34,189 nt of DNA from positions 1 to 34,189 of IMG/VR virus record IMGVR_UViG_3300037119_001461; one strand, written 5' to 3'. How positions within the stretch are numbered: the stretch's first letter is position 1; each line of letters begins with the position of its first letter. Source of the stretch: a virus. The notes beneath the pieces are model-generated. The model was given only the letters and a program-made list of their open reading frames with translations, was not told the origin of the DNA and ran no database searches. Of this stretch, positions 1 through 34,189 are shown piece by piece. The position numbers were made by a program, and so were the translations under genes.

Positions 1-462
1 GAAATTGAGGGTACCCAATGCCCACTCCCGGTAGCTTTTGGGGTGCTGAGCCAGAGGTAGGGACGTAGTTCCCGCTCACTAAAGACTCATTTCGGAGCTG
101 TGAGAAGTACGTCTAAACGTGATAGGTCTTACACATTGGGTATTCGGAAGTAACCTTCCTGTAGACCTACCGATTGGCACGGCACTAGTATCTATCAGGA
201 AGGACAGTACCGAGACGCCTAGTCCCCTTACGAGACGCTTAGCTCTAAGAGAGTTCGCTTCGCTCACCTATCAGCGCTCTAGGGCGCTATCCAAAGACCC
301 TACCTAGCAGAAGCGCTCTAGGGTATTGACAAGTCCGTCTATAGAACTAGTATGGGGGTCTGCCACGGAGCGGAGTCGATGACGCCGACTCGACGCACCG
401 TGGGTTCATGGGAGAACGGCGTCAGCATACAGCGAGGTACTACTCCGTGACCGACGAACCTT
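1..462. other. non-coding, repeat-bearing regulatory region
   Basis: No convincing gene is seen here. The stretch is visibly less GC-rich than the rest. It carries short direct repeats: a 12-bp AGCGCTCTAGGG at 273-284 and 312-323; CGAGACGCCTAG/CGAGACGCTTAG at 211-222 and 231-242, exactly 20 bp apart; and ACTAGTAT at 184-191 and 346-353. The last ACTAGTAT copy contains the -10 of a strong promoter candidate, and the second AGCGCTCTAGGG copy lies directly before its -35. Repeats placed around a promoter fit operator or regulator sites, and an origin role is also possible. Because late genes run rightwards from here, this may be a divergent control region with further genes to the left of the window; that is inference. 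Confidence 0.5.
326..353 (+). promoter_or_regulatory. sigma70-type promoter candidate
   Basis: A perfect -35 TTGACA (326-331), a 16-bp spacer and a -10 TAGTAT (348-353) face the first plus-strand gene at 463. The expected start near 360 gives a leader of about 100 bases. It overlaps two of the direct repeats in this region, which suggests control by a bound protein. Confidence 0.6.
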
Positions 463-885
463 GTGATGAGTAGACGCGTGATGGTCGAGAAGGGTCTCCC
501 CGGCTTCGCCGTGGAAGCCATCCGCAGCTATGCCGGTGAACGACGACGTCCTGTGCTCTGGCGCGGGATGCTGCGTTTCACCTACTTGGACGACCCTATC
601 TTCGAGGTCGAGGCCACGCTCTTGGAGTCCAAGAACGCAGGCGAACGCCCATACATCGCATGGCCGCAGCGTACATACGAGTCAGGTGGGGAAAAGAAGT
701 ACAAGAGCATCTTCTGGATGACCAGCTCACCGATGCACGCAGCCGCAGGGGAAGCAGCAGCGTTCGAGGCAGGACTGCTCACAGACGACGAATATGCTTC
801 ACGTCGTGAGTCGGGCAAGGCCGACAGCAACGGGTCATCCAAGGACTACGAGTACGACCCACTTGACGACGTAGAACGAACCTGA
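463..885 (+). CDS. hypothetical protein, first gene of the plus-strand block
   Basis: This encodes a 140-residue acidic protein I do not recognise with confidence. It reads GTG then ATG at 463-468. There is no clear SD, and an alternative ATG lies at 481. The middle (about residues 35-80) alternates beta-like stretches with the run LLESKNAGERPYIAWPQR. That loosely recalls the SpoVG-like fold, in which a short 'GKNGLFVAMPSRK'-type segment is conserved, but the likeness is weak and I do not assign it. The last 35 residues are charged and low in complexity (DSNGSSKDYEYDPLDD), as in many small single-strand or protein-binding phage proteins. It lies alone behind the promoter at 326 and is followed by another promoter at its own 3' end. 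Confidence 0.7.
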   Translation: MMSRRVMVEKGLPGFAVEAIRSYAGERRRPVLWRGMLRFTYLDDPIFEVEATLLESKNAGERPYIAWPQRTYESGGEKKYKSIFWMTSSPMHAAAGEAAAFEAGLLTDDEYASRRESGKADSNGSSKDYEYDPLDDVERT

Positions 886-891
886 TACATT
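863..891 (+). promoter_or_regulatory. consensus-like promoter at the end of the preceding gene
   Basis: The -35 TTGACG (863-868), a 17-bp spacer and an extended -10 TGA-TACATT (883-891) have ideal geometry. Transcription would start near 898, after the ATG at 894. This argues that the next gene starts at the ATG at 927. Confidence 0.6.
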
Positions 892-926
892 CCATGGGTA
901 CTAACCTCACAGCACTGGGAGAACAG

Positions 927-1217
927 ATGCGTTCCTCACTCACCTTCAGCCCCGTCCCTGCCGAGCTGGCAGCGACACTGCGCGAGACCAACCCCGACCG
1001 ACGTGCATGGGTCAAGCCCTTGGAAGATGGCGAGATGCTGCGCATGTCCAAGCGACCCCAATGGGTCAAGGCCGACAAGGCGCGTACCGGCATGAAGCTC
1101 AAGACCCGAGCAGCCGGTGACCAGACCGACGACGTCTTCGTCTGGCTCACGCCCGACCCCAACTTCCCCCAGAACGGGACGGTCGAGCACGCACTGAGCC
1201 AAACGTTGGCGCAGTAG
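927..1217 (+). CDS. hypothetical protein
   Basis: This is a 96-residue protein of unknown function. I chose the ATG at 927 over the in-frame ATG at 894 for two reasons: GGGAGA (917-922) sits four bases before it, and the promoter at 863-891 would start transcription past 894. The protein is mixed alpha/beta in feel, with a basic middle (MSKRPQWVKADKARTGMKLK) and an acidic C-terminal third containing DDVFVWLTPDP. There is no signal peptide or membrane segment. It is followed 20 bases later by a strong intrinsic terminator, so it forms a one-gene unit with its own promoter and terminator. That organisation suits a regulator or an abundant small protein, but nothing in the sequence fixes the role. 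Confidence 0.7.
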   Translation: MRSSLTFSPVPAELAATLRETNPDRRAWVKPLEDGEMLRMSKRPQWVKADKARTGMKLKTRAAGDQTDDVFVWLTPDPNFPQNGTVEHALSQTLAQ

Positions 1218-1237
1218 ACTCAGGCTTCCAAGCCCCC

Positions 1238-1274
1238 AGCCCCCTGCATGGTGGTCACGTGCAGGGGGCTTTTC
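1238..1274 (+). terminator. intrinsic terminator
   Basis: AGCCCCCTGCA (1238-1248) pairs perfectly over 11 bp with TGCAGGGGGCT (1260-1270), with an 11-base loop, followed by TTTT. It closes the preceding single-gene unit. Confidence 0.9.
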
Positions 1275-1279
1275 GTGTC

Positions 1280-1288
1280 TGCTAGGCT
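1280..1288 (+). promoter_or_regulatory. extended -10 promoter for a leaderless transcript
   Basis: TGC-TAGGCT ends six bases before the ATG at 1295, and no SD lies between. It directly follows a terminator. The same arrangement recurs at 4354-4362 and 29254-29262. No good -35 is seen, as expected for extended -10 promoters. Confidence 0.55.
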
Positions 1289-1294
1289 TCGGGC

Positions 1295-1780
1295 ATGCCT
1301 CGTCCGTGCATCATCTGCTCAGACCCAGTGCGCTTGGACTTCATCTCGCGAAGGCTTCTCGAAGGGCACAGCATGAACCGCGTCGAAGCACTCTCTCGTG
1401 CGACCGACAAGGTGCCCAGCATCAAGGCCGAGACCATCGCCGGTCACCTGAAGCACATGACCCCCGAAGGGACGCCCATCACGCAGGCTGCTCACAGCGT
1501 CACCAAGCAGGAGCTGCGCCGTGACGTCATCGAGCCTATCGGCGACGTGGCCGTCTTGGTGCAGCGCGAGGTCGTCAGGAAGCTTGAGAGCGGCGAAGCC
1601 AGAGTCACCGTGCAGCACGGCCTGCAAGCACAGATGCTGCTCGACCGACGCAGCGAACGCGCCAAGGACCGCGAGCTTGCCGTCACCCTCGCTCGTCTGC
1701 TGCACACCCCTCCTCCCCCGTCCGACCTCATCGAGGCTCGCCCCATCATCGACGGCGACGCCGTGCGTCTGGAGTACTGA
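1295..1780 (+). CDS. putative small terminase subunit (TerS-like DNA-binding protein)
   Basis: This 161-residue protein probably recognises phage DNA for packaging. It opens with a CxxC pair (C5, C8) followed by a helix-turn-helix-like stretch: RRLLEGHSMNRVEALSR, then a second helix ending in IKAETIAGHLKHM. This 'C..C, allocation helix, recognition helix, HxxH' layout is a pattern I know from small terminase and related phage DNA-binding proteins. The rest is helical and charged, which would suit oligomerisation. It is the first gene of the block leading to the large terminase at 2616, with two small genes between. The ATG is preceded by a -10 element and not by an SD. A generic DNA-binding regulator is the main alternative. 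Confidence 0.55.
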   Translation: MPRPCIICSDPVRLDFISRRLLEGHSMNRVEALSRATDKVPSIKAETIAGHLKHMTPEGTPITQAAHSVTKQELRRDVIEPIGDVAVLVQREVVRKLESGEARVTVQHGLQAQMLLDRRSERAKDRELAVTLARLLHTPPPPSDLIEARPIIDGDAVRLEY

Positions 1781-1781
1781 C

Positions 1782-2405
1782 ATGAGCCGTTCAGGAAGCT
1801 TCCGTTCGACCTCCAAGGGCACGTCACATACAGCCACGACGCATCCCATGCAGCAGATGGCCGCACGCTACGGCTACCAAGAGTTCACACGTGCGCTCAA
1901 CAAAGACCTCCAGCGCACGTCGCAGCGCATGCAGCTCCCTATCACCCGGCAGGAGACCCGAAGCGCCAAGCTCAATCAGAGCCTTGAGAGTCGTCAGTCG
2001 GGCTTGCGGCAGGTCGCGAAAGCCACGAAGGTCGCACACGGTCGTGTCGGTCAGGCATTGGCCGTACAGAGCCGAGCAGCGCTCTACGCACGCCAAAGCC
2101 AAGCCCTGCTCCTACAGCAGCGAGCACTGAGTCGCGTCACGGGGCTGCCCGTGGACAGGGCCATCTCTGCACGAGCCGAGCACTACGCCAGCCAAGCCTC
2201 CGACGCCCAGCGCGAGCTGCGTCAGGCCAAGGTCGCCTTCCGCTCGTCCAAGCGCGAGCTGGGTGCGGCCAATCGCCAGAACGCCTCGCGCTACGCCATG
2301 GCTGTCGCCACGCAGAGCAGCGTCCAGCGCATCGCCGCCTACCAAGCCGCGCAGTACGAGGCCGTGAGACTACGTGCCCGACGCAAGCTGGCTTCATGGA
2401 GCTGA
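1782..2405 (+). CDS. hypothetical coiled-coil protein
   Basis: This is a 207-residue, strongly basic, almost wholly helical protein rich in Gln, Arg, Ala and Ser. Heptad-like spacing of Leu, Val and Ala from about residue 45 to the end suggests a long coiled coil. No catalytic motif, zinc site or membrane segment is visible. The ATG at 1782 comes one base after the stop of the preceding gene, with GGAG at 1770-1773 as SD, so I use it instead of the longer open frame upstream. Its position between the TerS-like gene and TerL suggests a packaging or virion-internal role. An internal virion or DNA-associated protein is plausible, but the sequence does not settle it. Confidence 0.75.
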   Translation: MSRSGSFRSTSKGTSHTATTHPMQQMAARYGYQEFTRALNKDLQRTSQRMQLPITRQETRSAKLNQSLESRQSGLRQVAKATKVAHGRVGQALAVQSRAALYARQSQALLLQQRALSRVTGLPVDRAISARAEHYASQASDAQRELRQAKVAFRSSKRELGAANRQNASRYAMAVATQSSVQRIAAYQAAQYEAVRLRARRKLASWS

Positions 2406-2623
2406 GCGACCGCCACAAGGCCACGACCATGGAGGGCGAGCGCTTGGTCTTGATGACGGAAGCTCTCTTCATGCTGCTCATCGAGCAGTCGGGCAAAGAC
2501 CTCACCGTCGAATGGGGCGGCGCATCGCGAGCGACGCTGACATTCTTCGAGCCGCAGCTCTACGAGACCATCTCACCTACCGAGGTAGACCCTTTGGCTC
2601 TCATCGAAGTCGCTGGTGACTGA
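2396..2623 (+). CDS. small hypothetical protein
   Basis: This 75-residue acidic protein overlaps the end of the preceding gene by ten bases and the start of the large terminase by eight, so all three are translationally coupled. The sequence shows a helix (about residues 10-32) followed by beta-like segments (LTVEWG, ATLTFFEP). I do not recognise a family. The coupling to TerL suggests a packaging accessory role, by inference only. Confidence 0.7.
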   Translation: MELSDRHKATTMEGERLVLMTEALFMLLIEQSGKDLTVEWGGASRATLTFFEPQLYETISPTEVDPLALIEVAGD

Positions 2624-4277
2624 AGCTCAGACACCCACGCGCAGGGTCACGCTCGACGACCTTGCTGCCACGAGGTACGACATCGCGGGCTTCGCAGAGC
2701 TGATGGGCATCCGCGCACATCAGGGCCAGATACGCATCTGGCGCGAGATGACCAAGCGCGACGAGACCGAGTTCAGACCTCGATGGTTCACCATCTGTAT
2801 CAGCGCCGGGAACCGTGCCGGGAAGACCTTGATGGTGGCGATAGCTGTGCTGCACCACGCCATCTTCAAGCTTGGTCTGCGACCGCCCTTCAAGGACGAC
2901 TATCGCGAGCTTGAGCAGTTCAACCGACTCCCATACGACTGGTACCACTTCGGCATCCAGCAGGAAATCGGCGAGTTGCTCTTTCATGCCATCGTGCAGC
3001 TCATGGAAGGAACGCATGACGCACAGCGCGGCATCGGCAACCCATTGGTGGAGTCTTTCGGACCGATAGCCAAGTACGACGTCAAGGAACGTGGCGAATA
3101 CCGCTGGATACGTATCGACAAAGTCCTTGGTGGTGGGGAGATACATTTCAGAACCACTGCTGAGAGAGCCGTAGGTTCTCTCGGTAAAGACATGAACGGC
3201 ATATCTTTCGATGAGTGCGGCTTCGAGAATAACCTCACCTTCATCTTGGGCGAAGTCCTGCACAACCGACGACTCAGTACGGGCGGTCCCATCTTCCTCA
3301 TCTCTACGCCCAGTGAGGGTTTCGTCGAGTTCGCAGACGAATGGCAGAAGGGCGACCCAGCGGACCCACTCAAGGAACCGGACAGGATTTCCTTCAGGAT
3401 GTCTACGCGTGAGAACATCGGCTTCGGCGTAGACCAAAAGGTCTTCGACAGGATGCTCTTGGGCATGCCCCCGCATCTCATCCCCCAGAACATCGACGGC
3501 CACTTCATCCAAGGCCGACAAGCCTTCTTCGACGCACGCGCCGTCGATGCCATGTTCGTGACCGACCGACCCGAGCACGAACCTTGCATCCCGAGGCACA
3601 GATACGTGCAGGGCGTGGACCCCGCAGCGGTCTATGACAGCACGTGGAGCATCGTGCTGGACTGCACGACCGATGGCAGAGCCGATGGCGTCATGGCGAC
3701 CCGCAAGCAGGGCAAGCAGAAGGTCGTCGATGTCGCCCAGATGGTGGTCGATACGCACGTCGAGTACAGCCAGAAGAGTTCCCAGTGCGAGACAGCCGTC
3801 GATGTCACGGGCATGGGCGGTAAGGTCTTTCGCCAGCTCCTTGGTGACATCCACCCCTTCAGAGGGGTCGAGTTCGGTGGCACCAAGAAGAACAAGATGC
3901 GTCTCCTCACGGACCTCAAAGCCCTCATCGAGCAGGGACGCCTGCGCTTCCCGCGCACTGGCGTCTGGCTGGTGCTGCGCAGGCAGCTCTTGGCCTACGC
4001 CCTCGACGACCGACGCCTTGAGCAGGACGCCGTCATGGCATTGGCCGTCGCCGTCAAGCAGGTCATGCGCCAGATGGGCACGGGGCAGACGGCTGCGCCC
4101 TTCGCCTTCTGGGCTGGCTACACCGAGGTCCCATCCGAGCGCAAGGGCATACCCCGGACGGCTGACGGGAAGTTCAGGGCCAGTCTCTTGGGGCTGCCCT
4201 TGGCTGGAGAAGACCTCACCAAAGTGCGACTAAAGTACCGAATCGACCGAGCGGTCAAGCGTCGCTTAGTACTCTGA
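2616..4277 (+). CDS. terL: large terminase subunit (TerL)
   Basis: This 553-residue ATP-driven packaging motor cuts concatemeric DNA and pumps it through the portal. The N-terminal ATPase domain has a Walker A SAGNRAGKT at residues 63-71 and a Walker B with catalytic Glu in GISFDEC (D199, E200). The C-terminal RNase H-fold nuclease shows three acidic residues in their usual settings: D335 in GVDPAA, D396 in VDVTGMGG and D471 in LEQDAVMALA. The length is typical of the family. The start is GTG, overlapping the preceding gene. Unusually, the last codons and the stop lie inside the left arm of a perfect 19-bp inverted repeat (4263-4307). A basic tail after the nuclease (about residues 495-553) extends beyond the usual core. 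Confidence 0.95.
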   Translation: MTEAQTPTRRVTLDDLAATRYDIAGFAELMGIRAHQGQIRIWREMTKRDETEFRPRWFTICISAGNRAGKTLMVAIAVLHHAIFKLGLRPPFKDDYRELEQFNRLPYDWYHFGIQQEIGELLFHAIVQLMEGTHDAQRGIGNPLVESFGPIAKYDVKERGEYRWIRIDKVLGGGEIHFRTTAERAVGSLGKDMNGISFDECGFENNLTFILGEVLHNRRLSTGGPIFLISTPSEGFVEFADEWQKGDPADPLKEPDRISFRMSTRENIGFGVDQKVFDRMLLGMPPHLIPQNIDGHFIQGRQAFFDARAVDAMFVTDRPEHEPCIPRHRYVQGVDPAAVYDSTWSIVLDCTTDGRADGVMATRKQGKQKVVDVAQMVVDTHVEYSQKSSQCETAVDVTGMGGKVFRQLLGDIHPFRGVEFGGTKKNKMRLLTDLKALIEQGRLRFPRTGVWLVLRRQLLAYALDDRRLEQDAVMALAVAVKQVMRQMGTGQTAAPFAFWAGYTEVPSERKGIPRTADGKFRASLLGLPLAGEDLTKVRLKYRIDRAVKRRLVL

Positions 4278-4307
4278 CTCTAATACAGAGAGTCAGAGTA
4301 CTAAGCG
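4263..4307. repeat. perfect 19-bp inverted repeat at the terL-portal junction
   Basis: CGCTTAGTACTCTGACTCT (4263-4281) is followed after seven bases by its exact reverse complement (4289-4307). The terL stop codon lies in the left arm. No T-tract follows, so it is not a classic intrinsic terminator. A factor-dependent terminator, an mRNA 3'-end stabiliser or a protein-binding site are the candidates. A leaderless promoter for the portal gene begins 47 bases downstream. Confidence 0.85.
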
Positions 4308-4353
4308 CTGAGAACTTCCCGACACGAAAAGGTCGCACCACGAGCTGAGTGCG

Positions 4354-4362
4354 TGGTACGCT
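4354..4362 (+). promoter_or_regulatory. extended -10 promoter for a leaderless portal transcript
   Basis: TGG-TACGCT ends seven bases before the ATG at 4370, and no SD is present. The arrangement (hairpin, extended -10, ATG) matches 1280 and 29254. Confidence 0.5.
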
Positions 4363-4369
4363 CCCGGCC

Positions 4370-6406
4370 ATGACCCTTGCTCAGTACCCGGCGCTGAACT
4401 CTCGGTCACCCAGCTCTCCCCGCAACGGCACTTCGGGTCGTCCTGTCAGCCCGCAGTACCGCAATGCCCTCATCGCCGAGGAGATGGGCGACAAGGACGC
4501 TGCGAGCATGCTCAAGGAAGTCTCCGCTCGCATGGACACGAAGCGTGCCGAGATGTCGCGCTTCCAAGACCTCTGCCACCGCTGGGACAACCTCTACTAC
4601 CCCGACGTCATCACCGAGTACGGCCCCGACCACTGGCCCGAAGACCCCAACCGCTTGGTGCCCGGAAGGACGCACGTCTCGGTCAACGCCTACCCGGTCT
4701 ATGTGGATGTGCCAGCGTCGCTTCAGAGCGTCACGCCCATCGAGAACATCGCTCCTGCCGACCCGCGCATCGAGGAGAACCGTGAGCTGGCAGCCGCCGT
4801 GGAGCGGGTCTTCTTCGCATGGAAGGACGAGGTCGATTTCGAGCTGAAGTCGCACAAGGCGGCTGTCACGAAGGGTCTCTACGGTCGCACGGCAGCCAAG
4901 GTCTGGTGGGACAGCGATGCCAAGCGCCCAGACATCGACATCATCGACCAGCCACGCAACCTCTGGCTAGGCTTCTCAAGCACCGACTACAACCGTCTCG
5001 ACTGGTGCATCTACGCCTACCGCGTCCATCCCGACACGGCCATGGAAGAGTTCGGCGTGGACATCGCCAGAGACTCACAGGGCTTCCCCTTCGTCCGACC
5101 GTCCACGGGCAATAACCTCACCCTGACCCAGTCGGGCGGGACACGGGACTGGCTCACCGGGGACGACTCTCACATGGTCGAAGTGGTGGACTACTGGTAC
5201 AAGATGCCCAAGGGCGCACCCGTCGTGGGGCAGCGCACCGAGATGGAGACCTGCAACGCCGTCCTCGTCGGCAACATGATGGTCCGGCAGGCCAAGCATC
5301 CCGAGTACCGAGGCGTGCTGCCCTTCATCCCGGTCTTCAATACGTTCATCCCCGGCGTGCCTGACGGGCGCAGTGAGTTCTATGACATCGAGCAGCTTCT
5401 GCGAGAGAAGGACGAACGTCTCTCAGCCGGTGCCCAGATGATTGCCAAGGCTGTGGGCGGTCAGTACTGGCAGCTCGTCGGGCAGGAGTCGCCCGACAAG
5501 GTCCCACAGGGCATGGAGCCGCAGGCCGACAAGGTCATCGCCCCCGGCGCAGGCAACCGCATCGAGAAGATTGAGCCATGGATGCCGCAGTTCCAGTTCA
5601 ACGACTACCTCGACCGCATCGACAGGGAGTTGGCTGATGTATCGGGCCTCAATGACCTCCTTCGGGGCATGGCACCGGCACAGGTGCTCTCTTCAGGCAA
5701 GGCCATCAACGCGCTGGTGGCGAACTACGAAGCCCGCATCCGCATCAAGCGTGACCTCTTCTACCAGTGGCGACGCAACCTCTGGGACCTCGTCGTCACC
5801 GTCTGGAGTGAGCAGTCCACCGAGCTTCGAGGAGCCTTCGAGCAAGCCTCCTCGCTCGCCGTCCGAGCGCCCTCGCTGACGCCACGCGACGAGCTGGAGA
5901 CGGCGACGCTGGCTGCCAACAACGTCAACAGCAAGCTCTGGTCGCTGCGCCGGGGCATGGACGTCGTCGGCGTCGAAGACCCGGAGGCCGAGATTGACGT
6001 GGTCAAGGAAGAGCGCACCGACGCCTCGCTCTTCCCGGCTGACGTGCAGACGCAGGCTGCTCTGATGTCGCAGCTTCAGCAGCTCCAGATGACCGCACAG
6101 CAGATGCAGGCCGAGCAGATGCCACAGCAGGGTGCGCCCGGTGGGTCTCCGCAGGCAGGTGCGCTCAGTCAGCTCGCCCAGCAAGCCGCCATGGCTGCCC
6201 CTGCCGGTCAGGAGCAGATGAACGGGCCGGGTGAGGGGGCCGTGTTGCCCCCGGAGGCCATGCCAGCAAACGCACTGCCACCGGGGGCGGCAGCCCCACC
6301 CACGACGGGCGAGGGCTACAACGCCGTGAACCAGACCATGGTCAGAGAAGGTGAGCCGACGAACCGGCTGCTCTTGCAGCAGCCTCTCGGCCCGCCACCG
6401 GCCTAG
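4370..6406 (+). CDS. portal protein
   Basis: This 678-residue protein would form the dodecameric ring through which DNA enters and leaves the capsid. Evidence is its position right after terL, its size, and a portal-like body. The body has an N-terminal helix-rich wing (RMDTKRAEMSRFQDLCHRWD), aromatic-rich beta segments around residues 170-300, and a stem/crown region with IEQLLREKDERLSAGAQ followed by a helix with the DLLRGMAPAQVLSSGKAI motif (about residues 433-452). That last element is typical of portal stems. The C-terminal 110 residues are a Gln-, Pro-, Ala- and Met-rich low-complexity tail, probably the crown or an unstructured extension facing the internal proteins. I chose the ATG at 4370 because the upstream GTG at 4349 would overlap the promoter. 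Confidence 0.85.
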   Translation: MTLAQYPALNSRSPSSPRNGTSGRPVSPQYRNALIAEEMGDKDAASMLKEVSARMDTKRAEMSRFQDLCHRWDNLYYPDVITEYGPDHWPEDPNRLVPGRTHVSVNAYPVYVDVPASLQSVTPIENIAPADPRIEENRELAAAVERVFFAWKDEVDFELKSHKAAVTKGLYGRTAAKVWWDSDAKRPDIDIIDQPRNLWLGFSSTDYNRLDWCIYAYRVHPDTAMEEFGVDIARDSQGFPFVRPSTGNNLTLTQSGGTRDWLTGDDSHMVEVVDYWYKMPKGAPVVGQRTEMETCNAVLVGNMMVRQAKHPEYRGVLPFIPVFNTFIPGVPDGRSEFYDIEQLLREKDERLSAGAQMIAKAVGGQYWQLVGQESPDKVPQGMEPQADKVIAPGAGNRIEKIEPWMPQFQFNDYLDRIDRELADVSGLNDLLRGMAPAQVLSSGKAINALVANYEARIRIKRDLFYQWRRNLWDLVVTVWSEQSTELRGAFEQASSLAVRAPSLTPRDELETATLAANNVNSKLWSLRRGMDVVGVEDPEAEIDVVKEERTDASLFPADVQTQAALMSQLQQLQMTAQQMQAEQMPQQGAPGGSPQAGALSQLAQQAAMAAPAGQEQMNGPGEGAVLPPEAMPANALPPGAAAPPTTGEGYNAVNQTMVREGEPTNRLLLQQPLGPPPA

Positions 6407-6409
6407 TCC

Positions 6410-9400
6410 ATGGCTAGGACTGGGCGCTTCGGACGCCAGTTCCGAGAAGCCACCGACCTCACAGCCAGCATCGTGGCGCTGTACGAGCGCTACGAACGCC
6501 AGCGCGAGGAGGTCATTTTCGACGCATGGCGCAACGGCGGCGAGTTCGAGGGCAAGCCGGTCACCGATGAACGGCTCTTGGACTTCATGCGCGACCGACG
6601 CAGCAACCTCGACAAGAGCGACCCGCTGTGGGCCGAATGGGACAACCGCATCGGCCAGTACCAGTTCGCCATCAGCGACCAGAAGAACTCCATCGCCCAT
6701 GCGCGGGCTATCGCTGCGGCATCGGCCATCCGTGACCCACGCAAGCGAGCAGCCGCCATGAACGCTGCCAACGCAGGCAGGGCGGCGTTCTTCCGCAGGA
6801 GTGCTACGGAGCATCCACGTGGCAGTGCGGCCTATCGAGACCTGATGCTAAAGGCCGCACAGTTCTCACGTGTGCAGCAGGTTGCCAGAGCCTCTGCACA
6901 GAAGGAGACCGAGAGCGAACGCTTCTCACGGCGCTATTACGCCATCTACGAGAACAAGATAAAGCCAGCCGAGCTGGTCATCGACGCCCTCGAACTCTTC
7001 ATGGTCAAGCACGGCAAGCTCACCAACAACGAAGCGTCGCAGCGTGGTGGGCTATGGGCCATGGACACGCAGGAGTGGGGCGACCTGCACGGCCTGCTCT
7101 CCGGGTTGCAGCAGGACGAGTCGTGGCCGCGCCTGCGTCGCATCATCAGGGGCTTCGTTCCGGGCTGGGACGGCAACCTCGACCCCGGTGACTTCACGCG
7201 CATCGCCAACGTCGCTCTGCAAGGCGTCAACGAGCAGATACGTCTGGCGAGGGCGCAGAAGGGCGACTACCGCACGGCCATCGACCAAGCCAAGTCACAG
7301 CGCGACCTCATCCGGCGCGTCAGCGTGCTGAACCGCAGGGCCAGCATCTTCGAGCGCTACAACGACGCCATCGAGAAGCACGCCACCGACAAGGCCGAGG
7401 CGCAGGGTGACCCCTTTGACGAGCTGGCTGCCGATAAAGCCTACGTCGATGAGCTGAACCGTCTCAAGCGCAAGGCCATGGGTGGAGCCGACCAGTCGCC
7501 CGAGATGCTGGAGCTGTATGCCCAGCTCGACGTCGAGGTCAACATGGTCGTCGGTAACGTCGATGGCGTGAAGACACAGAGCGCCGTGCCGTTGTACATG
7601 GCAGCCGAGGGCGCATCGGGAGGGACCGGGCGTCCTGACTTCGCCACGCAGGTCGAGGAGCGTGCGCGTGCGGCCAAGGAGCATCGCGACGACGTCAGTG
7701 GTCTCATCGCCGGGACGCATGTCTATGTGCCCATGACGGGTGGCGGTATCTCGCAGCAGCAGGTGGAGCCGGTCGAGGGTTCCGCTCCCGGCTACCAGAT
7801 AGTCGAGGTCGTCCTCGATGACATCACGGGGCTGCCCATGCAGGGCGACCCCAGCACGCGCATCATGCCCATGTCCTTCTCTGGCGGGTCGTACATCGAC
7901 TCCGATGGCAAGACGGTCAAGCTCAACCAAGGTGCCATCGGCGCACAGGTGACGATGAAGCCGGTGGCTGGCTGGGTGTACGTCCCGAGCGAGACGGACC
8001 CCAACGTCGGGAAGTGGGAGCTTCACACCATCGGGTCGGTGGGCTTCCATCAGGGCGTCAACGTCTGGGAGATGTTCCGTGAGCCGCTGGACCCCATCGG
8101 CGGCGGGACGTGGAGCGTCGTGGGCGACCTGCCGGGGTGGGTCGATGCCGACCTGAAGCCCTACGACACCGGCTACATCATGCAGCCGATGGGACCGCTG
8201 GACGATGCCATGCGGCAGGACTTCGTCAATCGGCTGGAGACGCAGGAGAGCCGCGACGCGGCCTCTACGCTGGGCACGTTCACGACGCCTGTCGAGCAGG
8301 CACCCGAAGCGCCGACGTTCGAGGCACCGCAGGGACCGGACGCAGCCGAGACGTTCGGTGGCACTGTCGCCAGAGCCGCAGCCGGTCGTGCCCCCGGACC
8401 GGGGGAGGGCGTCTTCGGCGGTGCCATCGGCAACATCCTTGGTTCTGCCGGTGCGCTGCTGGGCAAGCTGGCGTACGAGGAAGGGCAGACCCTCGCGGGC
8501 ATCTGGGGCGAGAACGACGCCGAGCGTGACGTACGCCTTGCGCAGGAGCGTGAGGCCACGGCTGCCGAGGCTGCCTCGAAGGGCTACGTCTGGGACCAGT
8601 CGTGGCAAGGTCGCTATCAGGCCAGCATGGACGGCCTGAAAATCATGCAGGACGGGCCGCTGTCATGGGGCGACTTGGTCTCGGCATACATCAACTACGA
8701 CCAGCCCACGCGTAAGACCTTCACCAACGTGGCCTCTTCCGATGTCGTGCGCATCGCCTCGCTCAACGGCTGGGGCGACGAAGCGCTCATCGGTGTCGCC
8801 AATAGCATCGACCAAGCCTCACAGCTCGCCGACGAGACACACGAGGCCATGGTGCTGAAGCGCATGGCCGACTCCGACTGGCGCATCGACCCACAGGCGA
8901 CGTTCGACTATTCCGAGACGCGCCTCAACGAGCGCGGTGACAGTGCATGGCAGCGCTTCTCGGACAGGTATGGTCTTACGCGCCCGACCGACCTCACGAA
9001 GGCTACGAACATCGAGAAGACACCGTTCTACGATGCCGCGCAGCAAGCTCAGGTGCCCAATGCCACGGCCATGGACTTCTCGGCGTCGGTCGCCAGCACG
9101 CCGAGCACGAACATCCCCGGCTTGGGGTCGATGGCGAACCCGGTCAACGAGCTTTCGGACCTGCCCGGTGCGCCACGTGCCCCCGAGACGCAGGACAGCG
9201 TGCCCAAGTCGCTCAAGGTGCCCAGCTTCGGGACGTTCAACGGCAAGGACATCACCGTGCCGCAGGCGTTCGGCATGGGCGGGAATGTGGGCGGTGGACT
9301 CATCGGCGGCGCACCGGGTGGGCGTTCTGGTGGGGTCTATCAGGGCGGTGCTGGCGGCATCCCACAGGAGGCTGCCCAGAACACCGCAGCACCCAAGAAC

Positions 9401-9442
9401 TCATACAACTACAACCCCTATAACCCGGTCTTCAGGAAGTGA
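6410..9442 (+). CDS. large structural or internal virion protein of unknown fold
   Basis: This is a 1010-residue protein with no family I can name. Residues 1-420 are helical and charged, with coiled-coil-like stretches. About 440-600 is beta-rich, with short Gly/Pro-bounded strands (THVYVPMTGGG, GWVYVPSETDP). A Gly/Ala segment near 665-690 (GNILGSAGALLG) could insert in a membrane. The end is a flexible Gly-, Asn- and Pro-rich tail finishing in YNYNPYNPVFRK. It follows the portal by three bases and overlaps the giant gene by four (GTGA), so the pair is coupled. Large proteins encoded next to the portal in short-tailed phages are often ejected with the DNA (T7 gp15/gp16-type by analogy), and I infer that role. 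A tape-measure function is an alternative, but the sequence has no long continuous coiled coil. Confidence 0.75.
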   Translation: MARTGRFGRQFREATDLTASIVALYERYERQREEVIFDAWRNGGEFEGKPVTDERLLDFMRDRRSNLDKSDPLWAEWDNRIGQYQFAISDQKNSIAHARAIAAASAIRDPRKRAAAMNAANAGRAAFFRRSATEHPRGSAAYRDLMLKAAQFSRVQQVARASAQKETESERFSRRYYAIYENKIKPAELVIDALELFMVKHGKLTNNEASQRGGLWAMDTQEWGDLHGLLSGLQQDESWPRLRRIIRGFVPGWDGNLDPGDFTRIANVALQGVNEQIRLARAQKGDYRTAIDQAKSQRDLIRRVSVLNRRASIFERYNDAIEKHATDKAEAQGDPFDELAADKAYVDELNRLKRKAMGGADQSPEMLELYAQLDVEVNMVVGNVDGVKTQSAVPLYMAAEGASGGTGRPDFATQVEERARAAKEHRDDVSGLIAGTHVYVPMTGGGISQQQVEPVEGSAPGYQIVEVVLDDITGLPMQGDPSTRIMPMSFSGGSYIDSDGKTVKLNQGAIGAQVTMKPVAGWVYVPSETDPNVGKWELHTIGSVGFHQGVNVWEMFREPLDPIGGGTWSVVGDLPGWVDADLKPYDTGYIMQPMGPLDDAMRQDFVNRLETQESRDAASTLGTFTTPVEQAPEAPTFEAPQGPDAAETFGGTVARAAAGRAPGPGEGVFGGAIGNILGSAGALLGKLAYEEGQTLAGIWGENDAERDVRLAQEREATAAEAASKGYVWDQSWQGRYQASMDGLKIMQDGPLSWGDLVSAYINYDQPTRKTFTNVASSDVVRIASLNGWGDEALIGVANSIDQASQLADETHEAMVLKRMADSDWRIDPQATFDYSETRLNERGDSAWQRFSDRYGLTRPTDLTKATNIEKTPFYDAAQQAQVPNATAMDFSASVASTPSTNIPGLGSMANPVNELSDLPGAPRAPETQDSVPKSLKVPSFGTFNGKDITVPQAFGMGGNVGGGLIGGAPGGRSGGVYQGGAGGIPQEAAQNTAAPKNSYNYNPYNPVFRK

Positions 9443-12400
9443 CCTACGACCCGACACGCAGTGCGGGCTTTCGTACGCAGGCCGAAGAAGAAGCGTATCG
9501 CCAGTCGCAGGCTGTTCCGACGCACGCCACGACACCACGCGTCGAAGCACCAGCCTATGGCTGGACGGATGGCTATGCCAATCGCCGTCTCTCCAGCAAC
9601 GGTGGCAGCTTCTCGACGGGTGACTATCTGGGCGGTCGCTACGGGCAGCCGCTCTATGACCCCGGCGTCGTCACCGCTGCGCAGGCCAGAGGCCACACGA
9701 AGGACACGGTCTCCGAGGTCGGGAAGTTCGCCCTCTCCGTAGCGCCCGAGCGCACGGTCGCTCCCTACGACCCCTCGAACGACCCGCCGCCTCGCCAGAT
9801 TGGTGACTTCGAGGGCATGTTCGGTGGGCTGACACGTCTCGCCACGGGCTTCCTGCCAAAGGACGTACAGGACACGCTGGCGAAGCTGCCCGAGGCACTG
9901 GGCACGCTCCTCGACCTGCCCTTCGGGGCGCTGCGCCATGACCTTCCCGGCTTCGGCGTGCAGGAGTCGTTCGAGAAGATGGCGAGCACGCCCGACAAGG
10001 AGGCTGCGCGTCGGAAGATTGCGGCCAACCCGACGTGGGGTCATTGGTACATGACCGAGTACATCAACTCGCACATGGGCGACTTCAGCGACGCTCATGG
10101 CATCCCGCATGCGCTGGGCATGCTCACGGCTCCGGGGGCATCACCCATCGGCAGGCTCTTCGGTGCCATGAACGTGCCCTATGAGGCAGCCACGAGGACC
10201 ATTGCCGGGGGCGCGCTGGACTGGCTGCCCGGTGTCGAGATGGACCGCGCCACCGAGCTGCTGGGCACGCCCGATGAAGACCTGCATCCATTGCTCCTAC
10301 AGCTCAAGCAGCAGTACCAGCGTGGTGACTTCGATGAGGATGGCCTGCTCGACCGATTGACCACACAGGGCTTCGGTCTCACCAACGACCACTTTCACGG
10401 CCTGCTGCTGAGCTTCATCACCGACCCGCTCATCCTCGCCTCGTTCGGCACCGGGACGTTCGCACGCATGACCAGCGCAGGTGGGCTGGCGGCACGTTCT
10501 GCACGCGTCTTGGCAGCCGTCCACAAGCTGCCCGAAGGCAGCCCACTGCGCATCGCCATGGCCGACTCGCGCATCCAAGCCGCTACGAAGAAGACCTCCT
10601 TCGGCAGGTACGCCAACCGTGACCTCTCGTATCGGGCTACGGAGCACTTCATCGAGCAGCGCAAGACCAACCCAGCTATCCAGACGCTGGTCAGCGAGGC
10701 CGAGGCAAAGCTCTCACCGCTGCATCGTGCGCAGGTCGCCATCGAGAGCGTCGCCAAGCCCGCCAACGCCATCAGCGAGGTCATCAACTCGCCCTTTGGC
10801 ATCTTCGGCCAGAACGGTGCTGCGCGTGCCGTGCTCTCGAAGTTCACGGCTGACACGGGTGACGGGCTGCTGCGCGGGCACGACTACAGCACGGCGGTGC
10901 AGCTCATCGGCGGCGACATCTCGAACCCCGGTGCGGCGAGCGAGGCACTGGGCCACTACCAAGCGCAGGCACAGCGCGGCTTGGTCATCGAGGCGCTGCA
11001 CAAGCAGCTACGCGTCGAGGGCAAGGGCGAAGGGCCGACCAACCTGCCTGACAGCCTGAACATCGAGGAGTACGTCAAGGCGTACGACCAGATGGACAAC
11101 CCGCTCAGCGCCCGTGAGATGGAGTCGTTCATCCGTGCCACGCGCAGGACGTACGTGCCGGAACCAGACCCGATGCGTACGCCCGCAGAGCACCAGCGGT
11201 TCTTGGAGACGTATGCCAAGGGCATGAACGAGCAGGCAGCCCTAAAGCTCGCACATGCCGTGCAGATACCCATCGAAGAGGCTCGACGGCGTGTGGGCAG
11301 GGGTGGGGACAACGTGTGGAGCTTCGTGGACGGCCTGCACTGGGGTCGCTTCTCCAAGGAGTGGGGCGACATCCGTGGCACCGACCTCGAAGCTGCCGGT
11401 ATCCGCATGGATGCCGTGGTCAACAAGCGCAGCGCGGTGTACGTCACCGAGCAGAACAAGGTCAGGGACGTGAAGCGAGCCACGCCCGTGGGGCCACGCG
11501 AGCTGGCCGACATCCGTGCCAAATCGGTCCTGCGGCTCGTCAAGAAGGCGCTGAAGTCGAATGACCGCACCGACGTCGAGCGTGCGCTGTCAGCCGTTGG
11601 TCAGTACGACCAGCTCCGCAATAACTTCTTCACGCAGACGTCGGCACGTGACGAGCTGACCATGCTGCGCTGGATGGAGCGCTACCTTGAGGAGGGGCTG
11701 AAAGAGGAGACGTTCGTCAAGGTCGTGACCGACCGTACCCAGCTCGAAGCGCCGGGGCTGTGGCAGCTTCTGGACGACGCCAACGCACGCATGGGCGGCA
11801 ACGAGCCTGCCTACCTGATGGGCATAGGTCCCACGCCCGACAAGGCGTTCCGTCCCGTGCATGACGAGCAGGGCCATCTCATCGGCTACCGAGCGTGGCT
11901 GGACGTGGCGGCTGACTCATCGCCGACAGCACTGCCCACGAAGTTCGACGACCTGCGCTTCCGATTGCTCACACCCATCCGTGCCGAGCACATCCTTCAG
12001 GAGAACCGACGTCGCTTCATCCAGATAGGAGCCGAGCGCTTCGGCCTGCGCGAGGCCGACACGACGGCGCTCTGGAGCGAGCTGCGCAAGGCAGGGCTGC
12101 GTAGTGGCAGGACGCTGCGCAGCTTCAAGGGTGAAGAGCTGGATGCCATCGTCGCCGCTGCGGCCATCTCCGACGAGCTGAAGACGAGTCTGGGCGACCG
12201 TGGTCTGGCGCGTCTCACAGCGCAGGCCATGGAAGGCGACATCAGGATGGTCGGCGTCATCCCCAAGATGACGGGCAAGCTGAAGTCCGGTGCTGCCGGT
12301 AAGGCCAATAACTCACTGGGGCATGTATCCGAGTACATCTATCCCTACGTGCGCTTCAACGTCTCGCCGTTCTTCGCACTTCAGGAGTACATCGAGCCGT

Positions 12401-15400
12401 TCTTCTTCAATATCCTGCGTGGCGTCAAGGTCGGCTTCCGTGAAAGCAGTGAGGACTCTGCATTCAGGCAGATGGTGTTCAGCATCGGCGGTGACGAACT
12501 CATGGCTCAGGATGCCATGAGTCGTGAGATGCGCACCATCGGTGTCTATGCGTCACGTGAAGCTGTCAATCCCAATACGCAGATTGGTCGAGAAGTCAGG
12601 GGCATCATCGGCAGGCTGACGTCGCGTACGGGTATAGCAGGTGTCGCCAGTACCAAGTGGATAAACCACACCAACCTCACCATGGAACGTCTGGGTGTCA
12701 TCGGTCGCCAGATGATAAATGACATGGAAGAGGCTGCTCATCGTGCAGGGTCGGATGAGTTCGACGGTGCATGGATGAAGATTGCTGGCGAGATGCAGCG
12801 GATGGTCGATGAGGGCCAGATAAAGTACAAAGACCCCAAGACCGGGCAGATGAAGACGATGAAGAGTCGTCAGCTCAGCGATGGCGAGATTGTGCGCCTG
12901 TACATGGAGCAGAGCGGTATCTCGCAGCGTGGTCGGTCGTGGCAGACGCAGCTCTGGGACGGCCAGAACCCCAGCAACCTTGGTCGTGTCAGCGCCATCC
13001 GGCAGGCTTCGCTGGCTCAGCTCTTCGGGCGTGACAGTGGGGCTGCGCTGCGTGCTGACATCGCCAACAGGGTCATCGACCAGTGGGAGTTCCGGGGCAG
13101 GCTGTCACGTCTGGGCTTCGACAGCGACTACACGCGCCGAGCGTGGGACATGATGACCGGCCCATCGGTCGATGACTTTCTGGATAGCGTCGAGAGAAGC
13201 TTCCGACAGGCAGGACGTACACCCGAGCAGGCAAAGCTCTCACGCGACCTGATGGACGCACATCTCCAGATATACGCCGCACATCACGGCCTCGACATCG
13301 AAGAAGCCGTCGCACGGAAGTTCAACAAGAGCGCCCAGTACCTCAACGCCAATCAGTCGCTGCCCTCGAACGCCTACCCGCAGTCGGTCGCACGTAACGT
13401 CAGCGACCATGGCTGGGAGCTGGCCGACGAGTTCGAGGCCGAGCGCACCATCGAGGCTGCCGACGAGCTTGCGCGTGCCGAGCAGGTGGCTGCCGACTTG
13501 CGCTACGAGGGTGACCGTGCCCGTGTCATGGACGAGCTGGACTCACGGCTTGCTCGTCGCCGGGAGTATCGACAGGACCCCGAGCTGTACCGTTCGGTCT
13601 TCGGGGTCGAGCCACCGACCGGACCGATGGCCGACATCGAGGACATCGACATCCGCATCGCTACCATCGAGGAGACCGAACGGGCGTTCGATTACGGCGG
13701 GACAGGGGCTATAGGGGAGCGCGCCGCAAGGAAGCTGGCGAGGCTGCGTGCCGACCGCGAGATACTTACTGCTAGCCCCGATGAGCCACTGCGCCTGAGC
13801 AGCCAAGGGCGATGGGCTGACGCTGACCTCGTCGCGCCCGAGCGTGCTCCTAAGTTCGATAACTATGACGAGCTTGTGGCCGAGATAGAGAGCCGCAACG
13901 TCATCGACGACACGACGCACTCCATCGTCGTACAGGACGATGGCACCGAGCGTCATCTCTTCACCCTGACCAACGCTGATGGCAAGGTCGTCAACGTCAC
14001 CGAGCTGACCACATCACCCAACAGCAAGGTCGCACGTGATATCCAGACGGTCACCAAGGAGGGCGAGCGTCGTCAGGGTCACGCTACGAGGGTCTATCGC
14101 GAGATAGAGGAAGCCGGGTACGACCTTTCAGGCAGTGGCAGGTTCGTCACCGCCGAGGGCGAGGCGTTCGTGCAGAGTCGCCAGCCCCGTGCGGTCAGCG
14201 GTGAGGTCATCACGGGCGATGAGCTGGTGGTGTCTTCCGACGACTGGCGACGACAGACGCTGGATGACCTCGATGAGCCGACCATCGTCGCCGTCATGGG
14301 CTTCGACCGCGACCTCGCACGTCTCATCGCCACGGTCATCAAGGACCCTACCGACGCTGCGCAGATATTCGACCTCGTACGCAATGACCCCGAGCTGGGC
14401 ATGTCATTGGTCTCACACCTTGCCACGTCTGGTGGTGACCTTCAGGCCATGCTCAAGAGGTTCAGCTCAGACCCGCCGACCGACGCTCATCGCCGCATCG
14501 CCGCCGACATGAACATGGGCGAGGGCTTCATGGGCAAGAAGGACTGGACGGCCCGTGACGTGCAGAACCTCGACCGTGTGCGCGCACGACGTACCGAGGG
14601 ATTGGATGACGTCGATGAGCTGGACTTCGCTGATGGTGTGAGCATCGAGACGCAGCTCCCGCTGCACACCATGGACCTCGACGTGGCGCAGGCGGTCAGC
14701 GCCGAGGTAGCGCCTTTGGTGGCCGAGGCCGTGGGACGTCGTACGGGTGCTCGCATCGTGGGCATCGAGGACTCCATGGAAGGCGACATGGATGCCGGTG
14801 CGCTCGTTTCACGTGGGACACGCTTCGTCGTGCGGGCTGACAGTCCGGGTGCCATCACGGACGCCGCCGACGAGATAGCCGTCCTCACTGGGCGTGAGAC
14901 CTATGTCATCGAGGACGCCGGTCGTACGGTCATCGGCTTCGACCCGACCTACGGCGACGAGGTCACGCACATGTCACGTGCGGTGAACGAGCTGGATGCC
15001 GAAGGTCTTGCCGACGAGCTGGACGAAATCATCCTCGCTGCCGACGAAGCGCTCATGGACATCGACGAGGAGGCATGGTCGGCCAACCGTGCCCGGTACG
15101 AGCATTCGTCGAAGTTCGAGCCGGATGTCTATCGCTACCAGCGTGGTGCCCGAGGGCGTGGCTGGCGTGGTGCCACGACGTTCGACCGCAGACGTAGGGC
15201 CACGCTCTACATCAACGACAACGCCGACGCCACGACCATCGTCCATGAGACCTTCCACACGTGGGCGCGTGACCTCGACCGCAGCGGCAAGGCGGCGCTC
15301 GTCGATGCCTACACGGCGTCGCCCAAGTACAGGCGCATGGCCGTCGCCAGACGTCCTACCGGGGCGAAGCTCCAGCGCATGGCCGAGGAGTGGGCAGCCG

Positions 15401-16272
15401 AGCAGTTCGAGGCGTACGCAGCCTCTGGGCTGGCCCCCGACCCGAAGCTGCGCCTGCACAACATCTTCAACGCCTATGCCGACTGGGGGCGCAGGTCGGG
15501 CGTGGTGTCGAATACTCGCGTGGCCGCACTAGACCCGAAGCTTCAGGCGCTCTTCGACAAGATGACGCCAGAGGTACACGGCAAGGAGATGGCCGTCTTC
15601 GACCCGCAGCAGTTCCGCATCATGGAGACGTTGCGTGTCGCCATCATGCGTGCCGAGGACGAGTCACACACGACGCAGTATTTCCGTAGGAACAAGACAT
15701 TCCTTGAGCGCAGCGTCAATCATCCGTTCTTCGGTTTGTACCCCGTCTCGTACATGTACGGGAAGGTCCTACCAGAGATGGCACGCTTCCTGTTCAAGAA
15801 ACCCTTTGGCGTCAACGCACCACTTGCAGGTGCAGCCATGTGGAACCACGTATTCGACGCCATGATGCTGGAGATGTCAGGCGATACGGAGTTCGCGCAG
15901 CTCCTCACAGACAACCCCGAGGCCGTGCGCTTCTTCACGCTCCTGCTGCCCGGATTGCCCAATGACATCAGCGTGAACTTCCCGGCATGGATGCGCAGGG
16001 TGGCGACCAATAGCCTCACTGATGAACCGACTGACTTCGGTGGCCTGATGACCGACTACCTGAGCTATGCCATGAGCGACAGGCTCTCACCAGAGGCCAT
16101 CATGGATGGCCTTTCCGAGTCGAGTCGTGTCGTCGGCGGCATGCTCGACGTGTTCGGCGGTCAGGGATACGAGAGCGAGGCCGAGCTGAAGAACCAAGAG
16201 TCACTGACCGAGCAGTCACAGGGTATGTACGGTCGGTACGCTCCAGAGCCTTACTCTGAAGCTGTACAGTGA
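9439..16272 (+). CDS. giant multidomain virion protein with zincin motif (polyvalent-protein-like)
   Basis: At 2277 residues this is about one fifth of the window. The start is GTG at 9439, overlapping the preceding stop. Residues 1-900 are mostly helical without a known signature. Around 960-1200 there are hydrophobic, aromatic stretches (YIYPYVRFNVSPFFALQEYI). Residues 1541-1580 contain ERRQGHATRVYREIEEAG followed by a Gly-rich turn, resembling motif A of GNAT acetyltransferases. A metallopeptidase-like site lies at HETFH (1936-1940), with candidate third ligands E1984 and E1988 in EEWAAEQFEAY, in line with a gluzincin arrangement. The C-terminal 300 residues are again hydrophobic and amphipathic. 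Such mixtures match the published 'polyvalent protein' concept: injected, multi-domain proteins acting in the new host. Transport into the cell and enzymatic activity are inferred. Confidence 0.8.
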   Translation: MTYDPTRSAGFRTQAEEEAYRQSQAVPTHATTPRVEAPAYGWTDGYANRRLSSNGGSFSTGDYLGGRYGQPLYDPGVVTAAQARGHTKDTVSEVGKFALSVAPERTVAPYDPSNDPPPRQIGDFEGMFGGLTRLATGFLPKDVQDTLAKLPEALGTLLDLPFGALRHDLPGFGVQESFEKMASTPDKEAARRKIAANPTWGHWYMTEYINSHMGDFSDAHGIPHALGMLTAPGASPIGRLFGAMNVPYEAATRTIAGGALDWLPGVEMDRATELLGTPDEDLHPLLLQLKQQYQRGDFDEDGLLDRLTTQGFGLTNDHFHGLLLSFITDPLILASFGTGTFARMTSAGGLAARSARVLAAVHKLPEGSPLRIAMADSRIQAATKKTSFGRYANRDLSYRATEHFIEQRKTNPAIQTLVSEAEAKLSPLHRAQVAIESVAKPANAISEVINSPFGIFGQNGAARAVLSKFTADTGDGLLRGHDYSTAVQLIGGDISNPGAASEALGHYQAQAQRGLVIEALHKQLRVEGKGEGPTNLPDSLNIEEYVKAYDQMDNPLSAREMESFIRATRRTYVPEPDPMRTPAEHQRFLETYAKGMNEQAALKLAHAVQIPIEEARRRVGRGGDNVWSFVDGLHWGRFSKEWGDIRGTDLEAAGIRMDAVVNKRSAVYVTEQNKVRDVKRATPVGPRELADIRAKSVLRLVKKALKSNDRTDVERALSAVGQYDQLRNNFFTQTSARDELTMLRWMERYLEEGLKEETFVKVVTDRTQLEAPGLWQLLDDANARMGGNEPAYLMGIGPTPDKAFRPVHDEQGHLIGYRAWLDVAADSSPTALPTKFDDLRFRLLTPIRAEHILQENRRRFIQIGAERFGLREADTTALWSELRKAGLRSGRTLRSFKGEELDAIVAAAAISDELKTSLGDRGLARLTAQAMEGDIRMVGVIPKMTGKLKSGAAGKANNSLGHVSEYIYPYVRFNVSPFFALQEYIEPFFFNILRGVKVGFRESSEDSAFRQMVFSIGGDELMAQDAMSREMRTIGVYASREAVNPNTQIGREVRGIIGRLTSRTGIAGVASTKWINHTNLTMERLGVIGRQMINDMEEAAHRAGSDEFDGAWMKIAGEMQRMVDEGQIKYKDPKTGQMKTMKSRQLSDGEIVRLYMEQSGISQRGRSWQTQLWDGQNPSNLGRVSAIRQASLAQLFGRDSGAALRADIANRVIDQWEFRGRLSRLGFDSDYTRRAWDMMTGPSVDDFLDSVERSFRQAGRTPEQAKLSRDLMDAHLQIYAAHHGLDIEEAVARKFNKSAQYLNANQSLPSNAYPQSVARNVSDHGWELADEFEAERTIEAADELARAEQVAADLRYEGDRARVMDELDSRLARRREYRQDPELYRSVFGVEPPTGPMADIEDIDIRIATIEETERAFDYGGTGAIGERAARKLARLRADREILTASPDEPLRLSSQGRWADADLVAPERAPKFDNYDELVAEIESRNVIDDTTHSIVVQDDGTERHLFTLTNADGKVVNVTELTTSPNSKVARDIQTVTKEGERRQGHATRVYREIEEAGYDLSGSGRFVTAEGEAFVQSRQPRAVSGEVITGDELVVSSDDWRRQTLDDLDEPTIVAVMGFDRDLARLIATVIKDPTDAAQIFDLVRNDPELGMSLVSHLATSGGDLQAMLKRFSSDPPTDAHRRIAADMNMGEGFMGKKDWTARDVQNLDRVRARRTEGLDDVDELDFADGVSIETQLPLHTMDLDVAQAVSAEVAPLVAEAVGRRTGARIVGIEDSMEGDMDAGALVSRGTRFVVRADSPGAITDAADEIAVLTGRETYVIEDAGRTVIGFDPTYGDEVTHMSRAVNELDAEGLADELDEIILAADEALMDIDEEAWSANRARYEHSSKFEPDVYRYQRGARGRGWRGATTFDRRRRATLYINDNADATTIVHETFHTWARDLDRSGKAALVDAYTASPKYRRMAVARRPTGAKLQRMAEEWAAEQFEAYAASGLAPDPKLRLHNIFNAYADWGRRSGVVSNTRVAALDPKLQALFDKMTPEVHGKEMAVFDPQQFRIMETLRVAIMRAEDESHTTQYFRRNKTFLERSVNHPFFGLYPVSYMYGKVLPEMARFLFKKPFGVNAPLAGAAMWNHVFDAMMLEMSGDTEFAQLLTDNPEAVRFFTLLLPGLPNDISVNFPAWMRRVATNSLTDEPTDFGGLMTDYLSYAMSDRLSPEAIMDGLSESSRVVGGMLDVFGGQGYESEAELKNQESLTEQSQGMYGRYAPEPYSEAVQ

Positions 16273-16284
16273 GACGAATCACCC

Positions 16285-16313
16285 TTGCATCCAGTGGGGG
16301 TTTTGAGTAGAGT
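16285..16313 (+). promoter_or_regulatory. promoter of the scaffold-capsid block
   Basis: TTGCAT (16285-16290), a 17-bp spacer and TAGAGT (16308-16313) stand in the gap after the giant gene. The predicted start near 16320 leaves only about five bases before the GTG at 16325, so this transcript would also be nearly leaderless even though a GGAGGA lies at 16315-16320. Confidence 0.55.
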
Positions 16314-16324
16314 CGGAGGACGAC

Positions 16325-16873
16325 GTGGCAGACGAGCAGCAGGCGGTCGGAGAGGCCGAAGCCACCCCGGAGACGGGGTCGCAGGCGCAGACTCCCACCG
16401 CTGAGCAAGTCGAAGCCGAGTACAAGGCCCGTCTTTCAGGGAAGGACAAGGCCCACGCGGCAGAGACAGCTACTCTTCGGTCGCAGATAGCAGCACTGGA
16501 AGCTTCACAGAAAGACTCCACGCAGCGCACTGCCACCGAGAACGACGCCATCAAGACAGAGCTAGAGAACACCAAGAAGCAACTGGTGCAGACGCAGCGC
16601 GACGCACTCGTCACCACGAGGGCGGCACGCTTCCCCAACGCAGCAGAAGCTCTTGAGCCGGATGTCCTAGCGTCGATGGACGAAGCGAAGCTCGCAGGTC
16701 TCGAAGCCAGACTGGCCCCAGCGTCAGCAGGTCTCCCGCCGCTCGCATCCTCCACTCCCGCCAAGGCTTCTACGGCACCCAAGCCACAGTCGGAGAAGAC
16801 CGTCGCAGAACTCGAAGCCGACCTTCGCAGGTTCGGCCCACAGTTCGAGCAGGAAATCCGACGCAACATGTAG
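16325..16873 (+). CDS. scaffolding-like protein
   Basis: This 182-residue, acidic, Ala/Glu/Gln-rich protein would guide capsid assembly and leave before maturation. The N-terminal 30 residues are low-complexity. Residues 35-95 form a predicted coiled coil (LRSQIAALEASQKDS, ENTKKQLVQTQRDAL). A Pro/Ala/Ser/Thr linker follows, and the final helix is charged and amphipathic (LEADLRRFGPQFEQEIRRNM), where capsid-binding segments usually sit. It lies immediately before the major capsid protein, the standard place for a scaffold. The start is GTG, behind GGAGGA with a short four-base gap. The identification rests on composition, size and position because scaffolds are poorly conserved. Confidence 0.75.
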   Translation: MADEQQAVGEAEATPETGSQAQTPTAEQVEAEYKARLSGKDKAHAAETATLRSQIAALEASQKDSTQRTATENDAIKTELENTKKQLVQTQRDALVTTRAARFPNAAEALEPDVLASMDEAKLAGLEARLAPASAGLPPLASSTPAKASTAPKPQSEKTVAELEADLRRFGPQFEQEIRRNM

Positions 16874-16885
16874 GGAGTTACACAC

Positions 16886-17872
16886 GTGGGCGACGTTTAC
16901 GTCTCCGCAGGTACAGGGGCGTCCAACTCTGGAGCCATGGCCGGTGCGCCGACCATGACCGCCAACTTCGACCGCACCGTCACGGCGCTGGTCGAGCGAC
17001 GCATCCTCGACAACCTGCGCGAGGTCTCGCGCTGGCTCGTTCCGGGGGCGTATATCCCCGGCCGGCTCATCCCCGGCACCAACCTCATCCGCCACATCGC
17101 CTACGGCGACCTGCCGGTGGATGACCCCATCATCGCCGTCGAGGGCATCGCGCCCGACGAGGAGCCGCTGACCATCGGTTACGACGAGTACGCAGCCGTG
17201 CAGCGTGGTCGCATCATCGGTGTCACCGACGTGGCGCTCCAGATGTCACCCCATGAGCTGATGGCCGTGGCTGCCGACAAGGTGTCCCACGACGCGCTGA
17301 TGACCGTTGACCGCAGCGTCGCTGCTGCCGTCATGGCCGGGACCGGCATCACCCTCACGGTGGCCGGGGCTGGCGTGGTCGCAGCGGATGTCCGGCGCTG
17401 GGTGACGGACCTGAAGTACGCCAACATCCCACCGTTCTCGGACGGCTTCTACCTGTGCATGATTCACCCCGACGTCGCGTACGACCTTCAGGGCGACACG
17501 AGCATCGGTGGCTGGATTGAGGCCAGCAAGTACGCTGACCCCTCCCGCCTGCTGAACGGCGAGATTGGGCGCATGTACGGCATGCGCTTCATCGAGACCA
17601 CGGTCGGGACGCGCAACGCTGCCGCTACCGACACGTTCAACACCGTGGCCTTCGGCCCCGACTACTTCGCCTTCGGCGACCTCCAGTCGGTCGAGACCTA
17701 CATGATTCGACCGGGCGGCAACCATGCCGACCCGCTCGCCCAGAAGGCTCTGGTGGGCTACAAGGGCATGTGGGGTGCCAAGACGCTGGAGAGTGCGTCG
17801 CTGGTGGCGACTGGCGCTGGGCCTCGCTACGGCAAGGTCGAGGGTCACGCAGGCACCATCAACCGGGCATAG
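16886..17872 (+). CDS. major capsid protein, N4gp56 family
   Basis: This 328-residue protein is the main shell subunit. It matches the N4gp56-type capsid family (HK97 fold) as I know it. The features are an N-terminal LVERRILDNLREVSRW helix, the segment YDEYAAVQRGRIIGVTDVAL with the long helix that follows, a central stretch in which FYLCMIHPDVAYDL precedes IGGWIEASKYADPSRLLNGE, then the IGRMYGMRFIETT strand, and a C-terminal QKALVGYKGMWGAKTL. The family is typical of N4-like and other short-tailed phages and of some prophages. The start is GTG, with GGGAG at 16873-16877 eight bases ahead. A perfect 11-bp hairpin follows the gene, which may protect or end the abundant capsid mRNA. Confidence 0.93.
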   Translation: MGDVYVSAGTGASNSGAMAGAPTMTANFDRTVTALVERRILDNLREVSRWLVPGAYIPGRLIPGTNLIRHIAYGDLPVDDPIIAVEGIAPDEEPLTIGYDEYAAVQRGRIIGVTDVALQMSPHELMAVAADKVSHDALMTVDRSVAAAVMAGTGITLTVAGAGVVAADVRRWVTDLKYANIPPFSDGFYLCMIHPDVAYDLQGDTSIGGWIEASKYADPSRLLNGEIGRMYGMRFIETTVGTRNAAATDTFNTVAFGPDYFAFGDLQSVETYMIRPGGNHADPLAQKALVGYKGMWGAKTLESASLVATGAGPRYGKVEGHAGTINRA

Positions 17873-17879
17873 TGAGGGA

Positions 17880-17911
17880 GTGAGGGGAGCTTCCCCAGTG
17901 GCTCCCCTCAC
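17880..17911 (+). terminator. hairpin after the capsid gene
   Basis: GTGAGGGGAGC (17880-17890) pairs perfectly with GCTCCCCTCAC (17901-17911) around a ten-base loop. There is no T-tract, so it is a partial or factor-dependent terminator, or an mRNA stabiliser. It ends nine bases before the next ATG, leaving no room for an SD. Confidence 0.65.
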
Positions 17912-17920
17912 CCGACCTAG

Positions 17921-18568
17921 ATGACCTACACACCACCGCCTCTGTCCGACCTGCGTGCGTCGGTGAGCCGTGACCTTCGCGACCCTACGAACAAGACGTT
18001 CACGACGGGGGAGGTCGATGACCTCATCCGCATGGGCATCGTCGAGGTCTCACGCGTCTATCCCAAGGAACGAGTGCTCGAACTCCTCGTCACCGAGGAC
18101 GGGCAGCGCACCTTCGACGTGCTGGATGCCTACTCGCTGTTCAGGGTCGAGCTGCTGGACATCGAGGGCAACACGCGCATGGGCATCCCGGCGTCGGTCG
18201 ATAACGTCCACTCCGAGACGGGCTGGGACTTCCACGCTGAAAAGCTCTACCTGCCTGCCTATGCGTCGGTGCGTCTGGCTGTCGTTGATGAACCCAAGGT
18301 CAGGGCGTGGGGCTATTGGAAGCGTGACGTCCTCACGGATGACACCGACGTCTTCGATGGTGATGCCGATGCCGAATACGCTTCTCGCTCATATGCACTC
18401 ATGGTCGGCTATCAGCGTCTACAGAACGACAGGCTGCTCTTCCAGCAGTGGCTCACCACGACAGGCAACACGGATGTGAGTCCTAACCAGCTCGCGCAGA
18501 CGGCTGACATGTATCAGGGTGAGTGGAGGGCGTACCGACAGCGTCTTCGCATCGGCCAGAGGCAGTAG
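17921..18568 (+). CDS. head-tail adaptor (connector) protein
   Basis: This 215-residue protein probably docks under the portal and links the filled head to the tail. The N-terminus LSDLRASVSRDLRDPTNKTFTTGEVDDLIRMGI is the helix-turn-helix opening of many head-tail adaptors, which read 'LR..VR..L.D.....WSD.EL...I..A'. A beta region spans about residues 50-125. A C-terminal helical bundle with Gln-rich ends (QLAQTADMYQGEW) completes the adaptor layout. Its place after the capsid gene supports the call. There is no SD in front of the ATG because the capsid hairpin takes up the space, so translation may depend on local structure or readthrough coupling. It overlaps nothing downstream; the next gene starts three bases after its stop. 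Confidence 0.75.
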   Translation: MTYTPPPLSDLRASVSRDLRDPTNKTFTTGEVDDLIRMGIVEVSRVYPKERVLELLVTEDGQRTFDVLDAYSLFRVELLDIEGNTRMGIPASVDNVHSETGWDFHAEKLYLPAYASVRLAVVDEPKVRAWGYWKRDVLTDDTDVFDGDADAEYASRSYALMVGYQRLQNDRLLFQQWLTTTGNTDVSPNQLAQTADMYQGEWRAYRQRLRIGQRQ

Positions 18569-18570
18569 CC

Positions 18571-19470
18571 ATGGACCTGACCAGACCTGTCACCTACCGT
18601 GGCCTGACGCTCACGGGGGCCGAGGGAGGGCCGGGTGGCGCTCAGCCCATCGACGGCATCCGCCTCTCCCGTGCCCGCTACACGGACGTCCCGGTCGCTG
18701 CCTACACCGAGAAGCGCAGTCTTGGTGCAGGGCTGGACGCCTCCGACGCCTACTTGGGCGGTCGCATGATGGTGCTCACCGGGGAGGTCTTCGGCGAGAA
18801 CAAGGGCACGCTCTTCGACCGACTCGACTTCATGCGTGAGGTCTTTTCGGCATCGAGTGCGTTCGAGTCGAACCCGGACCTCAAGGGCTACCTGCCCTTG
18901 GAGTTCTCACAGCCCACCAACCTGACGACGCACTGGCCCACGGGCTTCATCGCGAAGGTGCTCTTCGTGCGTCCCATGACGCAGAACGAGCACGACATCG
19001 TCTTCGGTGCCATCGGTGGCAAGCCGACCAACGGCTACGTGGTGCCTTTCACCGTGGCGCTTCAGGCCAAGGACCCCTTCTTCCACGCTGTCGTCGATGC
19101 GTCGGAACTCATCACCGGCAACGGCAGCGAGGACTTCCGCAACCGTGGCAACGCACCATCGCCGCTGCGCATCGAGCTGCACATCAACGACACCGCTGCT
19201 GGTGGCTTCACGCTGGACAATGACCGCACCGAGATGACGCTGACCATCCCGGCAGGGGCGTCGCCGAGGCACATCGTCTGCGACTCGGCCCAGAAGATAG
19301 TGACGCTGAACGGTGACCTCGCCATGGACCTCATCGAGATAGAGACGGGCACATGGCCGGTGGTCATCCCGACCGACGAGGAAGGGCCATTGGACGCACA
19401 TGTCTGGACGACAGGGGCTACGCCATTGGTCGCACCCTCCAACCTCTCGTGGCCGGAACTCTGGTACTAG
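18571..19470 (+). CDS. distal tail (Dit-like) protein
   Basis: This 299-residue protein resembles siphovirus distal tail proteins, which form the ring joining tail and host-contact apparatus. The N-terminal half carries the expected pattern: a short strand-rich start (VTYRGLTLTG), then an arginine-loop region and RMMVLTGEVFGENKGTLFDRLDFMREVF, where Dit families read 'i.l.g.i.g.....l...ld.L...l'. The C-terminal half (about residues 165-299) is a beta-sandwich-like segment with IPAGASPRHIV and a tail that reads like the family's second domain. The start was moved to the ATG at 18571 because AGAGG (18558-18562) stands eight bases upstream. The hub gene follows three bases after its stop, a standard Dit-hub pair. 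Confidence 0.75.
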   Translation: MDLTRPVTYRGLTLTGAEGGPGGAQPIDGIRLSRARYTDVPVAAYTEKRSLGAGLDASDAYLGGRMMVLTGEVFGENKGTLFDRLDFMREVFSASSAFESNPDLKGYLPLEFSQPTNLTTHWPTGFIAKVLFVRPMTQNEHDIVFGAIGGKPTNGYVVPFTVALQAKDPFFHAVVDASELITGNGSEDFRNRGNAPSPLRIELHINDTAAGGFTLDNDRTEMTLTIPAGASPRHIVCDSAQKIVTLNGDLAMDLIEIETGTWPVVIPTDEEGPLDAHVWTTGATPLVAPSNLSWPELWY

Positions 19471-19473
19471 GCC

Positions 19474-22374
19474 GTGCTAGGGAGGGTCATCCTTCGGCGC
19501 ACCAAGGTCGAGGTCAACCGCAAGCCGGGTGACATCAGGGCCATCATCGAGGACCCACACAACCTCGCTGTGGCGACCTACGCCAACGAGATGGGCGAGA
19601 TGTACTTCACGCTGCCGCTCGACCATCCCCAGCTTGGAGAGTGCGAGCCGTTCAGGACGCACTGGGAGGTCCAGAAGTGGAACGGCAGCGCGTGGGTGCG
19701 CCTGCACAAGTACGCCTACGGCCTGCTGACCGACCTCGACTTCACGCAGGACGAGGTCATCGTCTACGGCATGGACTACATCGGGCTGCTCTCGCTGAGC
19801 TTGGATACCCGCACGCCAGAGGAGAAGGCTGACGGGACGTACAAGAACTTCAATAAGAGCACACGCCACGGTGGGACCAAGTACAAGAACGAGAAGATTT
19901 CCTACATCCTCAAGGAACAGCTCGACAGCGCACAGGACGAAGAGGACTCGCTGACTGGCTTCATCCATCGTGGGCAGGTCGATACGATGGACACGGAGAT
20001 TTCCATCTACGTCACGTTCCGCCAGCGATTGGACTTCATCAAGGGGCTGCTCGACTCCTACCGGCAGGGCACGGGCATCGGCTCACGTCTCGTGGCGCTC
20101 TACGACAACGGCGAGGACCGCTGGGAGTGGCGCATCGACGCCGACCCCGGCGTGGAGCGTCCAGAGCTGCGCTTCGAGTACGGCGGTCTGGTGCAGGGCT
20201 TCCGCATCCTGACCTACGAGAACTTCGCCACGCGTGCCATGGGCGTGGGCGTCGTGCTGGACTCGACCAAGCCCATCTACCGCATGTTCCCCAACGAGGG
20301 CGCGGTGGACAGCTACGTGACCCAGTACGGCAACATCCAAGTCGCCAACGTCTGGCAAGACCTTTCGGACAGGAACGACCTCAAGCGCAGAGTCAGGCAG
20401 CTCTACGCCGAGCGCTCTCGCATCGGCAAGAAGGTCGCACTGGGCATCCGGGTACACAGCCTGATGCCCTTCGAGGGGTACGACCTTTCGGACCACGTCA
20501 TCTTGGACTTGGACAGGTACGCGCTCGATACCCAAGCATTCGGCTCAGGCTGGTGGACGATATGGGGCACCGAGTGGCGTCTGGCACCGGATGGGCACGA
20601 TGAACTCACGCTCGTCATCCGACCCCGAGAGGACACCAAGCCTGCCGACCCGGACATCCTTGACTCCGACCCGGTCACGCCACAGCCAGCCCTCTGCTTC
20701 GGCTACGGTCCACCCATCCCCGGCGAGGAGTGTGACTGCGGTGATGACGGCTACGTCGATGTGCTGACGGGTAAGGTCTATGTCTGCAAGGACGGCGAGT
20801 TCACGGGCACGGTCGGTGCCGACAAGTGGGACTCCGAGTTCAAGACCTTCGACGACTTCGAGCGCATCATCGCCCCGAGTGCTGGCGACATCACGGTCAT
20901 CGGCGTAGCTGAAGACCTTGGCGTCAACTATGTCGAGGGTGATACGCACATCACCATCGACCTGCCTGACGGTTGCGACGTCGTGGGCAGGCACGTCTTT
21001 ATCTATCTCGATAGCCATGACGACTCAGACATCCAAGAGTTCATGGAGACGGCTGGCTTCACCAAGCTCCTCGCTACGGTCGGGTCGGACTGGTTCTATC
21101 GGCGCATCGACGGCACCGAGGGCTGGACGGCGACAGGCGAGCAACTGAACGTCGTGCTCTTGGGCATCACGCCGCAGGTAGCAGGCTTCGCCATCCTGCT
21201 CGAAGGCGTGTACGACGAATACCCCGACAACCCCGGACCGTGGTACGTCGGTGGGCTGAGTGTCACCGCAGACCCAGCCGGGGTGTCCTCACCGGCATGG
21301 GCAGGCGCTCCGGGTATCGTGCTGACGTCATTGCGTACGAACGGTGGTGTCATCTCGGCAGGGCCAGCGGGCTACACGGTCATCGGGGACTACTCCGACA
21401 TCGACATCAACGTGCGTGGCGACTACAAGCTCATGGTGGCAGGGGCTGAGAACCCCGGCGCGTACACGGCCACGGGGGCCGAGCAGACGCATACCGCGCT
21501 CATCAGGGGCGGCGGATTGGTCGCACCCGGCATCGGCATGAACCTGCCCGAGCCGCCCAAGTGGGAAGCTCGCCTCTGGGACGCCACTGGCCTCTCTGCC
21601 GACTGGCACATCGAGGACGGCTGGCTCGTGCTCGAAGGCACAGAGGTCGGTGGCAATGTCGATACGGTCAGCCAGTACGGTGCGTCCTATGACCCGGACG
21701 GTGACCTCATCGAGGATGCCCCGGCAGGGCCGTACGACGTCCCGCACATCGTGCGCATCACGTTCGTCATCACCGAGGGACTGGGCGGGCTTGGCACCTT
21801 CGGCGTCGGCTTCGAGTGGCAGTGGGCATCGGCTACGCATGAAGGTCAAGCCGGTGCGTACAGCGTCGGCATCGCACTCAGGCCGACGGTTGGCTGGGTG
21901 CTCATCGTGGATGGTGTGGACTATCCCTTGGCTGATGTGGCCGTATTGGATACGGACACCGTGTACATCCTTGAGATTGACTTCTTCGGCGGTCTGAAAG
22001 TACGAGTCGCGACGGAAGAAGCGCTCGACAGCACCATGCACATCTACAACAGTCTTATCATCGCCGAAGGTCTCGACCAGTCAAAGCTCGCACTGCACGG
22101 CTTCGTGACCGCAGGCTGCAAGGCATGGGTCGAGGAGATAGCCATCCTCATGCCGCCTGCGAGCAATGAGACCTTCGAGGGCATCTTCATCAACTACGGC
22201 GACGGAGCTACGACGGTCTTCCAAGGCTTCCCGACAGCCGAGGGCACGGTGCAGTGGGAGGTCGATGGCATCCTGACCGAGCCTGAGTCGGTGGACGAGG
22301 AAGACGGCACGGTCACTTTCGACCGACCACTGGCGTGGCTCTCACGGGTGCAGCAGTCGGGGACGAGGCGCTGA
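19474..22374 (+). CDS. tail hub / ReqiPepy6 Gp37-like protein with C-terminal binding domains
   Basis: This 966-residue GTG-started protein sits directly after the Dit-like gene. Residues 1-395 match the ReqiPepy6 Gp37-like hub domain as I know it from actinobacteriophages. The recognisable parts are a strand-rich start (ILRRTKVEVNRKPGDIRAII), the Y-G-D-Y core (VIVYGMDYIGLLSLSL), a helical RQLYAERSRIGKK segment and the closing WRLAPDGHDELTLVIRPRED. A short Cys cluster (CFGYGPPIPGEECDCGDDGY, then VYVCKDG) forms a linker near 415-445 that could bind metal or form disulfides. About 450-966 consists of beta-rich modules with jelly-roll-like strands (residues 680-870), likely carbohydrate-binding or enzymatic. 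It overlaps the next fibre gene by one base (TGATG). No peptidase or lysozyme motif was recognised. Confidence 0.75.
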   Translation: MLGRVILRRTKVEVNRKPGDIRAIIEDPHNLAVATYANEMGEMYFTLPLDHPQLGECEPFRTHWEVQKWNGSAWVRLHKYAYGLLTDLDFTQDEVIVYGMDYIGLLSLSLDTRTPEEKADGTYKNFNKSTRHGGTKYKNEKISYILKEQLDSAQDEEDSLTGFIHRGQVDTMDTEISIYVTFRQRLDFIKGLLDSYRQGTGIGSRLVALYDNGEDRWEWRIDADPGVERPELRFEYGGLVQGFRILTYENFATRAMGVGVVLDSTKPIYRMFPNEGAVDSYVTQYGNIQVANVWQDLSDRNDLKRRVRQLYAERSRIGKKVALGIRVHSLMPFEGYDLSDHVILDLDRYALDTQAFGSGWWTIWGTEWRLAPDGHDELTLVIRPREDTKPADPDILDSDPVTPQPALCFGYGPPIPGEECDCGDDGYVDVLTGKVYVCKDGEFTGTVGADKWDSEFKTFDDFERIIAPSAGDITVIGVAEDLGVNYVEGDTHITIDLPDGCDVVGRHVFIYLDSHDDSDIQEFMETAGFTKLLATVGSDWFYRRIDGTEGWTATGEQLNVVLLGITPQVAGFAILLEGVYDEYPDNPGPWYVGGLSVTADPAGVSSPAWAGAPGIVLTSLRTNGGVISAGPAGYTVIGDYSDIDINVRGDYKLMVAGAENPGAYTATGAEQTHTALIRGGGLVAPGIGMNLPEPPKWEARLWDATGLSADWHIEDGWLVLEGTEVGGNVDTVSQYGASYDPDGDLIEDAPAGPYDVPHIVRITFVITEGLGGLGTFGVGFEWQWASATHEGQAGAYSVGIALRPTVGWVLIVDGVDYPLADVAVLDTDTVYILEIDFFGGLKVRVATEEALDSTMHIYNSLIIAEGLDQSKLALHGFVTAGCKAWVEEIAILMPPASNETFEGIFINYGDGATTVFQGFPTAEGTVQWEVDGILTEPESVDEEDGTVTFDRPLAWLSRVQQSGTRR

Positions 22375-23153
22375 TGGTCGCCACGTCCGACCGCCACGAC
22401 ATCACCTTCGCCGATGACTCCAAGACGCCGGGTCGCAGGCTCAACAACTGGACCGCCACCGTCGCACCCACGGTCACGGACGACGAGGACGCGCACTACG
22501 AGGTCGGCTCGCGCTGGGTCGTGGCTTCAGAGGAAGAGGTCTGGACGTGCGTCGATGCCAGCGCAGGGGCAGCCGTATGGGTATTGCCTGCTGGCGGCGG
22601 TGGTGGCGGGACGGACATCCACGGCGAACTCGAAGAGCTGCTGGATGATGACCACACGCAGTACGCCATCCTCGTGGACTCGACGACGGAGCCACCCGCT
22701 GACCGACCGGGCTGGCTCTGGTACGACCCGGACGACCCCGCTGGCGGTGTCAGCGGCCCTCCGTCCGGCCCTGCTGGTGGGGAGCTGAGTGGGACCTATC
22801 CGAACCCATCGGTGGTGTCATCGCACGCAGGCTCGACACATGCTGCTGCTCAGAGCGCAGCCGAAGCCACGGCAGCGGCAGCCTTGGCCGCACATGCAGC
22901 AGCCGGTGACCCGCATGCTGGCTATGCCACCGATGGCGACCTGACGGCGCACGCTGCTACGTCCCATGGTGGGTCTATCGACTGGGGTGAGGACGCCGAC
23001 ATCACCGACCTTGACTACGACGACGTAGCTGATGCCGGTGTATTGGACGAGGCTGCACGAGCAGACCATCGGCACGGCATGCCTGCCGCTGCTGGTGGTG
23101 GTGGCGAAGTGCCTCCTGCCGTGAAGGTCTACATGTACGAGCGCTTCAAGTAG
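22374..23153 (+). CDS. tail fibre / appendage protein
   Basis: This 259-residue protein carries the motif GGELSGTYPNPSV, a hallmark of phage tail fibres, and a DDDHTQY segment. A long Ala/His-rich trimer-like stretch (AAAQSAAEATAAAALAAHAA) and a HAATSHGGS element follow. The N-terminus (about 1-85) would be the attachment domain, ending in a Gly6 linker. The C-terminus closes with DHRHGMPAA and a short helix. DDDHTQY and HAATSHGG recur in the collagen-like fibre at 24392, indicating shared module origin. The ATG at 22374 overlaps the hub's stop and was preferred to the open frame beginning at 22335. Confidence 0.75.
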   Translation: MVATSDRHDITFADDSKTPGRRLNNWTATVAPTVTDDEDAHYEVGSRWVVASEEEVWTCVDASAGAAVWVLPAGGGGGGTDIHGELEELLDDDHTQYAILVDSTTEPPADRPGWLWYDPDDPAGGVSGPPSGPAGGELSGTYPNPSVVSSHAGSTHAAAQSAAEATAAAALAAHAAAGDPHAGYATDGDLTAHAATSHGGSIDWGEDADITDLDYDDVADAGVLDEAARADHRHGMPAAAGGGGEVPPAVKVYMYERFK

Positions 23154-23162
23154 GAGATTCCC

Positions 23163-23570
23163 ATGGTCGCCAACACCGAACCCATCTTCGGACTCGTCGC
23201 CAACGTCGATGGGATGACCTTTACCAACGCCGACACGAATGCGCAGAAGACCATCTTCACGCCCGGTGCCAACGGCAGCAAGGTGCTCCGCATCGCAGCA
23301 GTCTCGGACGACACCGCGCTCATCAACGTGCGGCTGTTCATCCACGACGGCACGACGTCGTTCCAAGTCGGCACGGTGCGCGTCGCCATCGCGTCGGGTA
23401 CTGACGGCGCGGTCAACGCCGTATCGCTGTTGAACCTGACGGCCCTGCCGTGGCTCGATGCAGACGGTGAGTTCTATCTCCCCAATGGTCACACCCTCCG
23501 AGCCGCCTGCCTCGCCACGATGACCGCCGCCAAGACCCTGACCCTGACGACGTTCGCGGTGGACTATTGA
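23163..23570 (+). CDS. minor structural protein, possible fibre or decoration protein
   Basis: This is a 135-residue, nearly all-beta protein without Cys. It has a strong SD (AGGAGA, 23152-23157) overlapping the previous stop. The pattern of alternating hydrophobic strands (VLRIAAVSDDTALINVRLFIHDG, FQVGTVRVAIASG) followed by a strand-turn-strand end (TLTLTTFAVDY) is typical of small appendage or head-fibre beta-sandwich domains in actinophages. No enzyme motif is seen. It sits between two fibre genes and overlaps the next by four bases (TTGA), so it is likely part of the same host-contact complex. Confidence 0.7.
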   Translation: MVANTEPIFGLVANVDGMTFTNADTNAQKTIFTPGANGSKVLRIAAVSDDTALINVRLFIHDGTTSFQVGTVRVAIASGTDGAVNAVSLLNLTALPWLDADGEFYLPNGHTLRAACLATMTAAKTLTLTTFAVDY

Positions 23571-24382
23571 CTCTCGAACGGACGCTGTACACGCTGCCAC
23601 GATGGCGACCACACGTCCGGGTCGCTGTCAGCGGCAGCTATGTCAACACGGGTGGTACCGCGCAGACCAGCGTCACCGCCACGATGCTGCCGCAGGAGCG
23701 CCTGCGCTGGGGCGACATGCTGGTGGCGCGTGGCTACTCGTCGGGCTTCTCCACCGTGTCGGTCGGGCAAGGCTGGACGATATTGGCGCAGGTCGTGAGC
23801 GGCAATGCCGTGTTCATGGCCTACAAGGTGTTCCGGGGTGACATGACCCCGCCCACGTTCAGCGGTCCCAGCGGACGGTGGGCGGTCGTCCTGCACGCGC
23901 TTCGTGTCGTCAACCCGGCACCCTTGTTCAGACCGATGACATGGCGGCAGCCGGTCGGGACGACAGCGGTGTCGGGCAGCACCGGGCAGACGTCGTTGGC
24001 TGGTGGTGCCGACATCGACATCCGTCCCGGCGACATCGTCTTGCAGGTGGCCGTGGCTGATGACGACATGGCGGCATGGACGCGACCGACGAATGCGCTC
24101 GATGCACCCGGCGTCGAGTGGTTGGGCGTGTCCGTCGAGGACCCTGCCACGCACTTCAACAGTGGCAACAACGCCGCTCCGCTGGGAAACGACTCGGCCT
24201 GTGACTGCGTGTACCGTATCGCCAACTGGGCATCTGGCGGGTCGAGCGGAGCGCCGACACTGGCATCCACGACCGTGATGGCACGTCCGCATGGTGTCTG
24301 GGGTCGCTTTCGGGCCGGACTCGTGCGACGCTCCGTATGGTCTGGGCTGCGCTCCAGAAGCGTGGTTCAGCCATGGGCATGA
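23567..24382 (+). CDS. appendage protein, probable tail fibre component
   Basis: This 271-residue protein starts at a TTG that overlaps the preceding stop (TTGA). The body (residues 15-235) is beta-rich: LRWGDMLVARGYSSG, GWTILAQVVSGNAVFMAYKVF and VLQVAVADDDMAAW recall the small jelly-roll-type modules repeated in actinophage tails. Two Cys in CDC (near residue 206) are notable. The last 40 residues are unusually Arg/Trp/Ser-rich (FRAGLVRRSVWSGLRSRS), unlike the rest. An alternative reading frame near 24310-24390 gives MVWAALQKRGSAMG, so a frameshift near the end is conceivable, but I cannot prove it. The start codon is unusual and less certain than the gene itself. Confidence 0.65.
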   Translation: MTLERTLYTLPRWRPHVRVAVSGSYVNTGGTAQTSVTATMLPQERLRWGDMLVARGYSSGFSTVSVGQGWTILAQVVSGNAVFMAYKVFRGDMTPPTFSGPSGRWAVVLHALRVVNPAPLFRPMTWRQPVGTTAVSGSTGQTSLAGGADIDIRPGDIVLQVAVADDDMAAWTRPTNALDAPGVEWLGVSVEDPATHFNSGNNAAPLGNDSACDCVYRIANWASGGSSGAPTLASTTVMARPHGVWGRFRAGLVRRSVWSGLRSRSVVQPWA

Positions 24383-24391
24383 GGACGTGAC

Positions 24392-26173
24392 ATGGGCACG
24401 CTGAAGGTATGGGACGACGACTCGGGGACGTGGGTCGTCGTCGGTGGTGTCGGCGAACAGGGAGAGCAAGGTGAGCAAGGCGACCCCGGACCAGAAGGTC
24501 CCACCGGACCAGCCGGTGCCACAGGACCAGCCGGTGCGACGGGTGCGACGGGCGCAACGGGTGCCGCAGGACCACAGGGTGACCCCGGTGCCGCAGGAGC
24601 CACTGGTGCCACAGGTGCGACCGGCCCAGAAGGGCCGACCGGGGCCACGGGCGCAGTGGGAGCAACGGGAGCTACTGGGCCGGAAGGACCGGAAGGGCCG
24701 CAAGGACCTGCCGGTGACGACGGTGCCCCCGGTGCAACGGGTGCCACAGGTGCGACAGGAGCGACTGGTCCTGAAGGTCCACAGGGTGATGTAGGGCCAG
24801 AAGGTCCCACTGGCCCAGAGGGTCCAGAAGGTCCCACGGGGGCGACTGGTGCCACGGGTGCCACGGGCGCGCAGGGTATCCAAGGCATCCAAGGTGACCC
24901 CGGACCCACGGGTGCGACGGGTGCGACGGGTGCGACGGGTAGCACCGGACCTCCGGGGACGACGCTGCACTCAGGGCTGTCCGACGTCACTGCTGACCAG
25001 CACCACGCACGTGACCACGCCATCGACGGCAGCACGCACACCGGCACGCTCTCGGATGCGCAGATACCGGCCAGCATCGCTCGTGACAGCGAGGTCACGG
25101 CGGCTGTCGCTGCGCATGAGTCAGATGCCACGGATGCTCACGATGCGTCGGCCATCTCGCTCTTGGACGCTGGCGCTCACTACTCGGCCACTAACGTCGA
25201 GGACGCCTTCCTCGAAGTCGCCATGGCCGTGGCTGCGCACACGTCGGATAGCCATGATGCTCACGACGCATCGGCTGTCTCCATCGCTGATGCTGCTGGG
25301 CACTTCACTGGCGAGGACGTCGAGGCTGCACTGGCCGAGACGCAGGATGACCTAGCGGCTCATGCAGCGACGTCCCATGGCGGGGTCTCCGACCACGGTG
25401 CGCTCACGGGGTTGGCCGACGATGACCACACGCAGTACGAACTGGGCTATGCCCAGACATCCGACCCCGGCACGCCACCACATGCGTCAGCGCTCTGGTA
25501 CGACACCGATGCCACGCCAGCCGCGTTCACGCCGCCCAAGCGCAGCGTCTTCACGGTGTCGGGGACGTGGGCGAAGACCGGCAGCCCGAGGTACATCGAA
25601 GTCGAGGTCGTCGGCGCTGGCGGTGGGGCTGGCGGTGCCGGGGTTACGGGGTCGGGCGCATCGGCTGTCTCAGGTGGCGGTGGCGGTGGTGCCTATGCGA
25701 AGGCCGTCCTCGATGCCACGTCGCTCGGCTCGGTGGACTATGGCGTCGGGGCTGCTGGTGCGGGCGGCTCAGGTGCGGCTGGCAACGGTACGGGTGGTGG
25801 CAGCTCGCACTGGGGCACGACCATCCTCTCGGCTGGTGGGGGTAATGGCGGCACGGCTGCTGCCGCGACGTCAGGCAACTCGACGGCCAATGGCGGCACC
25901 GGGGGAGCTGCCAGCGGTACGGCTCCCGGTGCCATCCTCATCCCCGGTGGCAACGGCGGCAATGGCGAGTCGGTCGGAGGCGTCCGCATCTACTCGGGCA
26001 CGGGTGGGGCGAGTGCGTCCTATGGACCCATGCAGACACCGGGCAACGGGGCCGGTGTGACCGGCAACGGCTACGGTGGCGGTGGTGGCGGCGCGGCCAA
26101 TGGCGGTTCAGCGTCAGCGGTCTCTGGCGGCGCGGGTGCGACTGGTGCGGTCATCGTCACGGAGTACTACTGA
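24392..26173 (+). CDS. collagen-like tail fibre with glycine-rich tip
   Basis: This 593-residue fibre probably binds the host. Residues 1-19 read [19 protein letters not shown], a virion-attachment motif shared with the gene at 26173. Residues 21-189 are about 56 Gly-X-Y triplets, mainly GATGAT and GPEGP, a collagen-like triple helix. A trimeric, His/Asp-rich region with two related repeats ([19 protein letters not shown] and [19 protein letters not shown]) spans 240-330. It is followed by DDDHTQY and then, from about 384, [13 protein letters not shown] leading into a Gly/Ala/Ser-rich tip. Such tips form polyglycine-II-like sandwiches that carry receptor specificity in other phage adhesins. 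GAGGA lies six bases before the ATG. The repetitive DNA at 24448-24960 is a recombination and assembly risk. Confidence 0.85.
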
Positions 26174-26748
26174 TGGGCGTGTTGAAGGTCTGGAACGGAA
26201 CGGCATGGGAAGAGGTCGTCGGGCGAGCCGCTGGCGTGGCGGTGCGCGGCGTGGACGTGGCACCTATGAGCACGAACGTCAGCGTCACGGACATCGCCTT
26301 GATGGACGTGAGCATCGGTGACATCGCCATCGGTGACAGCATCGCGCTCGACGCCGAGTTCCTGCTGCTCAACAACTCTGGTGCGTCACGGGTCTACATC
26401 GTCGGCATACAGGTGGGACCAACCACGTTCGAGCTGTCGTTTACCACACCGTCATTGGGCGCACATGCCACGAACCAGTGGGCTTTTCGCGCCAAGGCCG
26501 TGGCATCTTCTCGTGCGGCCAGCATGTCCAAGACCATCGCCAAGCTGGAGATGATGGAGGTCGCCACGGCTGACCAAGCTGGGGCTACGCTAGCTGTCGC
26601 TACGGCCCCGCTGAGCGCCATCCGATGGGCGACCAACGCCGTGGACTTCGGCGGTGGCGTCACGGTCGCGCTGCGCATCCGCAGCAATGCTGCCACGGCC
26701 ACGCAGACAGCAGAGCTGGTGTCGGGCCGCATCCGCGTGAGCCACTAG
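26173..26748 (+). CDS. minor tail / appendage protein
   Basis: This 191-residue protein begins [19 protein letters not shown], the same attachment motif as the collagen-like fibre, with which its start overlaps (TGATG). The rest is beta-rich with repeated VSVTDIALMDVSIGDIAIGD strands (about 38-58) and an Ala/Ser/Met-rich helix around 110-120. It ends in a strand pair (TQTAELVSGRIRVSH). It lacks the collagen and glycine-rich parts, so it may be an alternative or companion appendage attached at the same site. The distal function is not evident. Confidence 0.7.
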   Translation: MGVLKVWNGTAWEEVVGRAAGVAVRGVDVAPMSTNVSVTDIALMDVSIGDIAIGDSIALDAEFLLLNNSGASRVYIVGIQVGPTTFELSFTTPSLGAHATNQWAFRAKAVASSRAASMSKTIAKLEMMEVATADQAGATLAVATAPLSAIRWATNAVDFGGGVTVALRIRSNAATATQTAELVSGRIRVSH

Positions 26749-26758
26749 GAGACTGACC

Positions 26759-27004
26759 ATGGCGACGTTCGAGCAGACCCTCACCATCGACAAGCGCATC
26801 GTCCAAATCCGCATCGACGCTGACGCTCAGGTCTACTTCCTTGGGCACGGCGTCGAGGTCGAGTCGGGCATCCCGATGTCAGAGGTCAGCGGCTACGTGA
26901 CGGACACGCTGACGACCAACCAGAAGCGTGCGGTCAATGACCTGCTGGCGGCAGGTCAGGCATGGGTCGATGCACAGGAGCACGTCATCATCGGTGAGGG
27001 GTGA
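26759..27004 (+). CDS. small hypothetical protein of the tail-lysis junction
   Basis: This is an 81-residue protein with a strong SD (AGGAGA at 26747-26752, six-base spacer). The N-terminal half is beta-like (FEQTLTIDKRIVQIRIDADAQVYFLG), and the C-terminal half is a helical segment (RAVNDLLAAGQAWVDAQEHVI). There is no signal or membrane segment. It lies between the last fibre gene and the holin candidate, and its stop overlaps the GTG of the latter. I do not recognise it. Small proteins at this position are often tail assembly or virion accessory proteins. Confidence 0.7.
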   Translation: MATFEQTLTIDKRIVQIRIDADAQVYFLGHGVEVESGIPMSEVSGYVTDTLTTNQKRAVNDLLAAGQAWVDAQEHVIIGEG

Positions 27005-27219
27005 CACCTTTGCATGGAGCACGTGCGGCCATCGCTGGTGCGCTGGTGATGGTGCTTGGACTCTGGGTGCTGCTCGTCAACCAGAAGGAGCAGGGCTTCA
27101 CGGCCAACGACGCCGTGTTCGCAGTGGGAGCATTCCTCGTCATCGTCTTGCTGTTGTTGGGCATCGACATCCGGCGTCGGCGGGGCGATGATGGAGACCA
27201 CGGCAACGACAAGGAGTAG
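27001..27219 (+). CDS. two-TM membrane protein, candidate holin
   Basis: This is a 72-residue protein with two hydrophobic segments (about residues 9-26 and 38-55), joined by a short polar turn (NQKEQGFTAND). It ends in a strongly charged C-terminus (RRRRGDDGDHGNDKE). Size, two TM helices and a charged tail fit class II holins, which open the membrane at a set time for lysis. The GTG start overlaps the preceding stop (GTGA). A C39-like peptidase lies 2 kb downstream, and three exported proteins lie between them. Other small phage membrane proteins look similar, so holin is a candidate call. Confidence 0.55.
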   Translation: MTPLHGARAAIAGALVMVLGLWVLLVNQKEQGFTANDAVFAVGAFLVIVLLLLGIDIRRRRGDDGDHGNDKE

Positions 27220-27224
27220 GTGAG

Positions 27225-27641
27225 ATGAGAAGGTTCAGTGTCCTTATGGGAGTGGTGCTTATCGCCCTCCTAATCCCCACGATGGGAGCGTCAGCCAACG
27301 GGCGCGAGCATCGCGACCGCTTCGACTTCCCACGTGGCGGTTTCGACCGACCCGGTGGCTTCGGCTTCGACCGTTGCAGTGACGGCGACACCATCTTCGG
27401 CGGGCGAGGCAGCGACTACCTCCCCGGCACACGCTGCGACGACGTCATCTTCGGGCTGTCGGGCAACGACACGCTCATCGGCAACGATGGCCGTGACCTG
27501 CTGCTCGGCGGCTTCGGCAACGACCGCATCCTCGCTCGTGATGGCGAGCGCGACATCGTGCGTGGAGGTCGCGGCTACGACCGCTGCGTCGGTGACACCT
27601 TTGACGTCTACACGTCATGTGAAGCGGTGGCCGCTGGCTAG
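27225..27641 (+). CDS. small exported protein with RTX-type calcium-binding repeats
   Basis: This is a 138-residue protein. Residues 1-25 are a Sec signal peptide (MRRF, a hydrophobic core, then ASA before N26). Residues 31-55 are Asp/Phe/Gly-rich. Residues 58-120 hold about six nonapeptide-like units of the type GGxGxDxLx: FGGRGSDYL, FGLSGNDTL, IGNDGRDLL, LGGFGNDRI and two degenerate copies. Such repeats bind calcium and fold as a parallel beta-roll in secreted RTX proteins. Four Cys (51, 71, 121, 132) flank the roll and could pair outside the cell. It has AGGAG and GGTGAG just upstream and no partner transporter or toxin domain. A cell-surface or envelope role in infected cells is inferred. 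This is unusual for a phage gene of this size. Confidence 0.75.
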   Translation: MRRFSVLMGVVLIALLIPTMGASANGREHRDRFDFPRGGFDRPGGFGFDRCSDGDTIFGGRGSDYLPGTRCDDVIFGLSGNDTLIGNDGRDLLLGGFGNDRILARDGERDIVRGGRGYDRCVGDTFDVYTSCEAVAAG

Positions 27642-27652
27642 GAGGATGTGAG

Positions 27653-27952
27653 ATGAAACGACTGGGTATGCTCATCGGGACGGTGGCACTCATCGGCGGG
27701 CTGTCGATGCCCGTGGGTGCTGCCGTCGTTCCTGATGAGGTCGCTGTCTGCGTGCAGCCCGAGACGCTGTTCGACGTGTTCAGCACGACGGAGACATGCG
27801 TGGCTGCCCCACCCGAGACGGTGAGCGCTGCGCTGAAGGCCGCACAAGAGCGCTGGGACGACCTCGTCGGTCTGCTGGGTCGGCGTACGGTCATCGCATG
27901 GTTCGGCCCTCGACCGACCCTCGCTGACGTCTGGTCGCCACCCATCACATAG
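27653..27952 (+). CDS. small exported protein
   Basis: This 99-residue protein has a clear signal peptide (MKRLGMLIGTVALIGGLSMP, cleavage near VGA-A24), preceded by AGGAGG with good spacing. The mature part is about 75 residues with two Cys (33 and 49) that could form a disulfide, an amphipathic helix (SAALKAAQERWDDLVGLLG) and a Pro/Trp-rich end. No family is recognised. It is the second of three consecutive exported proteins, all with Sec-type signals and no lipobox. A role at the cell surface, such as superinfection exclusion or lysis control, is possible but not shown. Confidence 0.7.
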   Translation: MKRLGMLIGTVALIGGLSMPVGAAVVPDEVAVCVQPETLFDVFSTTETCVAAPPETVSAALKAAQERWDDLVGLLGRRTVIAWFGPRPTLADVWSPPIT

Positions 27953-28141
27953 ACCTCACTGGGATGAGGTAGGCACCACCGAGGGGGAGTCGGACGTGCG
28001 GGGTTCGGCATCACAGCCCTGTATCAACACCGGCTCCCTCTGGTGCTTCCTTCTAGCGTCCCCTATGCTCAACAGGAAGGGCCGAGACCACACGTTCCTC
28101 CCCAGAGGTCCGACCCCACTCGGTCCTTCGGACTTATCTAC
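27953..28141. terminator. structured intergenic region, candidate terminator
   Basis: There is no gene here. A 6-bp hairpin stands at 27953-27970. A longer imperfect stem pairs GCACCA (27973-27978) and the following GAGGGGGAG with CTCCCTCTGGTGC (ending 28046), closed by TTCCTTCT. That is terminator-like, although the loop is large. A further hairpin (GTCCGA 28108-28113 with TCGGAC 28128-28133) precedes the promoter of the next gene. The stretch separates two exported-protein units. Confidence 0.4.
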
Positions 28142-28169
28142 TTGACGTGGACTGCGGACTGATTATCCT
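28142..28169 (+). promoter_or_regulatory. promoter of the third exported-protein gene
   Basis: TTGACG (28142-28147), a 16-bp spacer and TATCCT (28164-28169) are the clearest promoter in the accessory region. It gives a leader of about 45 bases containing the SD GGAGG (28206-28210). Confidence 0.6.
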
Positions 28170-28220
28170 CACGTCAGGGTCGGCCTCACCATGAGGCATA
28201 TAGCTGGAGGAACGAACTCT

Positions 28221-28721
28221 GTGAAGACCCGACTCACGGCACTCGCAGGTGCCATCCTGCTCACGGTCGGCATGCTTGTCGGCAGTGCTGCACCAATCGC
28301 CGCGAACAGCGGCCACGGTGGTCCTCTTGCGGCCATCGCAGACATCGAGGACGCTCAGGCTGCCTACGCTGCCAAGCGCTACCTCACGGCCAACCGTCTC
28401 GCCGTCGTGGCACTGCGCTCGCTTCGTCACCTGTACGAAGAGCACGCCACCATCCCGCTGCTGACCAGCATCGGCTGCGGTGGTGAATACCGCCACTGGA
28501 ACGAGGCAGCCATCAAGAAGATGGTCGCACTCCGCATCGTGGCTTTCGGCTTCGGTACCAAGTGGGAATGGGCAGCCAGCCCTCGCCTTGAGCGCGTGCT
28601 CGCGACGAACGTCTACCGGCGTGCAGCCGCTGACTACGAGGACGACCTCGATGACCTCATCGACTGCGTGCTCGACGAAGTGGACCTGCCACCCGGCTTC
28701 ATCCTTGAGCTGGCCTTCTAG
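28221..28721 (+). CDS. exported helical protein
   Basis: This is a 166-residue protein. GTG at 28221 is chosen because GGAGG lies ten bases before it and because it leaves a classic signal peptide (MKTR, hydrophobic core GAILLTVGMLVG, cleavage after about residue 28). An upstream ATG at 28191 would bury the signal. The mature protein is helical: DIEDAQAAYAAKRYLTANRLAVVALRSLRHLYEEH resembles a helical-hairpin repeat. Two Cys (one in SIGCGG, one in LIDCVL) could pair. The C-terminus is acidic (DYEDDLDDL). It has its own promoter and its stop lies in a bidirectional hairpin, so it is a single-gene unit. No family recognised. Confidence 0.75.
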   Translation: MKTRLTALAGAILLTVGMLVGSAAPIAANSGHGGPLAAIADIEDAQAAYAAKRYLTANRLAVVALRSLRHLYEEHATIPLLTSIGCGGEYRHWNEAAIKKMVALRIVAFGFGTKWEWAASPRLERVLATNVYRRAAADYEDDLDDLIDCVLDEVDLPPGFILELAF

Positions 28722-28740
28722 GGGACCAAGGCTCCCCTAG
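28718..28740. terminator. bidirectional hairpin between converging genes
   Basis: CTAGGGGA (28718-28725) pairs with TCCCCTAG (28733-28740). The plus-strand stop (28719-28721) and the minus-strand stop (28737-28739) both lie inside the palindrome, so one short structure serves both genes. Confidence 0.65.
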
Positions 28741-29165
28741 CCAGCAAGCCTGCCAGCAGCCCCCGGTGCGACCCCCCTCCACCGGGGGCTTCTCCATGCC
28801 CATTCGCGTTCGACGCGACGGTGCTCCCTGACGGCTTCCTCTGCGTCGTGGCCCTCGACCAGCGCGAGTGCGGCCACACCCACGGCCTCTTCCCATCTGG
28901 GTTCGTAGATGACCGCGCCACGGTCGGGCCTGACATGGCGTGAGGCGATGGTCTTGGCCTGCTCCAGCAGTGGGTGTGTCTCGGGCGTGCCGTTATCACC
29001 AGACCGCAGGCGTCTGGCTTCGGCGCGGCGTACTGACTGGCGGGCGTATTCACGGCTGCGGTCACCCTTATCACGACGACGCATACGTTCGCGCTCACGG
29101 ACGCGGTATGCAGGGTGCGCGGCACGCCACTTTTGCCAGTAGGCAGGGTCACGGGGCTTGCCCAT
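28737..29165 (-). CDS. lone reverse-strand gene, basic DNA-binding-like protein
   Basis: This is a 142-residue, very Arg-rich protein on the strand opposite to all its neighbours. The N-terminal 55 residues are a long basic helix with the pattern YWQKWRAAHPAYRVRERERMRRR, then DRSREYARQSVRRAEARR, which I have seen in small actinophage proteins of unknown, probably nucleic-acid-binding function. The middle (residues 60-100) is less charged, and a short acidic helix (EGHDAEEAVREHRRV) precedes the end. A -10 TAGACT (29182-29177 on the minus strand) lies eleven bases before the ATG. It shares a terminator with the converging exported-protein gene. A moron-like independently expressed gene or a transcriptional regulator is plausible. 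Confidence 0.65.
   Translation of the reverse strand: MGKPRDPAYWQKWRAAHPAYRVRERERMRRRDKGDRSREYARQSVRRAEARRLRSGDNGTPETHPLLEQAKTIASRHVRPDRGAVIYEPRWEEAVGVAALALVEGHDAEEAVREHRRVEREWAWRSPRWRGVAPGAAGRLAG
28758..28790 (+). terminator. second plus-strand hairpin after the exported-protein gene
   Basis: AGCCCCCGGT (28758-28767) pairs perfectly with ACCGGGGGCT (28781-28790), followed by a short pyrimidine tract (TCTCC). It lies within the 3' end of the minus-strand gene and would back up the first terminator for plus-strand transcripts. Confidence 0.6.
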
Positions 29166-29176
29166 CGGCTGAGCGC

Positions 29177-29182
29177 AGTCTA
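29177..29182 (-). promoter_or_regulatory. -10 element of the lone reverse gene
   Basis: TAGACT on the minus strand ends eleven bases before the ATG at 29165, giving a leader of a few bases. No SD and no clear -35 are visible. Confidence 0.35.
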
Positions 29183-29193
29183 AGGTGAGCTAG

Positions 29194-29239
29194 GACCCCC
29201 GATGACTAGCCTGCAAGCGGACCTCGGGGGTCTTTCCTT
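29194..29239 (+). terminator. intrinsic terminator before the C39-like gene
   Basis: GACCCCCGA (29194-29202) pairs perfectly with TCGGGGGTC (29224-29232), followed by TTTCCTT. The only plus-strand transcript it can stop is readthrough antisense to the lone reverse gene. The promoter for the next gene starts 15 bases later. Confidence 0.7.
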
Positions 29240-29253
29240 GTGGGGTCTTCTCG

Positions 29254-29262
29254 TGCCATAGT
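29254..29262 (+). promoter_or_regulatory. extended -10 promoter for a leaderless transcript
   Basis: TGC-CATAGT ends six bases before the ATG at 29269, with no SD between. It follows an intrinsic terminator, as at 1280. Confidence 0.45.
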
Positions 29263-29268
29263 TCGCAC

Positions 29269-29859
29269 ATGACGGCGTACAACCCACGTCACCAGCCCCA
29301 GCTCGGCAAGGGTCCGACAGCGCAGCGTGACTGCGGACCACGGGCCATCCAGATGGGTATCGACCAGCTCACCCGTGGGCAGCTCGTGCCCAGCATCACC
29401 GACATCCGCAAGCGCATGGGCAAGGCGGGCAACAAGACCACGAACACAGCCGACGCCGAGAAGTGCGTCGAGTCCTACGACACCGAGATGGCGAAGTACG
29501 ACCGCAAGCCCCTGCGCTACGAACGCCGCACCGGCAAGGCATATCTCCCACTGCTGGACGACGCCATCAAGGGTGGGGCGTACGTGCATCTCGCCATCGA
29601 CTACGGCGTGCTCAACGACAAGCTGGATGGCAAGACTGGTGACCCCAAGTTCACCGAGGGGCACAGCGTGGGCGTATTCGGCTGGAAGCGGGACGAGAAG
29701 GGCATCATCTACTGGAGGTTGTTCGACTCACTGGATGACAAGCGCCGTGCTGGCATCCCGAAGGGTCCACGCTGGGTGCGAAAGAGCGCACTCCAAGCAG
29801 CACTGACAAGCTTCGGCACCTATTTCGGCATCCTACGTGGAGGCGAGAAGACGGCATGA
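29269..29859 (+). CDS. C39-like / papain-fold cysteine peptidase, candidate endolysin
   Basis: This 196-residue protein has the three-part signature of a papain-like or C39-like cysteine peptidase: Cys22 in QRDCGPRA, His132 in EGHSVGVFGW and Asp153 in RLFDSLDD, with strands around His132 arranged as in the family. C39-like domains are used as peptidoglycan-cutting modules in actinophage lysins and as bacteriocin-exporter peptidases elsewhere. Position in the late region near a holin candidate supports an endolysin or lysis-accessory role. There is no signal peptide and no recognisable cell-wall binding domain. The residues around Lys101-Ala104 may shape the active site. Its stop overlaps the next ATG (ATGA). 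A modifying peptidase acting inside the cell is the alternative. Confidence 0.65.
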   Translation: MTAYNPRHQPQLGKGPTAQRDCGPRAIQMGIDQLTRGQLVPSITDIRKRMGKAGNKTTNTADAEKCVESYDTEMAKYDRKPLRYERRTGKAYLPLLDDAIKGGAYVHLAIDYGVLNDKLDGKTGDPKFTEGHSVGVFGWKRDEKGIIYWRLFDSLDDKRRAGIPKGPRWVRKSALQAALTSFGTYFGILRGGEKTA

Positions 29860-30035
29860 CTGACGAAATCGAGGATGTGGTCAATCGCACGCTGACCGAC
29901 TTCCTGCTCGACCTGAGCGAGCGAGACGACCTGCCAGAGGACGTGCGCGAAGAGGCCACGGAGTGGTTCTACAAGGAAACGGACGACGCGCCACCTGCTG
30001 ACGCCGATGCCGAAGCAGGGCAGGAACCGGGATGA
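29856..30035 (+). CDS. small acidic protein
   Basis: This 59-residue protein is rich in Asp and Glu (MTDEIEDVVNRTLTDFLLDL, later DDAPPADADAEAGQEPG). It has one amphipathic helix at the N-terminus and a disordered acidic tail. The ATG overlaps the preceding stop and its own stop overlaps the next ATG, so it is tightly coupled. Acidic, DNA-mimic-like composition is notable. No family recognised. Confidence 0.6.
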   Translation: MTDEIEDVVNRTLTDFLLDLSERDDLPEDVREEATEWFYKETDDAPPADADAEAGQEPG

Positions 30036-30112
30036 CCGAGCAGACCCTCCAGACGCTCATGCTCATCGTCATCCTCGCCATCCTCGTCATCAATCTCATT
30101 CGCGGGAGGTAG
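30032..30112 (+). CDS. 26-residue single-TM peptide
   Basis: Translation reads MTEQTLQTLMLIVILAILVI then NLIRGR: one hydrophobic helix (residues 8-21) between a short polar start and a basic end. The ATG overlaps the preceding stop (ATGA), and the next gene's SD (GGGAGG) lies at its end. Size and layout fit tiny phage membrane peptides (pinholin- or lysis-accessory-like). The role is inferred. Confidence 0.5.
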   Translation: MTEQTLQTLMLIVILAILVINLIRGR

Positions 30113-30114
30113 CC

Positions 30115-30312
30115 ATGGTTATGGTGCAGACGGAAGCTCAGCTCTGGCCCATCGCCGCCAAGGTCGGCGTGCCCAAGGAACGAGCCTCGACCATCAAGGC
30201 GAACAGCTCAGCCGTGACCAACGTGGCTGGGCTGCGCGTCGTCGTACGTGCCATCGGTTACTACAACGAGAAGGCCGACCATCTGGTGGCGGCTGGTGTG
30301 ACCTTCGCATGA
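30115..30312 (+). CDS. small hypothetical protein
   Basis: This is a 65-residue protein behind a good SD (GGGAGG, 30104-30109). The sequence has a helix (QLWPIAAKVGVPKERASTI) and a beta-rich end (LRVVVRAIGYYNEKADHLV). The ATG at 30115 is preferred over the open frame beginning at 30007, which lies in the preceding genes. Its stop overlaps the next ATG. No family recognised. Confidence 0.6.
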   Translation: MVMVQTEAQLWPIAAKVGVPKERASTIKANSSAVTNVAGLRVVVRAIGYYNEKADHLVAAGVTFA

Positions 30313-30470
30313 ACGAGGACGAACGCATCGCAGCGGACATCGAGCGTGAACTCAAGGCCGAGGGCGAGTTCCATCTTGAGCGCGAGGTCAAGACGCCCAA
30401 AGGCCGCACCAAGAGCACCGAGGTAGACGTCGAGGGCGAGGTCGAGTCCGATGCCGAAGAAGATGCATGA
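30309..30470 (+). CDS. small charged protein
   Basis: This is a 53-residue, mostly Glu/Asp/Lys/Arg protein (EDERIAADIERELKAEGEF, then EVDVEGEVESDAEEDA), probably a single charged helix with a disordered acidic tail. It overlaps its neighbours on both sides, including 20 bases with the next gene in another frame. No family recognised. Confidence 0.5.
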   Translation: MNEDERIAADIERELKAEGEFHLEREVKTPKGRTKSTEVDVEGEVESDAEEDA

Positions 30471-30573
30471 CGCGCTCGCCCGACAGGCAGCCAAGAAGGG
30501 TCTGACCGGCAAGCGCAAGGACGCCTACGTCTACGGCACCATGGCTAAGGCGGCTAAGAAGGGAAAGGTCTGA
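30451..30573 (+). CDS. 40-residue basic protein
   Basis: This small, Lys/Arg/Ala-rich protein (MPKKMHDALARQAAKKGLTG, later AKAAKKGKV) begins inside the preceding gene and ends overlapping the next ATG (TGATG). The composition is that of a small nucleic-acid-binding protein. A lone histone-like peptide is the closest description, but no family is recognised. Confidence 0.5.
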   Translation: MPKKMHDALARQAAKKGLTGKRKDAYVYGTMAKAAKKGKV

Positions 30574-30806
30574 TGGCGAAGAAGGCACCAGCCGAGAAGG
30601 TCGAGTCGCGTGCATGGGCACGCCACTACCGTGCCGCCACGGGCACCAAGTCACAGGTCGCCGTGCGTGCGCTGGCGAAGGCTCCGGGTGTCACCGTGAA
30701 GGAAGCTCGCGCCAAGATACGTGCCAGCGGGAAGGTCTACCGCAAGGCAGCCATGGGCACGTACGACCCGTCGAAGCTGCCGTCCAAGACCAAGGCCAAG
30801 CGCTGA
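30573..30806 (+). CDS. small basic protein
   Basis: This is a 77-residue protein with basic, Ala-rich sequence throughout (MAKKAPAEKVESRAWARHYR, VTVKEARAKIRASGKVYRKA) and a Lys-rich end. Two helices joined by a short turn could form a DNA-binding helix pair. It is the last plus-strand gene and is coupled to the preceding one. It is followed by a promoter-like stretch and a strong terminator. Confidence 0.6.
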   Translation: MAKKAPAEKVESRAWARHYRAATGTKSQVAVRALAKAPGVTVKEARAKIRASGKVYRKAAMGTYDPSKLPSKTKAKR

Positions 30807-30808
30807 GC

Positions 30809-30838
30809 TTGCGCTCCCAGAGCCTTACGTTGTAGACT
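30809..30838 (+). promoter_or_regulatory. promoter-like element at the end of the late block
   Basis: TTGCGC (30809-30814), an 18-bp spacer and TAGACT (30833-30838) lie beyond the last plus-strand gene. No gene follows on the plus strand before the terminator, so the product would be a short RNA of about 70 bases (30845-30917). Confidence 0.35.
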
Positions 30839-30844
30839 GACGGG

Positions 30845-30917
30845 GTGTGAAGCGCCACCCTCGTTAGGGGTGTGTGTCCTTTCTGGCTCCGGGCTTCAGC
30901 AACCCGGAGCCTTTTCC
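30845..30917 (+). ncRNA. candidate small RNA between converging blocks
   Basis: A promoter-like element and an intrinsic terminator frame about 73 bases that hold a small stem (CCCT/AGGG around CGTT, near 30858-30870), a GTGTGTCCTTTC element and the terminator hairpin. The RNA would carry the complement of the minus-strand SD motif GAAAGGACACAC, so pairing with replication-gene mRNAs is conceivable. This is a prediction from layout only. Confidence 0.25.
30885..30917 (+). terminator. intrinsic terminator between late and replication blocks
   Basis: GGCTCCGGG (30885-30893) pairs perfectly with CCCGGAGCC (30903-30911), followed by TTTTCCTTT. The T-tract orients it for plus-strand transcripts. 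On the minus strand no T-tract follows. Confidence 0.85.
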
Positions 30918-30922
30918 TTTGC

Positions 30923-32041
30923 CTAGATGTCGTCGAGCGAGGCGAGGTAGTCAGCCTCTGACTCCGACATGTGCTCGAAGCTCACCGAGTGCTCGGCCCA
31001 CGTGACCTGAAGCTCATGGTCGGCATAGCGCCTGCCGACATTGGTCTTGCGGTGCTTGAGCGTCACGCCAGTGAGGTCATTGCGCTTCCACGGCTTCACT
31101 TCCCAGACGTTCCGTGCTGAGTTCAGCTTGAACACACTGCCGTAGGGTTTCGCCGCACCGTCACCCGACTTGACGTCATCCGATGCGACGTGGTCGATGA
31201 GCATGACCGTGGTCTCAAGCTGGTCGATGAGCTGGAAGAACTTGATGGCACCGTCAGCGCCGTCACCGGAGATGCTGCCGTGCATCGCCATGGCCGTGCT
31301 GTCCACGATGACGAGCTTCACGTCACGCGTCTTCACGAACAGACGGATGTCAGCATGGTGGCGCTCATAGGGACCCCTGCCTGCCAGACCCTTGTAGGCG
31401 ACCGGGAAGCGTGCGACCTTTCCCATGCCGTGAGAGACGCGCTCCAAGCGGTCAATCATCTCGTCGGCATCGTCCTCCCAGTCCAGATAGAGGACATTCC
31501 CCGTGTCCAAGACGTTGAAGCCGAAGCAGCTCTCGCCTGTCGTCACGCTGCCGCCGATGCGCAGCGCCAAGAGACTCTTCCCGGTGCCTCCGGGTCCGTA
31601 GAGGATGTTCGTCTTGTCACGAGCGAGCAGTCCTTCGATGAGGAACTTGGGTCGGCTCGGATTGGGCATGTGATGCAGGTCGTGCGTCGTGATGGGACGG
31701 CCAAGCTCACGACTGACCAGCACGGCGATGTACTCAAGGTGATGTTCCCAGTCCATGTGCGTAGCGGACTTGGGTGGAGGGATGAGGCCGTCGATGCGAC
31801 GTGCCATGCGCTCGCGTTCCTGACCCTTCATCAGGTTCATGCGCTCCAGCAGCAGCGTGCCTCCGACATCGAAGCTGCGTGCCGTGGGCATGAGACTCTT
31901 GACCTCGACGGTGGCGAGGATGCCCCAGCCACGTGCGCTGTCGAGATAGGTCACGTCGAACGTGATGTAGGGTGGCTCGCCTTGGTCTTCCGAGAAGCCT
32001 ATGCGATAGCCGTGCGGTACCTCTTCAAGTGTGTGCAGCAC
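30923..32041 (-). CDS. RecA-fold helicase, RepA/AAA_25-like
   Basis: This is a 372-residue ATPase, probably the replicative helicase. The GTG at 32041 is chosen because GAAAGGA stands eight bases upstream. The longer open frame up to 32098 would lack an SD and overlap more of the primase gene. Walker A is GPGGTGKS at residues 149-156. VLYLDWEDD (183-191) carries the acidic residue used for water activation in RepA-type helicases, LVIVDS (243-248) is Walker B, and MLIDHVASDD (280-289) is a sensor-like motif. GSVFKLNSARNVWEV matches the conserved stretch after it. The N-terminal 140 residues (about 1-60 beta-rich) are a separate module. It overlaps the primase gene by 17 bases, forming a helicase-primase pair. 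Confidence 0.8.
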   Translation of the reverse strand: MLHTLEEVPHGYRIGFSEDQGEPPYITFDVTYLDSARGWGILATVEVKSLMPTARSFDVGGTLLLERMNLMKGQERERMARRIDGLIPPPKSATHMDWEHHLEYIAVLVSRELGRPITTHDLHHMPNPSRPKFLIEGLLARDKTNILYGPGGTGKSLLALRIGGSVTTGESCFGFNVLDTGNVLYLDWEDDADEMIDRLERVSHGMGKVARFPVAYKGLAGRGPYERHHADIRLFVKTRDVKLVIVDSTAMAMHGSISGDGADGAIKFFQLIDQLETTVMLIDHVASDDVKSGDGAAKPYGSVFKLNSARNVWEVKPWKRNDLTGVTLKHRKTNVGRRYADHELQVTWAEHSVSFEHMSESEADYLASLDDI

Positions 32042-32939
32042 TCCGTGTGTCCTTTCGCATGAAGCGTTCCAGCTCCACGGAACCGAGTCCCCTCCCATCG
32101 TTGTAGAGCTGGCACTCGGGCGACTTGCACCATGCGCGCATGTCGTCCGGGCTTATCTGCAACGAGGCATGTCGGTCGTCGTGGAATGGGCATCTGACGC
32201 TCCTGCCGGGGATGGCGTCGAGTCCCAGCCCGGTGAGAAGCTGGGTCACCAGCGGAGCGTCGTCCCTGACCCCGATAGGACGGCCCCAGAGCGCCGTGTG
32301 GCGCGGATACGGCGCTTGCCCTTCCTCTGGGCCAGCGAGCCGTTCTAGGGCATCTGACGAGGTCACAAGGTCGGCCATGACGATGACGAGGGTGCGGACA
32401 TCCGCTATCTCTGCGTCGTCGTCGGGGTCATAGGCCGGGTAGGTTACACCCGTCTTGGGGTGGCGCATAAGGGGGAAACGCAGGGCACCGACGCCCCACT
32501 CGGCACGTGAACGTTTGGGGAAGACCTCGGCCTTCTCCAAGGGCACGTCGCACAATGTGAGGGCATTGCTCAGCGCTCGGCGCATGGTAGCGGCAGGTAA
32601 TGGCTGCCAGTCGGTGTGTACCCAGAGATGCGCGCCCCTACGTGACGCTACGAGCAGTGAGTCCATGCCCTGTGACCCAAGGAACGACCTCACCGTGGTA
32701 GCACGCTGAAACCCATCCTCCATGTCGAAGTCCATGGCTCCGACCTGTGTCCAGAACGTGTCACCCTCGGGCCATGCCATGTAGCCGGACACCGAAAAGC
32801 CCTTACGCAGAGCCGTGTCCAGCAGCTCTGCGTCAAGGGTCTCTCCGATGTGCGCCCGTGAGTCACGGACGTAGGCGTCGTGGCGAGCCGAGAAGTCACC
32901 GATGAAGAGGTCGAGTACGGCCTTTCGCTCGGCGTCCAT
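32025..32939 (-). CDS. AEP-type primase with CHC2 zinc finger
   Basis: This is a 304-residue protein from the ATG at 32939, two bases after the preceding stop; an ATG at 32978 is an alternative without a good SD. The catalytic part is an archaeo-eukaryotic primase fold. AMDFDMED carries the metal-binding DFD (D70, D72). SRRGAHLWVH (99-108) has the nucleotide-binding Ser/His element, and the strand before HPKTG holds the third region (about 155-164). The C-terminal zinc finger is C250-x2-H253-x17-C271-x4-C276, the CHC2 type used by primases to read template. The fusion of AEP catalysis with a CHC2 finger in one short protein is compact. Together with the overlapping helicase it would start lagging-strand synthesis. 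Confidence 0.75.
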   Translation of the reverse strand: MDAERKAVLDLFIGDFSARHDAYVRDSRAHIGETLDAELLDTALRKGFSVSGYMAWPEGDTFWTQVGAMDFDMEDGFQRATTVRSFLGSQGMDSLLVASRRGAHLWVHTDWQPLPAATMRRALSNALTLCDVPLEKAEVFPKRSRAEWGVGALRFPLMRHPKTGVTYPAYDPDDDAEIADVRTLVIVMADLVTSSDALERLAGPEEGQAPYPRHTALWGRPIGVRDDAPLVTQLLTGLGLDAIPGRSVRCPFHDDRHASLQISPDDMRAWCKSPECQLYNDGRGLGSVELERFMRKDTRSAAHT

Positions 32940-32941
32940 GG

Positions 32942-33319
32942 TCAGGGGATGACCCTGAACCACATCGCCCTTCTCCACTCCAGTGACTCAAGGTCGATGT
33001 CATTGCGATGAGCCGTGCGCCAGATGGATGAGCGCACGCTGTTCTTCTCTCGGAAGTAGTCCTCCGAGTCGGGCGGTGAGACCAATGGCACCTTGAGCCA
33101 GTGGCCGGGGTTGGTGCTGAGCCAGTCGAGCGCCCACATCCAGCTCAGGCGGAACGTGGGTGGCTCGACCGTGACGGGGTTGACGGTCATGCTGTCCGAC
33201 TCGTCGGGATAGAGGTCACCGTCGCCTTGGACGATGGTGAAGTCCTTGCCGACACGCTGCCCCCCGGACCTGCCGGGTGGGCGACGTCGTCGAAACGTGG
33301 GCGTGGCGGTCGTCTCCAT
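32942..33319 (-). CDS. hypothetical protein of the replication block
   Basis: This is a 125-residue protein. The ATG overlaps the stop of the Rad52-like gene (TGATG), which fixes the start and removes the longer open frame reaching 33466. The N-terminus is Arg/Pro/Gly-rich and probably disordered (RRRRPPGRSGGQRVG). The remainder is acidic with two Trp-rich helices (LSWMWALDWLS, ESLEWRRAMWF). No family or catalytic motif is recognised. Coupling to the annealing protein and the primase suggests a replication accessory role. An SSB-like function is not supported by the sequence. Confidence 0.7.
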   Translation of the reverse strand: METTATPTFRRRRPPGRSGGQRVGKDFTIVQGDGDLYPDESDSMTVNPVTVEPPTFRLSWMWALDWLSTNPGHWLKVPLVSPPDSEDYFREKNSVRSSIWRTAHRNDIDLESLEWRRAMWFRVIP

Positions 33320-33990
33320 CAGAACGGGAGGTCGTCGCCGACAGGCGACAGGTGCTCGGGCTTGACCTTCAGGCCACGAGGCGCACGGTGCGGGCAATCC
33401 CTGCCCTCGGGGCAGGCGTAGAAGGCGTCGTACTTGCGACCGGCTGCGCTGACACCGGCAGGCCACGCCACGACCTTCTCGTGCTCAGGGCAGACCCACG
33501 GTGCATCGTCCGGGCTGACGTCCACGGGCTGTGGACGAGCGGCACCTGCCTGCTCCTGCCCGACACGACGCTGCTTGGCGACGTTGTCGCTCTGCGACTG
33601 GGCGATGCCATCGCTGAACCTTTGGGCACGGTCTTCGTCATAGAGGTCACGCCCGATGCCCCACTTCACGGCTGCGCGCTTGAACGCATCCGAGTAGGCA
33701 CCCTTGGTGCCCTCGATGGTGCTGGTCGTGCCGACATCTTCCTTCCACACCCAGCCGTTCTCGGTGAGGATGCCGATGCGGCAGACCATGCCATCGTCGC
33801 TGCGTGCGTCGGGGCGGTACTCGTCCTGCCAGTCGGCGTAGCCGATGACCCTGTCGAGCGTGTCCATGACGTAGCGAGCGTCGATGTAGTCGAGCTGCTT
33901 GCCCGACCGACCCGGTGCTGGGCGCTGCTTGACCTCCGACTCTGGCGTAGGGTCATGCAGCTTGGCGAGCTGTTCATTGGTGGCTGTCAT
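33319..33990 (-). CDS. Rad52-like single-strand annealing protein
   Basis: This 223-residue recombination protein anneals single strands and stimulates strand exchange. Residues 30-118 match the Rad52/Rad22 family as I know it: KQLDYIDARYVMDTLDRVIG, beta strands through MVCRIGIL, and the conserved helix KGAYSDAFKRAAVKWGIG with its Asp and Lys-Arg pair. A C-terminal zinc site (C167, H170, C193, C199 or H201) follows after a Gln/Arg-rich linker. The last residues are GDDLPF, close to the acidic tip of SSB (DDDIPF) that recruits partner proteins. RBS AGAAAGGA lies seven bases before the ATG and overlaps the preceding stop. Confidence 0.8.
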   Translation of the reverse strand: MTATNEQLAKLHDPTPESEVKQRPAPGRSGKQLDYIDARYVMDTLDRVIGYADWQDEYRPDARSDDGMVCRIGILTENGWVWKEDVGTTSTIEGTKGAYSDAFKRAAVKWGIGRDLYDEDRAQRFSDGIAQSQSDNVAKQRRVGQEQAGAARPQPVDVSPDDAPWVCPEHEKVVAWPAGVSAAGRKYDAFYACPEGRDCPHRAPRGLKVKPEHLSPVGDDLPF

Positions 33991-34003
33991 GTGTATGTCC
34001 TTT

Positions 34004-34189
34004 CTATCCGGCAGCGCCGGGGAGTGCGACCAAGTCGGTCATGTCGGGGTACTTCGTGACCCAGTGTGCGAAGTCCATCATGTCGTCGGCAGCCTTGGTC
34101 AGCTCGGGCGTGATGCCGACAGGCATCCACTCCCACCCCTCGGGTCGGAGATGCAGGACGCCCATGCGCTCGACAGCATGAAGAAAATC
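34004..34189 (-). CDS. partial hypothetical protein, cut by the window edge
   Basis: This is the last 61 residues of a minus-strand gene whose start lies to the right of the window. It is too short for ordinary gene callers but is in frame throughout: the visible start reads DFLHAVERMGVLHLRPEGWE, and the end is DLVALPGAAG. A helix (TKAADDMMDFAHWVTKYPDM) precedes the end. Its stop overlaps the SD of the Rad52-like gene, so the two are coupled. Function not recognised. Confidence 0.65.
   Translation of the reverse strand, partial: DFLHAVERMGVLHLRPEGWEWMPVGITPELTKAADDMMDFAHWVTKYPDMTDLVALPGAAG

What the first reader, a model, noticed from the sequence alone, without database searches (positions are those of the whole stretch)
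9439..16272. 2277-residue giant gene between portal and scaffold
One gene takes about one fifth of the window, and with its neighbour makes 3.3 kilo-residues of unassigned protein at the position where short-tailed phages encode internal, ejected proteins. It shows no tape-measure-like coiled coil. It combines helical regions, hydrophobic aromatic segments and separate enzyme-like segments, as in polyvalent proteins injected with DNA.
Basis: partly seen in the sequence, partly recalled or inferred. Interest (0 to 1): 0.75.

Follow-up and report, generated by a model that had tools for sequence, protein, structure and literature searches.

The report
Giant phage protein with swappable enzyme cargo
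This virus of bacteria carries one very large gene whose product looks like a delivery frame, constant at both ends, that holds exchangeable enzymes (here a protease and an acetyltransferase-like part) in between, probably injected into the host with the DNA; it belongs to a large family known here only from environmental DNA.

Summary
The 2277-residue gene (9439-16272) is real. It is conserved in place (terL-portal-1010 aa gene-GIANT-scaffold-major capsid) in more than 80 environmental viral contigs, and no relative was found among 50,697 phage records. The family shares a helical N-terminal frame (about 1-1330 in the window) and a near-invariant C-terminal domain (about 2065-2193). The stretch between them varies: products range from 1267 to 3680 residues.

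A zinc-metallopeptidase signature (HExxH, with a Glu about 45 residues on) lies just before the C-terminal domain in all 33 members of at least 1953 residues. It is absent from 19 complete shorter ones. Cargo differs between relatives: C5 cytosine DNA methyltransferase, ParB-like domains, ADP-ribosyltransferase and acetyltransferase. The window member carries a GNAT-like segment plus the zincin. One lineage gives an empty-site comparison (L108 no insert, L100 methyltransferase insert, L124 a second-zincin insert).

The fold predicted for the N-terminal frame matches one viral protein, a 'large polyvalent protein associated domain' protein. There is no tape-measure, N4-RNA-polymerase or Microbacterium-EK homology. 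Best reading: an ejected polyvalent protein with exchangeable cargo, probably cut by its own zincin. Packaging, ejection and cleavage are inferred, not shown.

The parts
2616..4277 (+). terminase large subunit (553 aa)
   Evidence: phrog_2 5.7e-19; 21 relatives at 45-68% identity in IMG/VR
4349..6406 (+). portal protein, P22-like (685 aa)
   Evidence: phrog_156 1.5e-19; next to terL in 95 of 99 loci
6410..9442 (+). 1010-aa partner protein of unknown function, conserved N-terminus MARxGRFGR; candidate second internal protein
   Evidence: next to the portal in 85 of 86 loci and to the giant in 82 of 85; A2, R3, G5 and F7 invariant in 23 relatives
9439..16272 (+). giant polyvalent protein (2277 aa)
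9439..13428 (+). N-terminal frame (residues about 1-1330), all-helical, shared by all complete members
   Evidence: HMM hits in 118 ORFs; AF2 mean pLDDT 66, up to 94 around residues 600-790; BFVD match A0A6J5RYQ7 E=1.8e-8
13471..14451 (+). variable cargo slot (residues about 1345-1671)
   Evidence: blastp of window against L048 and L046 breaks at 1325/1344 and resumes at 1672/1681
13894..14268 (+). GNAT-like acetyltransferase segment (residues 1486-1610); RxxGxA motif RRQGHA at 1544
   Evidence: phmmer 8.6e-8 to L073, whose segment passes the Pfam GNAT cut-off; no direct Pfam hit in the window
14452..15132 (+). weakly conserved middle module with the DWTA motif (residues about 1672-1898)
   Evidence: 26% identity to L048, E=1e-6; motif at 1702
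15124..15468 (+). zincin-type metallopeptidase segment: HETFH at residues 1936-1940 (15244-15258), downstream Glu near 1983-1984
   Evidence: HExxH in all 33 family ORFs of at least 1953 aa; H, E, H and downstream E nearly invariant in 28 members; expected by chance 0.06 per protein; strands plus helices at pLDDT about 80
15631..16017 (+). C-terminal frame domain (residues 2065-2193), motif LERSxNHPFxGLYPxSYMxGKVLPE
   Evidence: 20 invariant columns in 11 members; 80 IMG/VR loci found with it
16325..16873 (+). scaffold-position protein (182 aa)
   Evidence: weak coiled-coil/leucine-zipper-type Pfam matches only; between giant and MCP in relatives
16886..17872 (+). major capsid protein (328 aa)
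   Evidence: phrog_1357 1.4e-26
17921..18568 (+). 215-aa protein at the head-tail connector position
   Evidence: conserved family; function from position only; no PDB match
18523..19470 (+). Dit-like protein (315 aa)
   Evidence: phrog_33 3.7e-6; SPP1_Dit Pfam below cut-off; profile's only PDB hit is 2x8k at E=0.27

Best explanation
The gene encodes a polyvalent protein that is packaged inside the head and ejected into the host with the DNA. Its N-terminal helical frame and its C-terminal domain are the constant parts; I infer that they serve packaging, ejection and docking with the virion. The region between them is a cargo bay whose enzymes differ between relatives and probably act on the host or on its defences in the first moments of infection (DNA methyltransferase against restriction; ParB-like, ADP-ribosyltransferase and acetyltransferase domains against host nucleic acids or proteins). 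In the long forms, including this one, a zincin-type metallopeptidase just before the C-terminal domain probably cuts the polypeptide to release the cargo from the frame. In the window member the cargo is a GNAT-like acetyltransferase segment plus the zincin. Shown: the frames, the variable slot, the conserved metallopeptidase signature, the enzyme domains of relatives, the fixed place in the virion operon. Inferred: packaging, ejection, self-cleavage, targets.
For: Fixed position between portal/1010-aa gene and scaffold/MCP in more than 80 loci. Length range from 1267 aa (L193) to 3680 aa with conserved ends. HExxH in all 33 ORFs of 1953 aa or more and in none of 19 complete ORFs of 1433-1850 aa; zinc ligands nearly invariant. 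Pfam cargo over the curated cut-off: DNA_methylase 3.9e-36 in L100, ADP-ribosyltransferase PF03496 in L084 and L079, ParB_N (two stretches) in L083 and GNAT in L073. Empty-site comparison: L108 has its two frames nearly adjoining (1344 to 1352) where L100 has a 306-aa methyltransferase insert and L124 an insert with a second HExxH. A recent insertion or loss of about 240 aa in L080 against its 71%-identical relative L084. On a frame tree the zincin state changes once and the cargo state at least 6 times. N-frame fold matches a polyvalent-domain protein, E=1.8e-8. The published class predicts this logic: zincin as hub domain, self-processing, virion-gene neighbourhood (PMC5512222).
Against: No virion proteomics and no cultured member. 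No Pfam LPD domain in any member scanned; LPD38 searched explicitly in 12 records without a match, though that search's controls were silent too. The window GNAT is recognised only through L073. Nothing shows that the zincin is active or cuts its own chain; the short forms do without it. The single significant BFVD hit has a low global TM-score (0.16), as expected for a large model of modest confidence, but still weak support. The substrates of the cargo enzymes are unknown.
Confidence: 0.72

Rival explanations
1. A tape-measure or other purely structural tail protein of a long-tailed phage that happens to be large.
For: A Dit-like gene, typical of siphovirus baseplates, lies downstream; very large helical proteins are common among tape measures; a few tape measures appear among non-significant fold hits.
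Against: Lies between portal and scaffold, before the capsid gene; only one gene (215 aa) lies between MCP and the Dit-like gene, leaving no room for a tail tube protein or terminator there; many short helices instead of long coiled coils; exchangeable enzyme domains; length varies almost threefold.
Confidence: 0.07
2. An internal core protein packaged in the head that stays in the virion or only helps assembly; the zincin is the head-maturation protease and the variable middle is filler.
For: No separate prohead protease was recognised between portal and capsid; zincin next to a near-invariant domain; N4 virion RNA polymerase also carries a metallopeptidase region needed for encapsidation, as cited in PMC5512222.
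Against: 19 complete short forms, among them L108 and L100, lack HExxH yet keep the same head genes; the middle holds recognisable enzymes such as a C5 methyltransferase, which is not filler.
Confidence: 0.12
3. A virion RNA polymerase of the N4 type or a relative of the 13-kb giant gene of Microbacterium cluster EK podoviruses.
For: Similar size class and position near the portal; giant virion-associated protein reported for Burro (PMC7302621).
Against: Family profile gives no significant match to Burro gp27 or ArMaWen gp31, which also lack HExxH; no match of either predicted half to solved structures; best N4-like RNAP fold hit is not significant, E=0.064; no motif-B-like K-x(5-8)-YG in the window protein.
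Confidence: 0.03
4. Not packaged: a late-expressed multi-enzyme protein that acts inside the infected cell during assembly.
For: No direct evidence of packaging exists in this study.
Against: Constant place inside the portal-capsid operon and constant ends; one polypeptide carrying unrelated activities is the reported hallmark of delivered proteins (PMC5512222).
Confidence: 0.06

Closest known systems
Polyvalent proteins of phages (Iyer et al. 2017, PMC5512222), e.g. phage P1 DdrB
   Same: Unrelated enzymatic domains in one chain, zincin metallopeptidase, ParB-like, ART, GNAT and DNA methylase domains, genes beside virion genes of portal-terminase phages.
   Different: Neither frame domain matches a Pfam LPD; complete members share the same two ends with cargo between; the resident zincin sits at a constant place and has a degenerate counterpart in one lineage.
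A0A6J5RYQ7, 'Large polyvalent protein associated domain-containing protein', uncultured Caudovirales phage (BFVD)
   Same: N-terminal frame fold, E=1.8e-8, probability 1.00; length 1449 aa, like the short forms.
   Different: 14% sequence identity; cargo not examined; not in the record collections available here.
N4 virion RNA polymerase (schitoviruses)
   Same: Giant protein near portal genes, reported to be packaged and ejected and to carry a metallopeptidase domain (PMC5512222; abstract of PMC12633501).
   Different: No RNA polymerase fold or motif found here.
Giant gene of Microbacterium cluster EK and Burro podoviruses (PMC7302621)
   Same: Giant gene beside the portal; Burro product is virion-associated and probably processed.
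   Different: No detectable homology, no HExxH, gene order giant-portal-capsid instead of portal-1010 aa-giant-scaffold-capsid.
T7-type ejection proteins gp14-16
   Same: Role proposed by analogy: internal proteins expelled into the host at infection (PMC8954989).
   Different: No sequence or fold match found; gene position differs (before scaffold and capsid).

Membership tests
Phage polyvalent proteins | Two or more domains of disparate biochemical activity in one polypeptide | tested here: met
   Relatives: ParB_N stretches plus zincin, ART plus zincin, GNAT plus zincin. Window: zincin signature plus GNAT-like segment, the latter only by homology to L073.
Phage polyvalent proteins | Gene among late virion genes of a portal-terminase phage | tested here: met
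Phage polyvalent proteins | Domains of the published repertoire (zincin MPTase, ParB, ART, GNAT, DNA methylase) | tested here: met
Phage polyvalent proteins | Pfam LPD domain in the chain | tested here: not met
   No LPD model among the matches in any member scanned. Not a required feature of the class; one fold match to an LPD-named protein.
Phage polyvalent proteins | Carried in the virion and delivered to the host | not testable with these tools
   No isolate, no proteomics
Zincin metallopeptidases (HExxH plus downstream Glu) | HExxH followed by a conserved Glu on a second helix, after a beta sheet | tested here: met
   HETFH at 1936 and EEWAAEQ at 1983 in the window; nearly invariant in 28 members; strands and helices in the model
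Zincin metallopeptidases (HExxH plus downstream Glu) | Zinc binding and proteolysis | not testable with these tools
   Needs the purified domain
Zincin metallopeptidases (HExxH plus downstream Glu) | Match to a known zincin family profile or structure | tested here: inconclusive
   No Pfam or PDB match for the window member
GNAT acetyltransferases | R/Q-x-x-G-x-G/A acetyl-CoA motif in a GNAT-like domain | tested here: inconclusive
   RRQGHA at 1544 and homology to the Pfam-passing GNAT of L073, but no Pfam hit for the window and a low-confidence model there
N4-type virion RNA polymerase | T7-like polymerase fold and motifs | tested here: not met
Microbacterium EK/Burro giant protein | Sequence homology | tested here: not met
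Tape-measure protein | Long coiled-coil rod placed between tail tube and Dit genes | tested here: not met

The most novel reading that the evidence does not exclude
A previously undescribed family of uncultured, presumably short-tailed phages uses a natural modular injection vehicle: a fixed two-ended frame with a cargo bay into which different enzymes are inserted and exchanged, with a built-in metallopeptidase that frees the cargo, and with one lineage whose resident protease is degenerate and which carries other cargo in its place.
Probability: 0.45. Interest if true: 0.75.

Novelty: new variant of a known kind. Interest (0 to 1): 0.58.

Why it matters
Polyvalent proteins have been described mostly as varied domain combinations. 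Here one homologous frame with the same ends carries different cargo in related viruses, including an empty-site comparison, so it can be asked directly which parts carry out packaging and ejection and which parts are freight. It would also be a natural model for protein delivery by phages, and it annotates a large set of environmental phages without a member in the phage collection searched.

Tried and rejected
Single-sequence scan of IMG/VR with the giant itself found no relative; the terL and C-terminal alignment scans did. A single-sequence scan with the short L015 giant gave one new contig. Microbacterium EK/Burro homology rejected. N4-type polymerase rejected. Tape measure rejected. LPD38 was my first guess for the C-terminal domain: no match in 12 records, with silent controls, so only weakly excluded. 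PDB profile searches with the cargo/zincin region, the 1010-aa protein, the 215-aa protein and the 966-aa protein found nothing credible. Fold searches of both halves against PDB gave nothing significant. My guess that the roughly 240-aa insert of L080 is HipA-like was not supported (11.7 bits, far below the cut-off of 30.5). My guess of an ART-like segment in L035 gave no Pfam hit. A podovirus paper that surfaced in the literature search (AP-20-A, PMC13299392) reports closest relatives in Paenibacillus phages and no giant protein in the passages read. The genome-contig scan gave one locus, in a metagenome-assembled genome, so no host is claimed.

Full report
Observation. The window is a 34,189-base IMG/VR virus record. 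ORF 9439-16272 on the + strand starts with GTG, has 2277 codons without a stop, and overlaps the end of the preceding 1010-codon ORF by four bases. Upstream lie terL and a P22-like portal; downstream a 182-aa scaffold-position gene, the major capsid protein, a 215-aa gene at the connector position and a Dit-like gene. Neither the giant nor the 1010-aa protein has a Pfam or PHROGs match.

Relatives. tblastn against 50,697 phage records found no relative of the giant, of terL or of the portal, nor of a long-form or a short-form giant from the family, whereas a control with the ArMaWen portal found 58 records. In IMG/VR the terL found 21 relatives and, as an alignment, 327 or more; the C-terminal domain alignment found 96 places, of which 80 were kept. 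In genome contigs only one contig was found, in a metagenome-assembled genome. Across these loci the order terL-portal-1010 aa-giant-scaffold-MCP is nearly constant: 95/99, 85/86, 82/85, 85/88 and 80/81 adjacent pairs.

Anatomy. Family alignments show two conserved ends and a variable middle. The N-terminal frame (window 1 to about 1330) was recognised in 118 ORFs. The C-terminal domain has 20 invariant columns in 11 members, with the motif LERSxNHPFxGLYPxSYMxGKVLPE. Complete giants range from 1267 aa (L193) to 3680 aa (L035).

Metallopeptidase. HExxH lies shortly before the C-terminal domain in all 33 ORFs of 1953 aa or more; 19 complete ORFs of 1433-1850 aa have none. The chance expectation is 0.06 per protein. 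In 28 long forms the H, E, H and a Glu 48 alignment positions after the first His are invariant or nearly so. AlphaFold2 places strands, the HExxH helix and a following helix with pLDDT near 80 in an otherwise poor model (mean 51.5). This is the signature of zincins with a glutamate as third ligand; activity is not shown.

Cargo. Pfam matches over the curated cut-off occur in the middle region of relatives: C5 cytosine methyltransferase in L100 (3.9e-36) and ADP-ribosyltransferase PF03496 in L084 and L079; two ParB_N stretches in L083 and GNAT in L073. Family-internal profiles extend ParB-like domains to L035, L066, L071, L075, L076, L070 and L057, and the ART to L078, L080, L081 and L082. In the window, residues 1486-1610 resemble the L073 GNAT (phmmer 8.6e-8) and carry RRQGHA at 1544. 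Against its near relatives L046 and L048 the window loses homology at about 1325-1344 and regains it at about 1672-1681, so the GNAT-like segment sits in a slot that the relatives fill with other sequence.

Empty-site comparison. L108, L100 and L124 form one clade. L108 aligns to L100 up to 1344/1233 and again from 1352/1539, and to L124 up to 1388/1478 and again from 1373/1785. The inserts hold the methyltransferase in L100 and an HEMAH-containing segment in L124. L124 also keeps a degenerate copy of the resident zincin without HExxH (profile E=2.7e-7; weaker in L108, 1.5e-3). So this lineage has lost, or never had, the resident catalytic motif. The L124 segment shows only a weak sub-threshold Pfam match (E=0.016) and was not pursued. 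On a tree of the N-frame the zincin state changes once and the cargo state at least six times; the tree tool warns that long branches meet, so deep branching is uncertain.

Fold. The N-half model (mean pLDDT 66.2) is almost all helical. It has no significant match in PDB and one in BFVD: A0A6J5RYQ7, named a large polyvalent protein associated domain protein, E=1.8e-8, probability 1.00. The C-half model has none in PDB. No transmembrane-strength segment was seen.

Interpretation. The pattern fits the polyvalent-protein class of Iyer et al. 2017 (PMC5512222), which reports zincins as the commonest domain, proposes self-processing by them, and places phage members beside virion genes. I file the family there at the level of kind, with frame domains that match no Pfam LPD. 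That it is ejected is the best inference from position and architecture; the presumed short tail is inferred from the gene set and is complicated by the Dit-like gene.

What is new. As far as these searches show: a homologous frame with constant ends and interchangeable cargo, including an empty-site comparison, in a phage group absent from the phage collection searched. The general idea is known; the family and the clarity of its modularity are not described in the papers found.

Noticed in passing
window 24392-26173: 593-aa protein with a long collagen-like Gly-X-Y stretch encoded by 9-base repeats; PHROGs tail fibre matches.
   Followed up: no
window 6410-9442: The 1010-aa neighbour begins MARTGRFGR; A2, R3, G5 and F7 are invariant in 23 relatives although the rest diverges strongly, as if the N-terminus were a docking or packaging tag.
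   Followed up: partly
window 18523-19470: A Dit-like protein in a phage whose capsid-to-Dit interval has room for only one gene, so no tail-tube gene was recognised there.
   Followed up: partly
L143 11130-14951 and L072 6572-10588 (one contig): The giant is interrupted by a single in-frame TAG between the N-frame and the rest; sequencing error, nonsense change or real split cannot be told apart.
   Followed up: partly
L080 against L084: Two 71%-identical giants differ by an insert of about 240 aa in the middle region (residues about 1914-2154 of L080), a recent gain or loss; function unknown.
   Followed up: partly
family loci: Of the loci checked, those with zincin-bearing long giants have 62-69% GC; short-form loci mostly have 50-54% GC, but L108, L100 and L124 are at 65-67%.
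   Followed up: no
L124 (CAIQRS010000185.1): The only genome contigs relative is a 50-kb contig binned as uncultured Anaeromyxobacter; host or misbinned virus not decided.
   Followed up: no
window 30923-32098 and 33319-33990, - strand: A helicase/primase-like ATPase and an Erf-like annealing protein on the opposite strand.
   Followed up: no

What the first reader, a model, noticed from the sequence alone, without database searches (positions are those of the whole stretch)
16886..22374. N4gp56-type capsid combined with siphovirus-style Dit and hub, without tape measure or tail tube
The capsid family is typical of short-tailed phages. The two genes after the adaptor resemble siphovirus distal-tail and Gp37-like hub proteins. 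No tape-measure, major tail protein or tail-assembly frameshift pair is present between them. The window may show a hybrid tail design.
Basis: partly seen in the sequence, partly recalled or inferred. Interest (0 to 1): 0.65.

Follow-up and report, generated by a model that had tools for sequence, protein, structure and literature searches.

The report
Short-tailed phage with siphovirus baseplate
An uncultured phage group seems to bolt the tip of a long-tailed phage (a Dit ring and a central hub) directly onto the neck of its head, with no tail tube or tape measure in between, a tail layout for which no description was found.

Summary
The window (a 34 kb IMG/VR fragment) encodes, with no room for anything else, an N4gp56-type capsid protein (TIGR04387, 90.6 bits against a 60-bit cut-off), a 215-aa presumed adaptor, a Dit and a hub. 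AlphaFold models identify both tail proteins: the Dit model matches SPP1 and Douge Dit (Z 15.3 and 15.2), and the first ~240 residues of the hub match gp27/Tal-type hubs (Z 12.4 and lower). The same adaptor-Dit adjacency is in 23 of 24 related contigs, and Dit-hub adjacency in 21 of 22 where it can be read. One relative (G003, 46.7 kb) carries a 123-bp exact end repeat, so it is very probably complete. Family scans of it and of a second near-complete relative (G008) list no tail tube, tape measure, terminator or chaperone, while the same PHROGs library recognised all nine Bxb1 neck and tail proteins tested. The best explanation is a short tail made of portal, adaptor, one Dit ring and a hub, with giant internal proteins doing the ejection work. 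No virion has been seen. The adaptor's identity and the giant proteins' role are inferred. No printed description was found in a search covering part of the literature.

The parts
2616..4277 (+). terminase large subunit
   Evidence: phrog_2 5.7e-19; 50-70% identical in relatives
4349..6406 (+). portal protein
   Evidence: phrog_156 1.5e-19
6410..9442 (+). 1010-aa protein p1000, conserved in place; presumed internal/ejection protein (inferred)
   Evidence: relatives in the same place in G001, G002, G003, G008, G009; no family or useful PDB match
9439..16272 (+). 2277-aa giant protein p2400 with conserved HExxH motif; presumed internal/ejection protein with a metalloprotease-like site (inferred)
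   Evidence: HExxH in 6 of 6 homologues; no convincing family or PDB match
16325..16873 (+). presumed scaffold (182 aa), directly upstream of the capsid gene
   Evidence: position and conservation
16886..17872 (+). major capsid protein, N4gp56 type
   Evidence: phrog_1357 1.4e-26; TIGR04387 90.6 bits, cut-off 60
17921..18568 (+). presumed head-tail adaptor (215 aa); identity inferred from position and sequence pattern only
   Evidence: conserved between capsid and Dit; no HMM or PDB match
18571..19470 (+). Dit (distal tail) protein, 299 aa; tube-like N-terminal and galectin-like C-terminal domain
   Evidence: phrog_33; model pLDDT 85.2; SPP1 Dit Z 15.3, Douge 15.2, Bxb1 13.6; BFVD Dits
19474..20676 (+). 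hub core (401 aa); residues 1-~240 with gp27/Tal fold
   Evidence: conserved in 15 aligned sequences
20677..22374 (+). C-terminal extension of the hub protein (~565 aa), fibre/binding part (inferred)
   Evidence: little conserved between relatives
22335..23153 (+). 272-aa fibre-like protein, weakly like a Dit carbohydrate-binding domain
   Evidence: phrog_33012 1.7e-10; PF21869 E 0.0012, below cut-off
24392..26173 (+). collagen-like tail fibre
   Evidence: phrog_6320 tail fiber 6.6e-49

Best explanation
The window is most of the structural module of an uncultured phage with a very short tail. Shown: gene content, gene order, a Dit fold, a gp27/Tal hub fold and an N4-type capsid; no tube, tape-measure, terminator or chaperone family was detected in two genome-length relatives. 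Inferred: a dodecameric adaptor under the portal directly carries a Dit hexamer, whose tube-like N-terminal domain acts as the only tube ring and whose galectin-like C-terminal domain holds fibres; a trimeric hub closes the channel below it and bears host-binding parts. With no tape measure, tail length is fixed by the stack. When the hub opens at the cell, the two giant proteins encoded between portal and scaffold leave the head and make the passage through the envelope, possibly with the help of the HExxH site.
For: Dit fold; hub fold; both point to the same siphophage baseplates (Douge 8zdo chains m and s, Bxb1 9d93 chains Ma and Oa). N4-type capsid in 6 of 6 records. Adaptor-Dit gap -1 to 12 bp in 22 of 23 contigs, plus G008 at 3 bp: 23 of 24. 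Dit-hub adjacent in 20 of 21, plus G008: 21 of 22. G003: 123-bp exact end repeat. No tube or tape-measure family listed in scans of 33 of 34 G003 ORFs plus the G008 giant or 39 of 40 G008 ORFs; PF10145 0 of 6; positive control 9 of 9 Bxb1 proteins. MCP stop to Dit start is 698 b here, 6076 b in Bxb1. Cultured phages with related capsids have 16 nm tails. A giant gene recurs in Microbacterium podoviruses and its product is taken to be virion-associated in Burro.
Against: No virion, mass spectrum or host is known. The adaptor could not be modelled and matches nothing. The hub model is poor beyond residue ~240 (mean pLDDT 55). PHROG listings are cut (25 of 39 and 25 of 27 families shown), and a very divergent tube or tape measure could be missed; the giant proteins are unassigned. 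One contig (L067) has Dit before the adaptor with ~1 kb between, so the order is not absolute. The capsid link to Beephvirinae rests on one gene (about 28-30% identity over 43% of the query).
Confidence: 0.72

Rival explanations
1. It is a siphovirus with an unrecognised tube, and one of the giant proteins (1010 or 2277 aa) is a displaced tape measure.
For: Dit and Tal genes normally follow the tape-measure gene of long-tailed phages (PMC9394477 passages); the giant proteins are unassigned and long.
Against: No tube, terminator, neck or chaperone family among the families listed for two genome-length relatives, though the same library calls all nine Bxb1 proteins; PF10145 0 of 6. In 20 of 21 contigs the structural operon has no spare gene between adaptor and hub. 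By a simple hydropathy scan p2400 has no membrane-like segment in 5 of 6 homologues, and it keeps an HExxH.
Confidence: 0.12
2. It is an ordinary podovirus in which the Dit-fold protein does the job of the T7-type nozzle or phi29-type knob; the resemblance to siphoviruses is only shared ancestry of tube-like folds.
For: The N-terminal domain of the phi29 knob protein has the fold of tube proteins (PMC11476376 passages).
Against: The match covers both Dit domains (model residues 4-299, Z 15.3) and is paired with a hub of the siphovirus/myovirus type next to it. That goes beyond a shared tube domain.
Confidence: 0.12
3. Dit and hub are peripheral adhesion proteins hung on the side of an unrelated nozzle, not channel rings.
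For: The adaptor is unconfirmed, and galectin-like domains such as the Dit C-terminal one could hold fibres (inference).
Against: The Dit keeps its N-terminal tube-like domain, the hub keeps its core fold, and the order adaptor-Dit-hub is kept in nearly all relatives.
Confidence: 0.04

Closest known systems
Streptomyces Beephvirinae (cluster BF: Abafar, Immanuel3, Kumquat)
   Same: N4-type capsid (annotated TIGR04387 in Abafar), one giant gene between portal and capsid, no tape measure identified in Destructrice, 16 nm tail in Abafar and Destructrice
   Different: Only the capsid was related by profile comparison (98.6%). Dit and hub were not seen there by sequence, but the same method also misses Bxb1 Dit (2.8%), so a structural relative is not excluded.
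Microbacterium Eekayvirinae (Akoni, ArMaWen) and Burro
   Same: Short tail, giant gene (>4,400 aa) next to the portal gene, product taken to be virion-associated in Burro; no tape measure identified in Akoni and TicTac
   Different: Different gene order; no sequence relation of Dit or hub seen (low sensitivity)
Mycobacteriophages Bxb1 and Douge (siphoviruses)
   Same: Dit and hub folds
   Different: In Bxb1, neck, terminator, tube, chaperone and tape-measure genes lie between capsid and Dit
phi29-like podoviruses
   Same: Short tail with a tube-fold domain in the knob protein (passages read)
   Different: No Dit or gp27-type hub described in the passages read

Membership tests
N4gp56-type capsid (TIGR04387) | score over the curated cut-off | tested here: met
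   90.6 bits against 60; 6 of 6 records. PF25209 stays below its cut-off in the window (20.4 of 27; no match).
Siphovirus-type Dit | two-domain Dit fold | tested here: met
   Z 15.3, 223 aligned, rmsd 4.8 to SPP1 Dit; Foldseek 2.8e-8
Siphovirus-type Dit | Pfam/PHROG sequence match | tested here: inconclusive
   window phrog_33 3.7e-6 but PF22768 16.5 of 25 bits; PF05709 over cut-off in G003 only, 1 of 6
gp27/Tal-type hub | gp27-like hub fold | tested here: met
   residues 1-~240 only: Z 12.4 (phiCD508), 11.7 (Douge), 10.9 (Bxb1), 7.8 (T4 gp27)
Sipho_Gp37 (PF14594) | Pfam match | tested here: inconclusive
   0 of 6 records at E<=1, but no control rang
Siphovirus | tail tube and tape-measure genes | tested here: not met
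   no such family listed in scans of two genome-length relatives; PF10145 0 of 6; control. PHROG listings cut to 25 families.
Podovirus (morphology) | short tail by electron microscopy | not testable with these tools
   uncultured contig
Beephvirinae | shared gene content beyond the capsid | tested here: inconclusive
   only the capsid matched; control shows low sensitivity
Schitoviridae (N4-like) | giant virion RNA polymerase (recalled) | not tested
   p2400 has no convincing family match, but the polymerase was not searched for

The most novel reading that the evidence does not exclude
A widespread uncultured phage clade has a tail reduced to a baseplate: portal, adaptor, a single Dit ring standing in for the whole tube, and a trimeric hub, with tape-measure function dropped and giant metalloprotease-like proteins ejected in its place. 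This would be an evolutionary intermediate or shortcut between siphovirus and podovirus tails.
Probability: 0.55. Interest if true: 0.72.

Novelty: new variant of a known kind. Interest (0 to 1): 0.6.

Why it matters
A review states that podoviruses, unlike myo- and siphoviruses, have no baseplate (PMC9863714 section 3.3 passage). A short-tailed phage built on a Dit and Tal-type hub would break that rule, show that tube and tape measure can be lost while the tip is kept, and give a minimal system for testing how adaptor, Dit and hub fit together.

Tried and rejected
Sequence searches of the phage collection with the window's Dit, hub and portal found nothing at E 0.01; TerL found one weak match. 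The G003 hub matched only tail proteins (minor tail, fibre, tailspike) or unannotated records, through its C-terminal part, and the G003 Dit had one match at E 0.7. Profile searches of PDB sequences with Dit and hub found nothing useful. Bacterial and archaeal genomes gave 0 hub relatives from 26 pattern matches. Profile-profile comparison with Beephvirinae, Eekayvirinae and Bxb1 was abandoned as evidence of absence because the Bxb1 Dit control also failed. The profile search of Bxb1, Immanuel3, Akoni and Burro with the Dit alignment is inconclusive for the same reason. Papers: ten searches gave no podovirus with a Dit and hub in the listings; most subscription papers are not held.
Full report
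What is there. The window is a whole IMG/VR record of 34,189 bases, a fragment with 63.6% G+C and no tRNA genes. Its rightward structural block reads TerL, portal, 1010-aa protein, 2277-aa protein, presumed scaffold, major capsid protein, presumed adaptor, Dit, hub, fibres. The capsid is of the N4gp56 type: TIGR04387 at 90.6 bits (cut-off 60), with all 6 records tested over the cut-off. The Dit gene starts at 18571, not 18523; the seven other sequences of the alignment begin at that residue.

Identity of the two tail proteins. With 22 Dit sequences AlphaFold gave mean pLDDT 85.2. Foldseek's ten PDB matches at E<=0.001 are all Dit, baseplate, tail-tip or injection-device entries, led by SPP1 Dit, Douge and 80alpha. 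VIA-align gives Z 15.3 (SPP1, 223 residues, rmsd 4.8), 15.2 (Douge) and 13.6 (Bxb1); the first nine rows, all phage baseplate, Dit or monocin tip entries, have Z 11.8 or more, and the next row has 7.9. In the viral library most named matches among the best 50 are tail proteins, many named Dit; none of the 50 is named as a podovirus protein, but 82 matches had E<=0.001 and several rows carry no name. The hub core (15 sequences) was modelled well only in residues 1-~222 (mean pLDDT 55). That part matches hubs of phiCD508 (Z 12.4), HFTV1 (12.3), Douge (11.7), Bxb1 (10.9), Mu (9.8-10.0) and T4 gp27 (7.8). PF14594 did not ring, with no working control, so 'Gp37-like' is not established while 'gp27/Tal-type hub' is.

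Conservation. Scans with capsid, Dit and hub brought in 24 distinct related contigs besides the window. Local profile searches and gap measurement show adaptor to Dit at -1 to 12 bp in 22 of the 23 contigs where both could be measured, and 3 bp in G008: 23 of 24. Dit and hub adjoin or overlap in 20 of 21, plus G008: 21 of 22; the other contigs end first. The exception is L067 (capsid, Dit, about 1 kb with a 147-aa open frame, adaptor, hub). The window's hub differs in lacking a ~430-aa N-terminal region seen in 21 of the 24 relatives (the other three stretches end before it), and a profile of that region finds nothing in the window.

Is a tube or tape measure elsewhere? The window is incomplete, so relatives were used. 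G003 (46,749 b) has identical first and last 123 bases, which indicates a complete, circularly closed or terminally repeated genome. In G008 (48,403 b) the two ends both fall inside Dit, so little can be missing. Selected open frames of 90 aa or more were scanned: 33 of 34 from G003 plus the G008 giant and 39 of 40 from G008. Pfam (18 families, all shown; G003 scan only) and PHROGs (25 of 39 and 25 of 27 families shown) list capsid, portal, terminase, nucleases, recombination, primase, the Dit-type Sipho_tail domain and, once, a minor tail protein, but no tape measure, tube, terminator or chaperone. PF10145 found nothing in 6 records at E 1. As a control, the same PHROGs library named all nine Bxb1 neck and tail proteins tested, although Bxb1 is closer to the library's content than these phages are.

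Context from cultured phages. The capsid's 55 matches in the phage collection include 35 Streptomyces phages. Abafar (Manuelvirus, Beephvirinae) has a 16 +/- 2 nm tail (PMC11536984, passages), and Destructrice (cluster BF) has a 16 +/- 2 nm tail and no identifiable tape measure (PMC13097060, part 1 of the text). Microbacterium EK phages and Burro are podoviruses with giant genes; a ~250 kDa virion protein in Burro is taken to be its giant gene product or a part of it (PMC7302621 section 20; also PMC8281081 whole text, and PMC13069448 part 1). So giant genes near the portal gene, with no tape measure found, are a known habit of actinobacterial podoviruses. That supports reading p1000 and p2400 as internal proteins, but it is analogy: no sequence relation was found. 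Profile-profile comparison cannot exclude hidden Dit or hub relatives in those phages, because it also failed to link this Dit to Bxb1's (2.8%).

Mechanism. Shown: gene order, folds, and no tube or tape-measure family detected. Inferred: adaptor identity, ring symmetry (12, 6, 3), Dit as the sole tube ring, and ejection of the giant proteins. p2400 carries HExxH in 6 of 6 homologues, and the five aligned sequences share an EEW about 47 residues on, which would suit a zinc peptidase of the gluzincin kind (name recalled).

Novelty. A review says podoviruses have no baseplate (PMC9863714, passages). The phi29 knob's N-terminal domain has the fold of tube proteins (PMC11476376, passages), so tube-fold rings in short tails are known, but a full Dit plus gp27-type hub was not found described in ten paper searches (listings, plus passages or sections of the few papers named here). 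I rate it a new variant of a known kind.

Noticed in passing
window 9439-16272: Giant 2277-aa protein with an HExxH motif kept in 6 of 6 homologues; no convincing family match. Possibly a virion-borne metalloprotease.
   Followed up: partly
window 19474-22374: The window's hub lacks a ~430-aa N-terminal region that 21 of 24 relatives show (the other three stretches end first).
   Followed up: partly
L067 8001-10842: Gene order changed: Dit comes before the adaptor, with a 147-aa open frame between them.
   Followed up: partly
G003, G001 and G008, leftward genes upstream of TerL: Two large leftward genes; Pfam hits in the G003 scan include CbbQ_C/AAA and VWA, suggesting a MoxR/CbbQ-VWA pair. 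Which gene carries which hit was not mapped.
   Followed up: no
G003 (46,749 b): 123-bp exact end repeat, pointing to a complete genome.
   Followed up: yes
window 24392-26173: Long collagen-like Gly-X-Y tail fibre.
   Followed up: no
window 27225-27641: Small secreted-looking protein with RTX-like glycine/aspartate repeats (by eye).
   Followed up: no
window 30923-32978, minus strand: Two conserved leftward genes; 30923-32098 matches phrog_906 DNA polymerase/primase, relatives in G002, G003 and G008.
   Followed up: no
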